Below the pieces are notes generated by a model that saw only the letters and a list, made by a program, of their open reading frames with translations, was not told the DNA's origin and ran no database searches. From Spirochaetota bacterium (GTDB taxonomy: Bacteria > Spirochaetota > Brachyspiria > Brachyspirales > JACRPF01), in the NCBI GenBank assembly GCA_016214035.1, contig JACRPF010000021.1, positions 124,001-188,000 of the forward strand: a DNA stretch of 64,000 nucleotides, read 5' to 3'. A program made the translations under genes and the position numbers. Each line of letters opens with the position of its first letter. Positions within the stretch are counted from its first letter, which is position 1. This document shows, piece after piece, positions 1-64,000 of this stretch.

Positions 1-1
1 C

Positions 2-727
2 CAGGGTTTCTGTGAACGCAAGGGCGGCACGGCCATTGCGGCGTTCGAACCGATACGTGTATATGTGTTTTCCGAAATACGTACTGAACTGGAAACCGGT
101 TATACGGAAAGCGGAGACCGCACGCTGCTTCATGATCTCGGGCGTTCACTGTTCGAGCTCGGCGAATATGCAAAAGCCGCCGATACCTTTGAACATATCT
201 GGAAATCCGAACGAAGCAATTCGTATATCCTGGCACTTCTGGCGGAATCGCTCTGGCGCTCCGGCGACGACAAACGTTCGCGTCTGTTCCTGCGGGAGGC
301 GCTTTTTTATGATCCCGCCGCGATTCCGGTCCGCAGTATGACCATGCCGCTTTTTGCATCACTCATGCAGGAAGCGCGGACCAACGGATTTGTGGAAGAG
401 GATGATGCACTCCGCTGGCTCGGAGTTTATTTCGAAGTGTCGCCGGAATGCACCGTAAAACGGGCGCTGAACGACGAGGAAGTGCTTACGATACGGAAAA
501 ACTGCGCGCGGCTTGAATCTGACTTCAAGCGGCTGGAAGCCCGTAAAGAGGCTGAACCGAGACTGCTGCTTGCGTATTTCTGGCTTGCAAGTCACCTCAT
601 CGCTGCCCGCGCGCATGCGGGTGCTGATGAGCAGCGGATTGCCGGTGAACTGACGCTGTTAGTGAACAAAATCGTATTGGTGAATGAACCGCTCTGCAGA
701 CGCTTTACCGCGCTTGTGGCGCAGTGA
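2..727 (+). CDS. Helical-repeat/TPR-type protein, 3' part of a gene entering from the left edge
   Basis: The reading frame is open from base 2 to the TGA at 725-727 with no stop, so the gene almost certainly begins outside the window; the GTG at 65 is an internal codon or a weak start. The visible 241 residues are mostly alpha-helical, with TPR-like pairs (for example GRSLFELGEYAKAADTFEHI, then a second helix pair around LALLAESLWRSGDDKRSRLF). No catalytic motif is seen. The stop overlaps the start region of the next gene (TGATGA), so the two are probably one transcript and translationally coupled. The function is unknown; a scaffold role in a complex with the neighbouring helical protein is only an inference. 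Confidence 0.6.
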   Translation, partial: QGFCERKGGTAIAAFEPIRVYVFSEIRTELETGYTESGDRTLLHDLGRSLFELGEYAKAADTFEHIWKSERSNSYILALLAESLWRSGDDKRSRLFLREALFYDPAAIPVRSMTMPLFASLMQEARTNGFVEEDDALRWLGVYFEVSPECTVKRALNDEEVLTIRKNCARLESDFKRLEARKEAEPRLLLAYFWLASHLIAARAHAGADEQRIAGELTLLVNKIVLVNEPLCRRFTALVAQ

Positions 728-744
728 TGACAACGGAGGACATG

Positions 745-2964
745 ATGGACGAGGACATTAAAAAGATCGACGATGTATTTGTCGAAGAGACATTTACGCG
801 TAAACCGCATATCAATCATACGGTGAAATACTTCGCCGAGCTTGAACCCGTATTCGCGCGTCTGCGTGAAAAAAAGATGATCGGCGAAGCGTATGAAACC
901 GCCATGGCGCATCTGACGCGCAACTCGCAGCACATTGCCGCGGGATATGTGGCCGGGCTCTGCAATTTCGAGCGCGGCGATTATGACGATACGCATCTTG
1001 AACGCCTGCTCTCTATTTTCAAGAACATAAAAAAATGGGCTATCGTTGAATTCCTCGCCCAGAAAGTGCTGGAGTACAAGGAAACGGACTACGCCCTCCG
1101 CGATCTGGCTAAGTATTACGAAGTGATGAACCGCGAGGAACAGGCCGTCGACATACTTGAACGTCTGGTGAAGATAGACACCGACAACTATGAGCTTCCG
1201 GAACGCATCGCCCATATCAAGGAAAAAGAAGAGAACACCGAAAAGGCGGTTGAGTATTACCAGATCGCACTTGAGCGCAACATCGCCAAACGCCGCGATC
1301 GCGTTGTCGAGACGAACGCTAAAAAGATTATGGAGCTGAAACCCGACAGCCTCGATTTTTTCCTGCACATCGAGACATCACTCGCCGAGCTCCTCACGCC
1401 CGACGCCATGATCGACCTATGGAAACCGATGTTCTTTCACTATTTCGAACAGCTGAAAGACACGAAAAAGGGATTAATCGTAATCAAGCACATCCTCGCC
1501 TACGAGCAGTATATCGCCAAAGCGAACCCGAAAAAGGCGAAATTCTTCCGTCACCGCATCGAGGATGTCTATCGTGCGCTGTATCCGAATCACACGGTTT
1601 TCGACGATTTCGCGAAGATAGCGCAGCTTCTGAACGTTGCACGCGAACCGCAGCTGTGCATCGACGCATTTGAAAAACGCATCCAGTACGATGTCGGCAC
1701 CTATGTCTTTCACCGCAATTTCGGCGTCGGCCGCGTAAAGTCGCTGACAACGGAAGACATGGTCATCGACTTTGCCGCAAGCCCCGGTCACCGCATGACT
1801 TTCGAGATGGTACTCAAATCGGTTTCCGTACTCGACGATGGCGATATCAAGGTTTTCAAGGCGTATCGCCTGAAGGAACTCCAGGAGCTCGCGAAGACGT
1901 CTCCGGATAAAGTCATCGAGCTCGTACTCAAGTACACTATCGGCGAGCGCATCTCCTCAAAAGACCTCAAGCATGTGATAAGCCCGGACATCATCCCGGA
2001 GAACAATTACAACAAATGGCTTGACGACGCGAAGAAAGCTATACGTGCGAGTAATGAGATCAAATTCGTCAAAAACACCTTCGTATTCAAGAAGGGCGGC
2101 ATGACGTATGACGAGGAAGTGCTCGACAATTTCGAACGCACAGCGGATTTCGATGCAAAGTTCGATATTTTTCTCAACTACATGAACTATGCAAAGGACA
2201 TCAACTGCACCGAGTCCAGGGAAATGGTTTCGTACTTCGAAACAACCGCCGGCAAGACTCCGGTTTCCTACCGCACGGTGAAAAGCATATTCATCATCAA
2301 CCTGCTGAAGGAAGAATACCGCTTTGTCACCGAGGGTTCCATCGATATCGACAGCGTCATTGAAAAAGTGGATAACTTCGTTGAAGTGTATGAACATCTG
2401 CCCACCGCACTGTTCCGTGAACGCTGGGTAAGCGCCATCATCAAGAAGTTCCCGCGCCGATGGACCGAAATACTGAAATCGCTGCTGTATACGCCGCAGG
2501 TTAAGAATCATCACATCATCACGCGCCGTTTCATCCAGATGGGCAAGATCGAAGTGCTTGAACAGGCTATCGACACCATTATCCTCAAGTATAATGAATA
2601 CACCGAACCGTTCCTTTATTTCGCAGCGAAGCTTCTCCTGAAGGAATTCGAAGCGGACATGGCCGGTTTCTCCGACGGCGAGATAAAATACAACCGTGAG
2701 CTTCTGCTGATAGGTCTCATCAACCTTATCCCGCACCTGAACCGCATGGTGGAGAAAAAAGAGAACACCAACGCACGGAAGATGCTGAAGACGGTGTATG
2801 AACTGGTCTTTGAAAAAGGCAACCTTATCACATTCATCGAGACCGCCGAGAAAGAGAATGTAGCGAAGGTCTTCAAGGAATTCCAGAAACTCATCAATAT
2901 CGAGAATCAGTTCAAAACTCTGATAATCACCGCGGTAACCAAGCGTTTTCCCGACCTTATATAG
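745..2964 (+). CDS. Large helical-repeat protein, like the N-terminal region of spirochaetal GreA-fusion proteins
   Basis: About 739 residues. I prefer ATG 745 because GGAGG at 735-739 sits 5 nt upstream; ATG 727, overlapping the previous stop, is the alternative. The N-terminal 200 residues are TPR-like (LRDLAKYYEVMNREEQAVDI; KAVEYYQIALERN). A compact glycine/beta segment around residues 315-365 (FHRNFGVGRVKSL) looks like the SH3-like module of the long GreA-fusion proteins of spirochaetes. Those proteins end in a GreA/GreB domain. This one stops after NQFKTLIITAVTKRFPDLI without any GreA motif, and none is visible downstream. A transcription-associated role is therefore a guess. No signal peptide or membrane segment is seen, so it should be cytoplasmic. 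Confidence 0.6.
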   Translation: MDEDIKKIDDVFVEETFTRKPHINHTVKYFAELEPVFARLREKKMIGEAYETAMAHLTRNSQHIAAGYVAGLCNFERGDYDDTHLERLLSIFKNIKKWAIVEFLAQKVLEYKETDYALRDLAKYYEVMNREEQAVDILERLVKIDTDNYELPERIAHIKEKEENTEKAVEYYQIALERNIAKRRDRVVETNAKKIMELKPDSLDFFLHIETSLAELLTPDAMIDLWKPMFFHYFEQLKDTKKGLIVIKHILAYEQYIAKANPKKAKFFRHRIEDVYRALYPNHTVFDDFAKIAQLLNVAREPQLCIDAFEKRIQYDVGTYVFHRNFGVGRVKSLTTEDMVIDFAASPGHRMTFEMVLKSVSVLDDGDIKVFKAYRLKELQELAKTSPDKVIELVLKYTIGERISSKDLKHVISPDIIPENNYNKWLDDAKKAIRASNEIKFVKNTFVFKKGGMTYDEEVLDNFERTADFDAKFDIFLNYMNYAKDINCTESREMVSYFETTAGKTPVSYRTVKSIFIINLLKEEYRFVTEGSIDIDSVIEKVDNFVEVYEHLPTALFRERWVSAIIKKFPRRWTEILKSLLYTPQVKNHHIITRRFIQMGKIEVLEQAIDTIILKYNEYTEPFLYFAAKLLLKEFEADMAGFSDGEIKYNRELLLIGLINLIPHLNRMVEKKENTNARKMLKTVYELVFEKGNLITFIETAEKENVAKVFKEFQKLINIENQFKTLIITAVTKRFPDLI

Positions 2965-2989
2965 ATTATTGGAGATTGAAAAAAAGTAA

Positions 2990-3171
2990 GCGCGGTAGTT
3001 TGCTCGGGGCGGGAAGTCTTTCTCGAGAACGGAGCGAAACTCGCGTATTGTTTTTATTTCATGATCCAGATTGTGATCGCTATTGTATGTCTGCTACCCG
3101 TTATTGTAGCTTTTACTCAAACAGTCGCTCCGGATTCTCGAAAGACTTCCCGCCCCTTCGCATATCACGCG
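2990..3171. repeat. Covarying inverted-repeat element, copy A
   Basis: Two 32-nt arms (3006-3037 and 3125-3156) enclose an 87-nt loop. The arms pair except for an internal loop where both strands carry TTCTCGA. A further outer stem pairs CGCG 2991-2994 with CGCG 3168-3171. Copy B at 47157-47334 has the same architecture (32-nt arms, 86-nt loop, outer CGCGCG stem) and the same conserved islands: GTCTTTCTCGA in the 5' arm, AACTCGC just after it, CTCAAACAG just before the 3' arm and TTCTCGA in it. The outer arm segment (GGGGCGGGAAG here, GGGAAGAAAAG in B) and the inner arm segment differ between copies but stay paired. It could be a structured RNA, a cruciform or a small non-autonomous mobile repeat. 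Confidence 0.7.
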
Positions 3172-3198
3172 TATGGGCAAATGATGAGTATGGGTCAT

Positions 3199-3238
3199 GT
3201 GTGACAGTCATGCATGGATGCTGTATGCAATGTCACAC
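3199..3238. repeat. Hairpin with TGGA loop
   Basis: GTGTGACA (3199-3206) pairs with TGTCACAC (3231-3238). Inside it, GCATGGATGC forms a mini-hairpin with a TGGA tetraloop. The same GCA-TGGA-TGC hairpin recurs at 11987-11998 and 13648-13663. It is followed at about 3239-3274 by another short palindrome containing GAGCGCAGTCGAAG, a motif I recall as a common intergenic repeat in many phyla. Confidence 0.5.
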
Positions 3239-3281
3239 CGGTCACAGAGCGCAGTCGAAGTGACCGACCGGATACCTACAT

Positions 3282-3322
3282 AAAAAAAAAGAGCCGAACC
3301 CGGTTACCCGGATTCGGCTCTT
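3282..3322 (-). terminator. Intrinsic terminator of the FecR lipoprotein gene
   Basis: On the minus strand, AGAGCCGAA-CCGGG and its complement form a strong stem around 3290-3322, followed by a run of nine U (A-run 3282-3290 on the plus strand). It lies 30 nt beyond the stop codon of the leftward gene. Confidence 0.85.
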
Positions 3323-3351
3323 CATGTATCACGTCTTCCGTGACGGCGCTG

Positions 3352-5133
3352 CTACCAGTCGTCGTCCGTCTTCTTCTTGGCCGCAGGTGCGGTAGTCTTG
3401 TTGGTAGTAGCCGTCGTGGTGGTCGTCGTAGTCGTAGCCGGCTTAGTGGTCGTAGTGGTAGTCGTCGTCGCAGCGGCTTTTGCCTTTGCTTCAGCGTCAG
3501 CCTTCGCCTTTTCAGCAGCCACTTTCGCTTTCTCGGCAGCAGCCTTATCTGACTCCGCTTTTGCTTTTGCGGCTTTCGCGTCCGCAGCTTCCTTGTCGGA
3601 TGCCGCTTTGGCTGCTTCAGCCTTCGCACGTGCATCCGCATCCGCTTTCGACTTCGCTTCAGCAGCAGCCTTTGCAGCTTCAGCGGCAGCGGCAGCGGCT
3701 TTCGCATCGGCAGCGGCTTTTTCAGCTTCTTCTTTCTCAAAACGCATCGTGATACGCTCTATCTTGTCATTCATCGCGTCTTTGCTTTCGAACTTATCGA
3801 CACCGTTTATGTCAAGAAGCTGTTTCGCAACATCGATTGAGGCTTTCGTGAAGGGCGTAGCGGCAGGAGCAGCATTGGATGCCGCAGCCGCGCCGTCCTG
3901 AAGATCCGCAACAGTTACGCCGCCGGCATCGTTCGTGAAGTTCACGCTTCCGCGGAGAACCGAGACTTTCGTGCCGGTACCGTCGTCGTTTACCACGAAT
4001 GCAGTGCCCGTAACCGCGATGAGCGCGGCCGAGCCCTGTACCGAGAACTGCGCATTCTTGTCAAGTTTCGGAACAGCGAAAAGCGCCGTTCCTTTGGTTA
4101 TCTGGAGCACAGCCTTTTTCTTGGCCAGGCTCAGTTCGATGACTTTCACCGTGCTGCCGGATTTCAGCTGCATGACGCCGATGGTCTTCATATCAACAGT
4201 GATGTCGCCGTCAGCTTCCGTGGCGATATCGTCACCGGTTACAATGAACGATCCCACTTTGGCTTTCCGGTCAACGCCTTTGGCGGTAACCGCAACCGTG
4301 CCTTTCATATCGGCAATGGACGCCTTGGCAACCGGAGCTGCCGCAGATGCCGAGCCGCCGCCGGCGTATGATGCGCCGCCGTAGCTGAACGGTATTCCGC
4401 GAAGGAGATAATTCACCGCGTCTTTTGCGCGTACATACTGGCTCGTCGGGATCCAGTATACATGGATATCGGGATATCCGCCGCCTTCGACTTTGGCGAG
4501 CAGTTCCTGATATTCCGAAGTCTGACCGAGCTGCTTCTTGATGAGGCCTTTGTACATAACCGCATCGTTCGCAAAACGCGTCTTCGGATAATTATCGATA
4601 ACGTTATCAAGCGCCGCAACGCCTTTTTTCAGGTTGTCGGCATCGCTGAAGAAGTTATAGTAGGTCATGCCGAGCCAGAGCTGCGACAATGCCTTGATCT
4701 TCTCTTTACCGGTTATCTCGCCGGCCTTTTCGAACGACTGTATCGCCGTTTCGCGGTAAGTCTTGTTGCGAACCGCGGAGAGGAAATACGTGACGCCTTT
4801 GAAGTGATACAGCTCGCCTTTGTCGGCGTCGGCTGTCTCGATGTTGAGCCTGTCGAAGAAAGCGCGAGCCTCAACAAGATTGCCGCCTCTGAGTATCATG
4901 CGAATATCATTCACCGGTCCCGTGAGCGTCGGCACGTCTTTTGACGGCTCATAACCCTTGTCGGCCTGAATGCCTTTGCCGTCTTTACCTTTACCGTCCT
5001 TGCCCTTCTCGTTCATGACATTGAAGTCTTTTGTGAACTCATCCTCTTCGGCATGTTTGGGCTTGCAGGATACAACGACGAGCATCGTTGCAGCCAGAAG
5101 CGCCAGCAGCGAAAGAACTTTTCTCATTCCCAT
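3352..5133 (-). CDS. FecR-domain lipoprotein with C-terminal Ala/Lys/Glu coiled coil (paralog 1)
   Basis: 593 residues. Start ATG 5133 is chosen for GGAGG 5 nt upstream. A lipoprotein signal peptide ends at VVVSC (Cys23). Next come a TPR-like helical region (about 70-225) and a FecR-type beta domain (about 275-395, DMKGTVAVTAKG ... GTAFVVNDDGTGTKVSVLRG). A long Ala/Lys/Glu/Asp-rich helix (about 450-555, AEAAKAAAEAKSKADADARA type) follows, then two poly-Thr stretches and a charged tail ending TDDDW. FecR domains are known from iron-signalling anti-sigma regulators, but here there is no sigma factor or TonB receptor. The layout instead suggests an envelope protein with a surface or peptidoglycan-spanning stalk. 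It is a tandem paralog of the gene at 5242-7119. It has its own promoter (5175-5203) and terminator (3282-3322). Confidence 0.85.
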   Translation of the reverse strand: MGMRKVLSLLALLAATMLVVVSCKPKHAEEDEFTKDFNVMNEKGKDGKGKDGKGIQADKGYEPSKDVPTLTGPVNDIRMILRGGNLVEARAFFDRLNIETADADKGELYHFKGVTYFLSAVRNKTYRETAIQSFEKAGEITGKEKIKALSQLWLGMTYYNFFSDADNLKKGVAALDNVIDNYPKTRFANDAVMYKGLIKKQLGQTSEYQELLAKVEGGGYPDIHVYWIPTSQYVRAKDAVNYLLRGIPFSYGGASYAGGGSASAAAPVAKASIADMKGTVAVTAKGVDRKAKVGSFIVTGDDIATEADGDITVDMKTIGVMQLKSGSTVKVIELSLAKKKAVLQITKGTALFAVPKLDKNAQFSVQGSAALIAVTGTAFVVNDDGTGTKVSVLRGSVNFTNDAGGVTVADLQDGAAAASNAAPAATPFTKASIDVAKQLLDINGVDKFESKDAMNDKIERITMRFEKEEAEKAAADAKAAAAAAEAAKAAAEAKSKADADARAKAEAAKAASDKEAADAKAAKAKAESDKAAAEKAKVAAEKAKADAEAKAKAAATTTTTTTTKPATTTTTTTTATTNKTTAPAAKKKTDDDW

Positions 5134-5174
5134 GGAATCCTCCGGTGTGATATTGTAAATTTCAAGTCAGCTCT

Positions 5175-5203
5175 ATTATCGGACAATATGTCCAAAAAAT
5201 CAA
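5175..5203 (-). promoter_or_regulatory. Promoter of FecR lipoprotein gene, with palindromic spacer
   Basis: Minus strand TTGATT (5198-5203), 17 nt, GATAAT (5175-5180). The spacer contains the palindrome GGACA-TAT-TGTCC (5181-5193), placed as an operator would be. The paralog upstream also has a GATAATAG sequence (7154-7159). Confidence 0.6.
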
Positions 5204-5241
5204 GTCTAAAATCCTGTTTTTATTCATTGCGTGCATACCGC

Positions 5242-7119
5242 CTACCAGTCCCAGTCATCCTTCTTCGCGGGCGTTTTTGTGGCAGTTCCGCCGGTCGCCG
5301 CCTTATTCGTAGAGGCTGTAGTGGTGGTAGTCGTTGTCGTCGCAGCGGCTTTTGCTTTTGCGTCAGCGTCGGCTTTTGCCTTCTCTGCGTCAGCTTTTGC
5401 CTTTTCTGCTGCTGCTTTTGCCTTATCGGCGGCAGCCTTGTCCGCTTCAGCTCTCGCGCGGGCTTCCGCTTCGGCTTTCGCTTTCGCTTCCGCAGCAATG
5501 CGCAGATCCGCTTCCGATTTTGCTTTCGCTTCAGCCTTCGCACGGGCGTCAGCCTCTGCGCGGGCGTTCGCTTCAGCCTTGGCACGGGCATCAGCCTCTA
5601 CCTTCACCCTCGCCTCTGCGTTCGCACGTGCGTCAGCTTCGACTTTTACTTTCGCCTCAGCATCAACTTTGGCGCGTTCGGCGGCTTCGGCTTTTACCGT
5701 CGCCGCTTCAATTGCCGCCTTAGAGCCGGCGCGTTCGAGCTTATCATTCAACGCCTCGATGTTCTCATAGTTGGCGATATCCTTATAGGCAAGCAGTTTC
5801 TTCATCGCATCGACGTTCGACGGCTTGATAGTTGCGACAACGGGCGCCGTGTTCGGAGCACCGACATTCGCCTCTTCAAGCGCACCAACGCTCGCCGCAC
5901 CGGCGGCATTCGCCACACGGACAACACCGCGCAATACCGAGACGTTCACCGAGCTGCCGTTACCCGAGACCATGAACGTGGTCCCCTGAACGGTGAGGAA
6001 ACTCGCCGGAGTGCGGACGGTGAAATAGCCGGTCTTCGGAAGCTTGGTGATGGCGAACTTCACGTCGCCGCGGATATATTCGACGGCCGCCTTGTAACCT
6101 TTCGGATTCATCTCGGAAACACGCATCGCGGAATTCGCGCCGAGCATGATGATACCGGCGGGCTTCATGGAGATGGTAACTTCGCCGTTCGTTCCCGTGG
6201 ATATCTCATCACCCACGCCGATGCGGGCGCCGACAACCGCGGTACGTTCAACGCTCCGGGAGGTCAGCATCACACCGCCGACCATATCGGCAATTACAGC
6301 CGATCCGCCGGACGCTGCAGCCTTGGACTTCGACGAAGACGAACCCGACGACGTCGCATAATGGAACGACGTACCGTGGAGGTAATAGTTCACCGCATCA
6401 CGGGTGCGGGCATAACGCTTCGACGGTATCCAGTACACATAACCGTCGGCGTATTCATTGTTCTCAAGTGAACGCAGCAGGTCTTTTGACGTCGAAGAAT
6501 CGCCGAGCCGCCGTTTGATGAGCGCCTTATAGAGAATGGCGTCGTTGTGATACGGCGTGCTTGAATATTCATCGATGACCCTGTCAAGAGCGGTGAGGCC
6601 CTTCGTGAGGTTCTCAGAACCTTCATAATATTTATAATAGGTCATGCCGAGCCACAAAAGCGATAGCGCGCGCACACGGCTTTTCGATGTCGTTTCAACG
6701 GCATCAGAGAAAGCCGATACGGCCATATCCCGATACGAGCGGTCTTTTTCCGCCGAAAGGAAATATGTCACACCCTTGAAGTGGAGCAGGTCGGCCGAAT
6801 CCGCACCGTCTTGTTCGGTAGATGTGCGGTCGAAAAATCGCCGCGCTTCAGACAGACTTCCCCGTCTGAGTATCATGCGTATCTCGTTTACACGCCCCGT
6901 CCGCGCAAGACCGTCATCGCTGACGTCGGCGGTACCCACGGAACGCTCTTCTTTCGCCATTGGCGGCAGCGCCCGCTCATTATGCACGGTAAAATTCGTC
7001 GTGTCATCGCGATCGCGGTCGCGAAAACCCTGGAAATTGATGGGCGGCGGTACACATCCTGTAACTGCAAGGATGACCGCAACCGCAATCGAAACCGGGA
7101 AAAGATTTTTTGTCTTCAT
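5242..7119 (-). CDS. FecR-domain lipoprotein with C-terminal coiled coil (paralog 2)
   Basis: 625 residues with the same plan as the gene at 3352-5133: lipobox TGC (Cys22), helical/TPR-like region, FecR-type domain ([20 protein letters not shown] ... [20 protein letters not shown]), then a longer Ala/Glu/Lys/Arg helix (about 470-585) built from short repeats such as ADARAKAEA, a run of eight Thr, and the tail AKKDDWDW. The end resembles TDDDW of its partner, so the acidic-Trp terminus may matter for sorting or interaction. The start ATG 7119 has GAAGG upstream. The two genes are 108 bp apart in the same direction and each appears to have its own promoter, so they are co-located rather than strictly one operon. 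Antisense frames here are long only because of the Ala-rich codons. Confidence 0.85.
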
Positions 7120-7438
7120 AAGCTACCTTCGCCGATGATAATAGTACACTGCTATTATCGGTCGAATCCTGAAGAGCAATATCACTTTTTTCGGGTTATG
7201 TTAAGCTGGGAAAAAGCCCCGTGTTATGCCAATTTATATCAAAATCAGCCTTCTATGAGTAAGCATTTCATCTCATTTATTGTCGCTCTCGCGTGGTCGC
7301 CGCGTACGGCTCCGCAACGGCATCCGGCATCGCTGGCGCTAGCGTAGCACGGGGGTATTTCAATATTTCGCACATCGTGTGCGTATTTAAATTTGAATAA
7401 CTGTTCTGGAAAAATAGAGAGCTTGAGATAGTCCCGTG
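7120..7438. other. Intergenic region between ftsA and the FecR genes
   Basis: About 320 bp. It contains the GATAATAG -10-like sequence of the FecR paralog (7154-7159), an AT-rich leader, and a GC-rich patch at about 7270-7350 with REP-like words (CGCTCTCGCG, CGGCATCCGGCATCG). TAGCACGGG (7345-7353) is complementary to CCCGTGCTA (7433-7441) at the ftsA stop. No gene is seen. Confidence 0.6.
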
Positions 7439-8692
7439 CTATGAAAAAAACTCTTTAAACCAGTCCCCTATCTTTCTGCCGAAGCCAGAATCGCTCTTTG
7501 CCGAGGCGCGTTCACGGCGCTGCGACGGCGCTTTCGGGACAACCTCTTCTTCAAGCCGTTTGATGACAAGACCCACGGCGACGGCGAAACCTGCGTTCTG
7601 CGTGACATCGAGCATACCGGTAAAGCCTTTCGGATGGCCTACGCGCACCGGCATGGTACCGAGCACCGCTTCCGCCATATCGCTGATGCCGTTCAGCTGC
7701 GCCAATCCGCCGGTAACAACGGCGCCCGCACCCAACAATTCACGGCATTCCGCCTTGTCAATCTCTTTCTGCACCAGACGGAATATCTCTTCCAGACGCG
7801 GCGCTATTATCTCGGCCAGTGCCCGCTTGGGTACCGTACGCGGAGGCCGGTCGCCGAGTGAAGGGATTTCTATTATATCGGTGTCGGCTGCAAGTTCCGG
7901 CATTGCCGTGCCGTAACGCACTTTCACGTCCTCGGCGGCTATATGCGGCAGGCGAAGCCCCATGGCGATATCGTTCGTCACGTGCATGCCGCCCACGGGA
8001 ATGACGGCAGTATGCCAGACGGCACCTTCGACGAAAAGCATCACTGTCGTTGTGGAACCGCCGATATCGATGAGCGCGGCACCGAGTTCTTTTTCATCAC
8101 CGGCAAGCACGGCTGCAGCGGCCGCATACGGAGCCGCGATGATATCTTCTATAAAGAAACCCGCTTTCTCGACCGCTTTCATGAGATTGTCGCCGGCTGT
8201 CTTGAGCCCGGTGATGAGATGCGCTTCCGCTTCAAGTCTTGTACCCGTCATGCCGACGGGATTCTTCACTTCGTCCTGGTCATCAACGGAATATTCCTGC
8301 GGCACAAGATGGATAATCTCACGTTCCGCGGGAAGCCGCACCGAACGCGCCGACTCCATTACCCGCTCAACTTCAGTCTCTGTTATTTCGCGGTTGCGCG
8401 ATGTGACGCCGATAACACCCTTTGAGTTGATGCCCAGAAGATGGTCACCGCCGATTGAGGCGATAACGCCTCCGGCCTCGGTGCCGGCCATGATCTCGGC
8501 TTTCTCTATCGATGCCGCTATGGCCTGCGATGCCGCGTCTATATTGACCACAACACCTTTACGTACGCCTTTCGATTCAACGCACCCGGTGCCGAGCACG
8601 TTCACCTCGCCTTCGGCGGTGAGTTCAGCGATGATGGTCTTCACCGAAAAGGAACCGACATCGAGACCTGTTATGATTCCGCTTTTTGCCAC
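7439..8692 (-). CDS. ftsA: Cell division protein FtsA
   Basis: 417 residues, the usual FtsA length. It is an actin-fold ATPase that tethers FtsZ to the membrane and recruits division proteins. Visible signatures: phosphate-1 loop GLDVGSFSVKTII near the N-terminus, SHS2/1C-type insertion (EREIIHLVPQEYSVDDQ), phosphate-2 loop ALIDIGGSTTTVMLF, adenosine motif VVTGGLAQL, and a C-terminal amphipathic helix IGDWFKEFFS, the membrane-targeting tail. The start is GTG 8692 with AAGG upstream. No ftsZ or ftsQ lies beside it in this window, which is less common; the SGNH hydrolase gene follows upstream in the same direction but behind a separate promoter. Confidence 0.93.
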   Translation of the reverse strand: MAKSGIITGLDVGSFSVKTIIAELTAEGEVNVLGTGCVESKGVRKGVVVNIDAASQAIAASIEKAEIMAGTEAGGVIASIGGDHLLGINSKGVIGVTSRNREITETEVERVMESARSVRLPAEREIIHLVPQEYSVDDQDEVKNPVGMTGTRLEAEAHLITGLKTAGDNLMKAVEKAGFFIEDIIAAPYAAAAAVLAGDEKELGAALIDIGGSTTTVMLFVEGAVWHTAVIPVGGMHVTNDIAMGLRLPHIAAEDVKVRYGTAMPELAADTDIIEIPSLGDRPPRTVPKRALAEIIAPRLEEIFRLVQKEIDKAECRELLGAGAVVTGGLAQLNGISDMAEAVLGTMPVRVGHPKGFTGMLDVTQNAGFAVAVGLVIKRLEEEVVPKAPSQRRERASAKSDSGFGRKIGDWFKEFFS

Positions 8693-8719
8693 GTGCTAAC
8701 CTTGCCTAAGAATAACGAG

Positions 8720-8747
8720 ATTATACGGCAACAGGCTTAAATTTCAA
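8720..8747 (-). promoter_or_regulatory. Promoter of ftsA
   Basis: Minus strand TTGAAA (8742-8747), 16 nt spacer, TATAAT (8720-8725), predicted start about 20 nt before the GTG. Confidence 0.7.
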
Positions 8748-8749
8748 TA

Positions 8750-9616
8750 CTATTTTCTGTGCTCAGCAACGGCGTCGTGTGCCGCCTCGCGGAGCATAGC
8801 CGCGTCATCGGCCGCAATGCTTCCCGGAACGAACGTGAGCTTGCGTGCATCGAGGCCGGTGAAGAATTCGTACCAGACGCATCCGGCAAGATAACAGCCG
8901 CGGTCGTTCGCATGTCCATGATCGTATCCGACAACCGGGAGACCATTATCGGTATTTATCTCGCGCCAGTGCCAGCCCACATGAAGTGTGTGTTCCTGTT
9001 TCGGCAGCGCAGGATATACCGGATGCTCATAATCGAATGATGGATCGGGGGCGGTGAAGGTGCGTCCTTTCATCTTCATCACGCGATAGAACGCCGTGCC
9101 CGACGGTATCACCCGGAAGCCATATGCCTTTGCGTACGACGCATACGCATCCCTGATGCCGTTGTACATCTGATCATCCCCTATCCCCCACTCCTTGTAG
9201 TGCGGCGAATCGCTCCGGTACGGCCAGGTCTGATGCATGACTATCTCAGCCGTCGGCGCGAGCTTTTTGATGAGCGCTACGAGATTGCCCAGACCGGGTT
9301 CGAATGTCTCCGCCTGCCAGCTCCGCCAGCTCACCTGCTGAAGCGTTATGATATCCCACGGTACGGACGCGAGCGTCTCCGGCAGATTGAAACGGACTTC
9401 CTTATCATTGATGTAATGGCCGGTGCCGTACGGACGTACTGATGCGTCTTTCTCCGACAGGCACGAAATATTCCAGTGTTTTTCGAGCGAACAGCCGCCG
9501 ATCATGGCGTGTTTCACCATAATGTCCATCGGCGCGCTCCGTGTGAGTTCGCCGAAATAGGTAAGCGCATTTCCTGAAAAGCTGTTGCCGATGACGAAGA
9601 CGTTCGTGCGTTTCAT
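8750..9616 (-). CDS. SGNH/GDSL-type hydrolase, DUF4886-like
   Basis: 288 residues without a signal peptide. The N-terminal block VIGNSFSGNAL puts the candidate nucleophile at Ser12. The late block GHANDRGCYLAG, with Asp/His, matches the catalytic Asp-x-x-His region of SGNH esterases, and WDIITLQQVSW resembles the oxyanion Asn/Gln region. The family hydrolyses ester-linked acyl groups, often on carbohydrates; the exact substrate cannot be told. Two ATGs are not in competition here; ATG 9616 is preceded by a GGGAG-type site. Assignment to the DUF4886-like group is from motif memory. Confidence 0.75.
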   Translation of the reverse strand: MKRTNVFVIGNSFSGNALTYFGELTRSAPMDIMVKHAMIGGCSLEKHWNISCLSEKDASVRPYGTGHYINDKEVRFNLPETLASVPWDIITLQQVSWRSWQAETFEPGLGNLVALIKKLAPTAEIVMHQTWPYRSDSPHYKEWGIGDDQMYNGIRDAYASYAKAYGFRVIPSGTAFYRVMKMKGRTFTAPDPSFDYEHPVYPALPKQEHTLHVGWHWREINTDNGLPVVGYDHGHANDRGCYLAGCVWYEFFTGLDARKLTFVPGSIAADDAAMLREAAHDAVAEHRK

Positions 9617-9717
9617 GAGGGACTCCCGGGGTGATGATGTTTTGCAAGGGTATCGTATTATGGATAAAAATCAAATGTGGGGCGCCGGAGGCGCGGGGCT
9701 GGGTTTATGCTGATTGC

Positions 9718-9819
9718 GCCCGGACAGGATGGGGTCTTGCTTTCGCTACGCCGCAAAACTAGTCCCGGGGGACTTGACAATTGCGGCTACGCGAAAGCAA
9801 GACCCCATCCTATCCGGGC
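9718..9819. repeat. 39-bp inverted repeat with palindromic loop
   Basis: Arms 9718-9756 and 9781-9819 match at about 35 of 39 positions, both reading GCCCGGA(C/T)AGGATGGGGT on from their outer ends. The 24-nt loop itself contains AGTCCC-GG-GGGACT, so the whole can fold as one long stem with a second hairpin on top. There is no U-tract after it, so it is not a standard terminator. Confidence 0.8.
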
Positions 9820-10066
9820 TTCATTCATTTTTGTGTTTCGGAAATGTGGAGTATAGAAAGATATAAATGTCTGTAACGGGTGGAATAACGCGTGAAAATA
9901 GAGTTAAGGAATCGGATTGGCCGTTGCATTTTTTTCTCTTGCGCCGGTTTGAACGCAAATGAGAAAAATGAGAATTGACCTTCATCATGCATCCGGCGCT
10001 CTCCTGCCCCGCACCGCGGGGAATGGCGTTGGGCCGAGCGCAGCCGAGGCCAGTTGGAGGAAGGGG

Positions 10067-10144
10067 CACTTACAAATCCGTTTAAGCATCGTCGCAGTCG
10101 AAAAAGTAAATGCCGTGCGCCGCTGTTACGAGAAGGTATGGTAA
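10067..10144 (+). pseudogene. Relic of a GNAT acetyltransferase C-terminus
   Basis: The 25 codons before the TAA at 10142 read HLQIRLSIVAVEKVNAVRRC then YEKVW. This is very like the beta6-alpha4 end of GNAT N-acetyltransferases (L.V...N..A...YEK.GF). The upstream part is replaced by repeat sequence, so only a fragment is left. Confidence 0.35.
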
Positions 10145-10159
10145 CATACGATGTTGTAT

Positions 10160-10762
10160 CTAAATAAATAAATACGTAAAATATGTCCCCAAATGAACTT
10201 TCACGCCTATATTAATAAATAATTCATTGCGGAAATAGTATTTGAAGTCAATGTAACTAGAGAAAAATGGAAGTGCTAGTTCAATTGACTGTTTTATGTA
10301 TTTGGAATCAATATTTGAAAAATTAATATTGAACAATGATATTTCCGAAACTAAATTCAAACAATATGTCGGCACCTTGTTAGCGGCATAGACCATCGAT
10401 GGATCAGTAAATACAGTGAATACTACTTGTACTGGAATGATATTTAACGAATACTGTCCGTCATAGGCCAACCTCAAAACGGTTAACCCAGGTAATAATA
10501 TATCCCCTAATGCAACTTCCCCAATGTCAATATTAAAAAAGATGTTATTTTTAAATTCTCTTTTATTAAGATAATTCGCTGCTGTATAAAACTCTACACC
10601 AACCAATGAGAACTTTGTATGGGGCCTATTATTTATATAATTTGAAAAAATATCGTTGCAGAATATATTAATACTGAATAGCACTGATATAATTACATAA
10701 CGATACATATTAATCTTACTTGCAGCCAATTTCGCAATCCTTTCACGTGTTTGCCCCCCCAT
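10160..10762 (-). CDS. Low-GC secreted protein of unknown function
   Basis: 200 residues from ATG 10762, chosen for GGAGG 7 nt upstream. The frame extends further upstream only through a palindrome. The N-terminus has a basic stretch followed by MYRYVIISVLFSINIFC, a signal peptide or anchor. The rest alternates polar and aromatic/hydrophobic residues and ends GVKVHLGTYFTYLFI, compatible with beta strands of an outer-membrane or surface protein. Codon use is strongly AT-rich (many AAT, ATT, TTT, TAT), quite unlike both neighbours. Together with the repeats on both sides this suggests recent acquisition. I do not recognise the family. Confidence 0.6.
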   Translation of the reverse strand: MGGQTRERIAKLAASKINMYRYVIISVLFSINIFCNDIFSNYINNRPHTKFSLVGVEFYTAANYLNKREFKNNIFFNIDIGEVALGDILLPGLTVLRLAYDGQYSLNIIPVQVVFTVFTDPSMVYAANKVPTYCLNLVSEISLFNINFSNIDSKYIKQSIELALPFFSSYIDFKYYFRNELFINIGVKVHLGTYFTYLFI

Positions 10763-10783
10763 ATCGTATCCTCCATCTTTTAT

Positions 10784-10813
10784 GCGGACAAGGGAGCATG
10801 CTCCCTTGTCCGC
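10784..10813. repeat. Perfect 30-bp palindrome, copy 1 of a shared core
   Basis: GCGGACAAGGGAGCA followed by its exact complement. The central 26 bp (10786-10811) are identical to the centre of the palindrome at 12414-12461, but the flanking pairs differ while remaining palindromic. It lies just upstream of the low-GC gene. Confidence 0.85.
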
Positions 10814-10945
10814 CGCTATAACCTGACAAATATTAATTCTTAAATACCAACCATAAAACGCATAATACCCCGGCATGAACTATTGTCAACACAAGCTTCA
10901 CTATAGTCCATGCCGGACACCTGATACTTTTTCCATCCCCGATCA

Positions 10946-10972
10946 TTGACAAAATAAATCTCCTGTTATAAA
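10946..10972 (+). promoter_or_regulatory. Candidate promoter upstream of the 258-residue protein gene
   Basis: TTGACA (10946-10951), 15 nt, TATAAA (10967-10972). The spacing is short and the leader would be about 175 nt. Confidence 0.4.
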
Positions 10973-11156
10973 TTCCCGGATACTTGTACGTGGGACTTGA
11001 AGATATACATTTGATGCGGGTGTGAATGAACCAAATACTATACACTTGGATTGTTCAATAATCGGTGCTCTCTGCTGTGGCCGAGACATGGTTCAACCGC
11101 ACTCCTTACACGGTGAATTACAGCTCTGCTGTAAAATAAATTTTCAGGAGTGTTTT

Positions 11157-11933
11157 ATGTCGGAAGTATCGAAGTCGGAAGAAAAAGCCGCGCCTGCCGC
11201 GGCTAAGGAGGCAACCGCGAAAACCGAGGCGAAGGTGTCCAAAGAGGAAAGCGGACACGCGAAAAACCATGAGGCATTCGAGGGTGCAATGGTCATCGTC
11301 GGAGATATGGGCGCGCGATATCAGCCGGGAAGCGAGACGATAACGCCTGCAGCTCTCACCGCAAAACGCGACGGGATGCGGGATGCGCTTACGGCTGTTC
11401 GCGACGCGAAAATATCGTTTGCCGCTGCGGTTGACGCGGTTGAAGCAGCCTTCGACGGCATGGGCGCATACGCCACCCGTTTCCTCAATGCCTACGGCTA
11501 TATGACCGGAGACCGCGCGAAACAGGGCATGAAGACATTGGCCGACAAGGTGCGGGGAAAAGGAGCGAAAAAGTCAGCAACGGTATCGCAGTCACAGATG
11601 AGCCGCGCGAACCGTATTGAATCGTTTCGCGCCATGGCGGCAACGGCGAAAGCAAATACGAAATTCAAACCAAACGAAAGCGACCTGAAACCGGACGCGG
11701 TTACCGCATATCTCGATTCGCTTGTCCCGCTCAACGCGGCGGCGACCCGGGCACTTGATGCGAGAAGCACCGCGCTTGATGAACGCAACGAGATCATGTA
11801 CACGGGCGATACATCCGCGTACCGGATGTTCCGGGATGTGAAGGCGTATGTCAAAAGCGTTGAAGGCGCATCATCGCCATTGTTCAAACGTCTCGCGAAA
11901 CTTGAATTCAGGATGATAAAGAACGGGAAATAG
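11157..11933 (+). CDS. Conserved protein of unknown function
   Basis: 258 residues from ATG 11157 (AGGAG 6 nt upstream). Residues 1-45 are Lys/Glu/Ala-rich and likely disordered. The remainder is Ala-rich and helical, with the pattern KFKPNESDLKPDAVTAYLDS, LVPLNAAATRALDARSTALD, then RMFRDVKAYVKSVEGASSPL. I recall similar unnamed proteins in Bacteroidota with a DVKKYVKSVFGATSPQY-like ending, so it appears to be a conserved, uncharacterised family. No signal peptide, membrane segment or catalytic motif is visible. It stands alone, flanked by repeat-rich DNA. Confidence 0.75.
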   Translation: MSEVSKSEEKAAPAAAKEATAKTEAKVSKEESGHAKNHEAFEGAMVIVGDMGARYQPGSETITPAALTAKRDGMRDALTAVRDAKISFAAAVDAVEAAFDGMGAYATRFLNAYGYMTGDRAKQGMKTLADKVRGKGAKKSATVSQSQMSRANRIESFRAMAATAKANTKFKPNESDLKPDAVTAYLDSLVPLNAAATRALDARSTALDERNEIMYTGDTSAYRMFRDVKAYVKSVEGASSPLFKRLAKLEFRMIKNGK

Positions 11934-11986
11934 AACCGGCGCGGGGAAGTATCTATCCCAATCGAATAAAAGATAGTATCTTTATG

Positions 11987-12080
11987 CGCATGGATGCGGT
12001 ACGATACCGAGAAAAAAGCGATACCCGCGCCAGCGCCGAGCGCAAGCAATCCAAGGATGGATTGCGAAAGCGACGGTATC
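11987..12080. repeat. Hairpin cluster with GGA-containing loops
   Basis: CGCA-TGGA-TGCG (11987-11998) is followed by GATACCG (12003-12009) pairing with CGGTATC (12074-12080). That stem encloses GCAATCC-AAGGAT-GGATTGC (12046-12065). The second loop reads CAAGGATG, which fits the known CsrA/RsmA recognition core (CARGGAUG). The arrangement resembles the element at 13602-13744. Confidence 0.45.
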
Positions 12081-12129
12081 ATTCATAATTTGTCCGTAAA
12101 AGTATTATGCATCAAGAAGTTTCACCAGG

Positions 12130-12159
12130 CGAAGGCGAGGATATATATCCTCGCCTTCG
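12130..12159. repeat. Perfect 30-bp palindrome
   Basis: CGAAGGCGAGGATAT followed by its exact complement. It has no loop and no following T-run, so termination is uncertain. Confidence 0.8.
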
Positions 12160-12168
12160 TTGTCTATT

Positions 12169-12378
12169 CATGAAACCTGCCGCTGCAACGAAGAAATGGA
12201 CCGCTGCAATCATGAAACCCGCCGCTGCGATATAGAAACGGCCCGCTGCAATTGCGATTCCTCCCGCTGCAGAAAAGAATTCTCCCGCTGCGATATTGAA
12301 ACCGACCGCTGCGATTAAGAAATGAACCGCTGCAACTATGAAACCCGCCGCTGCAATTTGTTTTTTGACCGCTGACCG
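12169..12378. repeat. 21-bp tandem repeat array, about 10 units
   Basis: The core CCGCTGC begins at 12180, 12201, 12222, 12243, 12264, 12285, 12306, 12327 and 12348, with a degenerate unit at 12369: exactly 21 bp each time. Units share roughly GAAAC..ACCGCTGCRAT. Because 21 is a multiple of three, both strands give heptapeptide repeats. The minus frame 12164-12397 is fully open and reads x-C/R-S-G-x-F-x (NCSGGFH, SCSGSFL, NRSGRFQ). The plus frame reads E-T-x-R-C-N/D-x but has a stop in the unit near 12319. No clear ribosome site serves the minus frame. It may be a short repeat protein, a remnant of one, or a DNA-level array of evenly phased sites (two helical turns). Confidence 0.85.
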
Positions 12379-12413
12379 TATTGAATGTGTTTATCATCAG
12401 AATTTATTGGCAC

Positions 12414-12461
12414 GGCGCTCTGGGGGACAAGGGAGCATGCTCCCTTGTCCCCCAGAGCGCC
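12414..12461. repeat. Perfect 48-bp palindrome, copy 2 of the shared core
   Basis: A 24-nt arm is followed directly by its exact complement. The inner 26 bp (12425-12450) equal the centre of 10784-10813; the outer 11 bp on each side are unrelated to that copy but complementary to each other. It ends 7 bp before the -35 of the next gene. Confidence 0.88.
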
Positions 12462-12467
12462 CCCTCA

Positions 12468-12496
12468 TTGACGCTTTTATCACCATAATCTATACT
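12468..12496 (+). promoter_or_regulatory. Promoter of the 338-residue membrane/secreted protein gene
   Basis: TTGACG (12468-12473), 17 nt, TATACT (12491-12496); leader about 33 nt. Confidence 0.65.
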
Positions 12497-12535
12497 ACAT
12501 ATGTTCTCCCGAGCATACCGTGCAAGGATTCATGG

Positions 12536-13552
12536 ATGAAACAACTCAAACGGATGGTCCTTCTCTGCACGGCTATCCTGACGCTCGTAACGATTACACC
12601 GCAACGGACATATGCCATGGATCCCGGCATTGCTGTATTTGCGGGACTTGTAGTACTTGGAGCAGGTGTATTGGCGATCGGATTAGGTGTCGGCGCAATG
12701 ATATGGATTGTCTCCACCTCAAAAGATGCGGCGAAAACGGACCAAGTTAAAAAAGATGTATCGTTACGTACGACCATTGCGGCTACGCAGGGAAGATACA
12801 GTCTCCTCGCACCTCCATACAAAGTGTACCTTGCAGACAGAACATCTTGGCTTTTTTCTGATATTTCAATTGTCAACGGCAATTGCATCGGAACAAGCGT
12901 CTTTGGCAATGTCAGTTTAGCGGTCGATGATATCGCAGTGATTACCATGAACAAAGACTCATACATCATTTATACAAACTCAGCCGCATTGATTCATGCT
13001 GAAGGCGCGGTTTCTATCGGCATTGACTCTACGCTGTCTTTGACGGGAGGATTTTTCCGATATTCACTCCCGCCGCTTGAAGCAGTTGAAATCGGCTTTG
13101 GGGACAGTTTATCGTTGCTTCACTATTCAGACCTCGTCATCCACAATGTGCTCTTTGCGGATATCCGTTGGTATATGATGGACCGCATACCGCGCGGTTT
13201 TTTCATCGGCGCGGAGGTTTTTGCCGGCATGAGTCTCAATATCGATAAATTGAGAACGCCCGATTTCAACACAACGCCGACACACTGGCATTTAGGATAT
13301 GATGTTCAATGCGGATATCGCTTCGGTGTATTTCCTTACTACTGCGCCGTGTATGTCCGCGCAGGTTATGATGCTGCCGACATTTCAATAAAGGACAACT
13401 CCTTTATCATCAACCAGTTCGTATACCAAACGCCGAACGCAGTCCTTGGCGGACCATTCATCGCCTTGCGGTTTGAAGTAACATGGAATTTCGGCGGCTA
13501 CTACACACCTCAAGATTTTATCAGTAAGCCCGCAACCGGTTCCGGCAAATAA
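12536..13552 (+). CDS. Exported protein of unknown function, possible outer-membrane beta protein
   Basis: 338 residues from ATG 12536, preceded by AAGG. Upstream in-frame codons belong to the repeat array and are not used. A signal peptide (MVLLCTAILTLVTITPQRTYA) is followed by a hydrophobic glycine-rich segment (residues about 32-58) that should be a membrane span or hairpin. After a soluble part, the second half has alternating aromatic beta-strand patterns (GFFIGAEVFAGMSLNI; YCAVYVRAGYDAADI; PFIALRFEVTWNFGGYY) typical of outer-membrane beta-barrels. I recognise no named family. It is monocistronic, with its own promoter and the element at 13602-13744 downstream. Confidence 0.7.
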   Translation: MKQLKRMVLLCTAILTLVTITPQRTYAMDPGIAVFAGLVVLGAGVLAIGLGVGAMIWIVSTSKDAAKTDQVKKDVSLRTTIAATQGRYSLLAPPYKVYLADRTSWLFSDISIVNGNCIGTSVFGNVSLAVDDIAVITMNKDSYIIYTNSAALIHAEGAVSIGIDSTLSLTGGFFRYSLPPLEAVEIGFGDSLSLLHYSDLVIHNVLFADIRWYMMDRIPRGFFIGAEVFAGMSLNIDKLRTPDFNTTPTHWHLGYDVQCGYRFGVFPYYCAVYVRAGYDAADISIKDNSFIINQFVYQTPNAVLGGPFIALRFEVTWNFGGYYTPQDFISKPATGSGK

Positions 13553-13601
13553 CGCTTCCTCATCAACTATCTCCCCAGACCACCACCATCCATTTATCAC
13601 A

Positions 13602-13744
13602 GCGCGCGATTAGCGAAGGAGGGGATATCTTTTTCCTCGGCGTACGAGCGGCATGGATGCCGCGAGAGCGAGTGATGCATCAGGATGATGCACACCGAGC
13701 GTTACGTCGAGGAAAAAGATATCCCCTCCGAGCGATCGTAGCGC
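13602..13744. repeat. Three-way-junction intergenic element with two GGA-loop hairpins
   Basis: A perfect 22-bp stem (13618-13639 with 13708-13729) encloses two hairpins. One is GCGGCA-TGGA-TGCCGC (13648-13663). The other is TGCATCA-GGA-TGATGCA (13676-13692), extended by GTG/CAC. Partly paired GCGC..CGAT sequences extend the outer stem on both sides. Both loops expose GGA, as RsmA/CsrA-binding sRNAs do. It sits between a convergent-free pair of rightward genes, 60 bp after one stop and just before the next promoter. Confidence 0.65.
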
Positions 13745-13758
13745 ACACCTCCCCCTCA

Positions 13759-13787
13759 TTGACTCCTCCCCCGCCCCGCCCTATAAT
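13759..13787 (+). promoter_or_regulatory. Promoter of the N-carbamoylputrescine amidase gene
   Basis: TTGACT (13759-13764), 17 nt of C-rich spacer, TATAAT (13782-13787); leader about 34 nt. Confidence 0.7.
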
Positions 13788-13827
13788 ACCATATCAACCG
13801 CACCGCAGACATCGCAAGGACACCCGC

Positions 13828-14784
13828 ATGAAAAAGACCGCACGTAAAAAGGATGAGCGCACCGTACTCGGCGTCATCCAGATGGGAATGACGAAAAACG
13901 CCGACTACAATGTAAAAAAGGCCGTAGCAATGGTGACCAAAGCGAGACGCGAAGGAGCGAACGTCATCTGTCTCCCGGAACTTTACCGCTCGCAGTATTT
14001 CTGTCAGACCGAGAACGCGATGAACTTCGACCTCGCCGAACCCGCCGAGGGCCCGAGCTTTGCGACATTCGCGCCGCTCGCGAAAAAAATCGACGCGGTC
14101 ATCATCGTGCCGTTCTTCGAGCGGCGGGCCGCGGGAATATATCACAACAGCGCGCTCATCATCGACACGGACGGCAAGGCCGCCGGCATGTACCGGAAAA
14201 TGCACATACCCGACGACCCGAACTACTATGAGAAATTCTATTTCACGCCGGGCGATCTCGGCTTCAATTCGTTCATCACCGCGCACGGTGCCGTGGGAAC
14301 GCTCATCTGCTGGGACCAGTGGTATCCCGAGGCGGCGCGGCTCACTGCGCTCGACGGCGCCATGATGCTCTGCTACCCCACCGCCATCGGCTGGCATCCG
14401 CGCGAGAAACGTGAAAAGGGCGCGGCGCAGCTCGACGCATGGATGACCGTGCAGCGCGGACACGCCATCGCGAACGGGATCTATGTAGCCGCGGCGAACC
14501 GCATCGGACTGGAAAAACCGGCGGACCGCAGCGATGGTATCGAATTCTGGGGCTCGTCTTTCATCGCTGATCCGCAGGGTGTGATCATCGCACAGGCGTC
14601 GGTGGACAAAGAAGAAATACTCATCGCCGATATCGACACAACGCATATGGAGAACATACGCCGTAACTGGCCTTTCTTCCGCGACAGGCGCATCGACGCG
14701 TTCAAGGATATCACCAAACGATATCGTGACGACGGGAACGATAACAACTGCGGCTGCGGTGACGATTGCGATTGTCACCACTGA
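13828..14784 (+). CDS. aguB: N-carbamoylputrescine amidase-like nitrilase
   Basis: 318 residues; ATG 13828 is preceded by AAGG, and the longer upstream frame runs through the repeat element. The nitrilase triad is complete: Glu51 (CLPELY), Lys124 (MYRKMHIPDD) and Cys161 (LICWDQWYPE). PNYYEKFYFTPGDLGF and IGWHPREK are characteristic of N-carbamoylputrescine amidase, which converts N-carbamoylputrescine to putrescine plus CO2 and ammonia. The partner agmatine deiminase is not in the window. The C-terminus carries an unusual tail, NNCGCGDDCDCHH, rich in Cys, Asp and His, which could bind a metal and is not part of the normal fold. A GC hairpin (14800-14817) separates it from the convergent nadD gene. 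Confidence 0.88.
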   Translation: MKKTARKKDERTVLGVIQMGMTKNADYNVKKAVAMVTKARREGANVICLPELYRSQYFCQTENAMNFDLAEPAEGPSFATFAPLAKKIDAVIIVPFFERRAAGIYHNSALIIDTDGKAAGMYRKMHIPDDPNYYEKFYFTPGDLGFNSFITAHGAVGTLICWDQWYPEAARLTALDGAMMLCYPTAIGWHPREKREKGAAQLDAWMTVQRGHAIANGIYVAAANRIGLEKPADRSDGIEFWGSSFIADPQGVIIAQASVDKEEILIADIDTTHMENIRRNWPFFRDRRIDAFKDITKRYRDDGNDNNCGCGDDCDCHH

Positions 14785-14822
14785 CGTAGGGATGTTTTTC
14801 GCGGGATGAAGCCCGCGCTATA

Positions 14823-15407
14823 CTATTTCTTATATAATTTTTTCTGCTTTATAAACCGGTACACGCCGTCAGGCAGGAGATACCGGCAGTCGTCGCCCTG
14901 CATGAGACGCTCACGTATCATCGTGGATGAAATATCTATCTTCGGCATGCGGCAGAACGATGCGGGAAACTGCATGGCGGCCTTTGCTCCGGCCTCGGTC
15001 TCATCACGCGTAGCGACGATGAAGTCCACCAGTTCCGCAAGCTTATCGATATTACGCCAGCGCGGCAGCCCCGCGATGAGGTCGTCACCGAGAATGAGTC
15101 CGATGCGTCCGCTCACACCGGCGACGGATGCATAGAGATATTTTATCGTCTCAAATGTGTAGGAAATATCCTTCTTGCGAAGCTCAAAGTCGCTTACGGT
15201 GAAATGCCGGTTCCCGCGTACCGCCGCCCGCACCATATCGCAGCGTTCGTTCGCGGGGACATCGGTGAGCGGCTGTTTATGCGGAGGTATGTACGCAGGC
15301 ACGAACATTATCTTATCATAACCGAGCGTGCGCCGGACTTCCCCGGCGAGTATGAGATGACCGATATGGACGGGATTGAAACTCCCGCCGAGCATGGCTA
15401 TCTTCAT
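14823..15407 (-). CDS. nadD: Nicotinate-nucleotide adenylyltransferase
   Basis: 194 residues. The enzyme joins nicotinate mononucleotide and ATP to make deamido-NAD, a step of NAD synthesis. Nucleotidyltransferase motifs are clear: GGSFNPVHIGHL at the N-terminus and ISSTMIRERL near the C-terminus, with FVPAYIPPHK between. The start ATG overlaps the proA stop by 4 nt (ATGA, 15404-15407), so it is translated after proA from the same mRNA. Confidence 0.93.
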   Translation of the reverse strand: MKIAMLGGSFNPVHIGHLILAGEVRRTLGYDKIMFVPAYIPPHKQPLTDVPANERCDMVRAAVRGNRHFTVSDFELRKKDISYTFETIKYLYASVAGVSGRIGLILGDDLIAGLPRWRNIDKLAELVDFIVATRDETEAGAKAAMQFPASFCRMPKIDISSTMIRERLMQGDDCRYLLPDGVYRFIKQKKLYKK

Positions 15408-16645
15408 TCGCGGATATGCCCGTTACCCGTGACCACATATTTGAGCGTTGTCATATCAAGCAGTCCCATGGGACCGCGCACATGCAGTTTCTGATTCGAT
15501 ATACCTATCTCTGCACCAAGTCCAAACTCGCCGCCGTCTGCAAGACGCGTCGATGCGTTCACCATCACCACACCCGCATCGACCTCTTCTTTGAACCGCT
15601 CCGCGTTCGCAAGCGACGAGGTGACTATCGCCTCGGTATGGCGCGAACCGTGACGGTTGATGTGCGCTATCGCCTGTTCGATGTTGTCGACTATCTTCAC
15701 CGAGATTATCAGATCGAGATATTCGGTGTCCCAGTCCGCCGCGTCCGCCGATTTCACCGGGATGATAGCCATGGTACGCGAACAGCCGCGCACCTCCACG
15801 CCTTTGGCAATAAGCGCATCGATTATCTCTTTTGTATGAGGAAAATCATGATGCACGAGGAGCGTTTCCGTGGCGTTGCAGACGCCGGGTCGCTGCGTCT
15901 TCGCGTTCACCGCAATATGCATCGCCATCGCCTTGTCGGCGTCTTTTTCTATATAGGTGTGACAGAGCCCCTTGTCGTGACAGATGACGGGAATAAGACT
16001 TTCCGCGCGGACAAAATTGATGAGCGCGTCTCCGCCGCGCGCGATGACCACATCCACCGACGACGTGCATTTGACGAAATCGGCGATGAGCTGACGGTCG
16101 GTATTCTCTACCATTGTCACCGCGTGTTCAGGTATGCCGGATTTCTTGAGTCCGGCGCGTATCGCCTTGACTATGGCGGTATTGCTTTTCACCGCTTCGC
16201 TGCCGCCACGCAGAATCACCGCGTTACCGCTTTTCAGCGACAGCGCGAACGCATCCACGGAGACATTGGGACGCGCTTCGAAAATGAAAAACACGACGCC
16301 GATGGGCGCCCGCACACGGCCGATGAGAAGGCCGTCGGCCCGTTTCTTAATCTCGGTATATGCGCCGACGGGGTCATCAAGCGCGATGACGGACGCTATC
16401 GTCGCGAGCATACCGTCGAACCGTTTTTCGTTAAGCGTAAGCCTGTCGATGAACGCTGACGGATTGCCCGCCTGTTTCGCCGCGGCCACATCGAGTGCGT
16501 TCTCGGCGAGGATCTGCCCGCGCCGTTCCGTAAGCGCGTCACTCACCGCATGAAGCGCGCGGTTCTTGTCCTGTCCGTTGAGGCGCGCAAGAGCGAACGA
16601 TGCATCTTTCGCTTTCTGAGCCGCGGCTGTTACGTATTCATTCAT
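15404..16645 (-). CDS. proA: Gamma-glutamyl phosphate reductase
   Basis: 413 residues, normal length. It reduces gamma-glutamyl phosphate to glutamate 5-semialdehyde with NADPH in proline synthesis. The aldehyde-dehydrogenase-type cysteine is in RPGVCNATETLLVH, and the cofactor region includes VFFIFEARPNVSVDAFALSLKSGNAVILRGG (shown here only as landmarks EARPNVSVDA and ILRGG). proB is not adjacent; instead the gene is coupled to nadD through an ATGA overlap. It has its own promoter (16672-16699). Confidence 0.95.
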   Translation of the reverse strand: MNEYVTAAAQKAKDASFALARLNGQDKNRALHAVSDALTERRGQILAENALDVAAAKQAGNPSAFIDRLTLNEKRFDGMLATIASVIALDDPVGAYTEIKKRADGLLIGRVRAPIGVVFFIFEARPNVSVDAFALSLKSGNAVILRGGSEAVKSNTAIVKAIRAGLKKSGIPEHAVTMVENTDRQLIADFVKCTSSVDVVIARGGDALINFVRAESLIPVICHDKGLCHTYIEKDADKAMAMHIAVNAKTQRPGVCNATETLLVHHDFPHTKEIIDALIAKGVEVRGCSRTMAIIPVKSADAADWDTEYLDLIISVKIVDNIEQAIAHINRHGSRHTEAIVTSSLANAERFKEEVDAGVVMVNASTRLADGGEFGLGAEIGISNQKLHVRGPMGLLDMTTLKYVVTGNGHIRE

Positions 16646-16671
16646 GGTTAGCTCCGGTACTTCGATACGTT
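16646..16671 (-). promoter_or_regulatory. Leader and ribosome site of proA
   Basis: Minus strand CCGGAG about 8 nt before ATG 16645 decides the start; no structured leader is seen. Confidence 0.5.
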
Positions 16672-16699
16672 ATTATAGAACATGTGGATTATTAATCAA
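16672..16699 (-). promoter_or_regulatory. Promoter of proA-nadD
   Basis: Minus strand TTGATT (16694-16699), 16 nt, TATAAT (16672-16677). Confidence 0.7.
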
Positions 16700-16726
16700 G
16701 ACGACTGCAGGAACGGTCACATCCCG

Positions 16727-16754
16727 TTGACGCCGGTCCTCTATCAATTATACT
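16727..16754 (+). promoter_or_regulatory. Promoter of the 410-residue secreted protein gene
   Basis: TTGACG (16727-16732), 16 nt, TATACT (16749-16754). Confidence 0.65.
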
Positions 16755-16805
16755 GAGCCCGCATCAGGAGACCTGACCGAAAGACAAGTCCGCACGGAGA
16801 ATATC

Positions 16806-18038
16806 ATGAAAAGCATCTATTCACTCGCACTCTGCTTCATGGCATTATCGACCATAATCTGCGCACGTACGCTTGAGGACGTTCGCGCCGGCAGCAAATT
16901 CGGCGGTATTCGCGGCACCGTCACCGCGCAGATCAAGACTGACAATCTGCCCGAGTACAAAGCCTCCGCGGCCGATCAAACAGCATTCCTCGCCGTATGC
17001 AAAACCGTCGCATCGGTATTCGCACGGCATCCGCTGATGGCGGCTCCGCGCGGTTTCAATGCATACAACACCGTCATGATTCCGTCGCTGGAATACAGCA
17101 GTGCGGTTTTGGCGACCAACGGCATGCCGCTCATCGCAGACTGCTCGCTCACCATGCGCGACTTCGGTGACGACGGCAAGGGAGGCTATCACGAATCCAT
17201 CTCGACCAGCGCCGGCGTCGTGGTGCATATCAACAGCCTCATGCTCGTATTCTCCGGCATGCACATCTACAACGAAGGCGCCGGTGACGACCTTTTCTAT
17301 CAGCCGAAAAAGACAGGTACGTTCAACGGCCATCCGCGCTACCATGATGTTGACAGTATGATTGTCCTCAACGCGTCGAAGAAGCCGCTCTGGCTTCCGG
17401 TGAGCGCTGAAGAATTTATCACCGTTCACATCAGACGTACCGAAGCCGAGCGGGACAAAACGCTTGCCGGCATGAAAGGCCCTCTGTCGCCGAAAGAGAT
17501 CGTCGATTCGGGAAAAGCGGAACGGGAGAAAGCGTTCACTGAAGCATATCTCATGCTCAAAAAAACAAATCCGAAAGAGGCGGAACAGGCGAAAAAAGAA
17601 TTCAATGAGGCTGAGAAACAGTTCGCAAAAGAAGCCGCATCGCACAAGGAAAGCGGCGATGATATACGTGCGCAGAATCAAAAGATCTATGACGACCGGA
17701 TAGCGGCGCTGAAGCGCGAACTCACAGCGCTATCCGCTCTTCAGCGAAAAGCGCAGGCGGTGTTCGTCGGCGAAAGCGATGAACATCCTTCGGGACTCGG
17801 CAGCCCGACCGATGAGAACGCACGGCATATCGTCCGGGTGAACCGTGACTATTTCAACGACGGCCTGCCGCGAAGTGCGGTACGGCTTCTCATCATCACC
17901 TTCAGTATCAACGGCGGATACGCCGACACGTCGGCGTTCGACACCGAACAGGAAGACCATACACTCGAGGATTTCATCGCCGCAGATCTCGCCGCAACGC
18001 TCGATTGGAAAAAAATATTCTCGGTTGCCGGAATATGA
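16806..18038 (+). CDS. Secreted protein of unknown function with charged helical insert
   Basis: 410 residues; ATG 16806 with GGAG upstream. A signal peptide (MKSIYSLALCFMALSTIICA) begins the protein. Two compact regions (about 20-215 and 330-410) flank a very charged, Lys/Glu-rich helix (about 215-320, e.g. KEAEQAKKEFNEAEKQFAKE) that is probably a coiled coil. No enzyme motif or named domain is recognised. It converges on the GDSL hydrolase gene with only 26 bp between the stops. Confidence 0.7.
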   Translation: MKSIYSLALCFMALSTIICARTLEDVRAGSKFGGIRGTVTAQIKTDNLPEYKASAADQTAFLAVCKTVASVFARHPLMAAPRGFNAYNTVMIPSLEYSSAVLATNGMPLIADCSLTMRDFGDDGKGGYHESISTSAGVVVHINSLMLVFSGMHIYNEGAGDDLFYQPKKTGTFNGHPRYHDVDSMIVLNASKKPLWLPVSAEEFITVHIRRTEAERDKTLAGMKGPLSPKEIVDSGKAEREKAFTEAYLMLKKTNPKEAEQAKKEFNEAEKQFAKEAASHKESGDDIRAQNQKIYDDRIAALKRELTALSALQRKAQAVFVGESDEHPSGLGSPTDENARHIVRVNRDYFNDGLPRSAVRLLIITFSINGGYADTSAFDTEQEDHTLEDFIAADLAATLDWKKIFSVAGI

Positions 18039-18064
18039 TCGATACTGCAGCCGTGTAACGCCTC

Positions 18065-19903
18065 TTATTCAAGCCAGATGCGGTCGAACATATAGGTCAC
18101 CGTGGGGGCGGCCCATACTTCATCCTTACCGCCTTCGTTCAAGAGCAGTGACACGCTTGTCATATTCTTGCCCGCAACCGGCAGCGACAGATCTTCCCAG
18201 TCGCCCGTGGCTTTTTCATAGCTTCTCAGCCGGATGAGTTTCCCGTCGATGTTCACTTCAACGCCGAACGGTGCGCCCTTATCCGCCTTATATCGGATGC
18301 GGAGATTTTTCACACCGGCAAGATCGCCCTTCACCGGCTTTGATATCCCGAGCATATCGCGATGTCCGGCCGTACGCGGTGCGCTCACCACAAGCGATCC
18401 GTCAACCACGGAAATTGTCGGCGTGCAATCCGTCCACGACACCTTCTGCCAGGCGGCAGCATCTTCTCCGCTGTCGATATCCTTCGACGCCTGAGCCGCT
18501 GATGCCGGCTTATTCTCAGCCGTCGCCGGCTCTATTTCGAAACGATGCGCGACAGGCTTATTATGCCGCCACACATCAGCCGTTCGTTCATCCATCTCTT
18601 TTTTCAATTCGGCCTCTCGCGGCTTCCAGGTGATATACGTATCCACCTGACCTTTGAAGTAACCGAAATTACCGGCGCCTTTTTTCTTTTCCAGATCGGC
18701 CAGCAGCGCCGCCTTCATTGCTTCAAAATCATCGGGATCAAGCCCCGGGTTGCTCCGCACCAGAAAATGTCTTTGCGCTGCGAATGTCCGCATGCGCGCC
18801 GCGATACTCTGGCGTTTCTCCTCGGCATCCATGACCTTCTGCGCCTGCTTGAGCATGGGACTCAGCGGATTTCCGGCGAGATTAATTCCCGCGGCAAGTT
18901 CGCGTGCCGATACGGTAGTTGCAACGGTAACACCGTCGATACGTACGGCATACGAGCCGTCAGGCAATCCGGTTACTTTCACTATTTCACGATTCAAGTC
19001 CTGCATGAAGGGCACCCATTTCAACGCCTCCTCCGCAGCGGGAAGCACCGGATACGGAAGCGATGAAGCCGTATACACAAACCCCGCCTTTCCGCCCTGA
19101 CATTTCACGTCACTGATACTGCAATTATTTTCAATCGTCGCCTTTCCGGCGGCAGCATCAACCGTGAATTCAGCCACCGTGCCGGACACGCCCAATCCTT
19201 TGAGGAGGTAATATGCCATCACCAACTGTCCGGGGTCACCGGGATGCACGCGATCGGGCCCAACGAGCGTTGCATTGGGATTGGCTTTCTGGAGCTCTGC
19301 ATTCAGTGCCGTCATGGGACGATGCAGTTCCAGTAATCCGCCGCCGGTACGCTCCGCCATTTTCTTTGCATTCTCGCCGCATAGCCCGAGCGCATCATTG
19401 ACGCCCGAGCAGTTTTCCGTCTGCTGATTGCCAGTCTGATCGTATATGGACGGCGTGATGTAAATAATACGACACGAAATAGCCTTGAGTTTTTCGGTGA
19501 GCTGTTCCATCGCGGCGAAGTGCGCTTTGAGCGCATCCTCACGACGCGTTTCAACTGCCGCGCCCGTTTGCCCCGGCGCATACAGGCCTCTGCTCACATC
19601 GTTCATTCCGAGCATTATGGTCGCCACCGTGGGCTTATGTACGGCGATGTCCCACTCGAAACGCTGCACGGCCCCCGCTGCGGAGTCGCCCGAGATACCG
19701 CAGTTATTCATCGTAAAGGGACGATCGGGATAGCGTGTGGCATGAAACAGATACACGAACGAATGATAACGCCGCCCGTGCGTGATGCTGTCCCCGATAG
19801 CGGCCCATCGATCACCGGCCTGAAAACCTATGGCAGGCGCATCGGCAGCATCTCCCGCTGCGAACGTAAGCATGGCGAGGCATGTGATCAGCAGATACTT
19901 CAT
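18065..19903 (-). CDS. Secreted GDSL/SGNH esterase with C-terminal carbohydrate-binding-like domain
   Basis: 612 residues from ATG 19903 (GGAG 7 nt upstream); the frame continues upstream without a better start. A signal peptide (MKYLLITCLAMLTFAAGDAA) precedes an SGNH hydrolase domain with all blocks: IGDSITHG (Ser39), GISGDSAAG, MLGMNDV and DRVHPGDPGQ (catalytic Asp/His). A helical stretch (MKAALLADLEKKKGAG region) follows, then a beta-sandwich-like C-terminal part (about 470-612: LRIRYKADKGAPFGVEVNID ... DWEDLSLPV). Such modules typically bind sugars. The likely role is deacylation of an extracellular polysaccharide. It has its own promoter. Confidence 0.82.
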   Translation of the reverse strand: MKYLLITCLAMLTFAAGDAADAPAIGFQAGDRWAAIGDSITHGRRYHSFVYLFHATRYPDRPFTMNNCGISGDSAAGAVQRFEWDIAVHKPTVATIMLGMNDVSRGLYAPGQTGAAVETRREDALKAHFAAMEQLTEKLKAISCRIIYITPSIYDQTGNQQTENCSGVNDALGLCGENAKKMAERTGGGLLELHRPMTALNAELQKANPNATLVGPDRVHPGDPGQLVMAYYLLKGLGVSGTVAEFTVDAAAGKATIENNCSISDVKCQGGKAGFVYTASSLPYPVLPAAEEALKWVPFMQDLNREIVKVTGLPDGSYAVRIDGVTVATTVSARELAAGINLAGNPLSPMLKQAQKVMDAEEKRQSIAARMRTFAAQRHFLVRSNPGLDPDDFEAMKAALLADLEKKKGAGNFGYFKGQVDTYITWKPREAELKKEMDERTADVWRHNKPVAHRFEIEPATAENKPASAAQASKDIDSGEDAAAWQKVSWTDCTPTISVVDGSLVVSAPRTAGHRDMLGISKPVKGDLAGVKNLRIRYKADKGAPFGVEVNIDGKLIRLRSYEKATGDWEDLSLPVAGKNMTSVSLLLNEGGKDEVWAAPTVTYMFDRIWLE

Positions 19904-19928
19904 AGTGTAACTCCATATTGATATCCAT

Positions 19929-19956
19929 AGTATAATCCCGCACGGCGACGAGTCAA
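19929..19956 (-). promoter_or_regulatory. Promoter of the GDSL esterase gene
   Basis: Minus strand TTGACT (19951-19956), 16 nt, TATACT (19929-19934). Confidence 0.7.
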
Positions 19957-20012
19957 GGCAGGTATTACCGCATAACACTATCGCGCCATATGTCGGTATA
20001 CCAACGGACGAC

Positions 20013-20041
20013 TTGCGATTGTAGAACGATTGCGCTACAAT
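20013..20041 (+). promoter_or_regulatory. Promoter of the OmpA-family gene
   Basis: TTGCGA (20013-20018), 17 nt, TACAAT (20036-20041). Confidence 0.55.
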
Positions 20042-20074
20042 AGAACGACAATAGACATTTCATCGAGGTATCAT

Positions 20075-21316
20075 ATGCGTAAGATCATTCTGACGGCACT
20101 GGCAGTTTTAAGCACGCTATTCCCGGCGGCACCGCAAAGCATGAGCATGGGAGCCCGTATTCAGGCACGCGCGGCCGCCCGTGAGGCATTGCTCGAAACG
20201 AAAAACGCCGTTCGCGCCAAACAATTCGAAAAGGCCCGTGTATACGTCCAGAAGGCGCACGACCTGAATCCAACCGACAGCGAAGTTATCAAGTACTACC
20301 GGCAGCTTGCCGCGCCTGAACTGTCGATCGAACCGGAAGCCGAGATATTCTTCTATAATAAGAAACCGTCACTCACCTGCACGTTTCGCACCGACGGCAA
20401 AGGCGCCGGTACCGCATGGATAACCTCATGGACGTTTACCGTTAAAAGCGAAAGCGGAACTGCTGTGCGGACGATGAGCGGCACCGCATCCGTGGACAGC
20501 ATCTCATGGGACGGCTACTCCGACGCCAAGACACGCGTCCCCGACGGCCGCTACACGCTTGAAGCGGACATCGGCGGTGAACTCGGATTCCGTGTACCGG
20601 TGAAAGGGAATGCGGTGCTCGTGCTCGGCAAAGATATGGAAGGATTCATCGCGATAAAGGAAACGCTCTTCCCCGCGGGAAAAACGAATGTGCTTATTGA
20701 GCTTATGTACCCCGACAGAACACGCATCGTCTCCTGGGAAGTCATCATCGCCAATAACAGCGGAAAGACAGTGCGCTCTATAAAAGGCAGCGGACCGCTC
20801 CCCGAATCGGTCAACTGGGACGGCAGGGACAATGCCGGCGACATCGTCCCCGGCGGCGATATATTCACGGTCATGCTCACGGGAACCGATAAGGCCGGAA
20901 AAACATGGGAAAGCAACAAAGACATTATTGAATCCGAGATAGAAATAATCACTGCGGGAGGGCTCCTGACATTCAAAATGTCAACGCTGCAGTTCGATAT
21001 CGGTAAAGCGGTTATTCAGACACGGTCGTATCCATTGCTCGACCGCGTGGTGCGCATACTCAATAAATACAACTGGTACACGATACAGATTGAAGGACAC
21101 ACCGACAATGTGGGCGCCGATGCGGCGAATATGACGCTGTCGAAAGACCGGGCGAAAACGGTGATGGATTATCTAATCTCAAAATCGGGACTTCCCGCCG
21201 AGCGGTTCACCACAACGGGTGCCGGAAGCTCAAAACCGGTGGCGCCGAACACAAGCGATGCAGGACGCGCAAAAAATCGCCGCGTTGAGTTTACGCTGAC
21301 CGAGATAAAGAAATAA
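20075..21316 (+). CDS. OmpA-family peptidoglycan-binding protein with FlgD-like Ig repeats
   Basis: 413 residues from ATG 20075 (GAGG upstream). A signal peptide is followed by a short TPR-like helix pair (KQFEKARVYVQKAHDLNPTD). Two FlgD-type Ig-like domains come next, each with the WDG signature (ISWDGYSDAKTRVPDGRYTL; VNWDGRDNAGDIVPGGDIFT). The C-terminal OmpA domain has IEGHTDNVGADAANMTLSKD and GRAKNRRVEF, which contain the Asp and Arg that bind diaminopimelate. The domain order suits a periplasmic protein that links peptidoglycan to the envelope. It converges on a small lipoprotein gene, 4 bp apart. Confidence 0.85.
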   Translation: MRKIILTALAVLSTLFPAAPQSMSMGARIQARAAAREALLETKNAVRAKQFEKARVYVQKAHDLNPTDSEVIKYYRQLAAPELSIEPEAEIFFYNKKPSLTCTFRTDGKGAGTAWITSWTFTVKSESGTAVRTMSGTASVDSISWDGYSDAKTRVPDGRYTLEADIGGELGFRVPVKGNAVLVLGKDMEGFIAIKETLFPAGKTNVLIELMYPDRTRIVSWEVIIANNSGKTVRSIKGSGPLPESVNWDGRDNAGDIVPGGDIFTVMLTGTDKAGKTWESNKDIIESEIEIITAGGLLTFKMSTLQFDIGKAVIQTRSYPLLDRVVRILNKYNWYTIQIEGHTDNVGADAANMTLSKDRAKTVMDYLISKSGLPAERFTTTGAGSSKPVAPNTSDAGRAKNRRVEFTLTEIKK

Positions 21317-21320
21317 CAAT

Positions 21321-21752
21321 TCACATCTTCTGGATTATCGCCCAGAACGCATTCTCGATATTCTGAAGCGTTCCGGTCTTTTCGCGATACGTCTGCGTAA
21401 TCTGCCCCGTAGCGACGTCAGTGACCTCGATGCTGATGAAATAGGTTCCGCCGATCATGGAAATAGTTCCCGTGGCGATTGCGGTGATATTCGGTATGGT
21501 ACCGGCATTCGCGGCTGTCATGAGTTTCCCGCGCGCATCGGTGCGCTCCACCGAGGTGAATTTCTTCGACGCTTTCATTGCGTGAATAAATGTTTCCGAA
21601 TACTGACGCTTCTCACGTTCACCAACCACCGTTGAGGTGAATCCGGCAAACCCTATCGCGGGCTTTACCTCGGGGGTTTTTACTATCTCTTTTTCAGCGG
21701 CACAGCCGAGTATGAGCGCTGCCATAACGATGACTGACACTATATGTTTCAT
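21321..21752 (-). CDS. Small lipoprotein of unknown function
   Basis: 143 residues from ATG 21752 (GGAGG 6 nt upstream). The lipobox LILGC gives Cys17. The mature part (about 125 residues) has alternating beta patterns: KKFTSVERTDARGKLMTAAN, TGTISMIGGTYFISIEVTDV, TGQITQTYREKTG. This resembles lipoproteins that report on or modulate envelope assembly (CsgG/LpoB-like fold), but the match is by shape only. It has its own promoter. Confidence 0.65.
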   Translation of the reverse strand: MKHIVSVIVMAALILGCAAEKEIVKTPEVKPAIGFAGFTSTVVGEREKRQYSETFIHAMKASKKFTSVERTDARGKLMTAANAGTIPNITAIATGTISMIGGTYFISIEVTDVATGQITQTYREKTGTLQNIENAFWAIIQKM

Positions 21753-21787
21753 GGTTTCCTCCCGTGGATTGTTGACGATATGGTGCG

Positions 21788-21815
21788 ATACTACACTACC
21801 GCGGCAGGCTGTCAA
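21788..21815 (-). promoter_or_regulatory. Promoter of the small lipoprotein gene
   Basis: Minus strand TTGACA (21810-21815), 16 nt, TAGTAT (21788-21793). Confidence 0.6.
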
Positions 21816-21841
21816 GAGCGCGTGTCCAATGTGCATATGCG

Positions 21842-21869
21842 TTGCCAATTGCCGCTGATGATGTATACT
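21842..21869 (+). promoter_or_regulatory. Promoter of the AraC gene, implying a leaderless mRNA
   Basis: TTGCCA (21842-21847), 16 nt, TATACT (21864-21869). The ATG at 21876 is 7 nt after the -10, where transcription should begin. Confidence 0.6.
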
Positions 21870-21875
21870 TTTGTC

Positions 21876-22718
21876 ATGGAATCAGGCTCAGCGATCGACC
21901 CGTTCTACGAGAACGACGTGACACAGTTCACCGAACGCGCACCGCTGATGATACGGCGTTCGGTGACCGTCGCCGAACGGGCTGCTGTGCGTCCGCATTT
22001 TCACGGCACCCTGGAGCTCGTGTGGTTCTATTCCGGCACGGGCGGCCGCGTCATCATCGACGGCAAACCGCACCCGTATACTAAAGAGCAGGCGATATTC
22101 ATCAAACCGTACGCCATGCACGCATACGAGCTTCATTCCCTGTCACAGCGATTTCTACTGGTAAAGTTCGACACCGCACGCTTTGTTGAGCTGTTCAGCG
22201 GTTCGCAGCTTGAACGCGATGCGCGCATATTCACCGCACGACTGGCACATGCCGTACCCGTGCAGCGCATCCCGCCGTCCGCAATCCGTTCGCTTGCGCA
22301 GTGCAGCACACAAGACCTGTTTGCATCACTTGCGGCACTGATTTCGCTCACGCAAAGCATACGCACACTGCCGTCATCATCCGTCGACGCGGAAGCATCC
22401 TCGGCGTTCTCACGGGCGATATCGTTCATGGAAAAGCACTATAATGAAAAAATAACACTCGCCGCAGCCGCCGCGGAGGCGGGTGTCAGTAAATTTCATT
22501 TCGCACATACGTTCCCGAAGCTGTACGGCATGAGCTTCGTCGACTTTCTCAACCGTATCCGCCTTGCCCGCGCGGAAAACCTCCTGCGCTATTCGGATAA
22601 AAGCATCTCCGACATAGCCCGCTCCGTGGGATTTTTCGACGCGGCATACTTTCACAAAGTGTTCAAGAAGCACCGCGGCGAACGGCCGAAGGATTTCCGC
22701 AGCGGTTTTCGAAGCTGA
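21876..22718 (+). CDS. AraC-family transcriptional regulator with cupin sensor domain
   Basis: 280 residues if started at ATG 21876 (ATG 21858/21861 are alternatives; none has a ribosome site). The N-terminal cupin-like region (RPHFHGTLELVWFYSGTGG, FIKPYAMHAYELHS) resembles sugar-sensing AraC proteins. The C-terminal pair of helix-turn-helices is typical: ITLAAAAAEAGVSKFHFAHT and ISDIARSVGFFDAAYFHKVF. The target is unknown: the gene stands between a lipoprotein gene (divergent) and hisE, with no sugar gene beside it. Confidence 0.88.
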   Translation: MESGSAIDPFYENDVTQFTERAPLMIRRSVTVAERAAVRPHFHGTLELVWFYSGTGGRVIIDGKPHPYTKEQAIFIKPYAMHAYELHSLSQRFLLVKFDTARFVELFSGSQLERDARIFTARLAHAVPVQRIPPSAIRSLAQCSTQDLFASLAALISLTQSIRTLPSSSVDAEASSAFSRAISFMEKHYNEKITLAAAAAEAGVSKFHFAHTFPKLYGMSFVDFLNRIRLARAENLLRYSDKSISDIARSVGFFDAAYFHKVFKKHRGERPKDFRSGFRS

Positions 22719-22730
22719 ATGCGGCGCAGT

Positions 22731-22758
22731 TTGACATCCGATATCCAGCATATATAAT
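22731..22758 (+). promoter_or_regulatory. Consensus promoter of hisE-hisG
   Basis: TTGACA (22731-22736), 16 nt, TATAAT (22753-22758), a full consensus pair. The predicted start (about 22765) leaves only some 5 nt before ATG 22770, with no ribosome site. Confidence 0.8.
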
Positions 22759-22769
22759 CCGTTCCCATA

Positions 22770-23093
22770 ATGGAAAACAATATTTTCTACAAACTTGCAT
22801 CCGTCATCGATGAACGGAAAAACGCATCGCCTGAATCGTCATATACCGCGAAACTGCTGCATGCCGGCGTAGAGAAGATCAGTAAAAAAGTGATCGAAGA
22901 GGCTTTTGAAGCGTGCCTCGCCGCACACAACGGCGACACGGCGCATCTTACCAATGAAATCTGCGACCTGTTCTATCACGCGCTCGTGCTCGGCGCAAGC
23001 CGCGGCGTCACCATCGATGCCGTCGCCGCCGAACTCACCCGCCGCTTCGGCACCAGCGGTATCGATGAAAAAGCGTCGCGTAAACAGCAATGA
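22770..23093 (+). CDS. hisE: Phosphoribosyl-ATP pyrophosphatase
   Basis: 107 residues. HisE hydrolyses phosphoribosyl-ATP to phosphoribosyl-AMP, the second step of histidine synthesis. The MazG-like helical fold shows in SYTAKLLHAGVEKISKKVIE and EICDLFYHALVL, whose Glu/Asp residues hold magnesium. It is a stand-alone form, not fused to HisI. It lies directly upstream of hisG in the same direction, forming a two-gene operon from a near-leaderless consensus promoter. No other his gene is in the window. Confidence 0.92.
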   Translation: MENNIFYKLASVIDERKNASPESSYTAKLLHAGVEKISKKVIEEAFEACLAAHNGDTAHLTNEICDLFYHALVLGASRGVTIDAVAAELTRRFGTSGIDEKASRKQQ

Positions 23094-23132
23094 CCGCATG
23101 ACCGCCCTATTCCACACCGACAGGATCCCTTC

Positions 23133-24014
23133 ATGAACTTGAGCAACGCAACTTCACTGAAATTCGCGATTCCGAACAAAGGCCGGCTGCACGAGCCCAC
23201 GGTGGCGCTTCTCAAACGCGCCGGATACTCGTTCCGGATGAAAGACCGCGCACTTTACGCATCATGCACCAACGCCGACATCATATTCATCTTCGTCCGC
23301 GCCGAGGACATCCCCGTGCTGGTGGCTTCATCGGCTGTTGATATCGGCATCACGGGACAGGACCTCGTCATAGAAAAAAAGGCAGCGGCATCCGAACTGC
23401 TCGCGCTCGATTTCGGCAAATGCCGGCTCTGTGTTGCGGTACCCGGCAGCGCATCGCATGACAGCGTCACGGAACTTGCCGGCGCAATGATCGCCACATC
23501 GTTCCCGGGCATCACCTCGGATTACTTCACGAAACAGCATGTCCCGGTGACCTGCCTCGAGATGAACGGATCAATCGAGATAACCGTTGCGCTCGGGATT
23601 GCCGACGCCATCGTCGATATTGTCGAGACGGGCGACAGTTTGAAAGAAAACAATCTGCGTATTTTCAAGGAAATAGGCAGCTATCAGACGGTGCTCATCG
23701 CATCACCGAAACGCGTGATGGACGAACGTGTGCAGATGGTGAAACGGCGCATCGAAGGTATTCTGATCGCCAACAGTTACAGCATTCTCGAATACAACAT
23801 CCCGTCCGCGCGTCTGAAAGATGCGGAGAAGATCACACCGGGATTTGAATCACCCACCGTGGCTGAACTGGACGAACCCGGGTGGCTTGCGGTGAAAGTA
23901 ATGGTTGAAAAAAACCGCATCGCCGATGCCATGGACAAGCTGGAAGCCCTTGGCGCTACCGGTCTTTTCGAGACCGAGATAAAAAACTGCCGCCTCGGGA
24001 AATCAAAGAACTGA
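23133..24014 (+). CDS. hisG: ATP phosphoribosyltransferase, long form
   Basis: 293 residues. It catalyses the first, committed step of histidine synthesis (ATP plus PRPP). The length and C-terminal part (WLAVKVMVEKNRIADAMDKL ... GATGLFETEIKNC) identify the long form with an ACT-like regulatory domain, the type inhibited directly by histidine without HisZ. PRPP-binding region: IADAIVDIVETGDSLKENNL. AGGAT precedes ATG 23133. It follows hisE by 39 bp. Confidence 0.95.
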   Translation: MNLSNATSLKFAIPNKGRLHEPTVALLKRAGYSFRMKDRALYASCTNADIIFIFVRAEDIPVLVASSAVDIGITGQDLVIEKKAAASELLALDFGKCRLCVAVPGSASHDSVTELAGAMIATSFPGITSDYFTKQHVPVTCLEMNGSIEITVALGIADAIVDIVETGDSLKENNLRIFKEIGSYQTVLIASPKRVMDERVQMVKRRIEGILIANSYSILEYNIPSARLKDAEKITPGFESPTVAELDEPGWLAVKVMVEKNRIADAMDKLEALGATGLFETEIKNCRLGKSKN

Positions 24015-24053
24015 CACGCTGATTCCGTAACTACTATAACCACCAGGACCGCC

Positions 24054-24082
24054 TTGACAAAGTAACGCTTCTTGCGTATATT
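24054..24082 (+). promoter_or_regulatory. Promoter of the glycan-utilisation operon
   Basis: TTGACA (24054-24059), 17 nt, TATATT (24077-24082). The start site would fall inside the palindromic operator immediately downstream. Confidence 0.8.
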
Positions 24083-24083
24083 G

Positions 24084-24103
24084 AATGGCATACGTATGCC
24101 ATT
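24084..24103. promoter_or_regulatory. LacI-type operator O1, perfect 20-bp palindrome
   Basis: AATGGCATACGTATGCCATT, a perfect dyad with the central CG step usual for LacI-family operators. It overlaps the expected transcription start of the regulator gene and so implies autoregulation. A 16/20 match lies at 31094-31113. Confidence 0.8.
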
Positions 24104-24129
24104 ATTACCAAACGAGGCTGATAACCCGC

Positions 24130-25092
24130 ATGGCAAAAACCATCGAAGACCTTGCCAAACGCATCGGCGTAAGCTACACAACGATATCACGCGCCATCAA
24201 CCGGCCGCACCTGGTCCGCGAGGAAACACGCCGTAAAATTCGCGAAGCGATGGAACACTACGGCATTTTCCCGAACACAAGCGCACGCGGACTCAAACTC
24301 GGTCAGCCGAAAACCGTGGGACTCATGGTGGCCCGCAGCAGCAATTTCTTCTATTTAGAGATGGTAAATACGTTCCAGATGGAAGCGTACCGGCGCGGAT
24401 ATCTCCTGGTGCTGCACACCTATGATGCGGCGAAACCGGCCAAGGACACGCCGTTCGGCAGCCATATACCGCTCAACGGCATCATCGTGCAGGTCATGGA
24501 ACATGAAGCGCCGCTCCTGTCGGCCCTCGCGTCACAGCATGTGCCGCTGGTGAGTGTGAGCAACATACCCCGTGACGATATTCCGCTCGTTGCAAGCGAT
24601 GACGCATATAATATGAAGCAGCTCGCATCGGTAATGAAATCACGTATTACCGAATCTGATAATATTGCGTTTTTCTCCATTGCTCCGCAGAATTTCAGCG
24701 TAGAGGAACGTATCCGCGGCTTTTCGGCGGTACTGAACCGTGATGCCGCATCGTCCATACGCAATTTCGATTCATACGACGAAATGAACAGCGAGCTTGA
24801 ACATCTGATACAAACCCGAACACTCCCGCGCGTAATCATGGCGATGAACGATTACACTGCGGTAAAAATAATTCTGACGCTTACACGACAGGGCATACGC
24901 GTACCCGAGGATGTCATCGTAAGCGGTTATGACAACGTATCACTCGTCAGGGAAATGGGCATGTCGTTCCCCACCGTCGATCCGCTGCTCAGTATTCAGG
25001 CACGCACGACATTCGACATACTTGAGGCAATCAACAGCAGCAAACCGCTATCGGTAAAAAAGCATTTGGTAAAAGGAGAAGTCATTGCATGA
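24130..25092 (+). CDS. LacI-family transcriptional regulator of the glycan operon
   Basis: 320 residues from ATG 24130; the earlier in-frame ATG at 24085 lies inside the operator and is rejected. N-terminal HTH: TIEDLAKRIGVSYTTISRAI, then NRPHLVREETRRKI, the classic LacI/GalR reading head and hinge. The periplasmic-binding-like sensor domain follows (TVGLMVARSSNFFYLEMVNT ... PEDVIVSGYDN). It probably represses its own operon through O1 and releases on binding a sugar. Its stop overlaps the next start by 4 nt (ATGA, 25089-25092), so regulator and first hydrolase are translationally coupled. Confidence 0.93.
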   Translation: MAKTIEDLAKRIGVSYTTISRAINRPHLVREETRRKIREAMEHYGIFPNTSARGLKLGQPKTVGLMVARSSNFFYLEMVNTFQMEAYRRGYLLVLHTYDAAKPAKDTPFGSHIPLNGIIVQVMEHEAPLLSALASQHVPLVSVSNIPRDDIPLVASDDAYNMKQLASVMKSRITESDNIAFFSIAPQNFSVEERIRGFSAVLNRDAASSIRNFDSYDEMNSELEHLIQTRTLPRVIMAMNDYTAVKIILTLTRQGIRVPEDVIVSGYDNVSLVREMGMSFPTVDPLLSIQARTTFDILEAINSSKPLSVKKHLVKGEVIA

Positions 25093-28000
25093 AAACGATA
25101 ATACGTTCCTTCGTGTCGTCACTCATCATCATCACGGCGTGTTCGCTGATGCTCCCTGCCGCGGTGCTGTTTGAAGATACGTTCAACGCGCCATCGAGCG
25201 CGTGGCACGCGACGGCGGGAACATGGACGCCGGGTAACAGGGAGATCATATCAACCGGCGGCGGAAAATATGTAACCGGATCGGCGAAGTGGAAAAACTA
25301 CACGATTCGTATGCGTATATTCACCGAGAGCCCCGGAAAGGACACCTGGAATGTCGCGGGCATGCTTGTGCGCTATACCGATGAAAAAAACCACTATGCG
25401 GTTGTACTGCACACAACCGGCAAGATTGAGCTCGCGAAAATGCATAACGGCAAATGGCTCGATAATCGCGCGCATGCGCAGACGAAAAACGCAGCGGCAC
25501 AGTGGAGCGACCTGTCGGCGACGGTAACAGGCGGCACAATCACCGTAAGCGTTAACGGCGAAACGCTTATCACCTATACCGACCCCGAGCCGCTGCTCCG
25601 CGGCGGGATTGGACTTTTAAACAACGGTGCGAAGCAGGCGCGATTTGCCGCCGTCAATGTAACATCGGATGATGCCGCCGTAGTCCCGAAGAAAGCCGGA
25701 AGAACCACGGTGGGTATATTCACGAGAACATTATCCGGCGCAGCAGATGCTGAAACCGCACGTCTGTCAGCCGCATTCATCAAAGCGGGATATTCCGTAC
25801 TGCCGGTATCCGAAGACGATGCGGTCACCGAGGACATGGTATCAACGGATCGTTTTTTTCTGTACATCATTCCCGGCGCACAGCAGTATCCGGCGAACGG
25901 ATGTGCGGGTATAACGGAATTCATTTCACAAAAGGGTTCGCTTATCGTGACCGGCGGAGAAGCGTTCACCAAACCGCTGTATAAACGGACTACTCCGGGC
26001 GGCGGCTGGATTGACCGCGCCGGATATGAAGTGATGCTCAACTCGCTGCAGGCGGAATCTGTTGCGGTCAATTTCGAGAATACAATCAACTGGTCGTTCT
26101 CAGGAAACGATGCGGCGGGTTCCGGCGCGTCTATGACAATCGCACCCGACGGTGTGAAAGGGAATTGCACCGCGTATGAAGTAAAAAACCTCACCGGCTG
26201 GGCGACATACTACTCCCCCGTCATGGGTCCTGCTTTCCCTGCGGATCATGACGTACTCTGTCTCTGGGCGAAAGGAGATGCGGCAACACCGTCGATACTC
26301 ATCGAGCTGAATGAAAAGGACGGATCGCGCTGGCTCTATACATTGAAAATATCGCCTGAATGGAAATCGTACGCGATACCGTTTGAAGACTTCGTCTATT
26401 GGCACGACTCGCCGACCAAAAATACGCGCGGCGGATCCGGCGATACGCTGAAACCGAATCAGGTAGTTAAATTCAATTTCGGCATGGCGCTCGGCAATCA
26501 GTCGCTCAAGCGCGGAGAGTATCGATTCCGGATCGATGAACTCGGCAGCGCGAAAAATCCGCTGGGGTCGATACGTGCAGATATAAAACGCAACACGCCG
26601 CCGATCATAGAGACGATATCACCGTCGTACAAGGTATTCCCTTTGAGCAATATAAAAACACTTGTGTTGGAACAATCGCAGCGGATCGTACCCGCATCGC
26701 TTAGAATAACTGCAGCCGAAGGCATGTACGCGCCGATACGACGGCCGACGGGCGCCGGATTCACCGGAGCGAACAAGTGGCGATTCATCCCGCTCATAAA
26801 CGCTTTCGATGCGAACAGAGAATACCGCGGCTCACCGCTCTCGCTCATCATCACCGTGGCGGGCGGCGGCATACCGTCGCTTGCGGGCTTCTGCGGCGTG
26901 ACTCCCGACGCATCGATGACATCCGCGCTGATAGCGGCAGCTGAAAGGATTGCAGACGGCGTATTCCTCATCGAGGCGGGAAGCACGCGGTTCTCATATT
27001 ATCCCGACGAACCGGTAGCACTCGGCGCGCGCATCATGAACGCAGGCGATGGCAATGCGGATGTTTTGCTTCGCATTACGGTGCGTGCCGACGGGAAGAC
27101 GGTATTTCAAAAAGAGGAAAAAGTGTCGATTGAAAAAGGAGCTGTGACGAATCAGGCGATCAGCACATCGGCAACACTGCCTGCCGGAACCACCGGCACG
27201 GTCAGGACTGAACTCGTACGCGGCGGCGAGGTCATCGATGTTATCGAGCATGAGATCGGCATACTCCCGGCACGGAACTATACTCCGGCAGCCGACGAAT
27301 TCGTCACCGTACGCGGCAGCGATTTCTACTGTAAAGGAAAAAGATGGTATCCGAACGGCATCAATTACTGGCCGCTCAATGTATCGGGCCTTGAACCGGA
27401 TGTCTACAACGCCGGATGGCTTACACCCGGATTTTATAATCCCGAAGAGATAGAACGGGATCTCACGCTCATGAACAAACTCGGCATCAACATGGTGAGC
27501 ATACAGATGCAACGCACCAATGCGGCGCGCAATCTCCTCGACTTTTTCCGCCGCTGCGAACGTCACGACATCAAAGTAAACGGCTTTCTTGACGGAGCAA
27601 GTCCCACCGATTTCGAGGAATGGCTCGAATCGTCAATCATTCGAGAGGCGAATCTCGCGAATCAGAAGGCGCTGTTCGCCTACGACATCATCTGGGAAGC
27701 GAGCAATCACGTCTTCAACATAAAGAAACGCACACGATGGAATAAACAGTGGAACGAGTGGATCAAGGAACGATACGGCAGCATTGAAAACGCAATCAAA
27801 GACTGGAACCATTCGCCGGAGACAATACCCGAAGGCATAACGCAGCCGAAGCAGGAAGAGCTCATGAACGACGGCGCATGGCGTATCTACGTCGCCGCAT
27901 ACCGGCGCTTCATGGACGACTTCACCAGCCGCATCTGGAACGATGCGCACCGCAGAATAAAAAAGTACGACAGCAATCACCTCATCAGCTTCCGGCAGGG

Positions 28001-29021
28001 GAACACGACGTATTTCGATTTCGCATTCACGAGCCCGATGAAGCACATCGCGTTCGTCGAGCCGGAAGGTTACGGGTACCCTCATGACGACGAAACCTAT
28101 TATACGCTCGGATTTTCAACGCGTTATGTGCAGTTCACGTCGGGCGGCAAACCCGTGTACTGGTCGGAATTCGGAAAAAGCGTCTGGAACAGAGCGACGA
28201 TGCGTCCCGACGAGGCGCTTCAGAAGGTACAGGATGATTACAACGAAAAATACTACCGTATGCTGATGGACACGGGCGCGAACGGTCTCGCCCCCTGGTG
28301 GTGGCCGGGCGGATACCGCGTCAACGAGAAAAGCGATTTCGGCATCATGAACCCCGACGGTACGCCGCGGAAAACGGCGCTCATCGCTCAGGAATATGCG
28401 AAACGCATTACGTCGGATCGGACGGTACCGGCACCGGACGTATGGTTCGAATTCGACCGCGAGGCGCATGCCGGCGGTTACTGGCGCGCGGTGTTCAACG
28501 AAGGACGAGATGCATTCCGTGACGCCTGCATAAAAGGAAAAAACCTCGGAATAAAAACACCCGGCACCGGTACGGATTCGGCGAACACCCCCCTTGTCTC
28601 CGTGGGAAATACGACATATAATGGCAGTAATCCGCCGAAGTATCTGGACGCCGAGTTCAATTACCTCGCGGTGAAGATCGGCGATACGTGGACGAATATC
28701 TACGGGAGCGGCGGGTCTATCGCCCTTCCCGCGGGAAAACCGGTTACGGTGAAACTCTCGATCGGCAATATCGGCGAAGCCGTCTGGCTGTCGCCGAAAG
28801 CGGTGCCGGGTACGGGAGGCGTCTATGTGTCGACAAGAAGCGGCGATGCGGAGTTCCGGGAACCCATTATCGCGGACACGCCGCGGCTTGCTGATGCCGA
28901 GACCGGTTCTTTTACGCTGGTGCCGTCACTGCGTTCTTCCGCGCGTGTTGTGTTTGAAATGACCGCGCGCGACCGCATGTGGTTCGGCGAAAAATGGGAG
29001 ATAACGTTCGTTGCACACTAA
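25089..29021 (+). CDS. Secreted multidomain clan GH-A glycoside hydrolase
   Basis: 1310 residues. A signal peptide is followed by a concanavalin-like/LamG-type module (about 27-195: FEDTFNAPSSAWHATAGTWT). A glutamine-amidotransferase-like Rossmann module (about 205-300, TVGIFTRTLSG ... GSLIVTGG) comes next, then a CBM-like beta-sandwich (about 325-500), an Ig-like region (about 640-735) and a TIM-barrel hydrolase (about 743-1100). The barrel has the usual GH-A pair: acid/base candidate Glu870 (DIIWEAS) and nucleophile candidate Glu1027 (VYWSEFGKS). The family is near GH5/GH42/GH2 but not assignable by eye. A C-terminal beta domain (1150-1310) ends it. It is the first structural gene of the LacI operon and probably cleaves or trims an external polysaccharide. 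Confidence 0.8.
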   Translation: MKTIIRSFVSSLIIITACSLMLPAAVLFEDTFNAPSSAWHATAGTWTPGNREIISTGGGKYVTGSAKWKNYTIRMRIFTESPGKDTWNVAGMLVRYTDEKNHYAVVLHTTGKIELAKMHNGKWLDNRAHAQTKNAAAQWSDLSATVTGGTITVSVNGETLITYTDPEPLLRGGIGLLNNGAKQARFAAVNVTSDDAAVVPKKAGRTTVGIFTRTLSGAADAETARLSAAFIKAGYSVLPVSEDDAVTEDMVSTDRFFLYIIPGAQQYPANGCAGITEFISQKGSLIVTGGEAFTKPLYKRTTPGGGWIDRAGYEVMLNSLQAESVAVNFENTINWSFSGNDAAGSGASMTIAPDGVKGNCTAYEVKNLTGWATYYSPVMGPAFPADHDVLCLWAKGDAATPSILIELNEKDGSRWLYTLKISPEWKSYAIPFEDFVYWHDSPTKNTRGGSGDTLKPNQVVKFNFGMALGNQSLKRGEYRFRIDELGSAKNPLGSIRADIKRNTPPIIETISPSYKVFPLSNIKTLVLEQSQRIVPASLRITAAEGMYAPIRRPTGAGFTGANKWRFIPLINAFDANREYRGSPLSLIITVAGGGIPSLAGFCGVTPDASMTSALIAAAERIADGVFLIEAGSTRFSYYPDEPVALGARIMNAGDGNADVLLRITVRADGKTVFQKEEKVSIEKGAVTNQAISTSATLPAGTTGTVRTELVRGGEVIDVIEHEIGILPARNYTPAADEFVTVRGSDFYCKGKRWYPNGINYWPLNVSGLEPDVYNAGWLTPGFYNPEEIERDLTLMNKLGINMVSIQMQRTNAARNLLDFFRRCERHDIKVNGFLDGASPTDFEEWLESSIIREANLANQKALFAYDIIWEASNHVFNIKKRTRWNKQWNEWIKERYGSIENAIKDWNHSPETIPEGITQPKQEELMNDGAWRIYVAAYRRFMDDFTSRIWNDAHRRIKKYDSNHLISFRQGNTTYFDFAFTSPMKHIAFVEPEGYGYPHDDETYYTLGFSTRYVQFTSGGKPVYWSEFGKSVWNRATMRPDEALQKVQDDYNEKYYRMLMDTGANGLAPWWWPGGYRVNEKSDFGIMNPDGTPRKTALIAQEYAKRITSDRTVPAPDVWFEFDREAHAGGYWRAVFNEGRDAFRDACIKGKNLGIKTPGTGTDSANTPLVSVGNTTYNGSNPPKYLDAEFNYLAVKIGDTWTNIYGSGGSIALPAGKPVTVKLSIGNIGEAVWLSPKAVPGTGGVYVSTRSGDAEFREPIIADTPRLADAETGSFTLVPSLRSSARVVFEMTARDRMWFGEKWEITFVAH

Positions 29022-29051
29022 TTGATATCGATACGCAAGAGGAGTCAGAGG

Positions 29052-31055
29052 ATGCTAAGCAAGTTCATCGCGAAGGTCAAGGAATATCTGGGAATCATCA
29101 TCATCGGCGGGGCGTTCGTCACCGCGACGATAATCGTCTTCACCGCACAGCGGGGGAGCGAGGAGACGGTGCATATCGTTACCGCGGGTGAAACACTCGC
29201 CAAGATCGCCGATACCTATGAGACGACGGTTGAAAAGATATGTGAAGAGAACTATCCGGATATCTCCGAAAAGTATGTCCTTGAAGCCGGCACAAAAATA
29301 AAAATACCGAAGAACAGAAGCCGGAAGATCATCACGATACGGCTCGCGCACTGGCAGCTTGAGCCGGGCGTACGCGACGGCATCAACTTCATGGCGAAAG
29401 AATATCAGAAACTGCACCCGAATGTACGCGTGGTACAGAACGCGGTGCCGGAAACGACATACGGGCAGTGGTTCGTCACCCAGATGGTCGGCGGAACCCC
29501 CGCGGACCTCATGGAGATCGGCAAGGTCCCCTATTCGCTCCTGGTCACCTACTACATGCGCTATTTCACGCCGCTCACCGAATATGTCACACAGCCCAAT
29601 CCGTACAACGCGAACAATGAATTCGCCGGCATTCCGCTCCGTGACACCACCAAGGACGGTCTGAAAAACTGCTATATCCCCGAAGTGCAGGAATATATGG
29701 GCATCGGACTCTCGCAGTTCCTGGTGCGCATGTACTACAATAAAACCCTCCTTAAGCAGCTCGCCGGATATGACCGTGCCCCGAAGGATTGGCGCGAATT
29801 TCTCGACGTCTGCGAAAAGATCAGCAAACACAAGTTCATCAACCGCGTAACGCGGAAAACGCTTGATGAATGCGATCAGGGTATTCGGGAGTGCCGTGAA
29901 CGTCTGCAGCGCGGCGGCAGCGATGCGGCAATGGCGCAGGTGAATGCCAAGATGAAAGAAATCATCGCGAAAACGAACGCGCTCATGGCGACGATACCCT
30001 ATTATGTACCGGTGGCAAATTCCGGTGTACAAATGGGCCAGGTTGAGCATAACATGTTCAACGTGGTTACATCGAGGGGACGCGACCTCATCGACTTCAA
30101 CCATGACTGTTCGGTAAGCACCACGGAGACATATATCGGATTCAAGACGAAAAAAGTGAGTCTCGACTTCCCGCCCTATCGCGCAAAGTTCGCGCTCGTC
30201 TCCAATTTCTGCAGCTACTGCATTCCCGGATTCACCGGCCTCACGCGCGACGACGGCGTTCTCCTCTTCGTCCAGCAGCGCGGCATATTCATCTCAACCG
30301 GAACCTGGGATGCACAGATGCTGGAAGAGCAGGCAAAAGACAACGGGTTTGAAGTGGCCGTGATGGAATTCCCGATCCCGTCCAAGGATGATCCCGATTT
30401 CGGCAGATTCATGGAAGGTCCGGCGTACGAGGACCCCGCGACCGGTTTCATGTTCGGCTGCCCCACTCCTGAAAACGAACCGGAGAAACGCAAAGCTGCG
30501 ATCGATTTTCTTCTGTTCCTGACCGGCAAAGAAAACAACATAAAGCTCAACCAGATGATCGGCTGGATACCCTGTGTCTCGGGTGCTGAAGGCGCAGGCA
30601 TTCTCAAGCAGTTCAAGGCGCATTCCGAAGGCGTAACGCCGGCGCTTAACTTCGGCATCGGCGGCGAATCCATCATCAAATGGTCGCAGATGTATGCGCT
30701 CTATCAGGTTGGACAGATCTCGTTCGAAAAGATGCGCGACGAGTTCACACCCTATTACATTGAACGCGGTTATAACGATTATCTCACTGCCACGAAGAAT
30801 TGGCGGCGGAGCATGCTCACCGACGAGAAGATGATGTCGATGCTGCGCGCCCGCGCGTTCACCTCAACAAACGACAGGCAGAACAGCGAATACTGGACAA
30901 AATACCGCTACGTGATGCTTCGCCCGCTGACACGCGAAGTTGACGTAAGTTTTGAACAAAACCTCATGAAGCGGTCACAGCAGAAGGACTTCATGCCGCC
31001 GAATGCATATGAATATTCAGCAGAAGCGCTGCAGCGTATAAAAAACCGCCGATAA
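29052..31055 (+). CDS. Membrane-anchored LysM plus ABC-type solute-binding protein
   Basis: 667 residues from ATG 29052, preceded by GGAG; an earlier TTG (29022) is unlikely. One transmembrane segment (about 12-33, LGIIIIGGAFVTATIIVFTA) is followed by a LysM domain (about 40-88: VHIVTAGETLAKIADTYETT ... LEAGTKIKIP), a known peptidoglycan or chitin-oligomer binder. A family-1 type extracellular solute-binding domain follows (about 95-560: KEYQKLHPNVRVV, WFVTQMVGGTPADLMEIG, SKDDPDFGRF, AAIDFLLFLTGKE). Ordinary ABC sugar-binding proteins are free or lipid-anchored and have no LysM. No ABC permease or ATPase gene is in the window, so it either works with permeases elsewhere or is a sensor/surface binder. 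Confidence 0.85.
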   Translation: MLSKFIAKVKEYLGIIIIGGAFVTATIIVFTAQRGSEETVHIVTAGETLAKIADTYETTVEKICEENYPDISEKYVLEAGTKIKIPKNRSRKIITIRLAHWQLEPGVRDGINFMAKEYQKLHPNVRVVQNAVPETTYGQWFVTQMVGGTPADLMEIGKVPYSLLVTYYMRYFTPLTEYVTQPNPYNANNEFAGIPLRDTTKDGLKNCYIPEVQEYMGIGLSQFLVRMYYNKTLLKQLAGYDRAPKDWREFLDVCEKISKHKFINRVTRKTLDECDQGIRECRERLQRGGSDAAMAQVNAKMKEIIAKTNALMATIPYYVPVANSGVQMGQVEHNMFNVVTSRGRDLIDFNHDCSVSTTETYIGFKTKKVSLDFPPYRAKFALVSNFCSYCIPGFTGLTRDDGVLLFVQQRGIFISTGTWDAQMLEEQAKDNGFEVAVMEFPIPSKDDPDFGRFMEGPAYEDPATGFMFGCPTPENEPEKRKAAIDFLLFLTGKENNIKLNQMIGWIPCVSGAEGAGILKQFKAHSEGVTPALNFGIGGESIIKWSQMYALYQVGQISFEKMRDEFTPYYIERGYNDYLTATKNWRRSMLTDEKMMSMLRARAFTSTNDRQNSEYWTKYRYVMLRPLTREVDVSFEQNLMKRSQQKDFMPPNAYEYSAEALQRIKNRR

Positions 31056-31093
31056 CCGGAGCGAACCGATGCCGCAGATGAAAAGCAGCAGCA

Positions 31094-31113
31094 AATGGCA
31101 TTCGTATAGCATA
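31094..31113. promoter_or_regulatory. Second LacI-type operator candidate (O2)
   Basis: AATGGCATTCGTATAGCATA matches O1 at 16 of 20 positions, including the left half-site AATGGCAT and the central CGTAT. It lies in the 104-bp gap before the GH99/71-like gene, the longest gap inside the operon, so an internal LacI-controlled promoter or a looping site is plausible. Confidence 0.5.
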
Positions 31114-31159
31114 TCGCGGGACTTATCACTCTCCCATAATAATATCGGAGGATAAACGC

Positions 31160-33511
31160 ATGAGACATCTATATCTGATAGCACTGGCAGCAGGTATTCT
31201 TTCCATCGCTTCCGCGGATGATTTTACCGGCGCGCGCGTGTCCGTATCTCCTGCCGAAAAACAGATATCGCACGGCATTGTCTGGCAGAAGGAAAACAAG
31301 GAATCCGTATATGAAACGGTTACGCGTGATGGAAAAACGGCGATACGCGAAAAGAAGATGATGTATTTCGCGGTCACCGATGAACGGTTCAAAAAAGGAG
31401 CACTGCCGCTTCTGAGGATTGATATCGCGTATTTCGACGAGGGTAAAGGCGTTATCGTAATGAAATATGATTCATCCGACGCCTCGATAAATCCCGGCCC
31501 GAATGCCGGCGTATGGAAAGGTAAAAAAGCGCTGACACTTACCGACACACGTACATGGACGAATGCATCGATATTCATCAGCGACGCATATTTTGCCGGC
31601 CGCTGCAACGGCGGCGACTTCCGGTTCGAATGTAAAACGCCGCTCATCATCTCCGCGGTCACCATCACCGCCGCAGACGACGCGTCGCAGGAGAAAGCCC
31701 GCATGAGGACGAACAACGCCGCACCCGCTGTAGAGCAGTTCACGCTCACGTATGACGAAGTCGTCGCCAAGCTCGCGTTCTATGTCGGCATCGCGAAGGA
31801 AAACACCGCCGCATCGACGCTCACCGGGTCGGTCATGTGCGGCTATCAGGGATGGCACGGCGCCCCCGGCGACGGCTCGGGCCGCGGCTGGGTGCATTAC
31901 CAGGAGCACATCACCTTCGAACCCGGTGACTGCCATGTTGACTACTGGCCCGATGTGCGCGGTTTCGACGCGGACGAAAAATATGCCACACCGTTCAAGC
32001 ACCGTGACGGAAGTACCGCTTATGTGTTCAGCGCAATGAACAGAAAGACCGTGGACCGTCACTTCGCGTGGATGGAGGACAATGGCATCGACGGCGCGTT
32101 CGTCCAGCGTTTTGCGTCGGTCGTAAAAAATCCCGCGACACTGTACAAAAACAACACCGTTCTCATGAACGTACGCGCCGCTGCAAACGCTCGTGGACGA
32201 AGCTACGCCGTGATGTACGATCTTTCCGGTGCGAAAGACACGGATATACTGATCAACGACTGGAAAATACTGGTCAGCAAGATGGGCATCGGCAAGGACC
32301 CGAACGACAAGGCGTACCAAAGACATAACGGCAGGCCTGTTGTCGCGCTCTGGGGTCTCTTCGCCGACAGGGAATACAGCATAGCTACCTTTGAACGTCT
32401 CGTCGATTTCATGAAAAACGATCCCGTCCACGGCGGATTCTCGATAAAGCTCGGCGTCAATAACAATTGGCGTACGGGTACCGGAGCGAATGCGGATCGC
32501 GTTCGAAAGATCATCGCGCAGGGCGACATCGTCTCTCCGTGGACCGTCGGGCGTTATTCCTCCATCGACCAGGCGGAATTGTTCTATGCATTCAATAATA
32601 AACCCGATCAGGATTGGTGCCGCGCGAACGGCAAAGACTACATGCCCGTCATTTTCCCCGGATTCAGCTGGTATAACATGCACGACGGCGCTACACCGCT
32701 CGGCGCGATACCGCGTCTGCAGGGACGCTTCTTCTGGAAACAGATCACGCTGGCAAAAGAAGCGGGCGCGAGCATGCTCTATGTAGCCATGTTCGATGAG
32801 ATCGATGAAGGAACCGCTATTTACAAGGTGGACAACGATCCGCCCGTATGCGACGGAACGGTGACCAAATTCCTCGATTACGAAGGACTTCCCAACGACC
32901 AGTATCTCTGGCTTTCGGGTATGGCAAAAAAGCTGCTCGCCAACGGCATTCCGCCGACCGCACTCCCGCCCGCGCGAAAGGGTGTATCGATCAGCTATAA
33001 ACCGCTAGACGCAAACGGACTTGCACCGGGACTCAATGAAATATCCGTCATACTTGAAAAACAGCAGATTAGCAGAGGCATCATCATGCAGGAACGGGGG
33101 ATTGAAACGCTCAACATCCCGGTGACGAGGAACGGCCGCAGCGGTTGGATGAGCAAAGCACTCGGCGATAAAGACGGCGGACGCAAGGTATATCTGAAGA
33201 TCGATTATTCGGAATTCCGGGGAAAAACGGTGCCGCCGCTGACGCTCGAGATCGATTATTTCGACGACTGCGCCGCCACAGTACGCGTGGTGTACGACTC
33301 GCGGGATTTCTCATACAACCCCGGAACAGCGAATCCCGGAGCATGGAAAGAGGCAGGGAGTTTTCAGACGGGAACCGGCGGCGCATGGAAAACGGCCGCC
33401 ATCACGGTATCGGACCCGCTTTTCGCCGGACGATGCAACGGCAATGACATTCGTCTTGAATTCGGCGCCGGCGCTGATCTTGTCATCGGCGCAGTACGCC
33501 TGAAAAAGTAA
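31160..33511 (+). CDS. Secreted GH99/71-like protein flanked by two YFDEG-GRCNG domains
   Basis: 783 residues; ATG 31160 with GGAGG upstream and a signal peptide to about residue 20. Residues 24-170 and about 630-783 are two copies of the recurring domain (YFDEG at 91-95, GRCNG at 147-151; second copy YFDDC at 700). Between them is a TIM-barrel region of the GH99/71-like type. It starts at GSVMCGYQGWHGAPGDGSGR and carries FDEIDEGTA (Glu547, Glu550), which matches the EWHEGT-type pair of GH99 endo-alpha-mannosidases/mannanases. The inferred role is endo-cleavage of an alpha-mannosidic polysaccharide, with the flanking domains as binding modules. GH71 (alpha-1,3-glucanase) cannot be excluded. 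Confidence 0.8.
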   Translation: MRHLYLIALAAGILSIASADDFTGARVSVSPAEKQISHGIVWQKENKESVYETVTRDGKTAIREKKMMYFAVTDERFKKGALPLLRIDIAYFDEGKGVIVMKYDSSDASINPGPNAGVWKGKKALTLTDTRTWTNASIFISDAYFAGRCNGGDFRFECKTPLIISAVTITAADDASQEKARMRTNNAAPAVEQFTLTYDEVVAKLAFYVGIAKENTAASTLTGSVMCGYQGWHGAPGDGSGRGWVHYQEHITFEPGDCHVDYWPDVRGFDADEKYATPFKHRDGSTAYVFSAMNRKTVDRHFAWMEDNGIDGAFVQRFASVVKNPATLYKNNTVLMNVRAAANARGRSYAVMYDLSGAKDTDILINDWKILVSKMGIGKDPNDKAYQRHNGRPVVALWGLFADREYSIATFERLVDFMKNDPVHGGFSIKLGVNNNWRTGTGANADRVRKIIAQGDIVSPWTVGRYSSIDQAELFYAFNNKPDQDWCRANGKDYMPVIFPGFSWYNMHDGATPLGAIPRLQGRFFWKQITLAKEAGASMLYVAMFDEIDEGTAIYKVDNDPPVCDGTVTKFLDYEGLPNDQYLWLSGMAKKLLANGIPPTALPPARKGVSISYKPLDANGLAPGLNEISVILEKQQISRGIIMQERGIETLNIPVTRNGRSGWMSKALGDKDGGRKVYLKIDYSEFRGKTVPPLTLEIDYFDDCAATVRVVYDSRDFSYNPGTANPGAWKEAGSFQTGTGGAWKTAAITVSDPLFAGRCNGNDIRLEFGAGADLVIGAVRLKK

Positions 33512-33538
33512 CACCGCTTACGGCAGTAAGGAGACATT

Positions 33539-36500
33539 GTGCTTATCAACCCGCAGACACTTCAGAAGATTGAAAAGATTGAGAACCGCTACCGCGCGCT
33601 CAGGTTTGAAAAACACCTGTCACTCGACGCAAAATACTGGGACACGAAAGAACATCTGCGTGCAGATCCGAAGGGTGTTGCCTGGAAACCGATTACACGC
33701 GGCAGTGACTGGGGCGGGGACTGGCTCACGCGCTGGTTCAAATCCGGCTTCACGACGCCGTCGTCGCTTGCGGGAAAGAAAGTGTTCATTCAGGCTAGAA
33801 CCGGCGCGCCGGAAACGCTGGTCATCGTCAACGGCGAACATAAGGGCGTTTTTGACGGAAAGCCTTTCAACACCGGCACGGTGAACCATACCGCTGTATG
33901 CATCGCACTCAAAGCGGTGAAAGGCCGTCGATACTCCATCGCACTTGAAGCGTACAGCGGGCACACATTCCCCGGCACCCAGCCTGACGAAACGGCGCGC
34001 GCGGTGAACGCGCACTCAAACCGCTACGACGGCATCGATATCGTCACCGAACGTGAAGATGTGAGCGCGTTCTTCTACGACCTTCTGGTGCTCCGCCAGA
34101 GTATGGAAGCGCTCAATGACGACAGTGTCCGCAGGCATGACATAGCGAAAACGCTCGAACAGGTTTTTATCACCGTCGAATCCATGCCGGCAGAGGTAGA
34201 TGAAACTGCGTGGCGTACATCGATGAAAAAAGCGCATGCGCTGCTCAAACCGATGCTGAAAGCCGGGAACACGGACAATCTGCCGCATATGGGACTCATC
34301 GGGCACAGCCACCTCGACACCGCGTGGCTGTGGACTGTCGCAGAAACTACGCGGAAATGCGCCCGGACATTTTCATCGGTGCTCAATCTCATGGAACAGT
34401 ATCCGGAATTCATTTTCCTGCAGAGCGCTCCGTATCACGCGGACGTCACAAGGCGGGAATACCCGGCGATATTTGAGAAAATAAAAGCCCGCGTGAAGGA
34501 AGGCCGGTGGGAGCCAAACGGCGCCATGTGGGTGGAGCCCGACTGCAATGTCCCGTCAGGCGAAGCGTTCGTGCGGCAGCTCATCTACGGCCAGGAGTTC
34601 ACCCGCAGGCATTTCGGCTACACCGCCGACACGCTGTGGCTGCCCGATGTCTTCGGTTATTCCGGCGCACTTCCGCAGATTCTCATGAAAGCGGGCGTGA
34701 AGTATTTCTGCACGACGAAGATGGCGTGGGGTGAGGTGAAATTCCCGTACGATACGTTCCGCTGGGAAGGCATCGACGGGACGCATATCGTCTCCCATCT
34801 GCACAAGATACATTTCATCCCGGACCCGAAAACTCTCGCCGGTTTCTGGCACGGCGTTCAGCACAAGGAAACGCAGAACGGCGTGCTCTGCCCGTTCGGT
34901 TACGGCGACGGCGGCGGCGGCCCTCATTCCGACATGATTGAGATTGCACGACGTGTAAAAAAAGTCGACGGCCTTTTCACGTCGGCATATACCACGGTCA
35001 CCGGTTTCATGAAACGTATTGCACAGCGCATGACCGAACTTCCTTCGTGGTCGGGCGAGCTTTATCTCTCGGCGCATCGCGGCACACTCACCTCGATTGC
35101 GAAAACAAAACGCCTGAACCGCAAAGCTGAATTCGCCCTGCGTGACGCGGAATATTTCTCAACGCTTGCCGCACTCGGCGGTACAGCGTACCCGAAACAG
35201 CTCCTTGAAGACCTCTGGAAAACGCTGCTCGTCAATCAGTTCCATGACATACTGCCGGGTTCATCGATTGCCGAGGTGAACGACCTGGCGGATAAAGAGC
35301 TGTCGGCGGTGGTGCAAAAGGCGGAAGCGCTGACACAGCGCATGATCGCTGCGGCGACAAAACCGTCGCATCAGAATCAGGAAAGCATATCGCTCATCAA
35401 TACGCTTGGATGGCAGCGTTCGGGAACACACGCCGTTCCTGCACTGCTGAAAGGAAAAACGCCCGCAGGGGTGACGTCGCAGCATTTCACGGGACTTGAC
35501 GGCACACAAATGAACTTTATCGCCGGCGCTGCGCTTCCTTCCTTCGGCACTGTTGTTCTCCCGCTTGAAAAAGCTGCCGAAAAAACCGGTTCGGCACGTC
35601 CGTTCAGCATATCGAAAACCGCCATCGAAACACCGATGTTGAACATGCGCATCGACACCAGCGGGAGGATAGTCTCCTGCATCGACAGGAAATACGGACG
35701 TGAGATTGTACGTACCGGCGGTGCGCTCAACCGTTTCCTCATCTCGGAAGACGTGCCGACGGCATGGGACAATTGGGATATCAACGAGGACCATCTGCTC
35801 AAAGAGCATGAGGACATGCGCCTTGTCTCACGCGAGGTCATTACCAACGGTCCGCTCGCGCTCATGCTGCGCAGCGAATACAAGATCGGCAAGCGTTCAC
35901 GCATCATACAGGACATGACGCTGTTCGCCGATTCGCCGCGCATCGAATTCACAACGAAGATAGACTGGCATGAAAAGCACACGTTCCTCAAAGCCGGTTT
36001 TGACGTCGATATCCTCTCCGATACGGCACGATATGAGATACAATACGGACACCTTGAACGCACGCGACACAAGAATCTCAAGGAAGACCGGATGAAATTC
36101 GAGGCACTCGTCCATAAATGGATGGATGTGAGCGAAACGAATTTCGGTGTGGCGCTTTTGAACGACGGCAAGTACGGCGCATACGCGGGACGCGAACGCA
36201 TGACGCTGTCGCTCATGAAATCGGGAACACATCCCGACGCGCGCGGCGATGAGGGTTCGCATTCCGTCACCTATGCGATTCTGCCGCACGGCGCATTCAA
36301 TGCCGACGTTGTCCGTGAAGCGTATGCATTGAACGTCCCGGTCATCGCGATTGCCGGCAGTGCGTCATACCGCCGCCCATTCCTCACCATCGACGCGCCG
36401 AACGTCATCATCGAAAGCGTAAAATGGGCCGAACACGAAAAAGCATTCGTCGTCCGCCTGTATGAAACTGAGCGTTCCGGCACAACCGCGGAACTTACGT

Positions 36501-36634
36501 TCGGCGTACCGGTACTATCGGTTGCCGAGACGGATCTGCTTGAAGAACATCCGTCACCATGTACACTATCCGATAATCGTATCCGATTTTACATCAAGCC
36601 GTTTGAGATAAAAACATTTGTATGCCGCATATAA
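33539..36634 (+). CDS. GH38 alpha-mannosidase
   Basis: 1031 residues, normal for the family; GTG 33539 with GGAG upstream. The class II alpha-mannosidase core is clear: zinc ligands in GHSHLDTAWLW (His258, Asp260), nucleophile Asp370 in WLPDVFGYSGALPQ, GDGGGGPHSDM, and HDILPGSSI. It releases mannose from non-reducing ends of alpha-mannosides. It has no signal peptide, unlike the neighbours on both sides. So it probably acts in the cytoplasm on imported oligosaccharides, the last step of the pathway. It is 27 bp after the GH99/71-like gene and 17 bp before the esterase gene. Confidence 0.93.
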   Translation: MLINPQTLQKIEKIENRYRALRFEKHLSLDAKYWDTKEHLRADPKGVAWKPITRGSDWGGDWLTRWFKSGFTTPSSLAGKKVFIQARTGAPETLVIVNGEHKGVFDGKPFNTGTVNHTAVCIALKAVKGRRYSIALEAYSGHTFPGTQPDETARAVNAHSNRYDGIDIVTEREDVSAFFYDLLVLRQSMEALNDDSVRRHDIAKTLEQVFITVESMPAEVDETAWRTSMKKAHALLKPMLKAGNTDNLPHMGLIGHSHLDTAWLWTVAETTRKCARTFSSVLNLMEQYPEFIFLQSAPYHADVTRREYPAIFEKIKARVKEGRWEPNGAMWVEPDCNVPSGEAFVRQLIYGQEFTRRHFGYTADTLWLPDVFGYSGALPQILMKAGVKYFCTTKMAWGEVKFPYDTFRWEGIDGTHIVSHLHKIHFIPDPKTLAGFWHGVQHKETQNGVLCPFGYGDGGGGPHSDMIEIARRVKKVDGLFTSAYTTVTGFMKRIAQRMTELPSWSGELYLSAHRGTLTSIAKTKRLNRKAEFALRDAEYFSTLAALGGTAYPKQLLEDLWKTLLVNQFHDILPGSSIAEVNDLADKELSAVVQKAEALTQRMIAAATKPSHQNQESISLINTLGWQRSGTHAVPALLKGKTPAGVTSQHFTGLDGTQMNFIAGAALPSFGTVVLPLEKAAEKTGSARPFSISKTAIETPMLNMRIDTSGRIVSCIDRKYGREIVRTGGALNRFLISEDVPTAWDNWDINEDHLLKEHEDMRLVSREVITNGPLALMLRSEYKIGKRSRIIQDMTLFADSPRIEFTTKIDWHEKHTFLKAGFDVDILSDTARYEIQYGHLERTRHKNLKEDRMKFEALVHKWMDVSETNFGVALLNDGKYGAYAGRERMTLSLMKSGTHPDARGDEGSHSVTYAILPHGAFNADVVREAYALNVPVIAIAGSASYRRPFLTIDAPNVIIESVKWAEHEKAFVVRLYETERSGTTAELTFGVPVLSVAETDLLEEHPSPCTLSDNRIRFYIKPFEIKTFVCRI

Positions 36635-36651
36635 CGCGATGGAGTGATGTC

Positions 36652-38052
36652 ATGTGTTTTTCAAGATCGATCGTTTTTTTCATGCTCAGCGCAGTCTCGT
36701 TCGCAGCGACGGTAACACTCTCGTCCCCGCCGACCGAGAATGGACTGAAAGCGGCGCCGAAAACGCCCGAAGGCGTCATGGAACCTGCTGATGTAGACGG
36801 AAAACCGGCATGGCGTTGTCTGCCCGGAACATCCGCCGGCAAGTTCTGCTATGTAACCGTTACTGACACCGCCATGAAGAACGGAGCGGCGCCGTCGGTG
36901 AAGTTTTCCATCACGTATTATGACGAGGGCTCAGGTGAACTTGCTGTCGAGTATGATTCGCTCGATGCGGCGAAGATACCCGGCGCGTTCAAACACATTC
37001 ACCTGGCCGCACTCGGCGACAGTAAAACATGGAAGACCGCTGATGTCACCATAGGCGATGCGCGTTTCGGCGGACGATGCAACGGCAATGACTTCCGCAT
37101 TTACATGCCGAAGGATGTAAACATCGCGTTCAGTTCGATATCCGTTACGGCTATTACCATATCACCGGAGGAAAAGCTTGCAGCCATGAAAAAGCTTGGA
37201 GAAGATAAAAAGGAAAAGCAGCGCCAGTTCATCGCACAGCTTCCCGCAGGAAGCACGGGCCTGTTCGACGAGCCGTATGTCCCGAATCCCAAAAACAGTC
37301 CGGTTCCCGGCTCGCAGCAGAACCTCGATCTCTTCGTCCCGCCGGGCGACGGCCCGCATCCGCTCGTGATCTACATACACGGCGGCGGCTGGCACAGCGG
37401 CGCAAAAGGCATCGGCATGGCCCCGCCGTACGTCGCGGCAGGACTCGCGTTCGCAACGCTCAATTACCGGCTCACCGTGGACGCGCCGTTCCCCGCGCAG
37501 ATAGAGGACTGCATTGCGGCACTCGGCTGGCTCCGCGCCAATGCCGGACGTCTGCATCTCGACAGGAACAGGATCGGCGTCTCGGGTCATTCGGCGGGAG
37601 CGCATCTCGCGGCACTCCTTGCAGTCACGGGCGGTGACAGTGTGTTCAAAACCGGCGCGGGCAATTTTCCTCCGGTACAGGCCGCGGCACTGATGTCAGG
37701 TCCGTTCGATCTGGGACGTGAACGCGGCAACTGGCCGAAAACGATGTTCGCCTGGAATCCGAATGACAAATTCTGTAAAACGTTCTTCACCAACGGCAGC
37801 TACGAGGAACCGTTCGCGCAATGGGCAAGTCCCTCATCATACGTCCGCGGTGGACTTCCGCCGATGCTCATCATCCACGGCGGAAAAGATACCACGGTGC
37901 CGCTTGAACAGGCGCGCACGTTCGCTGATGCGTTGACGCAGGCGGGAAATCAGGTTACATTCAGAATAGCGCCGGAAGCGGGACACAGCCTGCCTGCGGA
38001 TGCAAATTCTGAATCCTTGCAGTTCTTTAAAGAAAAACTTTTTACCAAGTAA
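36652..38052 (+). CDS. Secreted alpha/beta-hydrolase esterase with N-terminal YFDEG-GRCNG domain
   Basis: 466 residues from ATG 36652 (GGAG upstream); the frame reaches back to 36622 without a ribosome site. After a signal peptide (to about 18), residues 20-168 are one copy of the recurring domain (YYDEG 89-93, GGRCNG 140-145). A short Lys/Glu linker leads to an esterase of the BD-FAE/acetyl-esterase type. It has oxyanion motif HGGGW (243-247), nucleophile Ser314 in GHSAG, Asp413 (GGKDTTVP) and His445 (EAGHSL). It probably removes acetyl or other acyl groups from the polysaccharide so the mannosidases can act. Confidence 0.87.
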   Translation: MCFSRSIVFFMLSAVSFAATVTLSSPPTENGLKAAPKTPEGVMEPADVDGKPAWRCLPGTSAGKFCYVTVTDTAMKNGAAPSVKFSITYYDEGSGELAVEYDSLDAAKIPGAFKHIHLAALGDSKTWKTADVTIGDARFGGRCNGNDFRIYMPKDVNIAFSSISVTAITISPEEKLAAMKKLGEDKKEKQRQFIAQLPAGSTGLFDEPYVPNPKNSPVPGSQQNLDLFVPPGDGPHPLVIYIHGGGWHSGAKGIGMAPPYVAAGLAFATLNYRLTVDAPFPAQIEDCIAALGWLRANAGRLHLDRNRIGVSGHSAGAHLAALLAVTGGDSVFKTGAGNFPPVQAAALMSGPFDLGRERGNWPKTMFAWNPNDKFCKTFFTNGSYEEPFAQWASPSSYVRGGLPPMLIIHGGKDTTVPLEQARTFADALTQAGNQVTFRIAPEAGHSLPADANSESLQFFKEKLFTK

Positions 38053-38070
38053 TGATCGAAGGAGATCCCG

Positions 38071-41000
38071 ATGCATGTACGTATCATCATGGCGGTGCTT
38101 CTTATGACCGCGTTCCTCTCTGCCGCGCCGAAATCCGCAATCATGACCTCACCTGCCGAATCAAAAGGCCTGTCGCTTACGCTTGAGACTGACGAAGGGA
38201 AAAATTCGGTGGTCACCAGAGCGGACCGCGAGGGCTGGCTCTGCAGTCCGGGTTCCGCAAAAGGGAAATATATGTATTTCAAGGTGACTGACGATTCCTG
38301 CAGGAACGGGGCGTCGCCGTCGGTGCAGCTCACCGTCGAATACTTCGACGAAGGAACGGGTGAGATGCGCATCGAATACGATTCGCTTGATGAGGCGAAA
38401 CTGCCGGGTGCGTTCAAACCGGAAACGATTGCGACATGCGCGAACACAAAAACATGGAAGACTGCAAAAATCGGCATCAAGGACGCCCGTTTCGGTGGAC
38501 GCTGCAACGGCAGTGACTTCCGCATATCACTTTCCGCAGCGGCGGCATGTGTACTCGCATCAGTCTCCATCGCCTCCTGGAAAGACCCCAACGATATTCC
38601 CGCACCGCCGGTAAAGTGGCGCGTAGTCAGCACCAAATATCCGACCGCGGATGTCGTCATCGCCGGATACAGCGTCCGTGAGTTCGGCGCGGCAGGAGAC
38701 GGTACGGGTGACGATACCGCGGCATTTCAGGCGGCGATGAATGCAATGGCGAAACAGGGCGGCGGCACCGTATTCGTTCCATCGGGCAGATATGCGATAC
38801 GGGGAAATCTTATTATACCGACAAGCGTTACGCTTCGCGGAGAGTGGATGAAACCGGTTACGGGACGTTCCGTCGACGGCAGCATTATTATGGCGTATGC
38901 CGACCGCGGAATGAGTAACGGCACTCCGTTTATACTGCTCAAACAGTCATCGGGAATAAAGGACCTGACGATATGGTATCCCGAACAGGATGCAGGATCG
39001 ATAGTACCGTATCCGTATACTCTCAGACAGGACGGCGGCGACAACGCAACGTTTGAAAACCTTACGCTCGTGAACGTATATCAGGGCATCGTCATCGGCC
39101 CCAACGGCAATGAGCTTCACTATATCAAAAACGTATACGCCACGTTTCTGTCCACCGGCATTCAGTTCGACCGCACCACGGACATCGGACGGCTTGAGAA
39201 CATCTTCATCAACCCCGACATCTGGAGCGACTCGGGGCTTCCCGGTGCACCGGCAAAGAACGGCCCGCATGCGTCATGGGTCTACGACAACGGCACGGCG
39301 ATACGCATGTACCGGAGCGACTGGGAATACGGCGCATACGTCTACATCCGTGGTTATAAAACAGGTTTCGAGATACTCACCTCGCCGCAGGGCTCGCCCA
39401 ACGCACAGTTTTATGAGTTCGTCATTACGAATTGCCGTACCGCATTGTCGGTCATCGACGCGAATTCGATAGGACTTTCGTTCACCGCCTGTACCTTCGC
39501 CGGCGACGATACCGGCGTATCGCTTTCACCGTCGTTCACCGCGATAGCGCTCTTCCATACATCGGTGATACGCGGAAAGACTGCGGCACAGCTTGACGGT
39601 AAGGGCAACTCCGCCGCTCTCTTTCAGCACTGCACATTTGAAGGTCCGGTATTACGCACCGCCGGCAACGCATCGTTTCTCGGCTGTGTCTTCAATTCCC
39701 CTAAGGATCAACTGACACTCGGTGCGGACGTGAACGCGGTCACCATTGCCGGATGCACATTCAAAGGCGGCAAACGGATCGTCAACAAAAGCGATTCACC
39801 GCTCATCTCGATACGCGATGAGTCCGTACCGCCGACAAAAATACCGCATCTGCCCTACCCCGGCGAGAAATCGCTGAAGCCGCCGAAAGCGGACCTCTAT
39901 GTAGTCACCGACGACACCTGGGGTGCAAAGAAAGACGGCAGCACCGATGACACCGCTGTAATACAGAACGCGCTCAACGCTGCTGCGAAAAACGGCGGCG
40001 GCATCGTGTTCCTGCCCGGCGGCAGTTATAACATAAAAGGACAGCTCACCGTGCCCTCCGCTGTTGAACTGCGCGGCGTATACGATGTCCCGCATCACAC
40101 ACTCGGCAAGGGAAGTACGCTCCGTATTTACAGCGGCCGCGGCGATGAATCCGCTCCGCCGGCCATCGTCATGGCTCCGGGAAGCGGCATGCGCGGCATG
40201 ACGTTCATGTATCCCGAACTGCAGTGCAGCGCTATAACGCCGTATCCGTTCATGATACAGGGGCAGGGCGCGAATATCTATATCATTAATATCGCGGCAC
40301 TCAACCCGTACAAGATGCTCGATTTCACGACATACCGCTGCGACAGCCATTATCTCGATTACGTCTCCGGGTCGCCGATGAAAGCGGGCATTGCCGTCGG
40401 CGGCGGCTCGAAAAACGGCGAAGTCCGTAACGCGCAGTTCAATCCGCATTACTGGAACCGCTCGCCGTATCCGGATTGTCCCGGCGGCATCGGCGGCTTC
40501 AAAGGCAATGCCGTCTGGGATTATCAGAAAGAGAACTTTGACGCGTTCATCTTCGGTGACTGCGAGAATGAACTGCAGTTCCAGAACTTTGTTTTCGGAT
40601 CGCTCTATGGCCTCCATTTTGTGCTTGAGAACGGCAAAGGCGCGTCGGGAATCGTGCTCGGCCATGGAACCGACGGCTCAAAAATTTCAGCCGCATTCGA
40701 CGGACTCGGCAAAGCGGGCATGGACTTTATCAACGCCGAACTCGTCTGCATGTCCACCACGGATAGAAAATACATCCTCTTCGGTGAGCAGTTCAAATCC
40801 GAAGCGCGTTTCTACAACACACTGCTCTGGGCTCAGCCGGAGTATTCTGCCGTCGTGCACGGAGGATCGCTCGTGTTCGAACTCGCCAATTTCCTGCACT
40901 ACGCAACGTTCCTCGTCGACGGCGGCACGCTCACACTCATCAACAGCTACCTCAACAATAACACCACCGGCGCGAAAGAGATTACCGTGAAAAACGCGTC

Positions 41001-41610
41001 ATCGCCGGTATCGCTCATCGGCAACATCACGACCTACGGCATGCGCACGGACGGCGCTGCGGCATCGCAGGTGCGTGCAGAGTTCAATACACAGCGCAAC
41101 GTACCCATACCCGACGACACGAAGGAATTATCGGTTTCACTCGGCAAACGCCAGAAGAAATTCGGCATATCGGTGCGAGAAAAGGATGGCGAATCGGAAA
41201 ACGTTGCCGCGGAAAAAGCGGGACGGGGCGGATGGATGAGCATCAAGCAGCCGTCACACGCACCGGGAACCTATTTCATGTACTGCACCGTTGAATTCCC
41301 CGGATTCAAAAACGGCGGCGCACCGAACGCTGTTATCGCCGTGGATTATTTCGACGAAGGTACCGGCGAATTCCGTATCGCCTATGACTCAAGCGATGAA
41401 TCGGTCAAGGTAGTAGCCAAAACCCCGGGGGCATGGAAAGAAGCGGGTACATTGAGAATGACCGATACCAAAACATGGAAAACACTTGAGTTCGCCGTGA
41501 ACGACGCGAAGTTTTCCGGACGCTGCAACGGCGCGGACTTGCGCTTTGAGATAAAATCCGGTACTATAAAACCGGTCGTCGGCGCGGTCAGGATCATAAA
41601 ACGTGATTAA
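38071..41610 (+). CDS. Secreted protein with two pectate-lyase-fold domains between two YFDEG-GRCNG domains
   Basis: 1179 residues; ATG 38071 with AAGGAG. Signal peptide to about 19. Residues 25-170 are a type-II copy of the recurring domain (YFDEG 91-95, GRCNG 143-147) and about 1035-1179 a type-I copy. Between them are two right-handed beta-helix domains of the Pectate_lyase_3/GH55-like superfamily. Each opens with the typical sequence: VREFGAAGDGTGDDTAAFQ (about 201) and WGAKKDGSTDDTAVIQNAL (about 620), followed by GGGTVFVPSGRY-like motifs. These folds include lyases, polygalacturonases and exo-beta-1,3-glucanases; the activity here is open. The gene is 19 bp after the esterase and 27 bp before the next gene. 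Confidence 0.8.
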   Translation: MHVRIIMAVLLMTAFLSAAPKSAIMTSPAESKGLSLTLETDEGKNSVVTRADREGWLCSPGSAKGKYMYFKVTDDSCRNGASPSVQLTVEYFDEGTGEMRIEYDSLDEAKLPGAFKPETIATCANTKTWKTAKIGIKDARFGGRCNGSDFRISLSAAAACVLASVSIASWKDPNDIPAPPVKWRVVSTKYPTADVVIAGYSVREFGAAGDGTGDDTAAFQAAMNAMAKQGGGTVFVPSGRYAIRGNLIIPTSVTLRGEWMKPVTGRSVDGSIIMAYADRGMSNGTPFILLKQSSGIKDLTIWYPEQDAGSIVPYPYTLRQDGGDNATFENLTLVNVYQGIVIGPNGNELHYIKNVYATFLSTGIQFDRTTDIGRLENIFINPDIWSDSGLPGAPAKNGPHASWVYDNGTAIRMYRSDWEYGAYVYIRGYKTGFEILTSPQGSPNAQFYEFVITNCRTALSVIDANSIGLSFTACTFAGDDTGVSLSPSFTAIALFHTSVIRGKTAAQLDGKGNSAALFQHCTFEGPVLRTAGNASFLGCVFNSPKDQLTLGADVNAVTIAGCTFKGGKRIVNKSDSPLISIRDESVPPTKIPHLPYPGEKSLKPPKADLYVVTDDTWGAKKDGSTDDTAVIQNALNAAAKNGGGIVFLPGGSYNIKGQLTVPSAVELRGVYDVPHHTLGKGSTLRIYSGRGDESAPPAIVMAPGSGMRGMTFMYPELQCSAITPYPFMIQGQGANIYIINIAALNPYKMLDFTTYRCDSHYLDYVSGSPMKAGIAVGGGSKNGEVRNAQFNPHYWNRSPYPDCPGGIGGFKGNAVWDYQKENFDAFIFGDCENELQFQNFVFGSLYGLHFVLENGKGASGIVLGHGTDGSKISAAFDGLGKAGMDFINAELVCMSTTDRKYILFGEQFKSEARFYNTLLWAQPEYSAVVHGGSLVFELANFLHYATFLVDGGTLTLINSYLNNNTTGAKEITVKNASSPVSLIGNITTYGMRTDGAAASQVRAEFNTQRNVPIPDDTKELSVSLGKRQKKFGISVREKDGESENVAAEKAGRGGWMSIKQPSHAPGTYFMYCTVEFPGFKNGGAPNAVIAVDYFDEGTGEFRIAYDSSDESVKVVAKTPGAWKEAGTLRMTDTKTWKTLEFAVNDAKFSGRCNGADLRFEIKSGTIKPVVGAVRIIKRD

Positions 41611-41636
41611 TATTTCATATCTGTACGGAGGATCAT

Positions 41637-42680
41637 ATGTGCAAGAAGATTACGATAGCGGCAGTATCCGTGCTGCTCGCGGCGGGATGGAGTTCAGCGT
41701 ACGCCGCGGTCAATGAGATCGGTATTGTACTCGGTACCGGAGGAAAAGGCAGCGGCATTACCTTCCGCGCGAAGGACGGAGAATCCGAGAATATTCCGGC
41801 CGAACGCGACGGACGCCAGTGCGTGCGGGGCATCAAACCCGCGCCGGGAACCGCGAATGTCTGGTACCTCTATTTTCTCGCCGACGACGCCGACTTCAGG
41901 GACGGCGCGGCGCCGAAGTCACGAATCACCGTGGAATACTTCGATGAAGGCACCGGTAAATTGCGCATCGCGTACGATTCATCCGATGAGAGCGTCACCG
42001 AAGTTAAGAACGCGCCCGGCTCATGGAAACGCCTTCCCGGCATAGAGCTTGAGAACAGTAAGCAGTGGAAGACCTATACCGTAACCGTATCCGACGCGCT
42101 CTTCAAAAAACGCTGCAACGGAGCCGATATCCGTCTGGAATTCTATGAAATGAATGCGGGGCCGTATATCTCAAAGTTGTCGATTAAAAAACCGTCGAAA
42201 CCGGCGACACCCGCGGGCGGCACACCCATCACTCTTACGTTGGCATCCACCCCGGTTGAAAAAGGTCTCAAACTTATCCCCGAGACACCTGAAGGAAAAA
42301 ACTCAGCGGTGACAAAGGACGGCAGAGAAGCCTGGGCATGCGCGCCGGGAACATCCGCCGGAAAGTATATGTATTTCCAGCTCACCGACGAGACCTTCCG
42401 CAACGGCAGCGCACCGTCGGTTGAAATCATATTCGAATACTTCGATGAAGGTGAAGGCGCAATTCATCTCGAATATGATTCCATGCTGGAAGCGAAAATA
42501 CCCGGCGGATTCAAGCCCGCCGCAATAGCCGCGCTTACCGGCTCAAAGACATGGAAGACGGCGCGGGTGAAGATCGCCGACGCCCGTTTCGGCGGACGCT
42601 GCAACAACTTCGACTTCAGAGTTGCCATACCGAAAAACACCGACGTAGCCGTCGCTTCGGTAGGTATCGCAAAAAAATAG
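41637..42680 (+). CDS. Secreted protein made only of two YFDEG-GRCNG domains
   Basis: 347 residues; ATG 41637 with GGAGG upstream; signal peptide to about 23. Residues 26-184 are a type-I copy (YFDEG 101-105, KRCNG 158-162) and 196-347 a type-II copy (EYFDEGEG, GGRCNN 319-324). A short Pro/Lys/Ala linker joins them. There is nothing else in the protein, so the domain is independently folding and the protein is likely a binding protein rather than an enzyme. It closes the operon, followed by a new promoter at 42733. Confidence 0.8.
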   Translation: MCKKITIAAVSVLLAAGWSSAYAAVNEIGIVLGTGGKGSGITFRAKDGESENIPAERDGRQCVRGIKPAPGTANVWYLYFLADDADFRDGAAPKSRITVEYFDEGTGKLRIAYDSSDESVTEVKNAPGSWKRLPGIELENSKQWKTYTVTVSDALFKKRCNGADIRLEFYEMNAGPYISKLSIKKPSKPATPAGGTPITLTLASTPVEKGLKLIPETPEGKNSAVTKDGREAWACAPGTSAGKYMYFQLTDETFRNGSAPSVEIIFEYFDEGEGAIHLEYDSMLEAKIPGGFKPAAIAALTGSKTWKTARVKIADARFGGRCNNFDFRVAIPKNTDVAVASVGIAKK

Positions 42681-42732
42681 CGGCAGATCACCGCAAGCCG
42701 ACATCCTCGTCTCTATCCAGCGGTATTTTGTG

Positions 42733-42760
42733 TTGACAGAACCCCGCAAGATAGTATAAT
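42733..42760 (+). promoter_or_regulatory. Consensus promoter of the HD-GYP-panB pair
   Basis: TTGACA (42733-42738), 16 nt, TATAAT (42755-42760). Confidence 0.8.
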
Positions 42761-42804
42761 AATATCACCGGTGCAGTTATGCATCGGAAGTGTCGGCACG
42801 TCTT

Positions 42805-44736
42805 ATGAATAATAAAGAGAACATACATCTATATTTCACCGCATCCCTGCGGAAATTCGCCGAAAAAGCGCCATTGGCAAAGCTGTTCACCATGCTGCCG
42901 TACAATGACTTCAACGAAACGCCTAAAACACCGGCGGTACTGCTGACAGATGTAAAAACATTCACGAAATCCGCAAAAAAGATTGCCGGTATGAAAACGA
43001 AAGTACGCGCGGTGGTTCTCGTAACCGGAAAAAACGTTCCGCCGGCATTGATAAAAAATGGCGCCGTTCATGCCGTCGTCACTTCAACCAATGCTTACGC
43101 CATCACCAAGGCGATATGCACAGCCCGCGATACGCTGCTGCTAACCTCGTCGCGGGATGATTTGAGTTACAGTCTGTCACGGATCAGCACCGACCTTAAG
43201 GAATTAAACCAGATCGGCATCGCATTATCGGCGGAAAACGATCTGAACAAACTCCTGAACCTGATTCTGGCGAAAAGCAAAGACCTCACCAGCGCCGACG
43301 CGGGAAGCCTCTATCTTATCGAGGAAAGCGACGGCAGCAGCCATCTCCGGTTCAAGCTGTCGCACAACGATTCGTCAAAAGCGAAATACACCGAATTTAC
43401 TATGCCGATCAACAAGAAAAGCATCGCGGGATACGTGGCGATAACCGGCGAGACGCTGGTTATCGACGACGTGTATGAGATACCCGCCGACCGGGAATAT
43501 CAGTTCAACCGTTCCATAGACGAAAGCACCAACTACCGCACCATGTCCATGCTGGTGGTGCCGATGATGAACAAGCTCGGCAAGATCATCGGCGTGATAC
43601 AGCTCATGAACCGCAAGCGCAGCAGAAAGACGATACTGCGCGACAAGAAGGATTACGCGCGCGAAGTGCAGCCGTTCGGCAGGGAATCGGTGGACCTCAT
43701 CCAGTCGCTCGCTTCGCAGGCCACGGTGGCAATCGAGAACGCGCGTCTCTACGAGAACCTCCACAACGTCTTCGACTACTTCGTCCGCGCAAGCGTTACC
43801 GCCATCGAATCCCGGGACCCCACCACGTCGGGACATTCACATCGCGTTGCCGAATACAGTGTTGCGCTCGCCAAAGCCGTGGGGGATTACAACCGCGGCG
43901 TCTACGCGAAGATATATTTCACGGAAAGCCAGCTCCGCGAGCTCCGGTACGCATCGCTCCTCCACGATTTCGGCAAGGTAGGCGTGCGCGAGAACGTGCT
44001 CACCAAGGCGAATAAACTCTATCCGTCCGAATTTGAAGTGCTCCGCCAGCGTTTCAATTATCTGCGCTGCATGCTTGAACGCAATATGTATAAAAAGAAA
44101 ACGCAGGTGCTCATCAGCATGCCCGACGGTGCCGAGCGTTCGCGCATGATGGAGCTCTTTGAAAAAGAATACGAGGATGAGCTCACCAAGGTCAAACGGT
44201 ATTTCGAGGCCATACAGACGGCGAACATACCGCAGGTATTGGGAACCCCCGTGGCCGAAGCGCTCCATGAGATAGCCGGATATCACTACCACGACCATGA
44301 CGGATGCGATTGTCAGCTTCTCATGAACAACGAACTCATCGCGCTGTCGGTGGAACGCGGCAGCCTCACCGAAGCGGAACGTCATGAGATAGAGACCCAT
44401 GTCACACACACATATAAATTTCTCACGCAGATACCGTGGACCGAGGATCTTCGATTCATCCCGGAATACGCGTATAAGCATCATGAAAAACTCAACGGTT
44501 CCGGCTACCCGAACCGTCTTGCTGCAACCGATATACCGGTGCAGTCACGCATCATGGCCATCGCCGATATTTACGATGCACTCACCGCCCGCGACCGTCC
44601 GTATAAAAAAGCGGTCGCCATCGACCATTCGATGAAGATACTTGCCGAAGAGGCCGAAAGCGGAAAACTCGACGCCGAGCTCTATGACATCTTCCAGAAA
44701 GAGGAAGTCTTTAAGCTCATCTCGAAACTGGTATAG
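42805..44736 (+). CDS. GAF plus HD-GYP domain protein, probable c-di-GMP phosphodiesterase
   Basis: 643 residues from ATG 42805 (GTG 42790 in frame is possible; neither has a good ribosome site). Residues 1-110 look like a degenerate receiver/Rossmann module. A GAF domain follows (about 140-310: LNLILAKSKDLTSADAGSLY ... MLVVPMMNKLGKIIGVIQLM), then an HD-GYP domain (SGHSHRVAEYS; LLHDFGKVGV; HHEKLNGSGYP). HD-GYP enzymes hydrolyse c-di-GMP. Between HD and GYP there is a roughly 95-residue expansion over the usual spacing. It is helical, with a His/Cys-rich end (YHYHDHDGCDC) that could bind metal. No membrane segment, so it should be cytosolic. It shares its transcript with panB. Confidence 0.88.
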   Translation: MNNKENIHLYFTASLRKFAEKAPLAKLFTMLPYNDFNETPKTPAVLLTDVKTFTKSAKKIAGMKTKVRAVVLVTGKNVPPALIKNGAVHAVVTSTNAYAITKAICTARDTLLLTSSRDDLSYSLSRISTDLKELNQIGIALSAENDLNKLLNLILAKSKDLTSADAGSLYLIEESDGSSHLRFKLSHNDSSKAKYTEFTMPINKKSIAGYVAITGETLVIDDVYEIPADREYQFNRSIDESTNYRTMSMLVVPMMNKLGKIIGVIQLMNRKRSRKTILRDKKDYAREVQPFGRESVDLIQSLASQATVAIENARLYENLHNVFDYFVRASVTAIESRDPTTSGHSHRVAEYSVALAKAVGDYNRGVYAKIYFTESQLRELRYASLLHDFGKVGVRENVLTKANKLYPSEFEVLRQRFNYLRCMLERNMYKKKTQVLISMPDGAERSRMMELFEKEYEDELTKVKRYFEAIQTANIPQVLGTPVAEALHEIAGYHYHDHDGCDCQLLMNNELIALSVERGSLTEAERHEIETHVTHTYKFLTQIPWTEDLRFIPEYAYKHHEKLNGSGYPNRLAATDIPVQSRIMAIADIYDALTARDRPYKKAVAIDHSMKILAEEAESGKLDAELYDIFQKEEVFKLISKLV

Positions 44737-44747
44737 GAGCGACTGGT

Positions 44748-45521
44748 ATGCTCAGCAATGCATCACGGGTTACCGCGCCGCTCATACGCGAGGCGAAAGG
44801 CAAAGAACAGATTACCGTGCTCACCGCATATGATTTTCAGATCGCGCGCATCGTCGATAACGCGAACATCGACATCGTACTTATCGGCGACTCGCTTGAG
44901 AACGTCTACCGCGGTTCGGAGACTACATTGACGGCAACGCTCCCGCAGATGATATACCACTCGCAATGCGTTTCACGCGCCGTCAAACGCGCGCTCTGCA
45001 TTCTCGACATGCCGTTCGGCAGTTATCACGTATCCCGCACCGCAACACTGCGTAACGCCGTCCGCGCCGTGAAACAGGGCGGTGTATCGGCGATTAAACT
45101 CGAGGGCGGCGTACGGATGGCGAAGACCATAGAGGCAATCGTTAAAATAGAGATCCCGGTAATGGCTCATATCGGGCTCACGCCGCAGTCATATCACCGC
45201 ATGGGCGGTTTCAAAAAACAGAAAGCACGCGATCTGCTCCTCGCCGATGCGAAAGCGGTGGCAGACGCCGGCGCATTCGCCGTTGTCCTTGAAGTTATCG
45301 ATGCGGAGATTGCCGCCGAGATTACGAACGAGATTGCGATACCCACCATCGGCATAGGATCGGGACCGTCATGCGACGGCCAGGTCCTCGTCGTCAACGA
45401 CCTCATTGGACTCCTGCACACGCCGTCGCCGTCATTCGCCAAGCGCTATGCCGATGTATCGTCGGTCATCAGCGATGCGGTAAAACGTTATGCTGCGGAC
45501 GTGCGCGAAAAGCGCTTTTAA
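44748..45521 (+). CDS. panB: 3-methyl-2-oxobutanoate hydroxymethyltransferase
   Basis: 257 residues; ATG 44748 with GGAG upstream, 11 bp after the HD-GYP stop. The enzyme forms ketopantoate from ketoisovalerate and methylene-tetrahydrofolate in pantothenate/CoA synthesis. Motifs: VLTAYDFQIARI, VLIGDSLENVYRG (metal Asp), DMPFGSYHVS, AIKLEGGVRMAKT, HIGLTPQSYHRMGGFKKQ and IPTIGIGSGPSCDGQVLV. It converges on the GH4 gene with 8 bp between stops. panC and panD are not nearby. Confidence 0.95.
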   Translation: MLSNASRVTAPLIREAKGKEQITVLTAYDFQIARIVDNANIDIVLIGDSLENVYRGSETTLTATLPQMIYHSQCVSRAVKRALCILDMPFGSYHVSRTATLRNAVRAVKQGGVSAIKLEGGVRMAKTIEAIVKIEIPVMAHIGLTPQSYHRMGGFKKQKARDLLLADAKAVADAGAFAVVLEVIDAEIAAEITNEIAIPTIGIGSGPSCDGQVLVVNDLIGLLHTPSPSFAKRYADVSSVISDAVKRYAADVREKRF

Positions 45522-45529
45522 GCAGCGCG

Positions 45530-47038
45530 TTACGACGCCTTCTTTGCGGCGGATCGTTCCTTCCGCATATCGTCAACACTCTTGACCGCGATACGCACCG
45601 CACCGGCATATCCCTTTTTCGTCGCAATAAGATTTCCTGCGGTAAGACGTTTTTTTGCCGCTGCAATAGCCTTCGCATACTGCGGCAGCCACTCTTCACC
45701 GGCAACGAGCATTTCATCGGTCATCTGCCAGATCTCCGGAGGGTTCATCACCGCACCGGCAAGCGGATCCATCATCATCGTCTGACGAAGGAGCGTATCG
45801 TCGCCGTTGACCGCGGCATGTACCGACATGCGCTGCACCGAAATACTCACATTGCAGACCGCAGCACAGCCCATCGGCAGATCGCCCACGCGCGGAATAT
45901 TGATGCCGTTCTTATCCACATAGCCCGGCACCTCCACGATGGCGTCGTCCGGCAGATTGGTGATGCTTCCATTGTTGACCACATTGAAATGCCCGCGATA
46001 CACGCGACCGGTTTCAAGACCTTCGATGATGTGTGATCCATGTTCTATGGATCGTTTCTCGGGCGTAAACATAGTTGGCGCTTCGGCGAGCAGTTTCGGG
46101 AACTCGGTCTCAAACCAGTTGCGCCCTTCGGTGCATACGCGCAGATATCCTCCCGTCTCGCCGTTAATCCAGCTCGATGTATCTATCCATGACGCAATTT
46201 CGTCTGCACGCTTGCGATACCAGGGCACATATTCGCTCAGATGTCCATTCGATTCCGTGGAGTAATACCCGAAACGGCGGAGCATATCGATGCGCACCTT
46301 CTCCGTTGTCTTATATGTCGGATGCATCTCGAAACCTTCAAGCAGATGCGGCAGCATATCCATGCCGCGCCACTGTACTTTGACATACCACGTCTGGTGA
46401 TTGATGCCCGCGCAGATGATATCCACATCCTGCTTCGTGACCTTTTCATCAGCGCCGATCTTTCCGTGCTTTTTCGCCCATCCTTCGATGACGCTCGCAA
46501 GCTGCTGATGTCCGCCCTGTACGCCGTGGCAAAGCCCCACACAACGTACGCCGCCGAAGGAGTTCGCCGCCCAGGTCATCATCGCATTGGGGTTTGAATA
46601 ATTGAGCAGGAGCGCATCCGGTTTCGCCTTCTCGCGTATGTCTTTGCAGAAATCGAGCATCGCCGCAATGCCGCGCTGGCCGTACATGATACCGCCGGGA
46701 GCAAGCGTATCACCCACACACTGATCCACACCATAGGAAAGCGGTATATCGATATCCGTCGCGAATGCCTCGAGGCCGCCCACGCGCACCGTGTTGACAA
46801 TGTACTGAGCACCGGATACCGCTTCACGCCGGTCGGTGGTCTTCGTAAGTTTCACGGACAGCCCGTTCGCCTTGATATCCCGTTCGCATATTTTGTACAC
46901 CATATCAAGATTTGCCGCGTTGATATCGGTGAACGCTATCTCGATGTCCTTGAACTCGGGTACGGTGAGAATATCGGCCAGAAGCTTTCTCGTAAATCCG
47001 AGGCTGCCGGCGCCGATGAATGCGATCTTGAATGACAT
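45530..47038 (-). CDS. melA: Family 4 glycosidase (alpha-galactosidase/glucosidase-like)
   Basis: 502 residues from ATG 47038 (AAGGAG upstream); the frame runs on upstream but has no better start. GH4 enzymes use NAD and a divalent metal to hydrolyse glycosides by oxidation-elimination. The NAD-binding loop is FIGAGSLGFTRKLLADIL (7-24), metal ligands Cys170-His171 lie in LCHGVQGG, and His214 is in CAGINHQTWY. Which sugar it takes (alpha-galactoside, alpha-glucoside or galacturonide) cannot be fixed by eye; the symbol reflects the closest common annotation. Unlike the LacI operon genes it is transcribed leftward from a promoter with a dyad. Confidence 0.85.
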   Translation of the reverse strand: MSFKIAFIGAGSLGFTRKLLADILTVPEFKDIEIAFTDINAANLDMVYKICERDIKANGLSVKLTKTTDRREAVSGAQYIVNTVRVGGLEAFATDIDIPLSYGVDQCVGDTLAPGGIMYGQRGIAAMLDFCKDIREKAKPDALLLNYSNPNAMMTWAANSFGGVRCVGLCHGVQGGHQQLASVIEGWAKKHGKIGADEKVTKQDVDIICAGINHQTWYVKVQWRGMDMLPHLLEGFEMHPTYKTTEKVRIDMLRRFGYYSTESNGHLSEYVPWYRKRADEIASWIDTSSWINGETGGYLRVCTEGRNWFETEFPKLLAEAPTMFTPEKRSIEHGSHIIEGLETGRVYRGHFNVVNNGSITNLPDDAIVEVPGYVDKNGINIPRVGDLPMGCAAVCNVSISVQRMSVHAAVNGDDTLLRQTMMMDPLAGAVMNPPEIWQMTDEMLVAGEEWLPQYAKAIAAAKKRLTAGNLIATKKGYAGAVRIAVKSVDDMRKERSAAKKAS

Positions 47039-47054
47039 ATGAACTCCTTGTGTC

Positions 47055-47095
47055 GAATATGCAGGTATAATATGCATATTCCGGCTGAGGGTAAA
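47055..47095 (-). promoter_or_regulatory. Promoter and dyad operator of the GH4 gene
   Basis: Minus strand TTTACC (47090-47095), 17 nt, TATTAT (47067-47072). The -10 lies inside the inverted repeat GAATATGCA (47055-47063) / TGCATATTC (47073-47081), a good position for a repressor. Confidence 0.5.
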
Positions 47096-47156
47096 TATGA
47101 TTTTTGTGTGAATTATAGGATATTTGTGCGGTCGCTGGCGGCGCGGGCCGGAGGCT

Positions 47157-47334
47157 CGCGCGTTTAGTTCGGGAAGAAAAGTCTTTCTCGAAATCGGCAA
47201 ATAACTCGCATACTACACATCAATTTCTCTTTGGTTTCACATCTAATATCCGTTTTTTTTCCGAATGTTGACCGTGTTGCTCAAACAGATTTGCCGATTT
47301 CTCGAAAAACTTTTCTTCCCTTCACTATCGCGCG
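47157..47334. repeat. Covarying inverted-repeat element, copy B
   Basis: Arms 47171-47202 and 47289-47320 (32 nt each, 29 positions paired) enclose an 86-nt loop, with an outer stem CGCGCG 47157-47162 / 47329-47334. Conserved with copy A at 2990-3171 are GTCTTTCTCGA, AACTCGC, CTCAAACAG and TTCTCGA. The outer arm GGGAAGAAAAG and inner arm TCGGCAAAT replace different but equally paired sequences of copy A. Confidence 0.75.
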
Positions 47335-47385
47335 TTGAAAATATGAAAAAGATTATCTACTTTAATATTCTTTCACATGTGCCCG

Positions 47386-48291
47386 TCAGCGTCCTCTTCC
47401 CGGGGGAGGCTGTCTTCCCTGAGCGCCTGGTCCGCTTTGACCACCGGGTTTTGTCTGGCCGCCTTGCCCGCTTCCCGGTGCGCCCTCCGCTGGCCTCGGA
47501 ATAGTTCCGCGCAAAAGATTGTTACTCGCTTTTATAAACATATCGGTAGAATTTGTGGTTGCCTCTGACGGGCTTTCCCGTTCCTCAATATCTTTCAAAA
47601 ACTGTACCACACGCTCACAATGCTGCATAAGTTGTTTGTTGAGGATAAGAACCTCGACACATTGAAACCATGATGAGCCCAAAACGACAAGCGAATCTTT
47701 TGTTTCAAAAATGCTTACATCATCAAGTTTGCGGTCAAGATCGGAAAAACGAAGCGTACTGCCGAGTTCTACGCCGACTTTCTCAACAGGATACTTTTCT
47801 ATCGAGCTTATCTTCATCGTATATTTATCATTAATGAATTTATACATATTACTGTATACCGCGGTACGTTCTGCTTTTGCAAGGGCTTTTCCGTCCTTGC
47901 CATTTGCTGAATACCACAAATGCAGACCGGATAGAATGTGCTCAACGGTCATATCACCGCTTTCTTCCAGAATATAGTACGGACAGAATACAAACCCCAT
48001 CTGATATTGTAGCCCGCGTATTTCAAAGGTATTGCTCTCATTCTGTATAAGATCAAGCGGCAGCTCATTTGTACGCATGCCGATATAATAGTTGCTGAAG
48101 AGGATGTTGGCTTCTTCCCTGTTGGTATTCAGCAGTGACTGCCGATTGAGAAAAACCTCCAGCGCATCACGATACCACTTTGAGAAATCGGCGTCCGTTT
48201 CATCCGCGCCCCATACAGCTGATGCGAAGGTGACAATCAGGATAACAGACCATACACGAAATATACTGCAGAACCGGATACGATTGATCAT
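47386..48291 (-). CDS. Exported protein of unknown function with Gly/Pro/Gln-rich tail
   Basis: 301 residues from ATG 48291. The frame continues to ATG 48354, which would fit a leaderless start 7 nt from the -10, so the start is undecided. A signal peptide (FRVWSVILIVTFASAVWG) precedes a mixed alpha/beta region (to about 250) with no recognised motif. The last 40 residues are low-complexity Gly/Gln/Pro (PGGQSGPGAQGRQPPPGRGR). Codon use in the main part is more AT-rich than in the neighbours. It is divergent from transketolase. Confidence 0.65.
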   Translation of the reverse strand: MINRIRFCSIFRVWSVILIVTFASAVWGADETDADFSKWYRDALEVFLNRQSLLNTNREEANILFSNYYIGMRTNELPLDLIQNESNTFEIRGLQYQMGFVFCPYYILEESGDMTVEHILSGLHLWYSANGKDGKALAKAERTAVYSNMYKFINDKYTMKISSIEKYPVEKVGVELGSTLRFSDLDRKLDDVSIFETKDSLVVLGSSWFQCVEVLILNKQLMQHCERVVQFLKDIEERESPSEATTNSTDMFIKASNNLLRGTIPRPAEGAPGSGQGGQTKPGGQSGPGAQGRQPPPGRGR

Positions 48292-48360
48292 GATACACCG
48301 CCAACGGTTTTTTGAAGAAAAAAGAACCGGTATTCCTTTATCAATGCACGACATGAAAAT

Positions 48361-48388
48361 AATGTACTATAAAACAAATGAACGTCAA
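48361..48388 (-). promoter_or_regulatory. Promoter of the exported Gly/Pro-tail protein gene
   Basis: Minus strand TTGACG (48383-48388), 16 nt, TACATT (48361-48366). The start would fall near 48354, at an in-frame ATG. Confidence 0.5.
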
Positions 48389-48421
48389 GACACCGCGGCA
48401 CCGCACAATCCCCCGTTTTAT

Positions 48422-48450
48422 TTGACAAATCAAATAAAATGCTGTATAAG
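48422..48450 (+). promoter_or_regulatory. Promoter of the transketolase gene
   Basis: TTGACA (48422-48427), 17 nt, TATAAG (48445-48450). Confidence 0.7.
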
Positions 48451-48484
48451 CTAACGAATCATCACGAAAATTCAGGAGAAAACA

Positions 48485-50572
48485 ATGGCTTCCATCGATA
48501 CGGCAAAAGCACGCGTGGCGGGAGATTATATCCGCTATTTATCACTGTTCGGCGTTGAAAGCGCAAAGTCCGGACACCCCGGCCTGCCGCTCGGCTGCGC
48601 TGACATCGGCGTACTGCTGTATCGCTATTTTCTGACCTACAACATAGACCATCCCAAGTGGATAAACCGCGACCGTTTCGTCCTGTCTGCGGGACACGGG
48701 TCCATGCTTCTCTACTCGCTCCTCCATACGGCGGGATACAATATCTCGCTTGCCGATCTCGGGCAGTTCCGCCAGCTCGGCAGCAAAACACCCGGCCATC
48801 CCGAATACGATGTCAATCTCGGCATTGAAACGACCACCGGTCCGCTCGGACAGGGTTTCGCGAACGCCGTCGGCATCGCCCTCGAGGGCAAAATGCTCGC
48901 GGCGAAGTTCAACAAAGAAGGATTCCCGCTCTTCACGTTCAATGCGGTCACGCTCATGGGTGACGGCTGCAACATGGAAGGCGTAAGCTATGAAGCGGCA
49001 TCCGTTGCGGGTCACCTGGGTCTCGACAATCTCATCGCCATATATGATTCGAACAAAATAACCATCGACGGATCGACGGATATCTCGTTCACCGAAGATG
49101 TCGGCAAACGCTATGAGGCGCAGGGATGGCATGTTGTGCGTTGCAAAGCGGATGATATCGACTGTCTTGCGGCTACGATTGAATCGGTGAAAAAGGTCAC
49201 CGGCAAACCGAAACTCTGCATCGTCACCACCACCATCGGCGAGGGACTCGACAAGCTCCGCGGCTCGAACAAGGTACACGGCGCTCCGGCGGGCATCGAC
49301 GAGATCGTCTATTTCATCCAGAACTCCACGATGCGCCCGCTTTTCGAAAAGAAACTCGGCACAGCCGATTCGGCTAAGCTCAAAGAGATCATGCTCAAAG
49401 CGCTTGCTGACAGGAAGCCCCCGGTGGAAAGCGACGAGGTTTACGCGTTCGTCCGCGAACATGCGGCGGAAACCACCAAGGCGTATAACACCTGGGAAGA
49501 CATGCTCGAACAGTACAAATCGAAATACGCGGCCGATTATCAGGCGCTTGAAGCATATATGTCGTTCTCCATCCCGCCGTCACTGCGCGACAAGCTCATC
49601 CATTTCACCGATGAAAAACCCGACGCGACGCGCAACATCAGCGGCCGCGTGCTCAATCTCTGCGCGGCGGCAATACCGCAGATCGTCGGCGGTTCGGCCG
49701 ACCTCATCGAATCCACAAAAGCCACCATAAAGAATTCGCCGTATGTGACGAAGGACGATTTCTCCGGCCGCAACATAGCGTTCGGCATCCGCGAACACGC
49801 CATGGGCTCCATCGGCAACGGTGTCGCGCTCAACGGCACCACGATACCGTTCACCTCCACGTTTTTCACGTTCTTCGATTATATGAAACCATCCGTGCGG
49901 CTCGCCGCCATCATGAAGATCAAACACCTGTTCATCTTCACGCACGACTCCATCTATGTCGGCGAAGACGGCCCCACGCATCAGCCCATCGAACACTTGA
50001 ATGCGCTTCGCCTCATCCCCGATCTTACCGTGTTCCGTCCGGCGAATGACGTCGAAACAGCGTTCTCGTATCTCTATTTCCTTGAAGAGGCCAAAGGTCC
50101 GGTGGCCGTCATCTGCACGCGGCAGAACATCGAAGACCTCGCCTACCGCTACGGCAACGACCGTGAGAAACTGTATGACGATTTCAAGAAAGGCGGCTAC
50201 ATCATCCAGGAAACGGAAGCAAACAACCGCCCGGACATCATCCTTGCGGCAAGCGGTTCCGAAGTGGGACTTGCGCTCGCGGTGACGAAGCTCATCGAGC
50301 AGCGTGAGGGAAAAAAGGTTCGCGTGGTCAGCATTCCGTCGCTCGAGAACTTCGCGGACAGCGATGCCACGTACCGCTCGTTCGTGCTCGGCGACGGCGA
50401 CATCCCCACGGTGTTCATTGAGGCGGCGTCGCATCGCGGCGTGAAACTTTTCTACGGCAAAAACATCCGCACGGTCACCATTGAGGAATTCGGTCATTCG
50501 GGACCGGCGAAAAAAGTGTCGGATAAACTCGGCTTTACGGCCGACAGCGTATACGCAAAGATAAAAGGCTAG
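48485..50572 (+). CDS. tkt: Transketolase
   Basis: 695 residues, full length; ATG 48485 with AGGAG. It moves two-carbon units between sugar phosphates in the pentose-phosphate pathway, using thiamine diphosphate. The N-terminal half has SAKSGHPGLPLGCADI, TGPLGQGFANAVGIA and the cofactor motif GDGCNMEGVSYEA. The middle has FGIREHAMGSIGNG with the catalytic Glu and HDSIYVGEDGPTHQPIEHL. The C-terminal domain ends in the GHSGPAKKV region. It is monocistronic, with its own promoter. A weak hairpin CGCGT/ACGCG (50575-50589) lies between it and the convergent GGDEF gene. Confidence 0.95.
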   Translation: MASIDTAKARVAGDYIRYLSLFGVESAKSGHPGLPLGCADIGVLLYRYFLTYNIDHPKWINRDRFVLSAGHGSMLLYSLLHTAGYNISLADLGQFRQLGSKTPGHPEYDVNLGIETTTGPLGQGFANAVGIALEGKMLAAKFNKEGFPLFTFNAVTLMGDGCNMEGVSYEAASVAGHLGLDNLIAIYDSNKITIDGSTDISFTEDVGKRYEAQGWHVVRCKADDIDCLAATIESVKKVTGKPKLCIVTTTIGEGLDKLRGSNKVHGAPAGIDEIVYFIQNSTMRPLFEKKLGTADSAKLKEIMLKALADRKPPVESDEVYAFVREHAAETTKAYNTWEDMLEQYKSKYAADYQALEAYMSFSIPPSLRDKLIHFTDEKPDATRNISGRVLNLCAAAIPQIVGGSADLIESTKATIKNSPYVTKDDFSGRNIAFGIREHAMGSIGNGVALNGTTIPFTSTFFTFFDYMKPSVRLAAIMKIKHLFIFTHDSIYVGEDGPTHQPIEHLNALRLIPDLTVFRPANDVETAFSYLYFLEEAKGPVAVICTRQNIEDLAYRYGNDREKLYDDFKKGGYIIQETEANNRPDIILAASGSEVGLALAVTKLIEQREGKKVRVVSIPSLENFADSDATYRSFVLGDGDIPTVFIEAASHRGVKLFYGKNIRTVTIEEFGHSGPAKKVSDKLGFTADSVYAKIKG

Positions 50573-50602
50573 CGCGCGTTTCGTACGCGGCTGTTTAATA
50601 GG

Positions 50603-51652
50603 TCAGTCGAGGCGCATAGTCTGATTACGGCCGTGTTCCTTGGCGGCATAGAGCGCCTTGTCCGCACGCTCAAGCGCGGCGGCAACAGCGTCCTTCTCGT
50701 GCAGTTCGGTTATACCGAAACTGGCGGTTATTGTAACGTCATCAAAAAAGGACGTCCGCTCTATTGTCGTGCGCAGTTTCTCCGCGCTCAGCATCGCATG
50801 ACGGGCATTGTTCCCTGATACTATCAGAATGAACTCCTCGCCGCCGAACCGGGCGAAAATATCTGATTTTCTGATAACACCCTGCACTGTTGCCGAAAGC
50901 TTTTTCAACACCATGTCTCCCGCGCCATGACCTTTCGTGTCATTAATTGCTTTGAAGCGGTCGATATCGAACATGATGAGCGACGACCGGTACCCTTCTT
51001 TATATTGGCGGCTGCAGATGTTGATCTCATTCTCAAGAAATTGCTCGAAAATACGCCGGTTATAGATACCGGTGAGCTGATCGTGCGTGGCGGAATGCTC
51101 AAGCCGGTCGGTGACCATGGTTTTCAACCACCACACCGCCGTCAGGATGATAAGCGCATTAATGGCAATCATGACGCCAAGCCATATAAGTATGTACTTC
51201 GCGTTCTCACTCACCATCTGCGCATCGTCGGAAAGCTCGCGGGCGATATTGATATACCGTTCGCTCGAATCGATGATCCCGGCACGGTCTGCCGACGATC
51301 CGCTTGTCCGATAACGCTCACAGGCATCCCATATCTCAAGCCATGCCTTTTTCAATTCATCGATGCGGACGGCGATCGAGGGTGTTCTGAATGCCTTCAT
51401 GCCTTTACCGGATTCAAGATCGCTGAAATAGGTATCCACCACTGCGGCATGCATCTGATAGTCCCGGCCGTTCGATGCGAGCTTTGCAGTCCGTTGAATG
51501 GCGGCCCTGAGCCGTCCTATCTTCGTGAGGAATTCCGGATAGTGATTGGTATTCTCGAGGTAGATGAACAGGATACCGCTGTTGACGAGTGAAAAGATTA
51601 TCGTAAAGAGACTGATGACAAGGACTTTTCGAGACTGACTGCTTCGTGCCAT
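50603..51652 (-). CDS. Membrane GGDEF protein, probable active diguanylate cyclase
   Basis: 349 residues. Two transmembrane segments (about 10-31 and 152-174) bound an extracytoplasmic helical sensor, a four-helix-bundle-like layout. The GGDEF domain follows (about 185-345). The active-site motif is intact (FARFGGEEF) and preceded five residues earlier by RKSD, the RxxD inhibitory site, so it can make c-di-GMP and be product-inhibited. It lies 2 bp after its degenerate paralog and is the last gene of the AraC-GGDEF-GGDEF operon. Confidence 0.88.
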   Translation of the reverse strand: MARSSQSRKVLVISLFTIIFSLVNSGILFIYLENTNHYPEFLTKIGRLRAAIQRTAKLASNGRDYQMHAAVVDTYFSDLESGKGMKAFRTPSIAVRIDELKKAWLEIWDACERYRTSGSSADRAGIIDSSERYINIARELSDDAQMVSENAKYILIWLGVMIAINALIILTAVWWLKTMVTDRLEHSATHDQLTGIYNRRIFEQFLENEINICSRQYKEGYRSSLIMFDIDRFKAINDTKGHGAGDMVLKKLSATVQGVIRKSDIFARFGGEEFILIVSGNNARHAMLSAEKLRTTIERTSFFDDVTITASFGITELHEKDAVAAALERADKALYAAKEHGRNQTMRLD

Positions 51653-51654
51653 AA

Positions 51655-52683
51655 CTACCGCAATACCGTTTTATTGCCGCCGAGTTTCATGGATTCATGG
51701 ACCGCCTTGGTCACCCGGGTGATCGCCGATGCCGATGAATCGTCCACTTTCAGTTCGGATACGCCCACACTTGCGGTAACCGTGCCCGCGCCGTCGAACG
51801 ACGCGGATGCGATGATAGAACGCAGTTTCTCGGCGAGCCCCAGCGCACGTTCACCGTCACTGCCGAGCGATACGATAATGAACTGGTCGTCCTGCAGCCG
51901 CGCGAAAATATCGGTGCGCCGGATATGCTGCCGCACCACCTGCACGAAATACCGGAGCACATCGTCCGCGGCGCCCTGCCCGCGCGCCTTCGCCAGCGCC
52001 CGGAACTGGTCGATATCGAACATGATAAGCGACGAGTGGTGCACGTTGAAATGATCGGCGTATCCGTTAATCTCCTTTTCCAGGAATTGCTCGAACGAGA
52101 GCCGGTTGAGTATGCCGGTGAGCGGGTCGTGCGTGATGAAATGCGTCAGGCGATCGACAATGCGGAGCCTGAGCCGCCAGATGACCACATAGATGATGAA
52201 TGAATTGATGAACATGAGCGGGATGAGCGCGAGGAGCAGCATGCGCGCGAGCCCTCCGGCGGACGTACGTTCAATGCCGCTTGCGGTGAACTGCTCGCTC
52301 GCTGCGATGACAGCTGCGCTCGACGCATCGCTTTTGGCGGCACGATAATCGTTCACCGCGGACTTGAGGTCTATCCATGTCTTTTTCACCTCAAGCGCAC
52401 GGTCATTAATCGCCATCGTATCGATGAATTTCATTGTCCGCACATCGGTAAAAAACGCCGCGAATGATGCGTCGATTTCCTTCACCAGTTTTTCGTCATG
52501 CGTCCCGGCGACCTCGAGTTTCGCATACCGCTGTACATCGGCGGTTATCGTCTGAAACGACGCTATGACCGCCGGGTAGTGAACCATTCCCTGCCAGTAG
52601 ACGAAAACAAAAAACACATTGATCGCGATGAACGCGGCGGCCATAAGACCGACGACAGCCCATTTCTGAATCTTACTGAACAT
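51655..52683 (-). CDS. Membrane GGDEF-domain protein with degenerate active site
   Basis: 342 residues with the same layout as its neighbour: two membrane segments (about 9-31 and 144-167), an outer helical sensor and a GGDEF fold (THDPLTGILNRLSFEQFLE ... FDIDQF). The signature is LQDDQF instead of GG[DE]EF, so cyclase activity should be lost. RRTD, the inhibitory RxxD site, is kept at the right distance, suggesting that it binds c-di-GMP as a receptor or pairs with the active paralog. Its start overlaps the AraC stop by 11 bp. Confidence 0.85.
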   Translation of the reverse strand: MFSKIQKWAVVGLMAAAFIAINVFFVFVYWQGMVHYPAVIASFQTITADVQRYAKLEVAGTHDEKLVKEIDASFAAFFTDVRTMKFIDTMAINDRALEVKKTWIDLKSAVNDYRAAKSDASSAAVIAASEQFTASGIERTSAGGLARMLLLALIPLMFINSFIIYVVIWRLRLRIVDRLTHFITHDPLTGILNRLSFEQFLEKEINGYADHFNVHHSSLIMFDIDQFRALAKARGQGAADDVLRYFVQVVRQHIRRTDIFARLQDDQFIIVSLGSDGERALGLAEKLRSIIASASFDGAGTVTASVGVSELKVDDSSASAITRVTKAVHESMKLGGNKTVLR

Positions 52684-53638
52684 AGTGCGCTCTCCTTTTT
52701 TTGTGCATCGTCCGTGATGTCATGCCGGCGTTAGGACTGCCGTTCGGAAGACCGGCAAACACCGTGCGGCGGACTGACACGTCCGGCGCATACCTCAGCT
52801 GATACTGCTTGGGTGATATGCCGAATCGTTTCTTGAACAGCCGGGTGAACTGCGACGGCTCTTCGATACCCACGGCGTAGGCGATCTCGTATATCTTGAA
52901 ATGCATGAACGCAAGCTGCGCCGCGCGCGATATCTTGTATTCATTAATCGTATCGATGACGCGTGCATGCAGTGATTTTTTGAACAGATGACGCAGATTG
53001 CGCTCGGAAGTCCCCGCTGCCGCGGCCACATCGCATACCGATATCCTGCGGTTCACGTTCGCCGTGATATAACCGAGGGCTTTTTCCACGGCGTGACTGC
53101 GGACAACAGTATGTTCGGCGGCGGGTACGTCGGTCAGCGTACCGATGAGCTCAAACGCGAATGAGGCGAGACTGCGGCGGAGGAAATGTGTGCGGCCGGA
53201 TGACACCGATGGTTCGGCGAGCAGCGGGAGATAATGAAAAAGCTGCGCCCGCCCGCGCCCGCATACCGTATGCCGTTTCAGAAATGCATCCAGCAGCTGA
53301 TCCTCAAAGCCGTCTGACAACGGCGCGTCGACGGACGTTACGGTGAACGTGACGAACATGAGCCTGAGATCCTTTGTTGTATGTGATGTGATCTCATGCC
53401 GTACGGACGGATCGGCGATGAAAACATCACCCGCGCTGAGCGGCAGCACCGCATCGCCGTGATAATAGACGCCGCTGCCCGAGGTCACCAGACACAGTTC
53501 ATAGTAGCTGTGCATATGCGGCATGTTGGTGGTGCGTTTGTCGAACGCGCAGTACGCCCCGGTCTGTATGGCGATGCCGTGCCTGCCGTACTGTTCCTCA
53601 AGGGATATCGACGCCAGATATTCGTCTCGTGCTGTCAT
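52673..53638 (-). CDS. AraC-family regulator heading the GGDEF operon
   Basis: 321 residues from ATG 53638; longer in-frame starts lie upstream of the -10 and are rejected. Cupin-type sensor with PHMHSYYELCLVTSGSGVYY and LSAGDVFIADPSVRHEI. The C-terminal double HTH is ISVCDVAAAAGTSERNLRHL and IYEIAYAVGIEEPSQFTRLF, then FKKRFGISPKQYQL. Its 3' end overlaps the degenerate GGDEF gene, so regulator and c-di-GMP proteins are made together. It is divergent from the URO-D family gene (137 bp between starts), a likely second target. Confidence 0.9.
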   Translation of the reverse strand: MTARDEYLASISLEEQYGRHGIAIQTGAYCAFDKRTTNMPHMHSYYELCLVTSGSGVYYHGDAVLPLSAGDVFIADPSVRHEITSHTTKDLRLMFVTFTVTSVDAPLSDGFEDQLLDAFLKRHTVCGRGRAQLFHYLPLLAEPSVSSGRTHFLRRSLASFAFELIGTLTDVPAAEHTVVRSHAVEKALGYITANVNRRISVCDVAAAAGTSERNLRHLFKKSLHARVIDTINEYKISRAAQLAFMHFKIYEIAYAVGIEEPSQFTRLFKKRFGISPKQYQLRYAPDVSVRRTVFAGLPNGSPNAGMTSRTMHKKRRAHYVQ

Positions 53639-53672
53639 GACACTCTCAAACCGTTGTTTGCCTCGAAAGTTC

Positions 53673-53701
53673 AGTATAATAAGCTTTGCCGAATTTGTCA
53701 A
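53673..53701 (-). promoter_or_regulatory. Consensus promoter of the AraC-GGDEF operon
   Basis: Minus strand TTGACA (53696-53701), 17 nt, TATACT (53673-53678). Confidence 0.8.
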
Positions 53702-53775
53702 TTTTTTTTCCGCCGGCGCCATGGACGATATCAGCGCTCATGACTATGGTATGACCGAATGACAAGGAGCCCTTC

Positions 53776-54975
53776 ATGACACGACGCGAACGAGTGCTCA
53801 ATGCAGTAAACTTCAGGCCCGTTGACCGTACACCCAAAGACCTCGGCGGCATGAACTCCACGGGCATCAGCGCCTTCGCCTATCCCAACCTCGTAAAAGC
53901 GCTCGGACTCCCCTATCGCCGCCCGCGCATTCACGATACCGGACAGATGCTGGCAATGCCTGACATCGATATCCTTGATGCACTCGACTGCGATGTGGTG
54001 CATGCCGCCATGGACAGCCACACGAACGCATTTCCAGAACCGGAAAAATGGAAGCCGTATGGATTCAACGGAAGGCTTGACGCGCTCGTCCGGCAACCCG
54101 AAGCGTATAAAGTTCATGAGGACGGGACCATCACCATGAACGAAACGCTGTCGATGCCGCCGGCCTCGCATGTGTTCGATTCAGCGCACGGGGGACAGCC
54201 GCTCGATCTTACCGGTGAACTGCCGCATCCCGACCTGAACGATATGAAAAAAAGTCTTTCCGCGCAGGTATTCACCGATGAACGCATACGCGCTGTCGAG
54301 GATTACCTCAAACGTGTACGGTCATCCACCGACCGCGCCGTCATGTTCAACGGCCTGCAGTACGGGCTCGGATACCCCCATGGGATTGCCGCATGGTCGA
54401 TGCTCTGCCTCACCGATCCGGACTATGTGAAAGCACGGCACGACATCGTCATCGAACACGCGATAACGCAGATGAAACGTCTGCTGCCGGCAATCGCCCC
54501 GTATGTGGACATCATCATGGCGTCGTCCGACGATCAGGGTACGCAGCAGTCGAGCATACTGCCGCCGGACACATACCGTGAGCTGTATACGCCGTACTAT
54601 CGCCGGGCCAACGATGCCGCTCACCGTCTGGCGCCGGACAGTAAGATATTCCTTCACTCATGCGGGGCGATATACGACCTCATCGATTCGGTCATCGAGG
54701 GAGGATTCGACATACTCAATCCGGTGCAGTGGTCGGCGGGAAAACACGGTTTCCGCGAATGGAAGGACAAATGCCGCGGACGCATATCACTCTGGGGCGG
54801 CGGGGTAAATACACAGACTACGCTCCCGCTCGGTACCGTGAACGATGTAAAACGCGAGGCTGCTGAAGCTGCATCATATCTTTCGGGGGACAGCGGTTTC
54901 GTGTTCTGCGCAATCCACAATCTACTCGCGGAAATACCGCCGGAAAAGATAATCGCGATGTATCAGGCTGTGTAG
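53776..54975 (+). CDS. URO-D superfamily protein (methyltransferase/decarboxylase-like)
   Basis: 399 residues; ATG 53776 with AAGGAG. The fold of uroporphyrinogen decarboxylase and of MtaA/CmuA methyltransferases is indicated by RRERVLNAVNFRPVDRTP, DIIMASSDDQGTQ, FLHSCGAIYDLI and WGGGVNTQTTLPLGT. The His-x-Cys in LHSCG matches the zinc-binding site of the methyltransferase branch rather than heme synthesis. No other heme gene or corrinoid protein is adjacent. Relatives of this type are often found next to sugar-related AraC regulators, but its reaction is unknown. Its stop is 1 bp from that of the convergent ATPase gene. Confidence 0.8.
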   Translation: MTRRERVLNAVNFRPVDRTPKDLGGMNSTGISAFAYPNLVKALGLPYRRPRIHDTGQMLAMPDIDILDALDCDVVHAAMDSHTNAFPEPEKWKPYGFNGRLDALVRQPEAYKVHEDGTITMNETLSMPPASHVFDSAHGGQPLDLTGELPHPDLNDMKKSLSAQVFTDERIRAVEDYLKRVRSSTDRAVMFNGLQYGLGYPHGIAAWSMLCLTDPDYVKARHDIVIEHAITQMKRLLPAIAPYVDIIMASSDDQGTQQSSILPPDTYRELYTPYYRRANDAAHRLAPDSKIFLHSCGAIYDLIDSVIEGGFDILNPVQWSAGKHGFREWKDKCRGRISLWGGGVNTQTTLPLGTVNDVKREAAEAASYLSGDSGFVFCAIHNLLAEIPPEKIIAMYQAV

Positions 54976-54976
54976 T

Positions 54977-55864
54977 TCAGTTCTCGGTTCCGTCGAAATA
55001 CGGTCCGCCGCCTGCCTTTTCCTCAAGATCGGGCTCGCTTGCGTGATAGAACGAAAGCGCTTTCTGCCCGAGCACGCTGCGTATTGAAAATTTGAAAAAG
55101 TCGTTGATACCGCCTTCAAAACCGCTCTTCTGCACCTTGATGGCGTAACGCGCAATATTGATACCGTCACGAACCGAGAAAGGCTCGTTATGCCGGTGTC
55201 CCTTCTGAAGAAACCCGACGGTAAGATTGAGTATGTCCTCATCGGCGAACGGTATGTTGATCTTCAGGATATTGTATTCCTCTTCGGCGTCGGGAAAACC
55301 GATCTCAATGGTCGGCTGCAGGCGCGAGTGAATATATTCCGGTATCTCATAGGTGCTCGCGTCGTCGTTCATGGTGACGGCGATTCGGAAATCCGGATGC
55401 GCTTTTATCTTGATGCCGGCGATGATACTGTCAACGTATTTGCGGTCATCGAGCAGCGGTGCAAGTGACGCCCACGATTTTTCGTTCATCCGGTTGCCTT
55501 CGTCGAGGATGGCGACGCCGCCCTTGATCATGGCCGACACCACCGCCGACGCGTGATACGTGATGCGGTTATTGTCGGAGATCACCGGCGTGACGATAAG
55601 GTCCTCGGGGCGCGTATCCATCGTACACTGGAAGATATACACCGGACGCTTAAGCACATTGCGTGCCGCGTGATACGCGAGCGTGGTCTTGCCGGTACCC
55701 GGTTTTCCCACCAGCCGCGGATTGAGCGGGATATCCTTGGCATCCACCGTTATCCACGCCGCGGCTATCTGACGAACGAGATCCGCCTCACCCACCCAGT
55801 GCGTCGTAAGTTCATCGGGTGATGACAGCGTGAGCTCGACATTATCTACGGTAATCTTTTCCAT
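54977..55864 (-). CDS. MoxR-type AAA+ ATPase
   Basis: 295 residues. Walker A GKPGTGKTTLAYHA, Walker B GGVAILDEGNR, sensor-1 AVTMND and arginine region YIHSRLQP place it in the AAA_5/MoxR group. These ATPases act as chaperones that load or activate protein complexes, normally with a von Willebrand-A partner encoded beside them. No such partner is present here. It is the last gene of the leftward Lrp-aminotransferase-ATPase set, 14 bp after the aminotransferase. Confidence 0.87.
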   Translation of the reverse strand: MEKITVDNVELTLSSPDELTTHWVGEADLVRQIAAAWITVDAKDIPLNPRLVGKPGTGKTTLAYHAARNVLKRPVYIFQCTMDTRPEDLIVTPVISDNNRITYHASAVVSAMIKGGVAILDEGNRMNEKSWASLAPLLDDRKYVDSIIAGIKIKAHPDFRIAVTMNDDASTYEIPEYIHSRLQPTIEIGFPDAEEEYNILKINIPFADEDILNLTVGFLQKGHRHNEPFSVRDGINIARYAIKVQKSGFEGGINDFFKFSIRSVLGQKALSFYHASEPDLEEKAGGGPYFDGTEN

Positions 55865-55878
55865 GCACCGATCCTGAG

Positions 55879-57024
55879 CTACAGTTTTGCGACGAAGCGT
55901 TTCATACCCACAAGCGCCTTTTCAATATCGGAAAGCGCCGTCGCATAACAGCAGCGTATATTGTTCTTTCCTTCCACACCGAACGCCTCGCCGGGGACCA
56001 CCGCCACGTTTTCGGCTTCGAGCAGCCGCACGGCGAATTCCTTGCCCGTCAATTTCGTCTTCGCCACCGACGGAAACGCATAGAACGCGCCCTTCGGCAT
56101 GAAGCAGTCGAGACCGATATCGTTGAGTCCGGAGACGATGACGTTTCTGCGCCGCTCGTAATCGGCGCGCATTGTCTCACGCTCACCCGCGCCGTTGCGG
56201 AGCGCCTCGACACCTGCCTCCTGCGCAATTATCGACGCGCAGAGCATCGTATACTGATGTATCTTCATCATGCCTTCGATGATGTCGGGCATGCCGCACG
56301 CGTAACCGAGCCGGTACCCGGTCATTGCGTACGCCTTTGAAAAGCCGTTGAGATAGAGCAGATTTTCTTTCGGAATAAAGTTGGCGACAGACACGAACGT
56401 ATCGTAGCTCAGTTCGCCGTACACTTCATCGAGGATGACGAGTATATTGTTTTTCACCGCAAGCTCGGCGATCTTTTTAAGTTCATCAAGATTCCCGGCG
56501 GCTCCGGTGGGGTTGTTCGGATAATTAATGATGATCGCCTTGGTTTTTTTCGTGATACGTTTTTTCACGTCCTCGGCGAGCAGATCGAAATCGTTCTCAA
56601 TATAGGTAGGTACCGTTACCGGAACTCCGTGACACATGGCGATGATGGGGCTGTACGACACGTAGCACGGCGCATGATAGATAATCTCGTCGCCGGGCTC
56701 GATGATGGCGCGAAGTGCCAGGTCGAACGCCTCGCTCACGCCGACGGTCACAAGCACATCGGTCTGCGGCGAATAGGTCTTCCCGGTGATGGGGGCCACA
56801 TATTTGACGATCTCTTCACGGAGCGACAGCAGTCCGCGGTTGGATGTATACATCGTCATGCCGCGTTCGAGCGAGAATATCGTCGCCTCGCGTATATGCC
56901 ACGGCGTGGTGAAATCGGGCTCGCCGACGCCGAGCGATATCACGTCGTCGCGGCCGATGACCAGTTCGAAAAAGTCGCGGATACCCGACCGCGGCAGGCG
57001 TTCGATGTGCGACGCGAGCTTCAC
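55879..57024 (-). CDS. Class I/II PLP aminotransferase (aspartate/alanine type)
   Basis: 381 residues. Fold type I aminotransferase: SLGVGEPDFTTPWHIREA at the N-terminus, YPNNPTGAAGN, VILDEVYGEL (PLP-ring Asp), and the PLP lysine in LNGFSKAYAMTGYRLGY, with a C-terminal Arg in NNIRCCYATA. It moves the amino group between an amino acid (Asp, Ala or similar) and a 2-oxo acid. Its start overlaps the Lrp-type regulator gene by 4 nt (ATGA), a known pairing suggesting that the regulator senses the amino acid it handles. Confidence 0.9.
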   Translation of the reverse strand: MKLASHIERLPRSGIRDFFELVIGRDDVISLGVGEPDFTTPWHIREATIFSLERGMTMYTSNRGLLSLREEIVKYVAPITGKTYSPQTDVLVTVGVSEAFDLALRAIIEPGDEIIYHAPCYVSYSPIIAMCHGVPVTVPTYIENDFDLLAEDVKKRITKKTKAIIINYPNNPTGAAGNLDELKKIAELAVKNNILVILDEVYGELSYDTFVSVANFIPKENLLYLNGFSKAYAMTGYRLGYACGMPDIIEGMMKIHQYTMLCASIIAQEAGVEALRNGAGERETMRADYERRRNVIVSGLNDIGLDCFMPKGAFYAFPSVAKTKLTGKEFAVRLLEAENVAVVPGEAFGVEGKNNIRCCYATALSDIEKALVGMKRFVAKL

Positions 57025-57512
57025 GGCGACACCTTCAGACGTTCGGGAGCTGCCTCGGCATCGAGCATGATGCCGTCTTCCTTATATGTCTTCAGCACAA
57101 AGTGTGTTGCGGTATGCAGAATGCGGTCTATCGTTGAAAGTTTGGTCGCCACAAAACCGGCAACTTCCTTGAGATTCTTGCCTTCGATGAATATCAGAAG
57201 GTCATAACTCCCCGACATGAGATAGAGCGAACGGACTTCGGGGAATTGATAAAGGCGTTTTGATATGTGATCGAATCCGCCCGTACGTTCCGGCGATACG
57301 CGTACCTCGATGACGGCGAAAACCTTATCCTCGAACACCTTCTCTTTATTGATGATGGCTTTATAGCCCAATATCATCTTGGTCTGTTCAAGCTCGGCAA
57401 TTATCGCCTTGACCTTGGCCGTATCAACGGCGAGCTGCTTCGCGATCGATTCATGCGGAACATTCGCATCCTGCGAAAGGATCTGCAGTATCTGAAGATA
57501 CAAATCTGGCAT
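57021..57512 (-). CDS. Lrp/AsnC-family transcriptional regulator
   Basis: 163 residues from ATG 57512 (GGAG 7 nt upstream). N-terminal winged HTH (LQILQILSQDANVPHESIAK ... VKAIIAELEQTKMILGYKAI) and C-terminal RAM/ACT-like ligand domain (SLYLMSGSYDLLIFIEGKNL). Members bind amino acids as octamers or dimers. It is co-transcribed and translationally coupled with the aminotransferase. A short hairpin (CGCC/GGCG, about 57526-57540) lies just before the ribosome site. Confidence 0.9.
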   Translation of the reverse strand: MPDLYLQILQILSQDANVPHESIAKQLAVDTAKVKAIIAELEQTKMILGYKAIINKEKVFEDKVFAVIEVRVSPERTGGFDHISKRLYQFPEVRSLYLMSGSYDLLIFIEGKNLKEVAGFVATKLSTIDRILHTATHFVLKTYKEDGIMLDAEAAPERLKVSP

Positions 57513-57560
57513 ATGATACTCCGGCGCCTTTTTCGGCGTTACTAGCTCGAAAGTGTTCAA

Positions 57561-57588
57561 AGTATACAGCAAACAGACATAAATTCAA
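57561..57588 (-). promoter_or_regulatory. Promoter of the Lrp-aminotransferase-ATPase operon
   Basis: Minus strand TTGAAT (57583-57588), 16 nt, TATACT (57561-57566). Confidence 0.7.
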
Positions 57589-57624
57589 GTATAAACCGGG
57601 TATGATATTTTTTCCACTTTTCGC

Positions 57625-57662
57625 TTGACAAAAGAGTGATTCAATATTATATTTACTAGTAA
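57625..57662 (+). promoter_or_regulatory. Promoter and candidate operator of the Rrf2-cysK set
   Basis: TTGACA (57625-57630), 17 nt, TATATT (57648-57653). The palindrome TTACTAGTAA (57653-57662) covers the expected start site and is a candidate Rrf2 operator. Confidence 0.7.
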
Positions 57663-57685
57663 GTTACTGTATTAAGTAGTGTATA

Positions 57686-58135
57686 ATGAAACTGTCAACA
57701 AGAAGCCGATACGGCACACGACTGATGCTCGATCTTGCCATCCATTACGGGCAGGGAAGCATCATGCTCAAGGACATCGCCAAACGACAGGCGGTGTCGT
57801 TGAAGTACCTGAGCCAAATCATCATCCCGCTGAAAGGCGCCGGCATGGTCCTTTCCGTTCGGGGTGCGCATGGCGGCTATACGCTTGCCAAAACGCCTGA
57901 GATGGTAACGCTTCGGGAGATTGTTGAAACACTGGAGGGAGACACATCGATCCTTGACTGTGTACATGAGAGCGCGAGCTGCAAGCGTTCCGGTTCATGC
58001 GTCATGCGCGATGTGTGGTGTAGACTCGACGGCACCATCGCATCATTTCTTGAAGGCATTACGCTTCGTACGCTCGTGGACAATTCACGAAAGTACGAAA
58101 AGAACGATACAAAATATCACGCAATGACTTTTTAG
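57686..58135 (+). CDS. Rrf2-family regulator with IscR-like cysteine triad (1)
   Basis: 149 residues. The winged HTH begins MKLSTRSRYGTRLMLDLA, with recognition part SLKYLSQIIIPLKGAGMV and wing RGAHGGYTL. Cys92, Cys99 and Cys105 have the spacing C-x6-C-x5-C, close to the [2Fe-2S] ligands of IscR (C-x5-C-x5-C), so redox or iron-sulfur sensing is likely. It lies directly before cysK. CymR and other Rrf2 proteins control cysteine metabolism in other bacteria, so the same is inferred here. No ribosome site precedes ATG 57686. Confidence 0.9.
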   Translation: MKLSTRSRYGTRLMLDLAIHYGQGSIMLKDIAKRQAVSLKYLSQIIIPLKGAGMVLSVRGAHGGYTLAKTPEMVTLREIVETLEGDTSILDCVHESASCKRSGSCVMRDVWCRLDGTIASFLEGITLRTLVDNSRKYEKNDTKYHAMTF

Positions 58136-58178
58136 CCATCACGCCGGATATTTATTATTATATAGGTAAGGATAAAAA

Positions 58179-59114
58179 ATGAAAATTGCAAACAGCATCA
58201 CGGATCTGATTGGAAACACGCCGCTCGTACGTCTGGGAAAAACGAATGACGGAGTCGCCGACATACTGCTCAAACTCGAGTACTTCAATCCCTACGGCAG
58301 TGTGAAGGACAGAATAGGTCTCGCGATGATAGAAGCCGCCGAGAAAAGCGGCAAGCTCACCAAACAGAGCGTCATCATTGAACCGACGAGCGGGAACACC
58401 GGCATTGCGCTCGCATTCGTAGCGGCGGCGCGTGGTTACCGGTTGATCCTCACCATGCCCGAAACGATGAGCATTGAACGGCGCAAGATGCTCGCGGCTC
58501 TCGGAGCGGAACTCGTGCTCACGGAAGGTCCCAAAGGCATGAAAGGCGCAATCGCAAAGGCGGAAGAGCTTGCTGCGGCAACACCCAACTCGTTCATCCC
58601 GCAGCAGTTCAACAACCCGGCGAATCCCGAGATACACCGGAAAACGACCGCCGAAGAAATATGGCGCGATACCGACGGCACGGTTGATATTCTCATCGCC
58701 GGTGTCGGCACCGGCGGAACCATCACCGGTATCAGCGAGGTGCTCAAATCACGTAAGCCGTCGTTCAAGGCGATAGCCGTTGAACCCGCGGGTTCACCGG
58801 TGCTTTCCGGCGGACAGGCCGGACCGCACAAACTCATGGGCATCGGCGCGGGTTTCATACCGGGAAATTTCAACGCCAAGGTCATCGACGAGATTATCAA
58901 GGTAAAGGAAGAAGACGCCGGAGCGACCGCACGGAGGCTCGCAAAAACCGAAGGGCTGTTGCTCGGCATTTCATCGGGAGCGGCGGTCTGGGCGGCACGC
59001 GAGGTGTCGCGACGGCCGGAGAACAAAGGAAAAGTGATCGTGGTCATCGCACCGAGTTTCGGCGAACGATACCTGAGCACATGGCTGTATGACGAGCCTC
59101 AGCCTCAGCAATAG
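58179..59114 (+). CDS. cysK: Cysteine synthase A (O-acetylserine sulfhydrylase)
   Basis: 311 residues; AAGGA upstream of ATG 58179. It makes cysteine from O-acetylserine and sulfide. PLP lysine is Lys43 in [14 protein letters not shown], the substrate loop is TSGNTG (70-75), and the phosphate-binding GTGGTITG loop is present. The C-terminal end ([10 protein letters not shown]) is usual for the family. First enzyme gene after the Rrf2 regulator, 43 bp downstream and likely in the same transcript. Confidence 0.95.
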
Positions 59115-59152
59115 AATCAACAATAAAATAATAAGTATCATAGGAGATAAAC

Positions 59153-60451
59153 ATGTCAGAAAAAAAATACCGTTTTGAAACGCTCGCGCTTCACGCCGGA
59201 CAGGTACCCGACCCCGCAACCCTCTCGCGCGGTGTGCCGATACACCGGACCAGTTCGTATGTGTTCAAAAGCGCCGAACACGCGTCAAATCTTTTCGCAC
59301 TGAAGGAATTGGGCAATATCTATTCGCGTCTCGGCAACCCCACGCATGCCGTCCTTGAAGACCGTATCACCGCACTCGAAGGCGGGGCGGCATCGGTGGC
59401 GGTTGCGTCCGGTACAAACGCGATATTCTACGCGATAATCACGCTCGCGCAGAAAGGCGACGAGATTATCTCGGCGAACAACCTCTACGGCGGCACGTAC
59501 ACCATGTTCGACGTCATCCTGCCGCAGTTCGGCATCACCACGAAATTCGTCGACCCGCACAAGATAAGCGATTTCGACGCGGCGGTGACCGACAAGACCA
59601 AAGCGATTTTCATCGAGACCATCGGCAATCCGGTGCTTGACTTCATCGATATCGACGCGGTGGCGAAAGTGGCCAAGAAACACGGAATACCGCTCATCGT
59701 GGACGCGACGTTCACCACGCCGTATCTGCTGCGCTCCATTGAACACGGCGCGAACATCGTGGTCAATTCGCTCACCAAGTGGATAGGCGGACACGGAACG
59801 GCCATCGGCGGCATCATCACCGACGCGGGCAACTTCGACTGGAAGAACAAACGCTTTCCGCTCTTCAACGAGCCGGACCAGAATTATCATGGACTCCGCT
59901 GGGCGCATGACCTGCCTCCGGTACTCGCGCCGATTGCCTATGCGCTGCGCTTCCGCACGGTGCCGCTGCGCAATCTCGGCGGATGCACGTCACCCGATAA
60001 TGCCTGGATATTCCTTCAGGGAACAGAGACGCTGCCGCTGCGCATGCCGCGACATTGCGAGAACGCACAGAAAGTCGCCGAATTTCTGAAAAAAGATAAA
60101 CGCGTAGCCTGGGTACGGTATCCGGGACTGCCGGATGATCCGACGCACGCTGTTGCCAAGAAATATCTCACGAAAGGTTTCGGCGGCATGGTGGTCTTCG
60201 GCATCAAGGGCGGAAAGGCTGCGGGTGAAAAGTTCATCAATAATCCGGGGCTCTTCTCGCACCTGGCGAATGTCGGCGATGCGAAATCGCTCGCGCTTCA
60301 TCCGGCAAGCACATCGCATTCACAGCTTACCGAGGAACAGCAGAAGGCAAGCGGCCTCATGCCCGACCTGATACGCCTGTCAATCGGCCTTGAGCATATC
60401 GATGACATACTCGAGTCGCTCGAAGAAGGTCTTGCCATATCGCAGAAATAA
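59153..60451 (+). CDS. metY: O-acetylhomoserine sulfhydrylase
   Basis: 432 residues; AGGAG before ATG 59153. This length and the signatures RFETLALHAGQVPDPATLSR, TSSYVFKSAEHA and NSLTKWIGGHGTAIGG (PLP Lys) mark the MET17/MetY branch of the Cys/Met PLP family. These enzymes form homocysteine directly from O-acetylhomoserine and sulfide. It follows cysK by 38 bp. A strong terminator comes 25 bp after the stop, ending the cysK-metY transcript. Confidence 0.92.
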   Translation: MSEKKYRFETLALHAGQVPDPATLSRGVPIHRTSSYVFKSAEHASNLFALKELGNIYSRLGNPTHAVLEDRITALEGGAASVAVASGTNAIFYAIITLAQKGDEIISANNLYGGTYTMFDVILPQFGITTKFVDPHKISDFDAAVTDKTKAIFIETIGNPVLDFIDIDAVAKVAKKHGIPLIVDATFTTPYLLRSIEHGANIVVNSLTKWIGGHGTAIGGIITDAGNFDWKNKRFPLFNEPDQNYHGLRWAHDLPPVLAPIAYALRFRTVPLRNLGGCTSPDNAWIFLQGTETLPLRMPRHCENAQKVAEFLKKDKRVAWVRYPGLPDDPTHAVAKKYLTKGFGGMVVFGIKGGKAAGEKFINNPGLFSHLANVGDAKSLALHPASTSHSQLTEEQQKASGLMPDLIRLSIGLEHIDDILESLEEGLAISQK

Positions 60452-60476
60452 ACGCGATTCAGCAATAGAACGACGA

Positions 60477-60520
60477 CACCGGGCGTATGTACAACGACAT
60501 GCGCCCGGTGTTTTTTTTTT
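60477..60520 (+). terminator. Strong intrinsic terminator after metY
   Basis: CACCGGGCG-t-ATGT / ACAT-g-CGCCCGGTG stem (60477-60510) followed by ten T (60511-60520). It lies between metY and the HPr gene, so downstream expression needs readthrough or a further promoter. Confidence 0.92.
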
Positions 60521-60537
60521 ATCAACGGGGGACGACC

Positions 60538-60810
60538 ATGTTAACGAAAAGGATACTTATAAAGAATAAATACGGTCTCCATATGCGTGTGGCATCAAAG
60601 ATCGTGAAAGCAAGCGCCGGACACGATGCGCAGGTGATTCTCTGCAGCGGCTGCAACCGCGCGAGCAGCTGCTCAATGATGGAGATGCTCATGCTTGGTG
60701 CGGCACACGGCAGCGAACTGGATATCATCGTCTGCGGAAAGAACGATGACGAGGAACAGCAGGCGCTTAACGCGGTAGCCGATATCGTGGAAGACGGCGC
60801 CGGGATATAG
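60538..60810 (+). CDS. HPr-family phosphocarrier protein
   Basis: 90 residues; ATG 60538 with a GGGG-rich ribosome site just after the terminator. It aligns with HPr without gaps. His15 lies in NKYGLHMRVAS (the phosphorylation site in GLHxR), Arg17 is kept, and Ser46 sits in CSMMEMLML, the residue phosphorylated by HPr kinase in many bacteria. It also has an unusual Cys group (ILCSGCNRASSC, residues 35-45). HPr normally serves sugar phosphotransferase systems or carbon control. Here it is inserted in a sulfur-amino-acid gene cluster with no PTS gene in sight. Confidence 0.88.
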   Translation: MLTKRILIKNKYGLHMRVASKIVKASAGHDAQVILCSGCNRASSCSMMEMLMLGAAHGSELDIIVCGKNDDEEQQALNAVADIVEDGAGI

Positions 60811-60827
60811 AATTCAAGGAGCAACGC

Positions 60828-61964
60828 ATGGACATACGCACCAGAACCGCTCACGCCGGATTGTGCAGCGACGAACACACCGGCGCTGTTTCGACGCCCA
60901 TATACCAGAGCGCCACGTTCCGGCATCCGGGCGTAGGCCAATCAACGGGATTCGACTATTCACGCACGGCAAATCCCACGCGCAGCGTACTTGAAGAAAC
61001 GCTCGCATCGCTTGAGGGCGGAGACAAGGCATTCGCATTCTCATCCGGTATGGCGGCGATAACGGCGGTACTGTCGATATTCTCGAAGGGGGATCACATC
61101 ATCGTCTCGGACGATCTTTACGGCGGCACCTATCGTCTGTTCGAGACCGTATTCAAGCGATTCGGCATCACCGCATCGTATGTCGATACTTCGCGGCCGG
61201 ATGCTGTGCTGGGCGCGGTAACCGTGAACACAAAAGCGGTATTCATCGAAACGCCGACCAATCCGATGATGAAAATAACCGATATCAGGGCAATCGCCGG
61301 CATCTCCCATGAAAGCAATGCGCTCCTTATCGTTGACAACACATTCATGACACCGTATCTGCAGCGTCCCATCCACTGCGGCGCCGATATCGTGGTACAC
61401 AGCGGTACGAAATATCTCGGCGGCCATAACGATGTGCTCTCCGGCATCATCGTATGCGCACGCAAAGAACTCAGTGAGCGTATCGGCTTCATCCAGAATG
61501 CCACCGGCGGCGTGCTCTCACCGTTCGACAGCTGGCTGCTCCTGCGCGGCATCAAAACGCTTGCCATACGAATGGACCGTGCGGAAGAGAATGCACAGCG
61601 CGTGTCCGATGCGCTACTGGCACATCCGCTCGTGACCGGTGTTTACTACCCGGGCCGTTTGACATCAGCGTCGGATTCGACACACCGGTCGCAGGCCTCC
61701 GGATACGGTGCGATGCTTTCGTTCCGGGTGAAGACACGGGCAATCGCCGAACGTCTGATACAGAAGGTCCGTGTGATAAGCTTTGCGGAAAGTCTCGGCG
61801 GCGTGGAGTCGCTCATCACCTTCCCGATGGTGCAGACGCATGCCGATATTCCGGCTGCCATGCGCGAAAAAATCGGCATCACCGACACCTTGCTTCGCCT
61901 GTCGGTTGGTATAGAATCATCTGATGATATCATCGAAGACCTGAAACAGGCACTGGAGCAATGA
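60828..61964 (+). CDS. Cys/Met-metabolism PLP enzyme (cystathionine gamma-synthase/lyase type)
   Basis: 378 residues; AAGGAG before ATG 60828. Fold type I signatures: GFDYSRTANPTRSVLEETLA, FAFSSGMAAI, VDNTFMTPYLQRPI, and PLP lysine in VHSGTKYLGGHNDV. The family interconverts cystathionine, homocysteine and cysteine; gamma-synthase, gamma-lyase and beta-lyase cannot be separated by eye. Its stop overlaps the next paralog by 4 nt (ATGA 61961-61964). Confidence 0.88.
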   Translation: MDIRTRTAHAGLCSDEHTGAVSTPIYQSATFRHPGVGQSTGFDYSRTANPTRSVLEETLASLEGGDKAFAFSSGMAAITAVLSIFSKGDHIIVSDDLYGGTYRLFETVFKRFGITASYVDTSRPDAVLGAVTVNTKAVFIETPTNPMMKITDIRAIAGISHESNALLIVDNTFMTPYLQRPIHCGADIVVHSGTKYLGGHNDVLSGIIVCARKELSERIGFIQNATGGVLSPFDSWLLLRGIKTLAIRMDRAEENAQRVSDALLAHPLVTGVYYPGRLTSASDSTHRSQASGYGAMLSFRVKTRAIAERLIQKVRVISFAESLGGVESLITFPMVQTHADIPAAMREKIGITDTLLRLSVGIESSDDIIEDLKQALEQ

Positions 61965-63109
61965 TGCATTACGAAACGAAAATACTTCATGAAGGCGGGG
62001 ACAAAGACCCGTATACCGGAGCGCTCAGTATCCCCATCTATCCGGCATCAACATATCATCAGAAGAATGTCGATGTGCGGCAGGAATTCGATTACTCGCG
62101 TTCGGGGAATCCCACACGCGCGGCACTTGAGCGTACGCTCGCCGTGCTTGAGAACGGCAGCCACGGCTATGCATTTTCCTCAGGTGTCGCGGCAATAACC
62201 GCGGCGATAACGGCGGTCTGCAGCGCGGGAGACCATATTGTCGCAACGCGCGACTGTTACGGCGGCACGTACCGGCTGCTCACGAAATATCTTTCACGCC
62301 TGGGCATTACGCACACCTTCGTCGATACCACGGACATTGCGGCCACCGAACACGCGATCACAAGTGCGACAAAGGTATTGTTCCTGGAAAGTCCGTCAAA
62401 CCCGCTGCTTCGCATCATCGATTTCACCGCGATGACAGCACTTGCGAAAAAACATTCGCTCATCACCATGCTCGACAACACATTTTTATCGCCGTACCTG
62501 TTCCGCCCGCTCGATATCGGTGTCGATGTGAGCATTCACAGCGCGACGAAATTCCTCGGCGGTCACAGCGACCTTATCGCCGGTGCCGTTGTCACGAAAA
62601 ATGGGGAGATAGCGGCACAGATATATGCCGTTCAAAACGGTACCGGCAATATGCTCTCACCGGAAAACTCGTGGCTGCTCCTTCGCGGGATAAAGACACT
62701 GCGCGCGCGTATGGAGATGCAGTGCGCGGGCGCTATGGAATTGGCCACCTGGCTTTCAAAACAGTCGTGGGTAACGAAGGTGTATTATCCCGGGCTTGCC
62801 GATCATCCGGGACATGAGACGATACGCCGTGAGGCGAAGGGGTTCGGCGCCGTGGTATCGTTCACCGCAGACACCATCGAGCGAACGCGGGCGATATTGC
62901 AGCATGTCCGCATCTGGACGGTAGCCGTATCACTCGGCGGCGTAGAATCGATATTGTCATACCCGGCAAAAATGTCGCATGCGGCGATGCCGAAAGACGA
63001 ACGTGATGCACTCGGCATATCGGATACGCTCATCCGATTATCCATCGGACTTGAGCACACGGAAGATCTTATCGATGATTTAAAAAGCAGTGCGGAAATA
63101 AAAAGCTGA
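61961..63109 (+). CDS. Second Cys/Met-metabolism PLP enzyme (cystathionine beta/gamma-lyase type)
   Basis: 382 residues, starting at ATG 61961 or 61964. Signatures as in the preceding paralog: EFDYSRSGNPTRAALERTLA, YAFSSGVAAI, LDNTFLSPYLFRPL, and PLP lysine in HSATKFLGGHSDLIAG. Paired, coupled copies of this family often divide the transsulfuration steps, one making and one cleaving cystathionine. The order here cannot be assigned. The Rrf2 gene that follows is convergent, 8 bp away. Confidence 0.88.
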   Translation: MMHYETKILHEGGDKDPYTGALSIPIYPASTYHQKNVDVRQEFDYSRSGNPTRAALERTLAVLENGSHGYAFSSGVAAITAAITAVCSAGDHIVATRDCYGGTYRLLTKYLSRLGITHTFVDTTDIAATEHAITSATKVLFLESPSNPLLRIIDFTAMTALAKKHSLITMLDNTFLSPYLFRPLDIGVDVSIHSATKFLGGHSDLIAGAVVTKNGEIAAQIYAVQNGTGNMLSPENSWLLLRGIKTLRARMEMQCAGAMELATWLSKQSWVTKVYYPGLADHPGHETIRREAKGFGAVVSFTADTIERTRAILQHVRIWTVAVSLGGVESILSYPAKMSHAAMPKDERDALGISDTLIRLSIGLEHTEDLIDDLKSSAEIKS

Positions 63110-63117
63110 ACGGCAGG

Positions 63118-63567
63118 CTACTTCTTCTTTTTCCGCTTCGTTACCTTCACACCGGCGAGTTTTTTCTTATGGCTGGCGAGATCATAGAGCGACACAGAAT
63201 GAAGGCTTTTCATGAGGCTTTCTTTCAGATCATTCCACATATACTTCGCCGGGCAGGTGTCCCGCCGCGGGCAGAGGTCGCTGTTTTCCATGCAGTGTAT
63301 CGGCATCACAATGCCTTCGGCGGAGCAGATGACTTCATCCATGAATATCTTTTTCGGTTCACGCTTGAGCATGAAACCGCCGCTTTTCCCGCGCGTGCTC
63401 GTGACAATGCCGGGTGCGATGAGAATACGCATGATGTTTTCGAGATACTTGAGTGAGATGCTCTGATCGGTTGCGATTGTCTTGAGCGATACGGGGCCTT
63501 TTCCGTACTGCTCGGCAAGACAGATCAAAGCGCAGGTCGCGTATCGGCCGATAGTAGAGATTTTCAT
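63118..63567 (-). CDS. Rrf2-family regulator with IscR-like cysteine triad (2)
   Basis: 149 residues from ATG 63567 (AAGGA upstream). It starts MKISTIGRYATCALICLAEQ and has the recognition part SLKYLENIMRIL and wing RGKSGGFML. Cys92, Cys99 and Cys105 sit at exactly the same positions as in the Rrf2 protein at 57686, despite low overall similarity. The tail is very basic (VKVTKRKKKK). Together the two regulators bracket the cysK-to-PLP-lyase cluster, pointing to cysteine/methionine or iron-sulfur control. Confidence 0.9.
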   Translation of the reverse strand: MKISTIGRYATCALICLAEQYGKGPVSLKTIATDQSISLKYLENIMRILIAPGIVTSTRGKSGGFMLKREPKKIFMDEVICSAEGIVMPIHCMENSDLCPRRDTCPAKYMWNDLKESLMKSLHSVSLYDLASHKKKLAGVKVTKRKKKK

Positions 63568-63598
63568 TGAACAAGTTCCTTGTACGGCAGATGTTGGA

Positions 63599-63627
63599 AG
63601 TATACCATAGAACCATCTACACGTCAA
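63599..63627 (-). promoter_or_regulatory. Promoter of the second Rrf2 gene
   Basis: Minus strand TTGACG (63622-63627), 17 nt, TATACT (63599-63604). Confidence 0.7.
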
Positions 63628-63667
63628 AGTGTTATATAAAGAAAATACGGCAATAAAGCAAGTCTTA

Positions 63668-63695
63668 TTGCAAATCCGGTTATTTCCGGTATAGT
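63668..63695 (+). promoter_or_regulatory. Promoter of the response-regulator gene
   Basis: TTGCAA (63668-63673), 16 nt, TATAGT (63690-63695); the ATG is only 11 nt further on, with no ribosome site. Confidence 0.55.
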
Positions 63696-63706
63696 GTTTT
63701 TACCAC

Positions 63707-64000
63707 ATGGAAGCATATATCCTCATCATTGAAGATGAACAGGCTATCGCCGATACCGTTGTTTACGCGCTGAAGCAGGAAGGTTTCCGCACAACGGTAT
63801 GTATGACGGCAGCCGCGGGGATAAGCGCCTTTCGTGCAGCCTCCCCTTCCCTCATGATAATCGACGTGGGGCTGCCGGACGTCAGCGGATTCGATGTGGT
63901 CCGCGAACTGCGCAAAGATTCGAACATCCCCGTCATCTTGCTCACGGCGCGTACGTCTGAAATTGACCGCGTGGTGGGGCTTGAACTCGGCGCCGACGAC
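63707..64000 (+). CDS. Response regulator receiver domain (OmpR type), cut by the right edge
   Basis: 98 codons from ATG 63707 to the window end, no stop yet. It begins MEAYILIIEDEQAIADTVVY (acidic pair Glu9-Asp10). The phosphoacceptor Asp lies in SLMIIDVGLPDVSGFDVVRE, followed by VILLTARTSE with the conserved Thr, then DRVVGLELGADD. The sequence is most like OmpR/PhoB-family regulators; the DNA-binding half lies outside the window. It is divergent from the Rrf2 gene, and a sensor kinase may follow. Confidence 0.88.
   Translation, partial: MEAYILIIEDEQAIADTVVYALKQEGFRTTVCMTAAAGISAFRAASPSLMIIDVGLPDVSGFDVVRELRKDSNIPVILLTARTSEIDRVVGLELGADD

Follow-up and report, generated by a model that had tools for sequence, protein, structure and literature searches.

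A repeated module of predicted beta-sandwich fold in secreted proteins of a Spirochaetota operon, a candidate family of carbohydrate-binding accessory modules

Four secreted proteins encoded in one gene run of a Spirochaetota bacterium (contig JACRPF010000021.1) carry the same module, two of them at both ends, which raises the question of what this module is and what it does for the proteins that bear it. We analysed a window of 64,000 nucleotides, in which window positions equal contig positions minus 124000. On its + strand an operon-like run extends from a LacI-type regulator to a 347-aa protein. Adjacent genes in the run overlap by at most 13 bases or are separated by at most 104 bases, a spacing that suggests that the eight genes form a single transcript. 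The genes are listed below; secretion of the module-bearing proteins was judged from their signal peptides by eye.

24085–25092, + strand: LacI-type regulator
25089–29021, + strand: 1310-aa GH-like protein, module-free; weak Pfam GH72 match, N-terminal PF06439; ortholog adjoins the beta-helix gene in the spirochaete G040
29022–31055, + strand: solute-binding protein with a LysM domain, module-free; Pfam SBP_bac_8, SBP_bac_1 and LysM
31160–33511, + strand: GH99/71-like protein, module at both ends; Pfam GH99 E 1.7e-5 (below cut-off), bacterial endo-alpha-mannosidase structures E 5e-5
33539–36634, + strand: GH38 protein without signal peptide or module; Pfam GH38 N-terminal, middle and C-terminal domains
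36622–38052, + strand: secreted BD-FAE-like esterase, module at the N-terminus; Pfam BD-FAE E 4.5e-44
38071–41610, + strand: double pectate-lyase-type beta-helix protein, module at both ends; Pfam PF12708 in two stretches, 59% identical G040 ortholog of the same layout
41637–42680, + strand: 347-aa non-catalytic protein consisting of a signal peptide and two modules, from alignment; no Pfam or NCBIfam domain above cut-off

The GH99 match of the GH99/71-like protein scored 24.6 bits against a Pfam cut-off of 33, and thus falls short as a sequence match. The C-terminal part of its barrel contains a conserved E..E motif, FDEIDEGT, which lines up with FNEWHEGT in a bacterial endo-alpha-mannosidase of solved structure; we take its acidic residues to be the catalytic acids.

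When the proteins were compared with one another by BLAST, a module of about 150 residues emerged seven times, spread over four of them, with matches between these four at E 7.5e-15 to 1e-51. The GH38, 1310-aa and solute-binding proteins lacked it in that self-comparison, with a chance-level E of 0.69 as the sole exception. The seven copies and their places in the four proteins, reported earlier in a first-pass annotation, were thus confirmed. A profile built from the copies gave the following coordinates.

Copy 1, 31226–31675, + strand: GH99/71-like protein, N-terminus; profile E 7e-62, alignment
Copy 2, 33029–33511, + strand: GH99/71-like protein, C-terminus, subtype B, most divergent; profile E 4e-65, predicted structure with pLDDT 86.2 and pTM 0.83
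Copy 3, 36700–37155, + strand: BD-FAE-like esterase, N-terminus, subtype A; profile E 1.5e-65, blastn, dN/dS
Copy 4, 38125–38580, + strand: double beta-helix protein, N-terminus, subtype A; profile E 1.2e-67
Copy 5, 41116–41604, + strand: double beta-helix protein, C-terminus, subtype B; profile E 5e-68
Copy 6, 41706–42194, + strand: 347-aa protein, first half, subtype B; profile E 7e-66
Copy 7, 42216–42677, + strand: 347-aa protein, second half, subtype A; profile E 3.6e-66, predicted structure with pLDDT 86.7 and pTM 0.82

The copies are 26–55% identical to each other and fall into subtype A (copies 3, 4 and 7; 44–55% identity) and subtype B (copies 2, 5 and 6), with copy 1 outside both. Their shared landmarks stand as a consensus, but the individual motifs are each exact in only four or five of the seven: YFDEG in five (YYDEG in the esterase and YFDDC in the C-terminal GH99 copy), TWKT in four (TWTN, AWKT and QWKT in the others) and GRCNG in five (variants KRCNG and GRCNN). 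Positions identical throughout are G, E, Y, P, Y.D, YDS, G..K, W and D..F..RCN..D.R.

We predicted the structures of copy 7 and the divergent copy 2, one for each subtype, from 10-row alignments. Both models show the same complete, nearly all-beta sandwich, which covers the whole repeat. By VIA-align, CBM22, CBM29, CBM35, CBM36 and CBM6 ranked among the top matches (Z 10–12, 4–19% identity), together with some other galactose-binding-like domains, the MAM region of meprin for example. Foldseek matched CBM6 and the ligand-binding domains of Eph receptors. Several CBM families tied in fold score and none came foremost. The module is predicted to be a complete beta-sandwich that most resembles CBMs and is clearly assignable to no single CBM family. 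The first-pass proposal of a carbohydrate-binding beta-sandwich is matched by these models as regards a CBM-type fold, and they favour a whole domain over a fragment of a larger known one. Given the strand order of the model, the two most conserved loops, YDSxD...G.[WF]K / PGxWK and DAxFxGRCNGxDFR, would share one end of the sandwich, a hint that they form a joint site. Positions conserved across the family may be structural and do not reveal where a ligand sits.

Neither Pfam nor NCBIfam contained a model that matched any copy when the window proteins were scanned, and 29 diverse members of the family, scanned individually at E 0.5, gave no credible family. CBM_4_9 (PF02018), which covers CBM22, CBM4 and CBM9, matched 0 of the 29 at E 0.5 or better, and the Pfam families of CBM35, CBM6 and CBM36 were listed for none. 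The library is able to see such domains in this material, since at the opposite end of one host it detected CBM_4_9 (E 7.8e-8). A profile of the 29 members found no plausible homolog among PDB chains, and no CBM, CBM29 included, up to E 10. A CBM_4_9 query, meant as a seed for profile comparison, found no CBM chain. Two weaker leads were set aside as chance: a HIN-domain match of a narrow profile among PDB sequences (E 0.008), absent with the 29-member profile, and Pfam ParB_C matches (E 0.012–0.07) that span only about 20 residues. The literature, searched for the module signature or for a fitting new CBM family, yielded no match. The earlier remark that no family with this signature is known was thus borne out for Pfam and NCBIfam, both for the copies and for the 29 members.

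Away from the window's operon, the same genome has an eighth copy (contig C3), upstream of a GH42-like region (GH42 E 3.6e-4, just below cut-off). In blastn, this copy and that of the esterase have in common a gap-free stretch of 489 bp (window 36710–37198) at 78% DNA identity. The stretch runs from just past the signal peptide into the next linker and so comprises essentially the module alone; downstream, blastn found no similarity between the esterase and GH42-like genes. The two copies are 76–77% identical in protein, compared with 44–55% among the other subtype-A copies, and their dN of 0.14 and dS of 0.82 (dN/dS about 0.17) indicate purifying selection. Since the shared stretch is essentially limited to the module, the module moved as a unit between genes of unrelated enzymes. 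Together with the two models and the standalone, tandem and both-end positions, this transplant marks it as a discrete, independently folding, non-catalytic domain.

Among 393 Spirochaetota genomes, convincing copies beyond the window's genome were found only in G040 and G063; partial single matches in proteins of more than 3300 aa in two further genomes, G252 (E 6e-4) and G342 (E 8e-4), are of the kind expected by chance among so many. G040 belongs to the same phylum but to a different family. It encodes a GH99-like ortholog (56% identity) and a beta-helix ortholog (59%), and beside the gene for the second lies one for an ortholog (46%) of the 1310-aa protein of the window. Of the four modules on these two G040 proteins, each has as its nearest or almost nearest relative the window copy in the equivalent position, so the arrangement is older than the split of the two lineages. 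Divergence solely inside the window operon is ruled out by the eighth copy and G040. The description of the module as independent and mobile is borne out by the 489-bp transplant and by its N-terminal, C-terminal, tandem and standalone forms, but its mobility was placed within the locus, and that part calls for qualification: judged from the sequences, the GH99-like and beta-helix copies show no visible reshuffling since the split from G040, and the clear recent move is between two loci of one genome. That so few Spirochaetota have the module hints at its arrival by transfer from a different phylum.

Verrucomicrobiota, which we reached through one Verrucomicrobiia MAG, contained further relatives. 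With a single Verrucomicrobiota row, the profile found the module in at least 26 of 388 genomes at E 0.001, where less than one is expected by chance. After enrichment with relatives it found at least 35, with at least nearly 80 places, a count that is partly circular in that the profile was enriched from the same 388 genomes. Both counts are lower bounds, at most nine candidates having been scored per genome. Host types by Pfam include sulfatases, SASA-type esterases, GH99/DUF5010, GH42, GH127, GH39 and GxGYxYP proteins, and nearly all host proteins examined bear a carbohydrate-active domain, as befits a CBM. The module is placed N-terminally, C-terminally, in tandem or alone; one Verrucomicrobiota host has three tandem copies, and a 186-aa single-copy protein adjoins a larger host. 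One relative gave a weak SGBP_B_XBD match over 26 residues (E 5.7e-4, below cut-off). Beyond these phyla, three mutually divergent queries converged on a single protein, encoded on a Pseudanabaena plasmid within an exopolysaccharide gene cluster, and viral contigs and phage records, searched likewise, contained no relative.

In one Verrucomicrobiota genome, G474, a sulfatase, a SASA esterase and a second sulfatase encoded by neighbouring genes all finish with a module, and the three modules are 48–51% alike, compared with 34% or less between the SASA copy and modules on SASA esterases elsewhere. This locus-wise likeness is the pattern of the window, in a different phylum, and is what modules sharing a ligand within a locus would produce. 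Elsewhere modules track enzyme type (two GH42, two DUF5010 and two GH99 hosts), as plain descent would predict. The idea that the module is specific for the glycan of the window's operon fails on the eighth copy, the varied enzymes of Verrucomicrobiota and the cyanobacterial exopolysaccharide locus, and hosts of so many specificities make a single common ligand unlikely.

We conclude, with a probability of about 0.72, that the repeats belong to an undescribed family of CBM-type accessory modules, beta-sandwiches of about 130–165 residues in secreted carbohydrate-active proteins, each most likely binding a polysaccharide and tethering its enzyme to the substrate. Computation supports the existence of the repeat, its predicted fold, its transfer as a unit, its distribution and the kinds of protein that carry it. 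From these we infer that the module binds glycan; it would keep a secreted enzyme on its polysaccharide, could spread through a pathway's genes, since these share a ligand, and would bind at the loop end where the YDSxD...G.[WF]K and DA.F.GRCNG.DFR loops meet. For the window's operon the ligand may be alpha-mannan-like, as GH38 and the GH99-like enzyme occur in one gene run, the GH99 match being below the Pfam cut-off. The beta-helices and the esterase suggest that the substrate is a decorated glycan, and the 347-aa protein, with its two modules, would act as a free non-catalytic glycan binder. Against polysaccharide binding we count that such beta-sandwiches also mediate protein–protein contacts, as in the Eph-receptor domains returned by Foldseek, and that the cyanobacterial copy sits in a biosynthetic, not a degradative, cluster.

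The same fold, shared over most of the domain at Z 10–12, might instead mean that the module is a very divergent branch of CBM22, CBM29, CBM35 or CBM6, and sequences do drift far within CBM families. We think this unlikely, given that Pfam found no CBM in the 29 members at E 0.5 although it sees CBM_4_9 in one of their hosts, that the profile search of PDB chains reached E 10 with no CBM, and that the tied fold scores put no CBM family foremost. What the sandwich binds could also be a protein: as a protein–protein or envelope-attachment domain, it would dock secreted enzymes together or to the cell surface and not to their substrate. Such a common dock would suit enzymes of differing specificity, the Eph-receptor domains among the best Foldseek matches are protein binders, and the two-module protein of the operon could serve as a scaffold. 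The nearest solved neighbours by VIA-align Z are nevertheless mostly CBMs, a single dock would favour similar copies, yet those in the window are only 26–55% identical, and an unsystematic look noticed no accompanying partner domain; we regard docking as quite improbable.

Binding would play no part if the module were a structural piece of the catalytic unit that stabilizes a barrel. Beta-sandwiches commonly pack on glycoside hydrolase barrels, and the GH99 and beta-helix orthologs have retained their modules. The module is, however, found standing alone (41637–42680 in the window; 5921–6481 of locus L066), in tandem (locus L068) and at either end of unrelated folds, one copy type precedes two unrelated enzymes in the window's genome, and a Verrucomicrobiia relative of the GH99 protein lacks the C-terminal copy, all of which makes a purely structural role very improbable.

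Polysaccharide binding by an undescribed CBM family also admits a bolder form, which we hold tentatively and rate a little short of an even chance: that this family is shared by Verrucomicrobiota, a small number of Spirochaetota and at least one cyanobacterium, and that its modules are copied from one enzyme gene to another and adopt the specificity of the locus, such that module sequence, not enzyme type, marks the polysaccharide attacked. As a new family, the module would enlarge the repertoire of binding modules in polysaccharide-degrading bacteria; it has hosts in Verrucomicrobiota, where annotation of enzymes for sulfated and complex glycans is poor, and locus-wide likeness of modules could hint at the common substrate of a gene cluster.

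Among known systems, the xylan-binding CBM22 (Clostridium thermocellum Xyn10B, P. barcinonensis Xyn10C; PDB 2w5f, 2wys, 1dyo, 1h6x, 4xup) resembles both subtypes in predicted fold (Z 11.2–12.0, rmsd 3.0–3.4, about 140 residues) and is also an accessory module of secreted enzymes, including in tandem. It differs in sequence (8–14% identity, 0 of 29 members matching Pfam CBM_4_9) and in its hosts, as those of the module are not xylanases. CBM29 of Piromyces equi (PDB 1wcu, 1gwk and others), a known family of tandem modules that binds beta-mannan and cellulose, gives subtype A its best fold match (Z 11.8, rmsd 2.9, 132 residues); it is fungal and, in the fold comparison, only 5–13% identical. CBM35, CBM36 and CBM6 are also alike in predicted fold (Z 10–11, 113–124 residues) but differ at 4–19% identity and with no Pfam match. 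Their loop-end binding sites could serve as a model for the module's conserved loops. The recent CBM112, a beta-mannan module of a Bacteroides GH26 contrasted with CBM29 and CBM16 (PMC13357471), comes from a mannan-degrading enzyme; by its description it is set apart as a beta-mannan binder, and the available text of that report makes no mention of Verrucomicrobia. Surface glycan-binding proteins of the SGBP-B type, from polysaccharide utilisation loci, differ from the 347-aa protein in their domains, and the latter has no visible lipoprotein signal and its gene run no SusC/SusD pair; they are secreted non-enzymatic binders encoded beside enzymes, as the 347-aa protein would be.

Two putative sigma-70 promoters flank the operon, and the genes between them would form one transcription unit bracketed by these sites. 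Features noted at and between the two sites:

24054-24082: near-perfect putative sigma-70 promoter (11/12 consensus match), directly upstream of the LacI-type gene
25089-29021, + strand: GH-like protein of 1310 aa with a concanavalin-like domain at the N-terminus and only weak family matches
29022-31055, + strand: solute-binding protein with a hydrophobic stretch at the N-terminus and a LysM domain
38071-41610, + strand: single protein with two tandem pectate-lyase/epimerase-type beta-helices
42733-42760: perfect putative sigma-70 promoter (12/12 consensus match), upstream of the HD-GYP gene that follows the operon

Because the 11/12 site ends 2 bases upstream of the annotated LacI start, the actual start may lie farther downstream. 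The combination of an N-terminal hydrophobic stretch and LysM in a solute-binding protein is unusual; we noticed no ABC permease gene adjoining its gene. Outside the operon, 130 bp (13604-13733) share 79% identity with L098:6692-6821, a site on the contig of the same genome that carries the eighth module copy (C3).

Matches of the beta-helix protein include alginate C5-epimerases (E 2e-8, covering the start of the first helix only). In G040, a genome of another Spirochaetota family, the ortholog of the 1310-aa protein (46%) adjoins the beta-helix gene. The GH99-like enzyme (31160-33511) shares 53% identity over 547 residues with an enzyme from a Verrucomicrobiia MAG (L023:2864-4873), and its Spirochaetota ortholog, at 56%, stands barely above this relative. 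Judged from these sequences, inter-phylum transfer of the enzyme is possible.

The module also occurs in hosts from other phyla:

L070:3492-5318: GH-like protein with the module at its C-terminus, on a cyanobacterial (Pseudanabaena) plasmid
L057:281-6532: three consecutive genes of a Verrucomicrobiota genome (G474), for a sulfatase, a SASA esterase and another sulfatase, with the module at the end of each

The Pseudanabaena protein is encoded in a gene cluster for exopolysaccharide biosynthesis, which also encodes Wzy and glycosyltransferases. The Verrucomicrobiota row offers a second system in which shared-ligand targeting could be tested.
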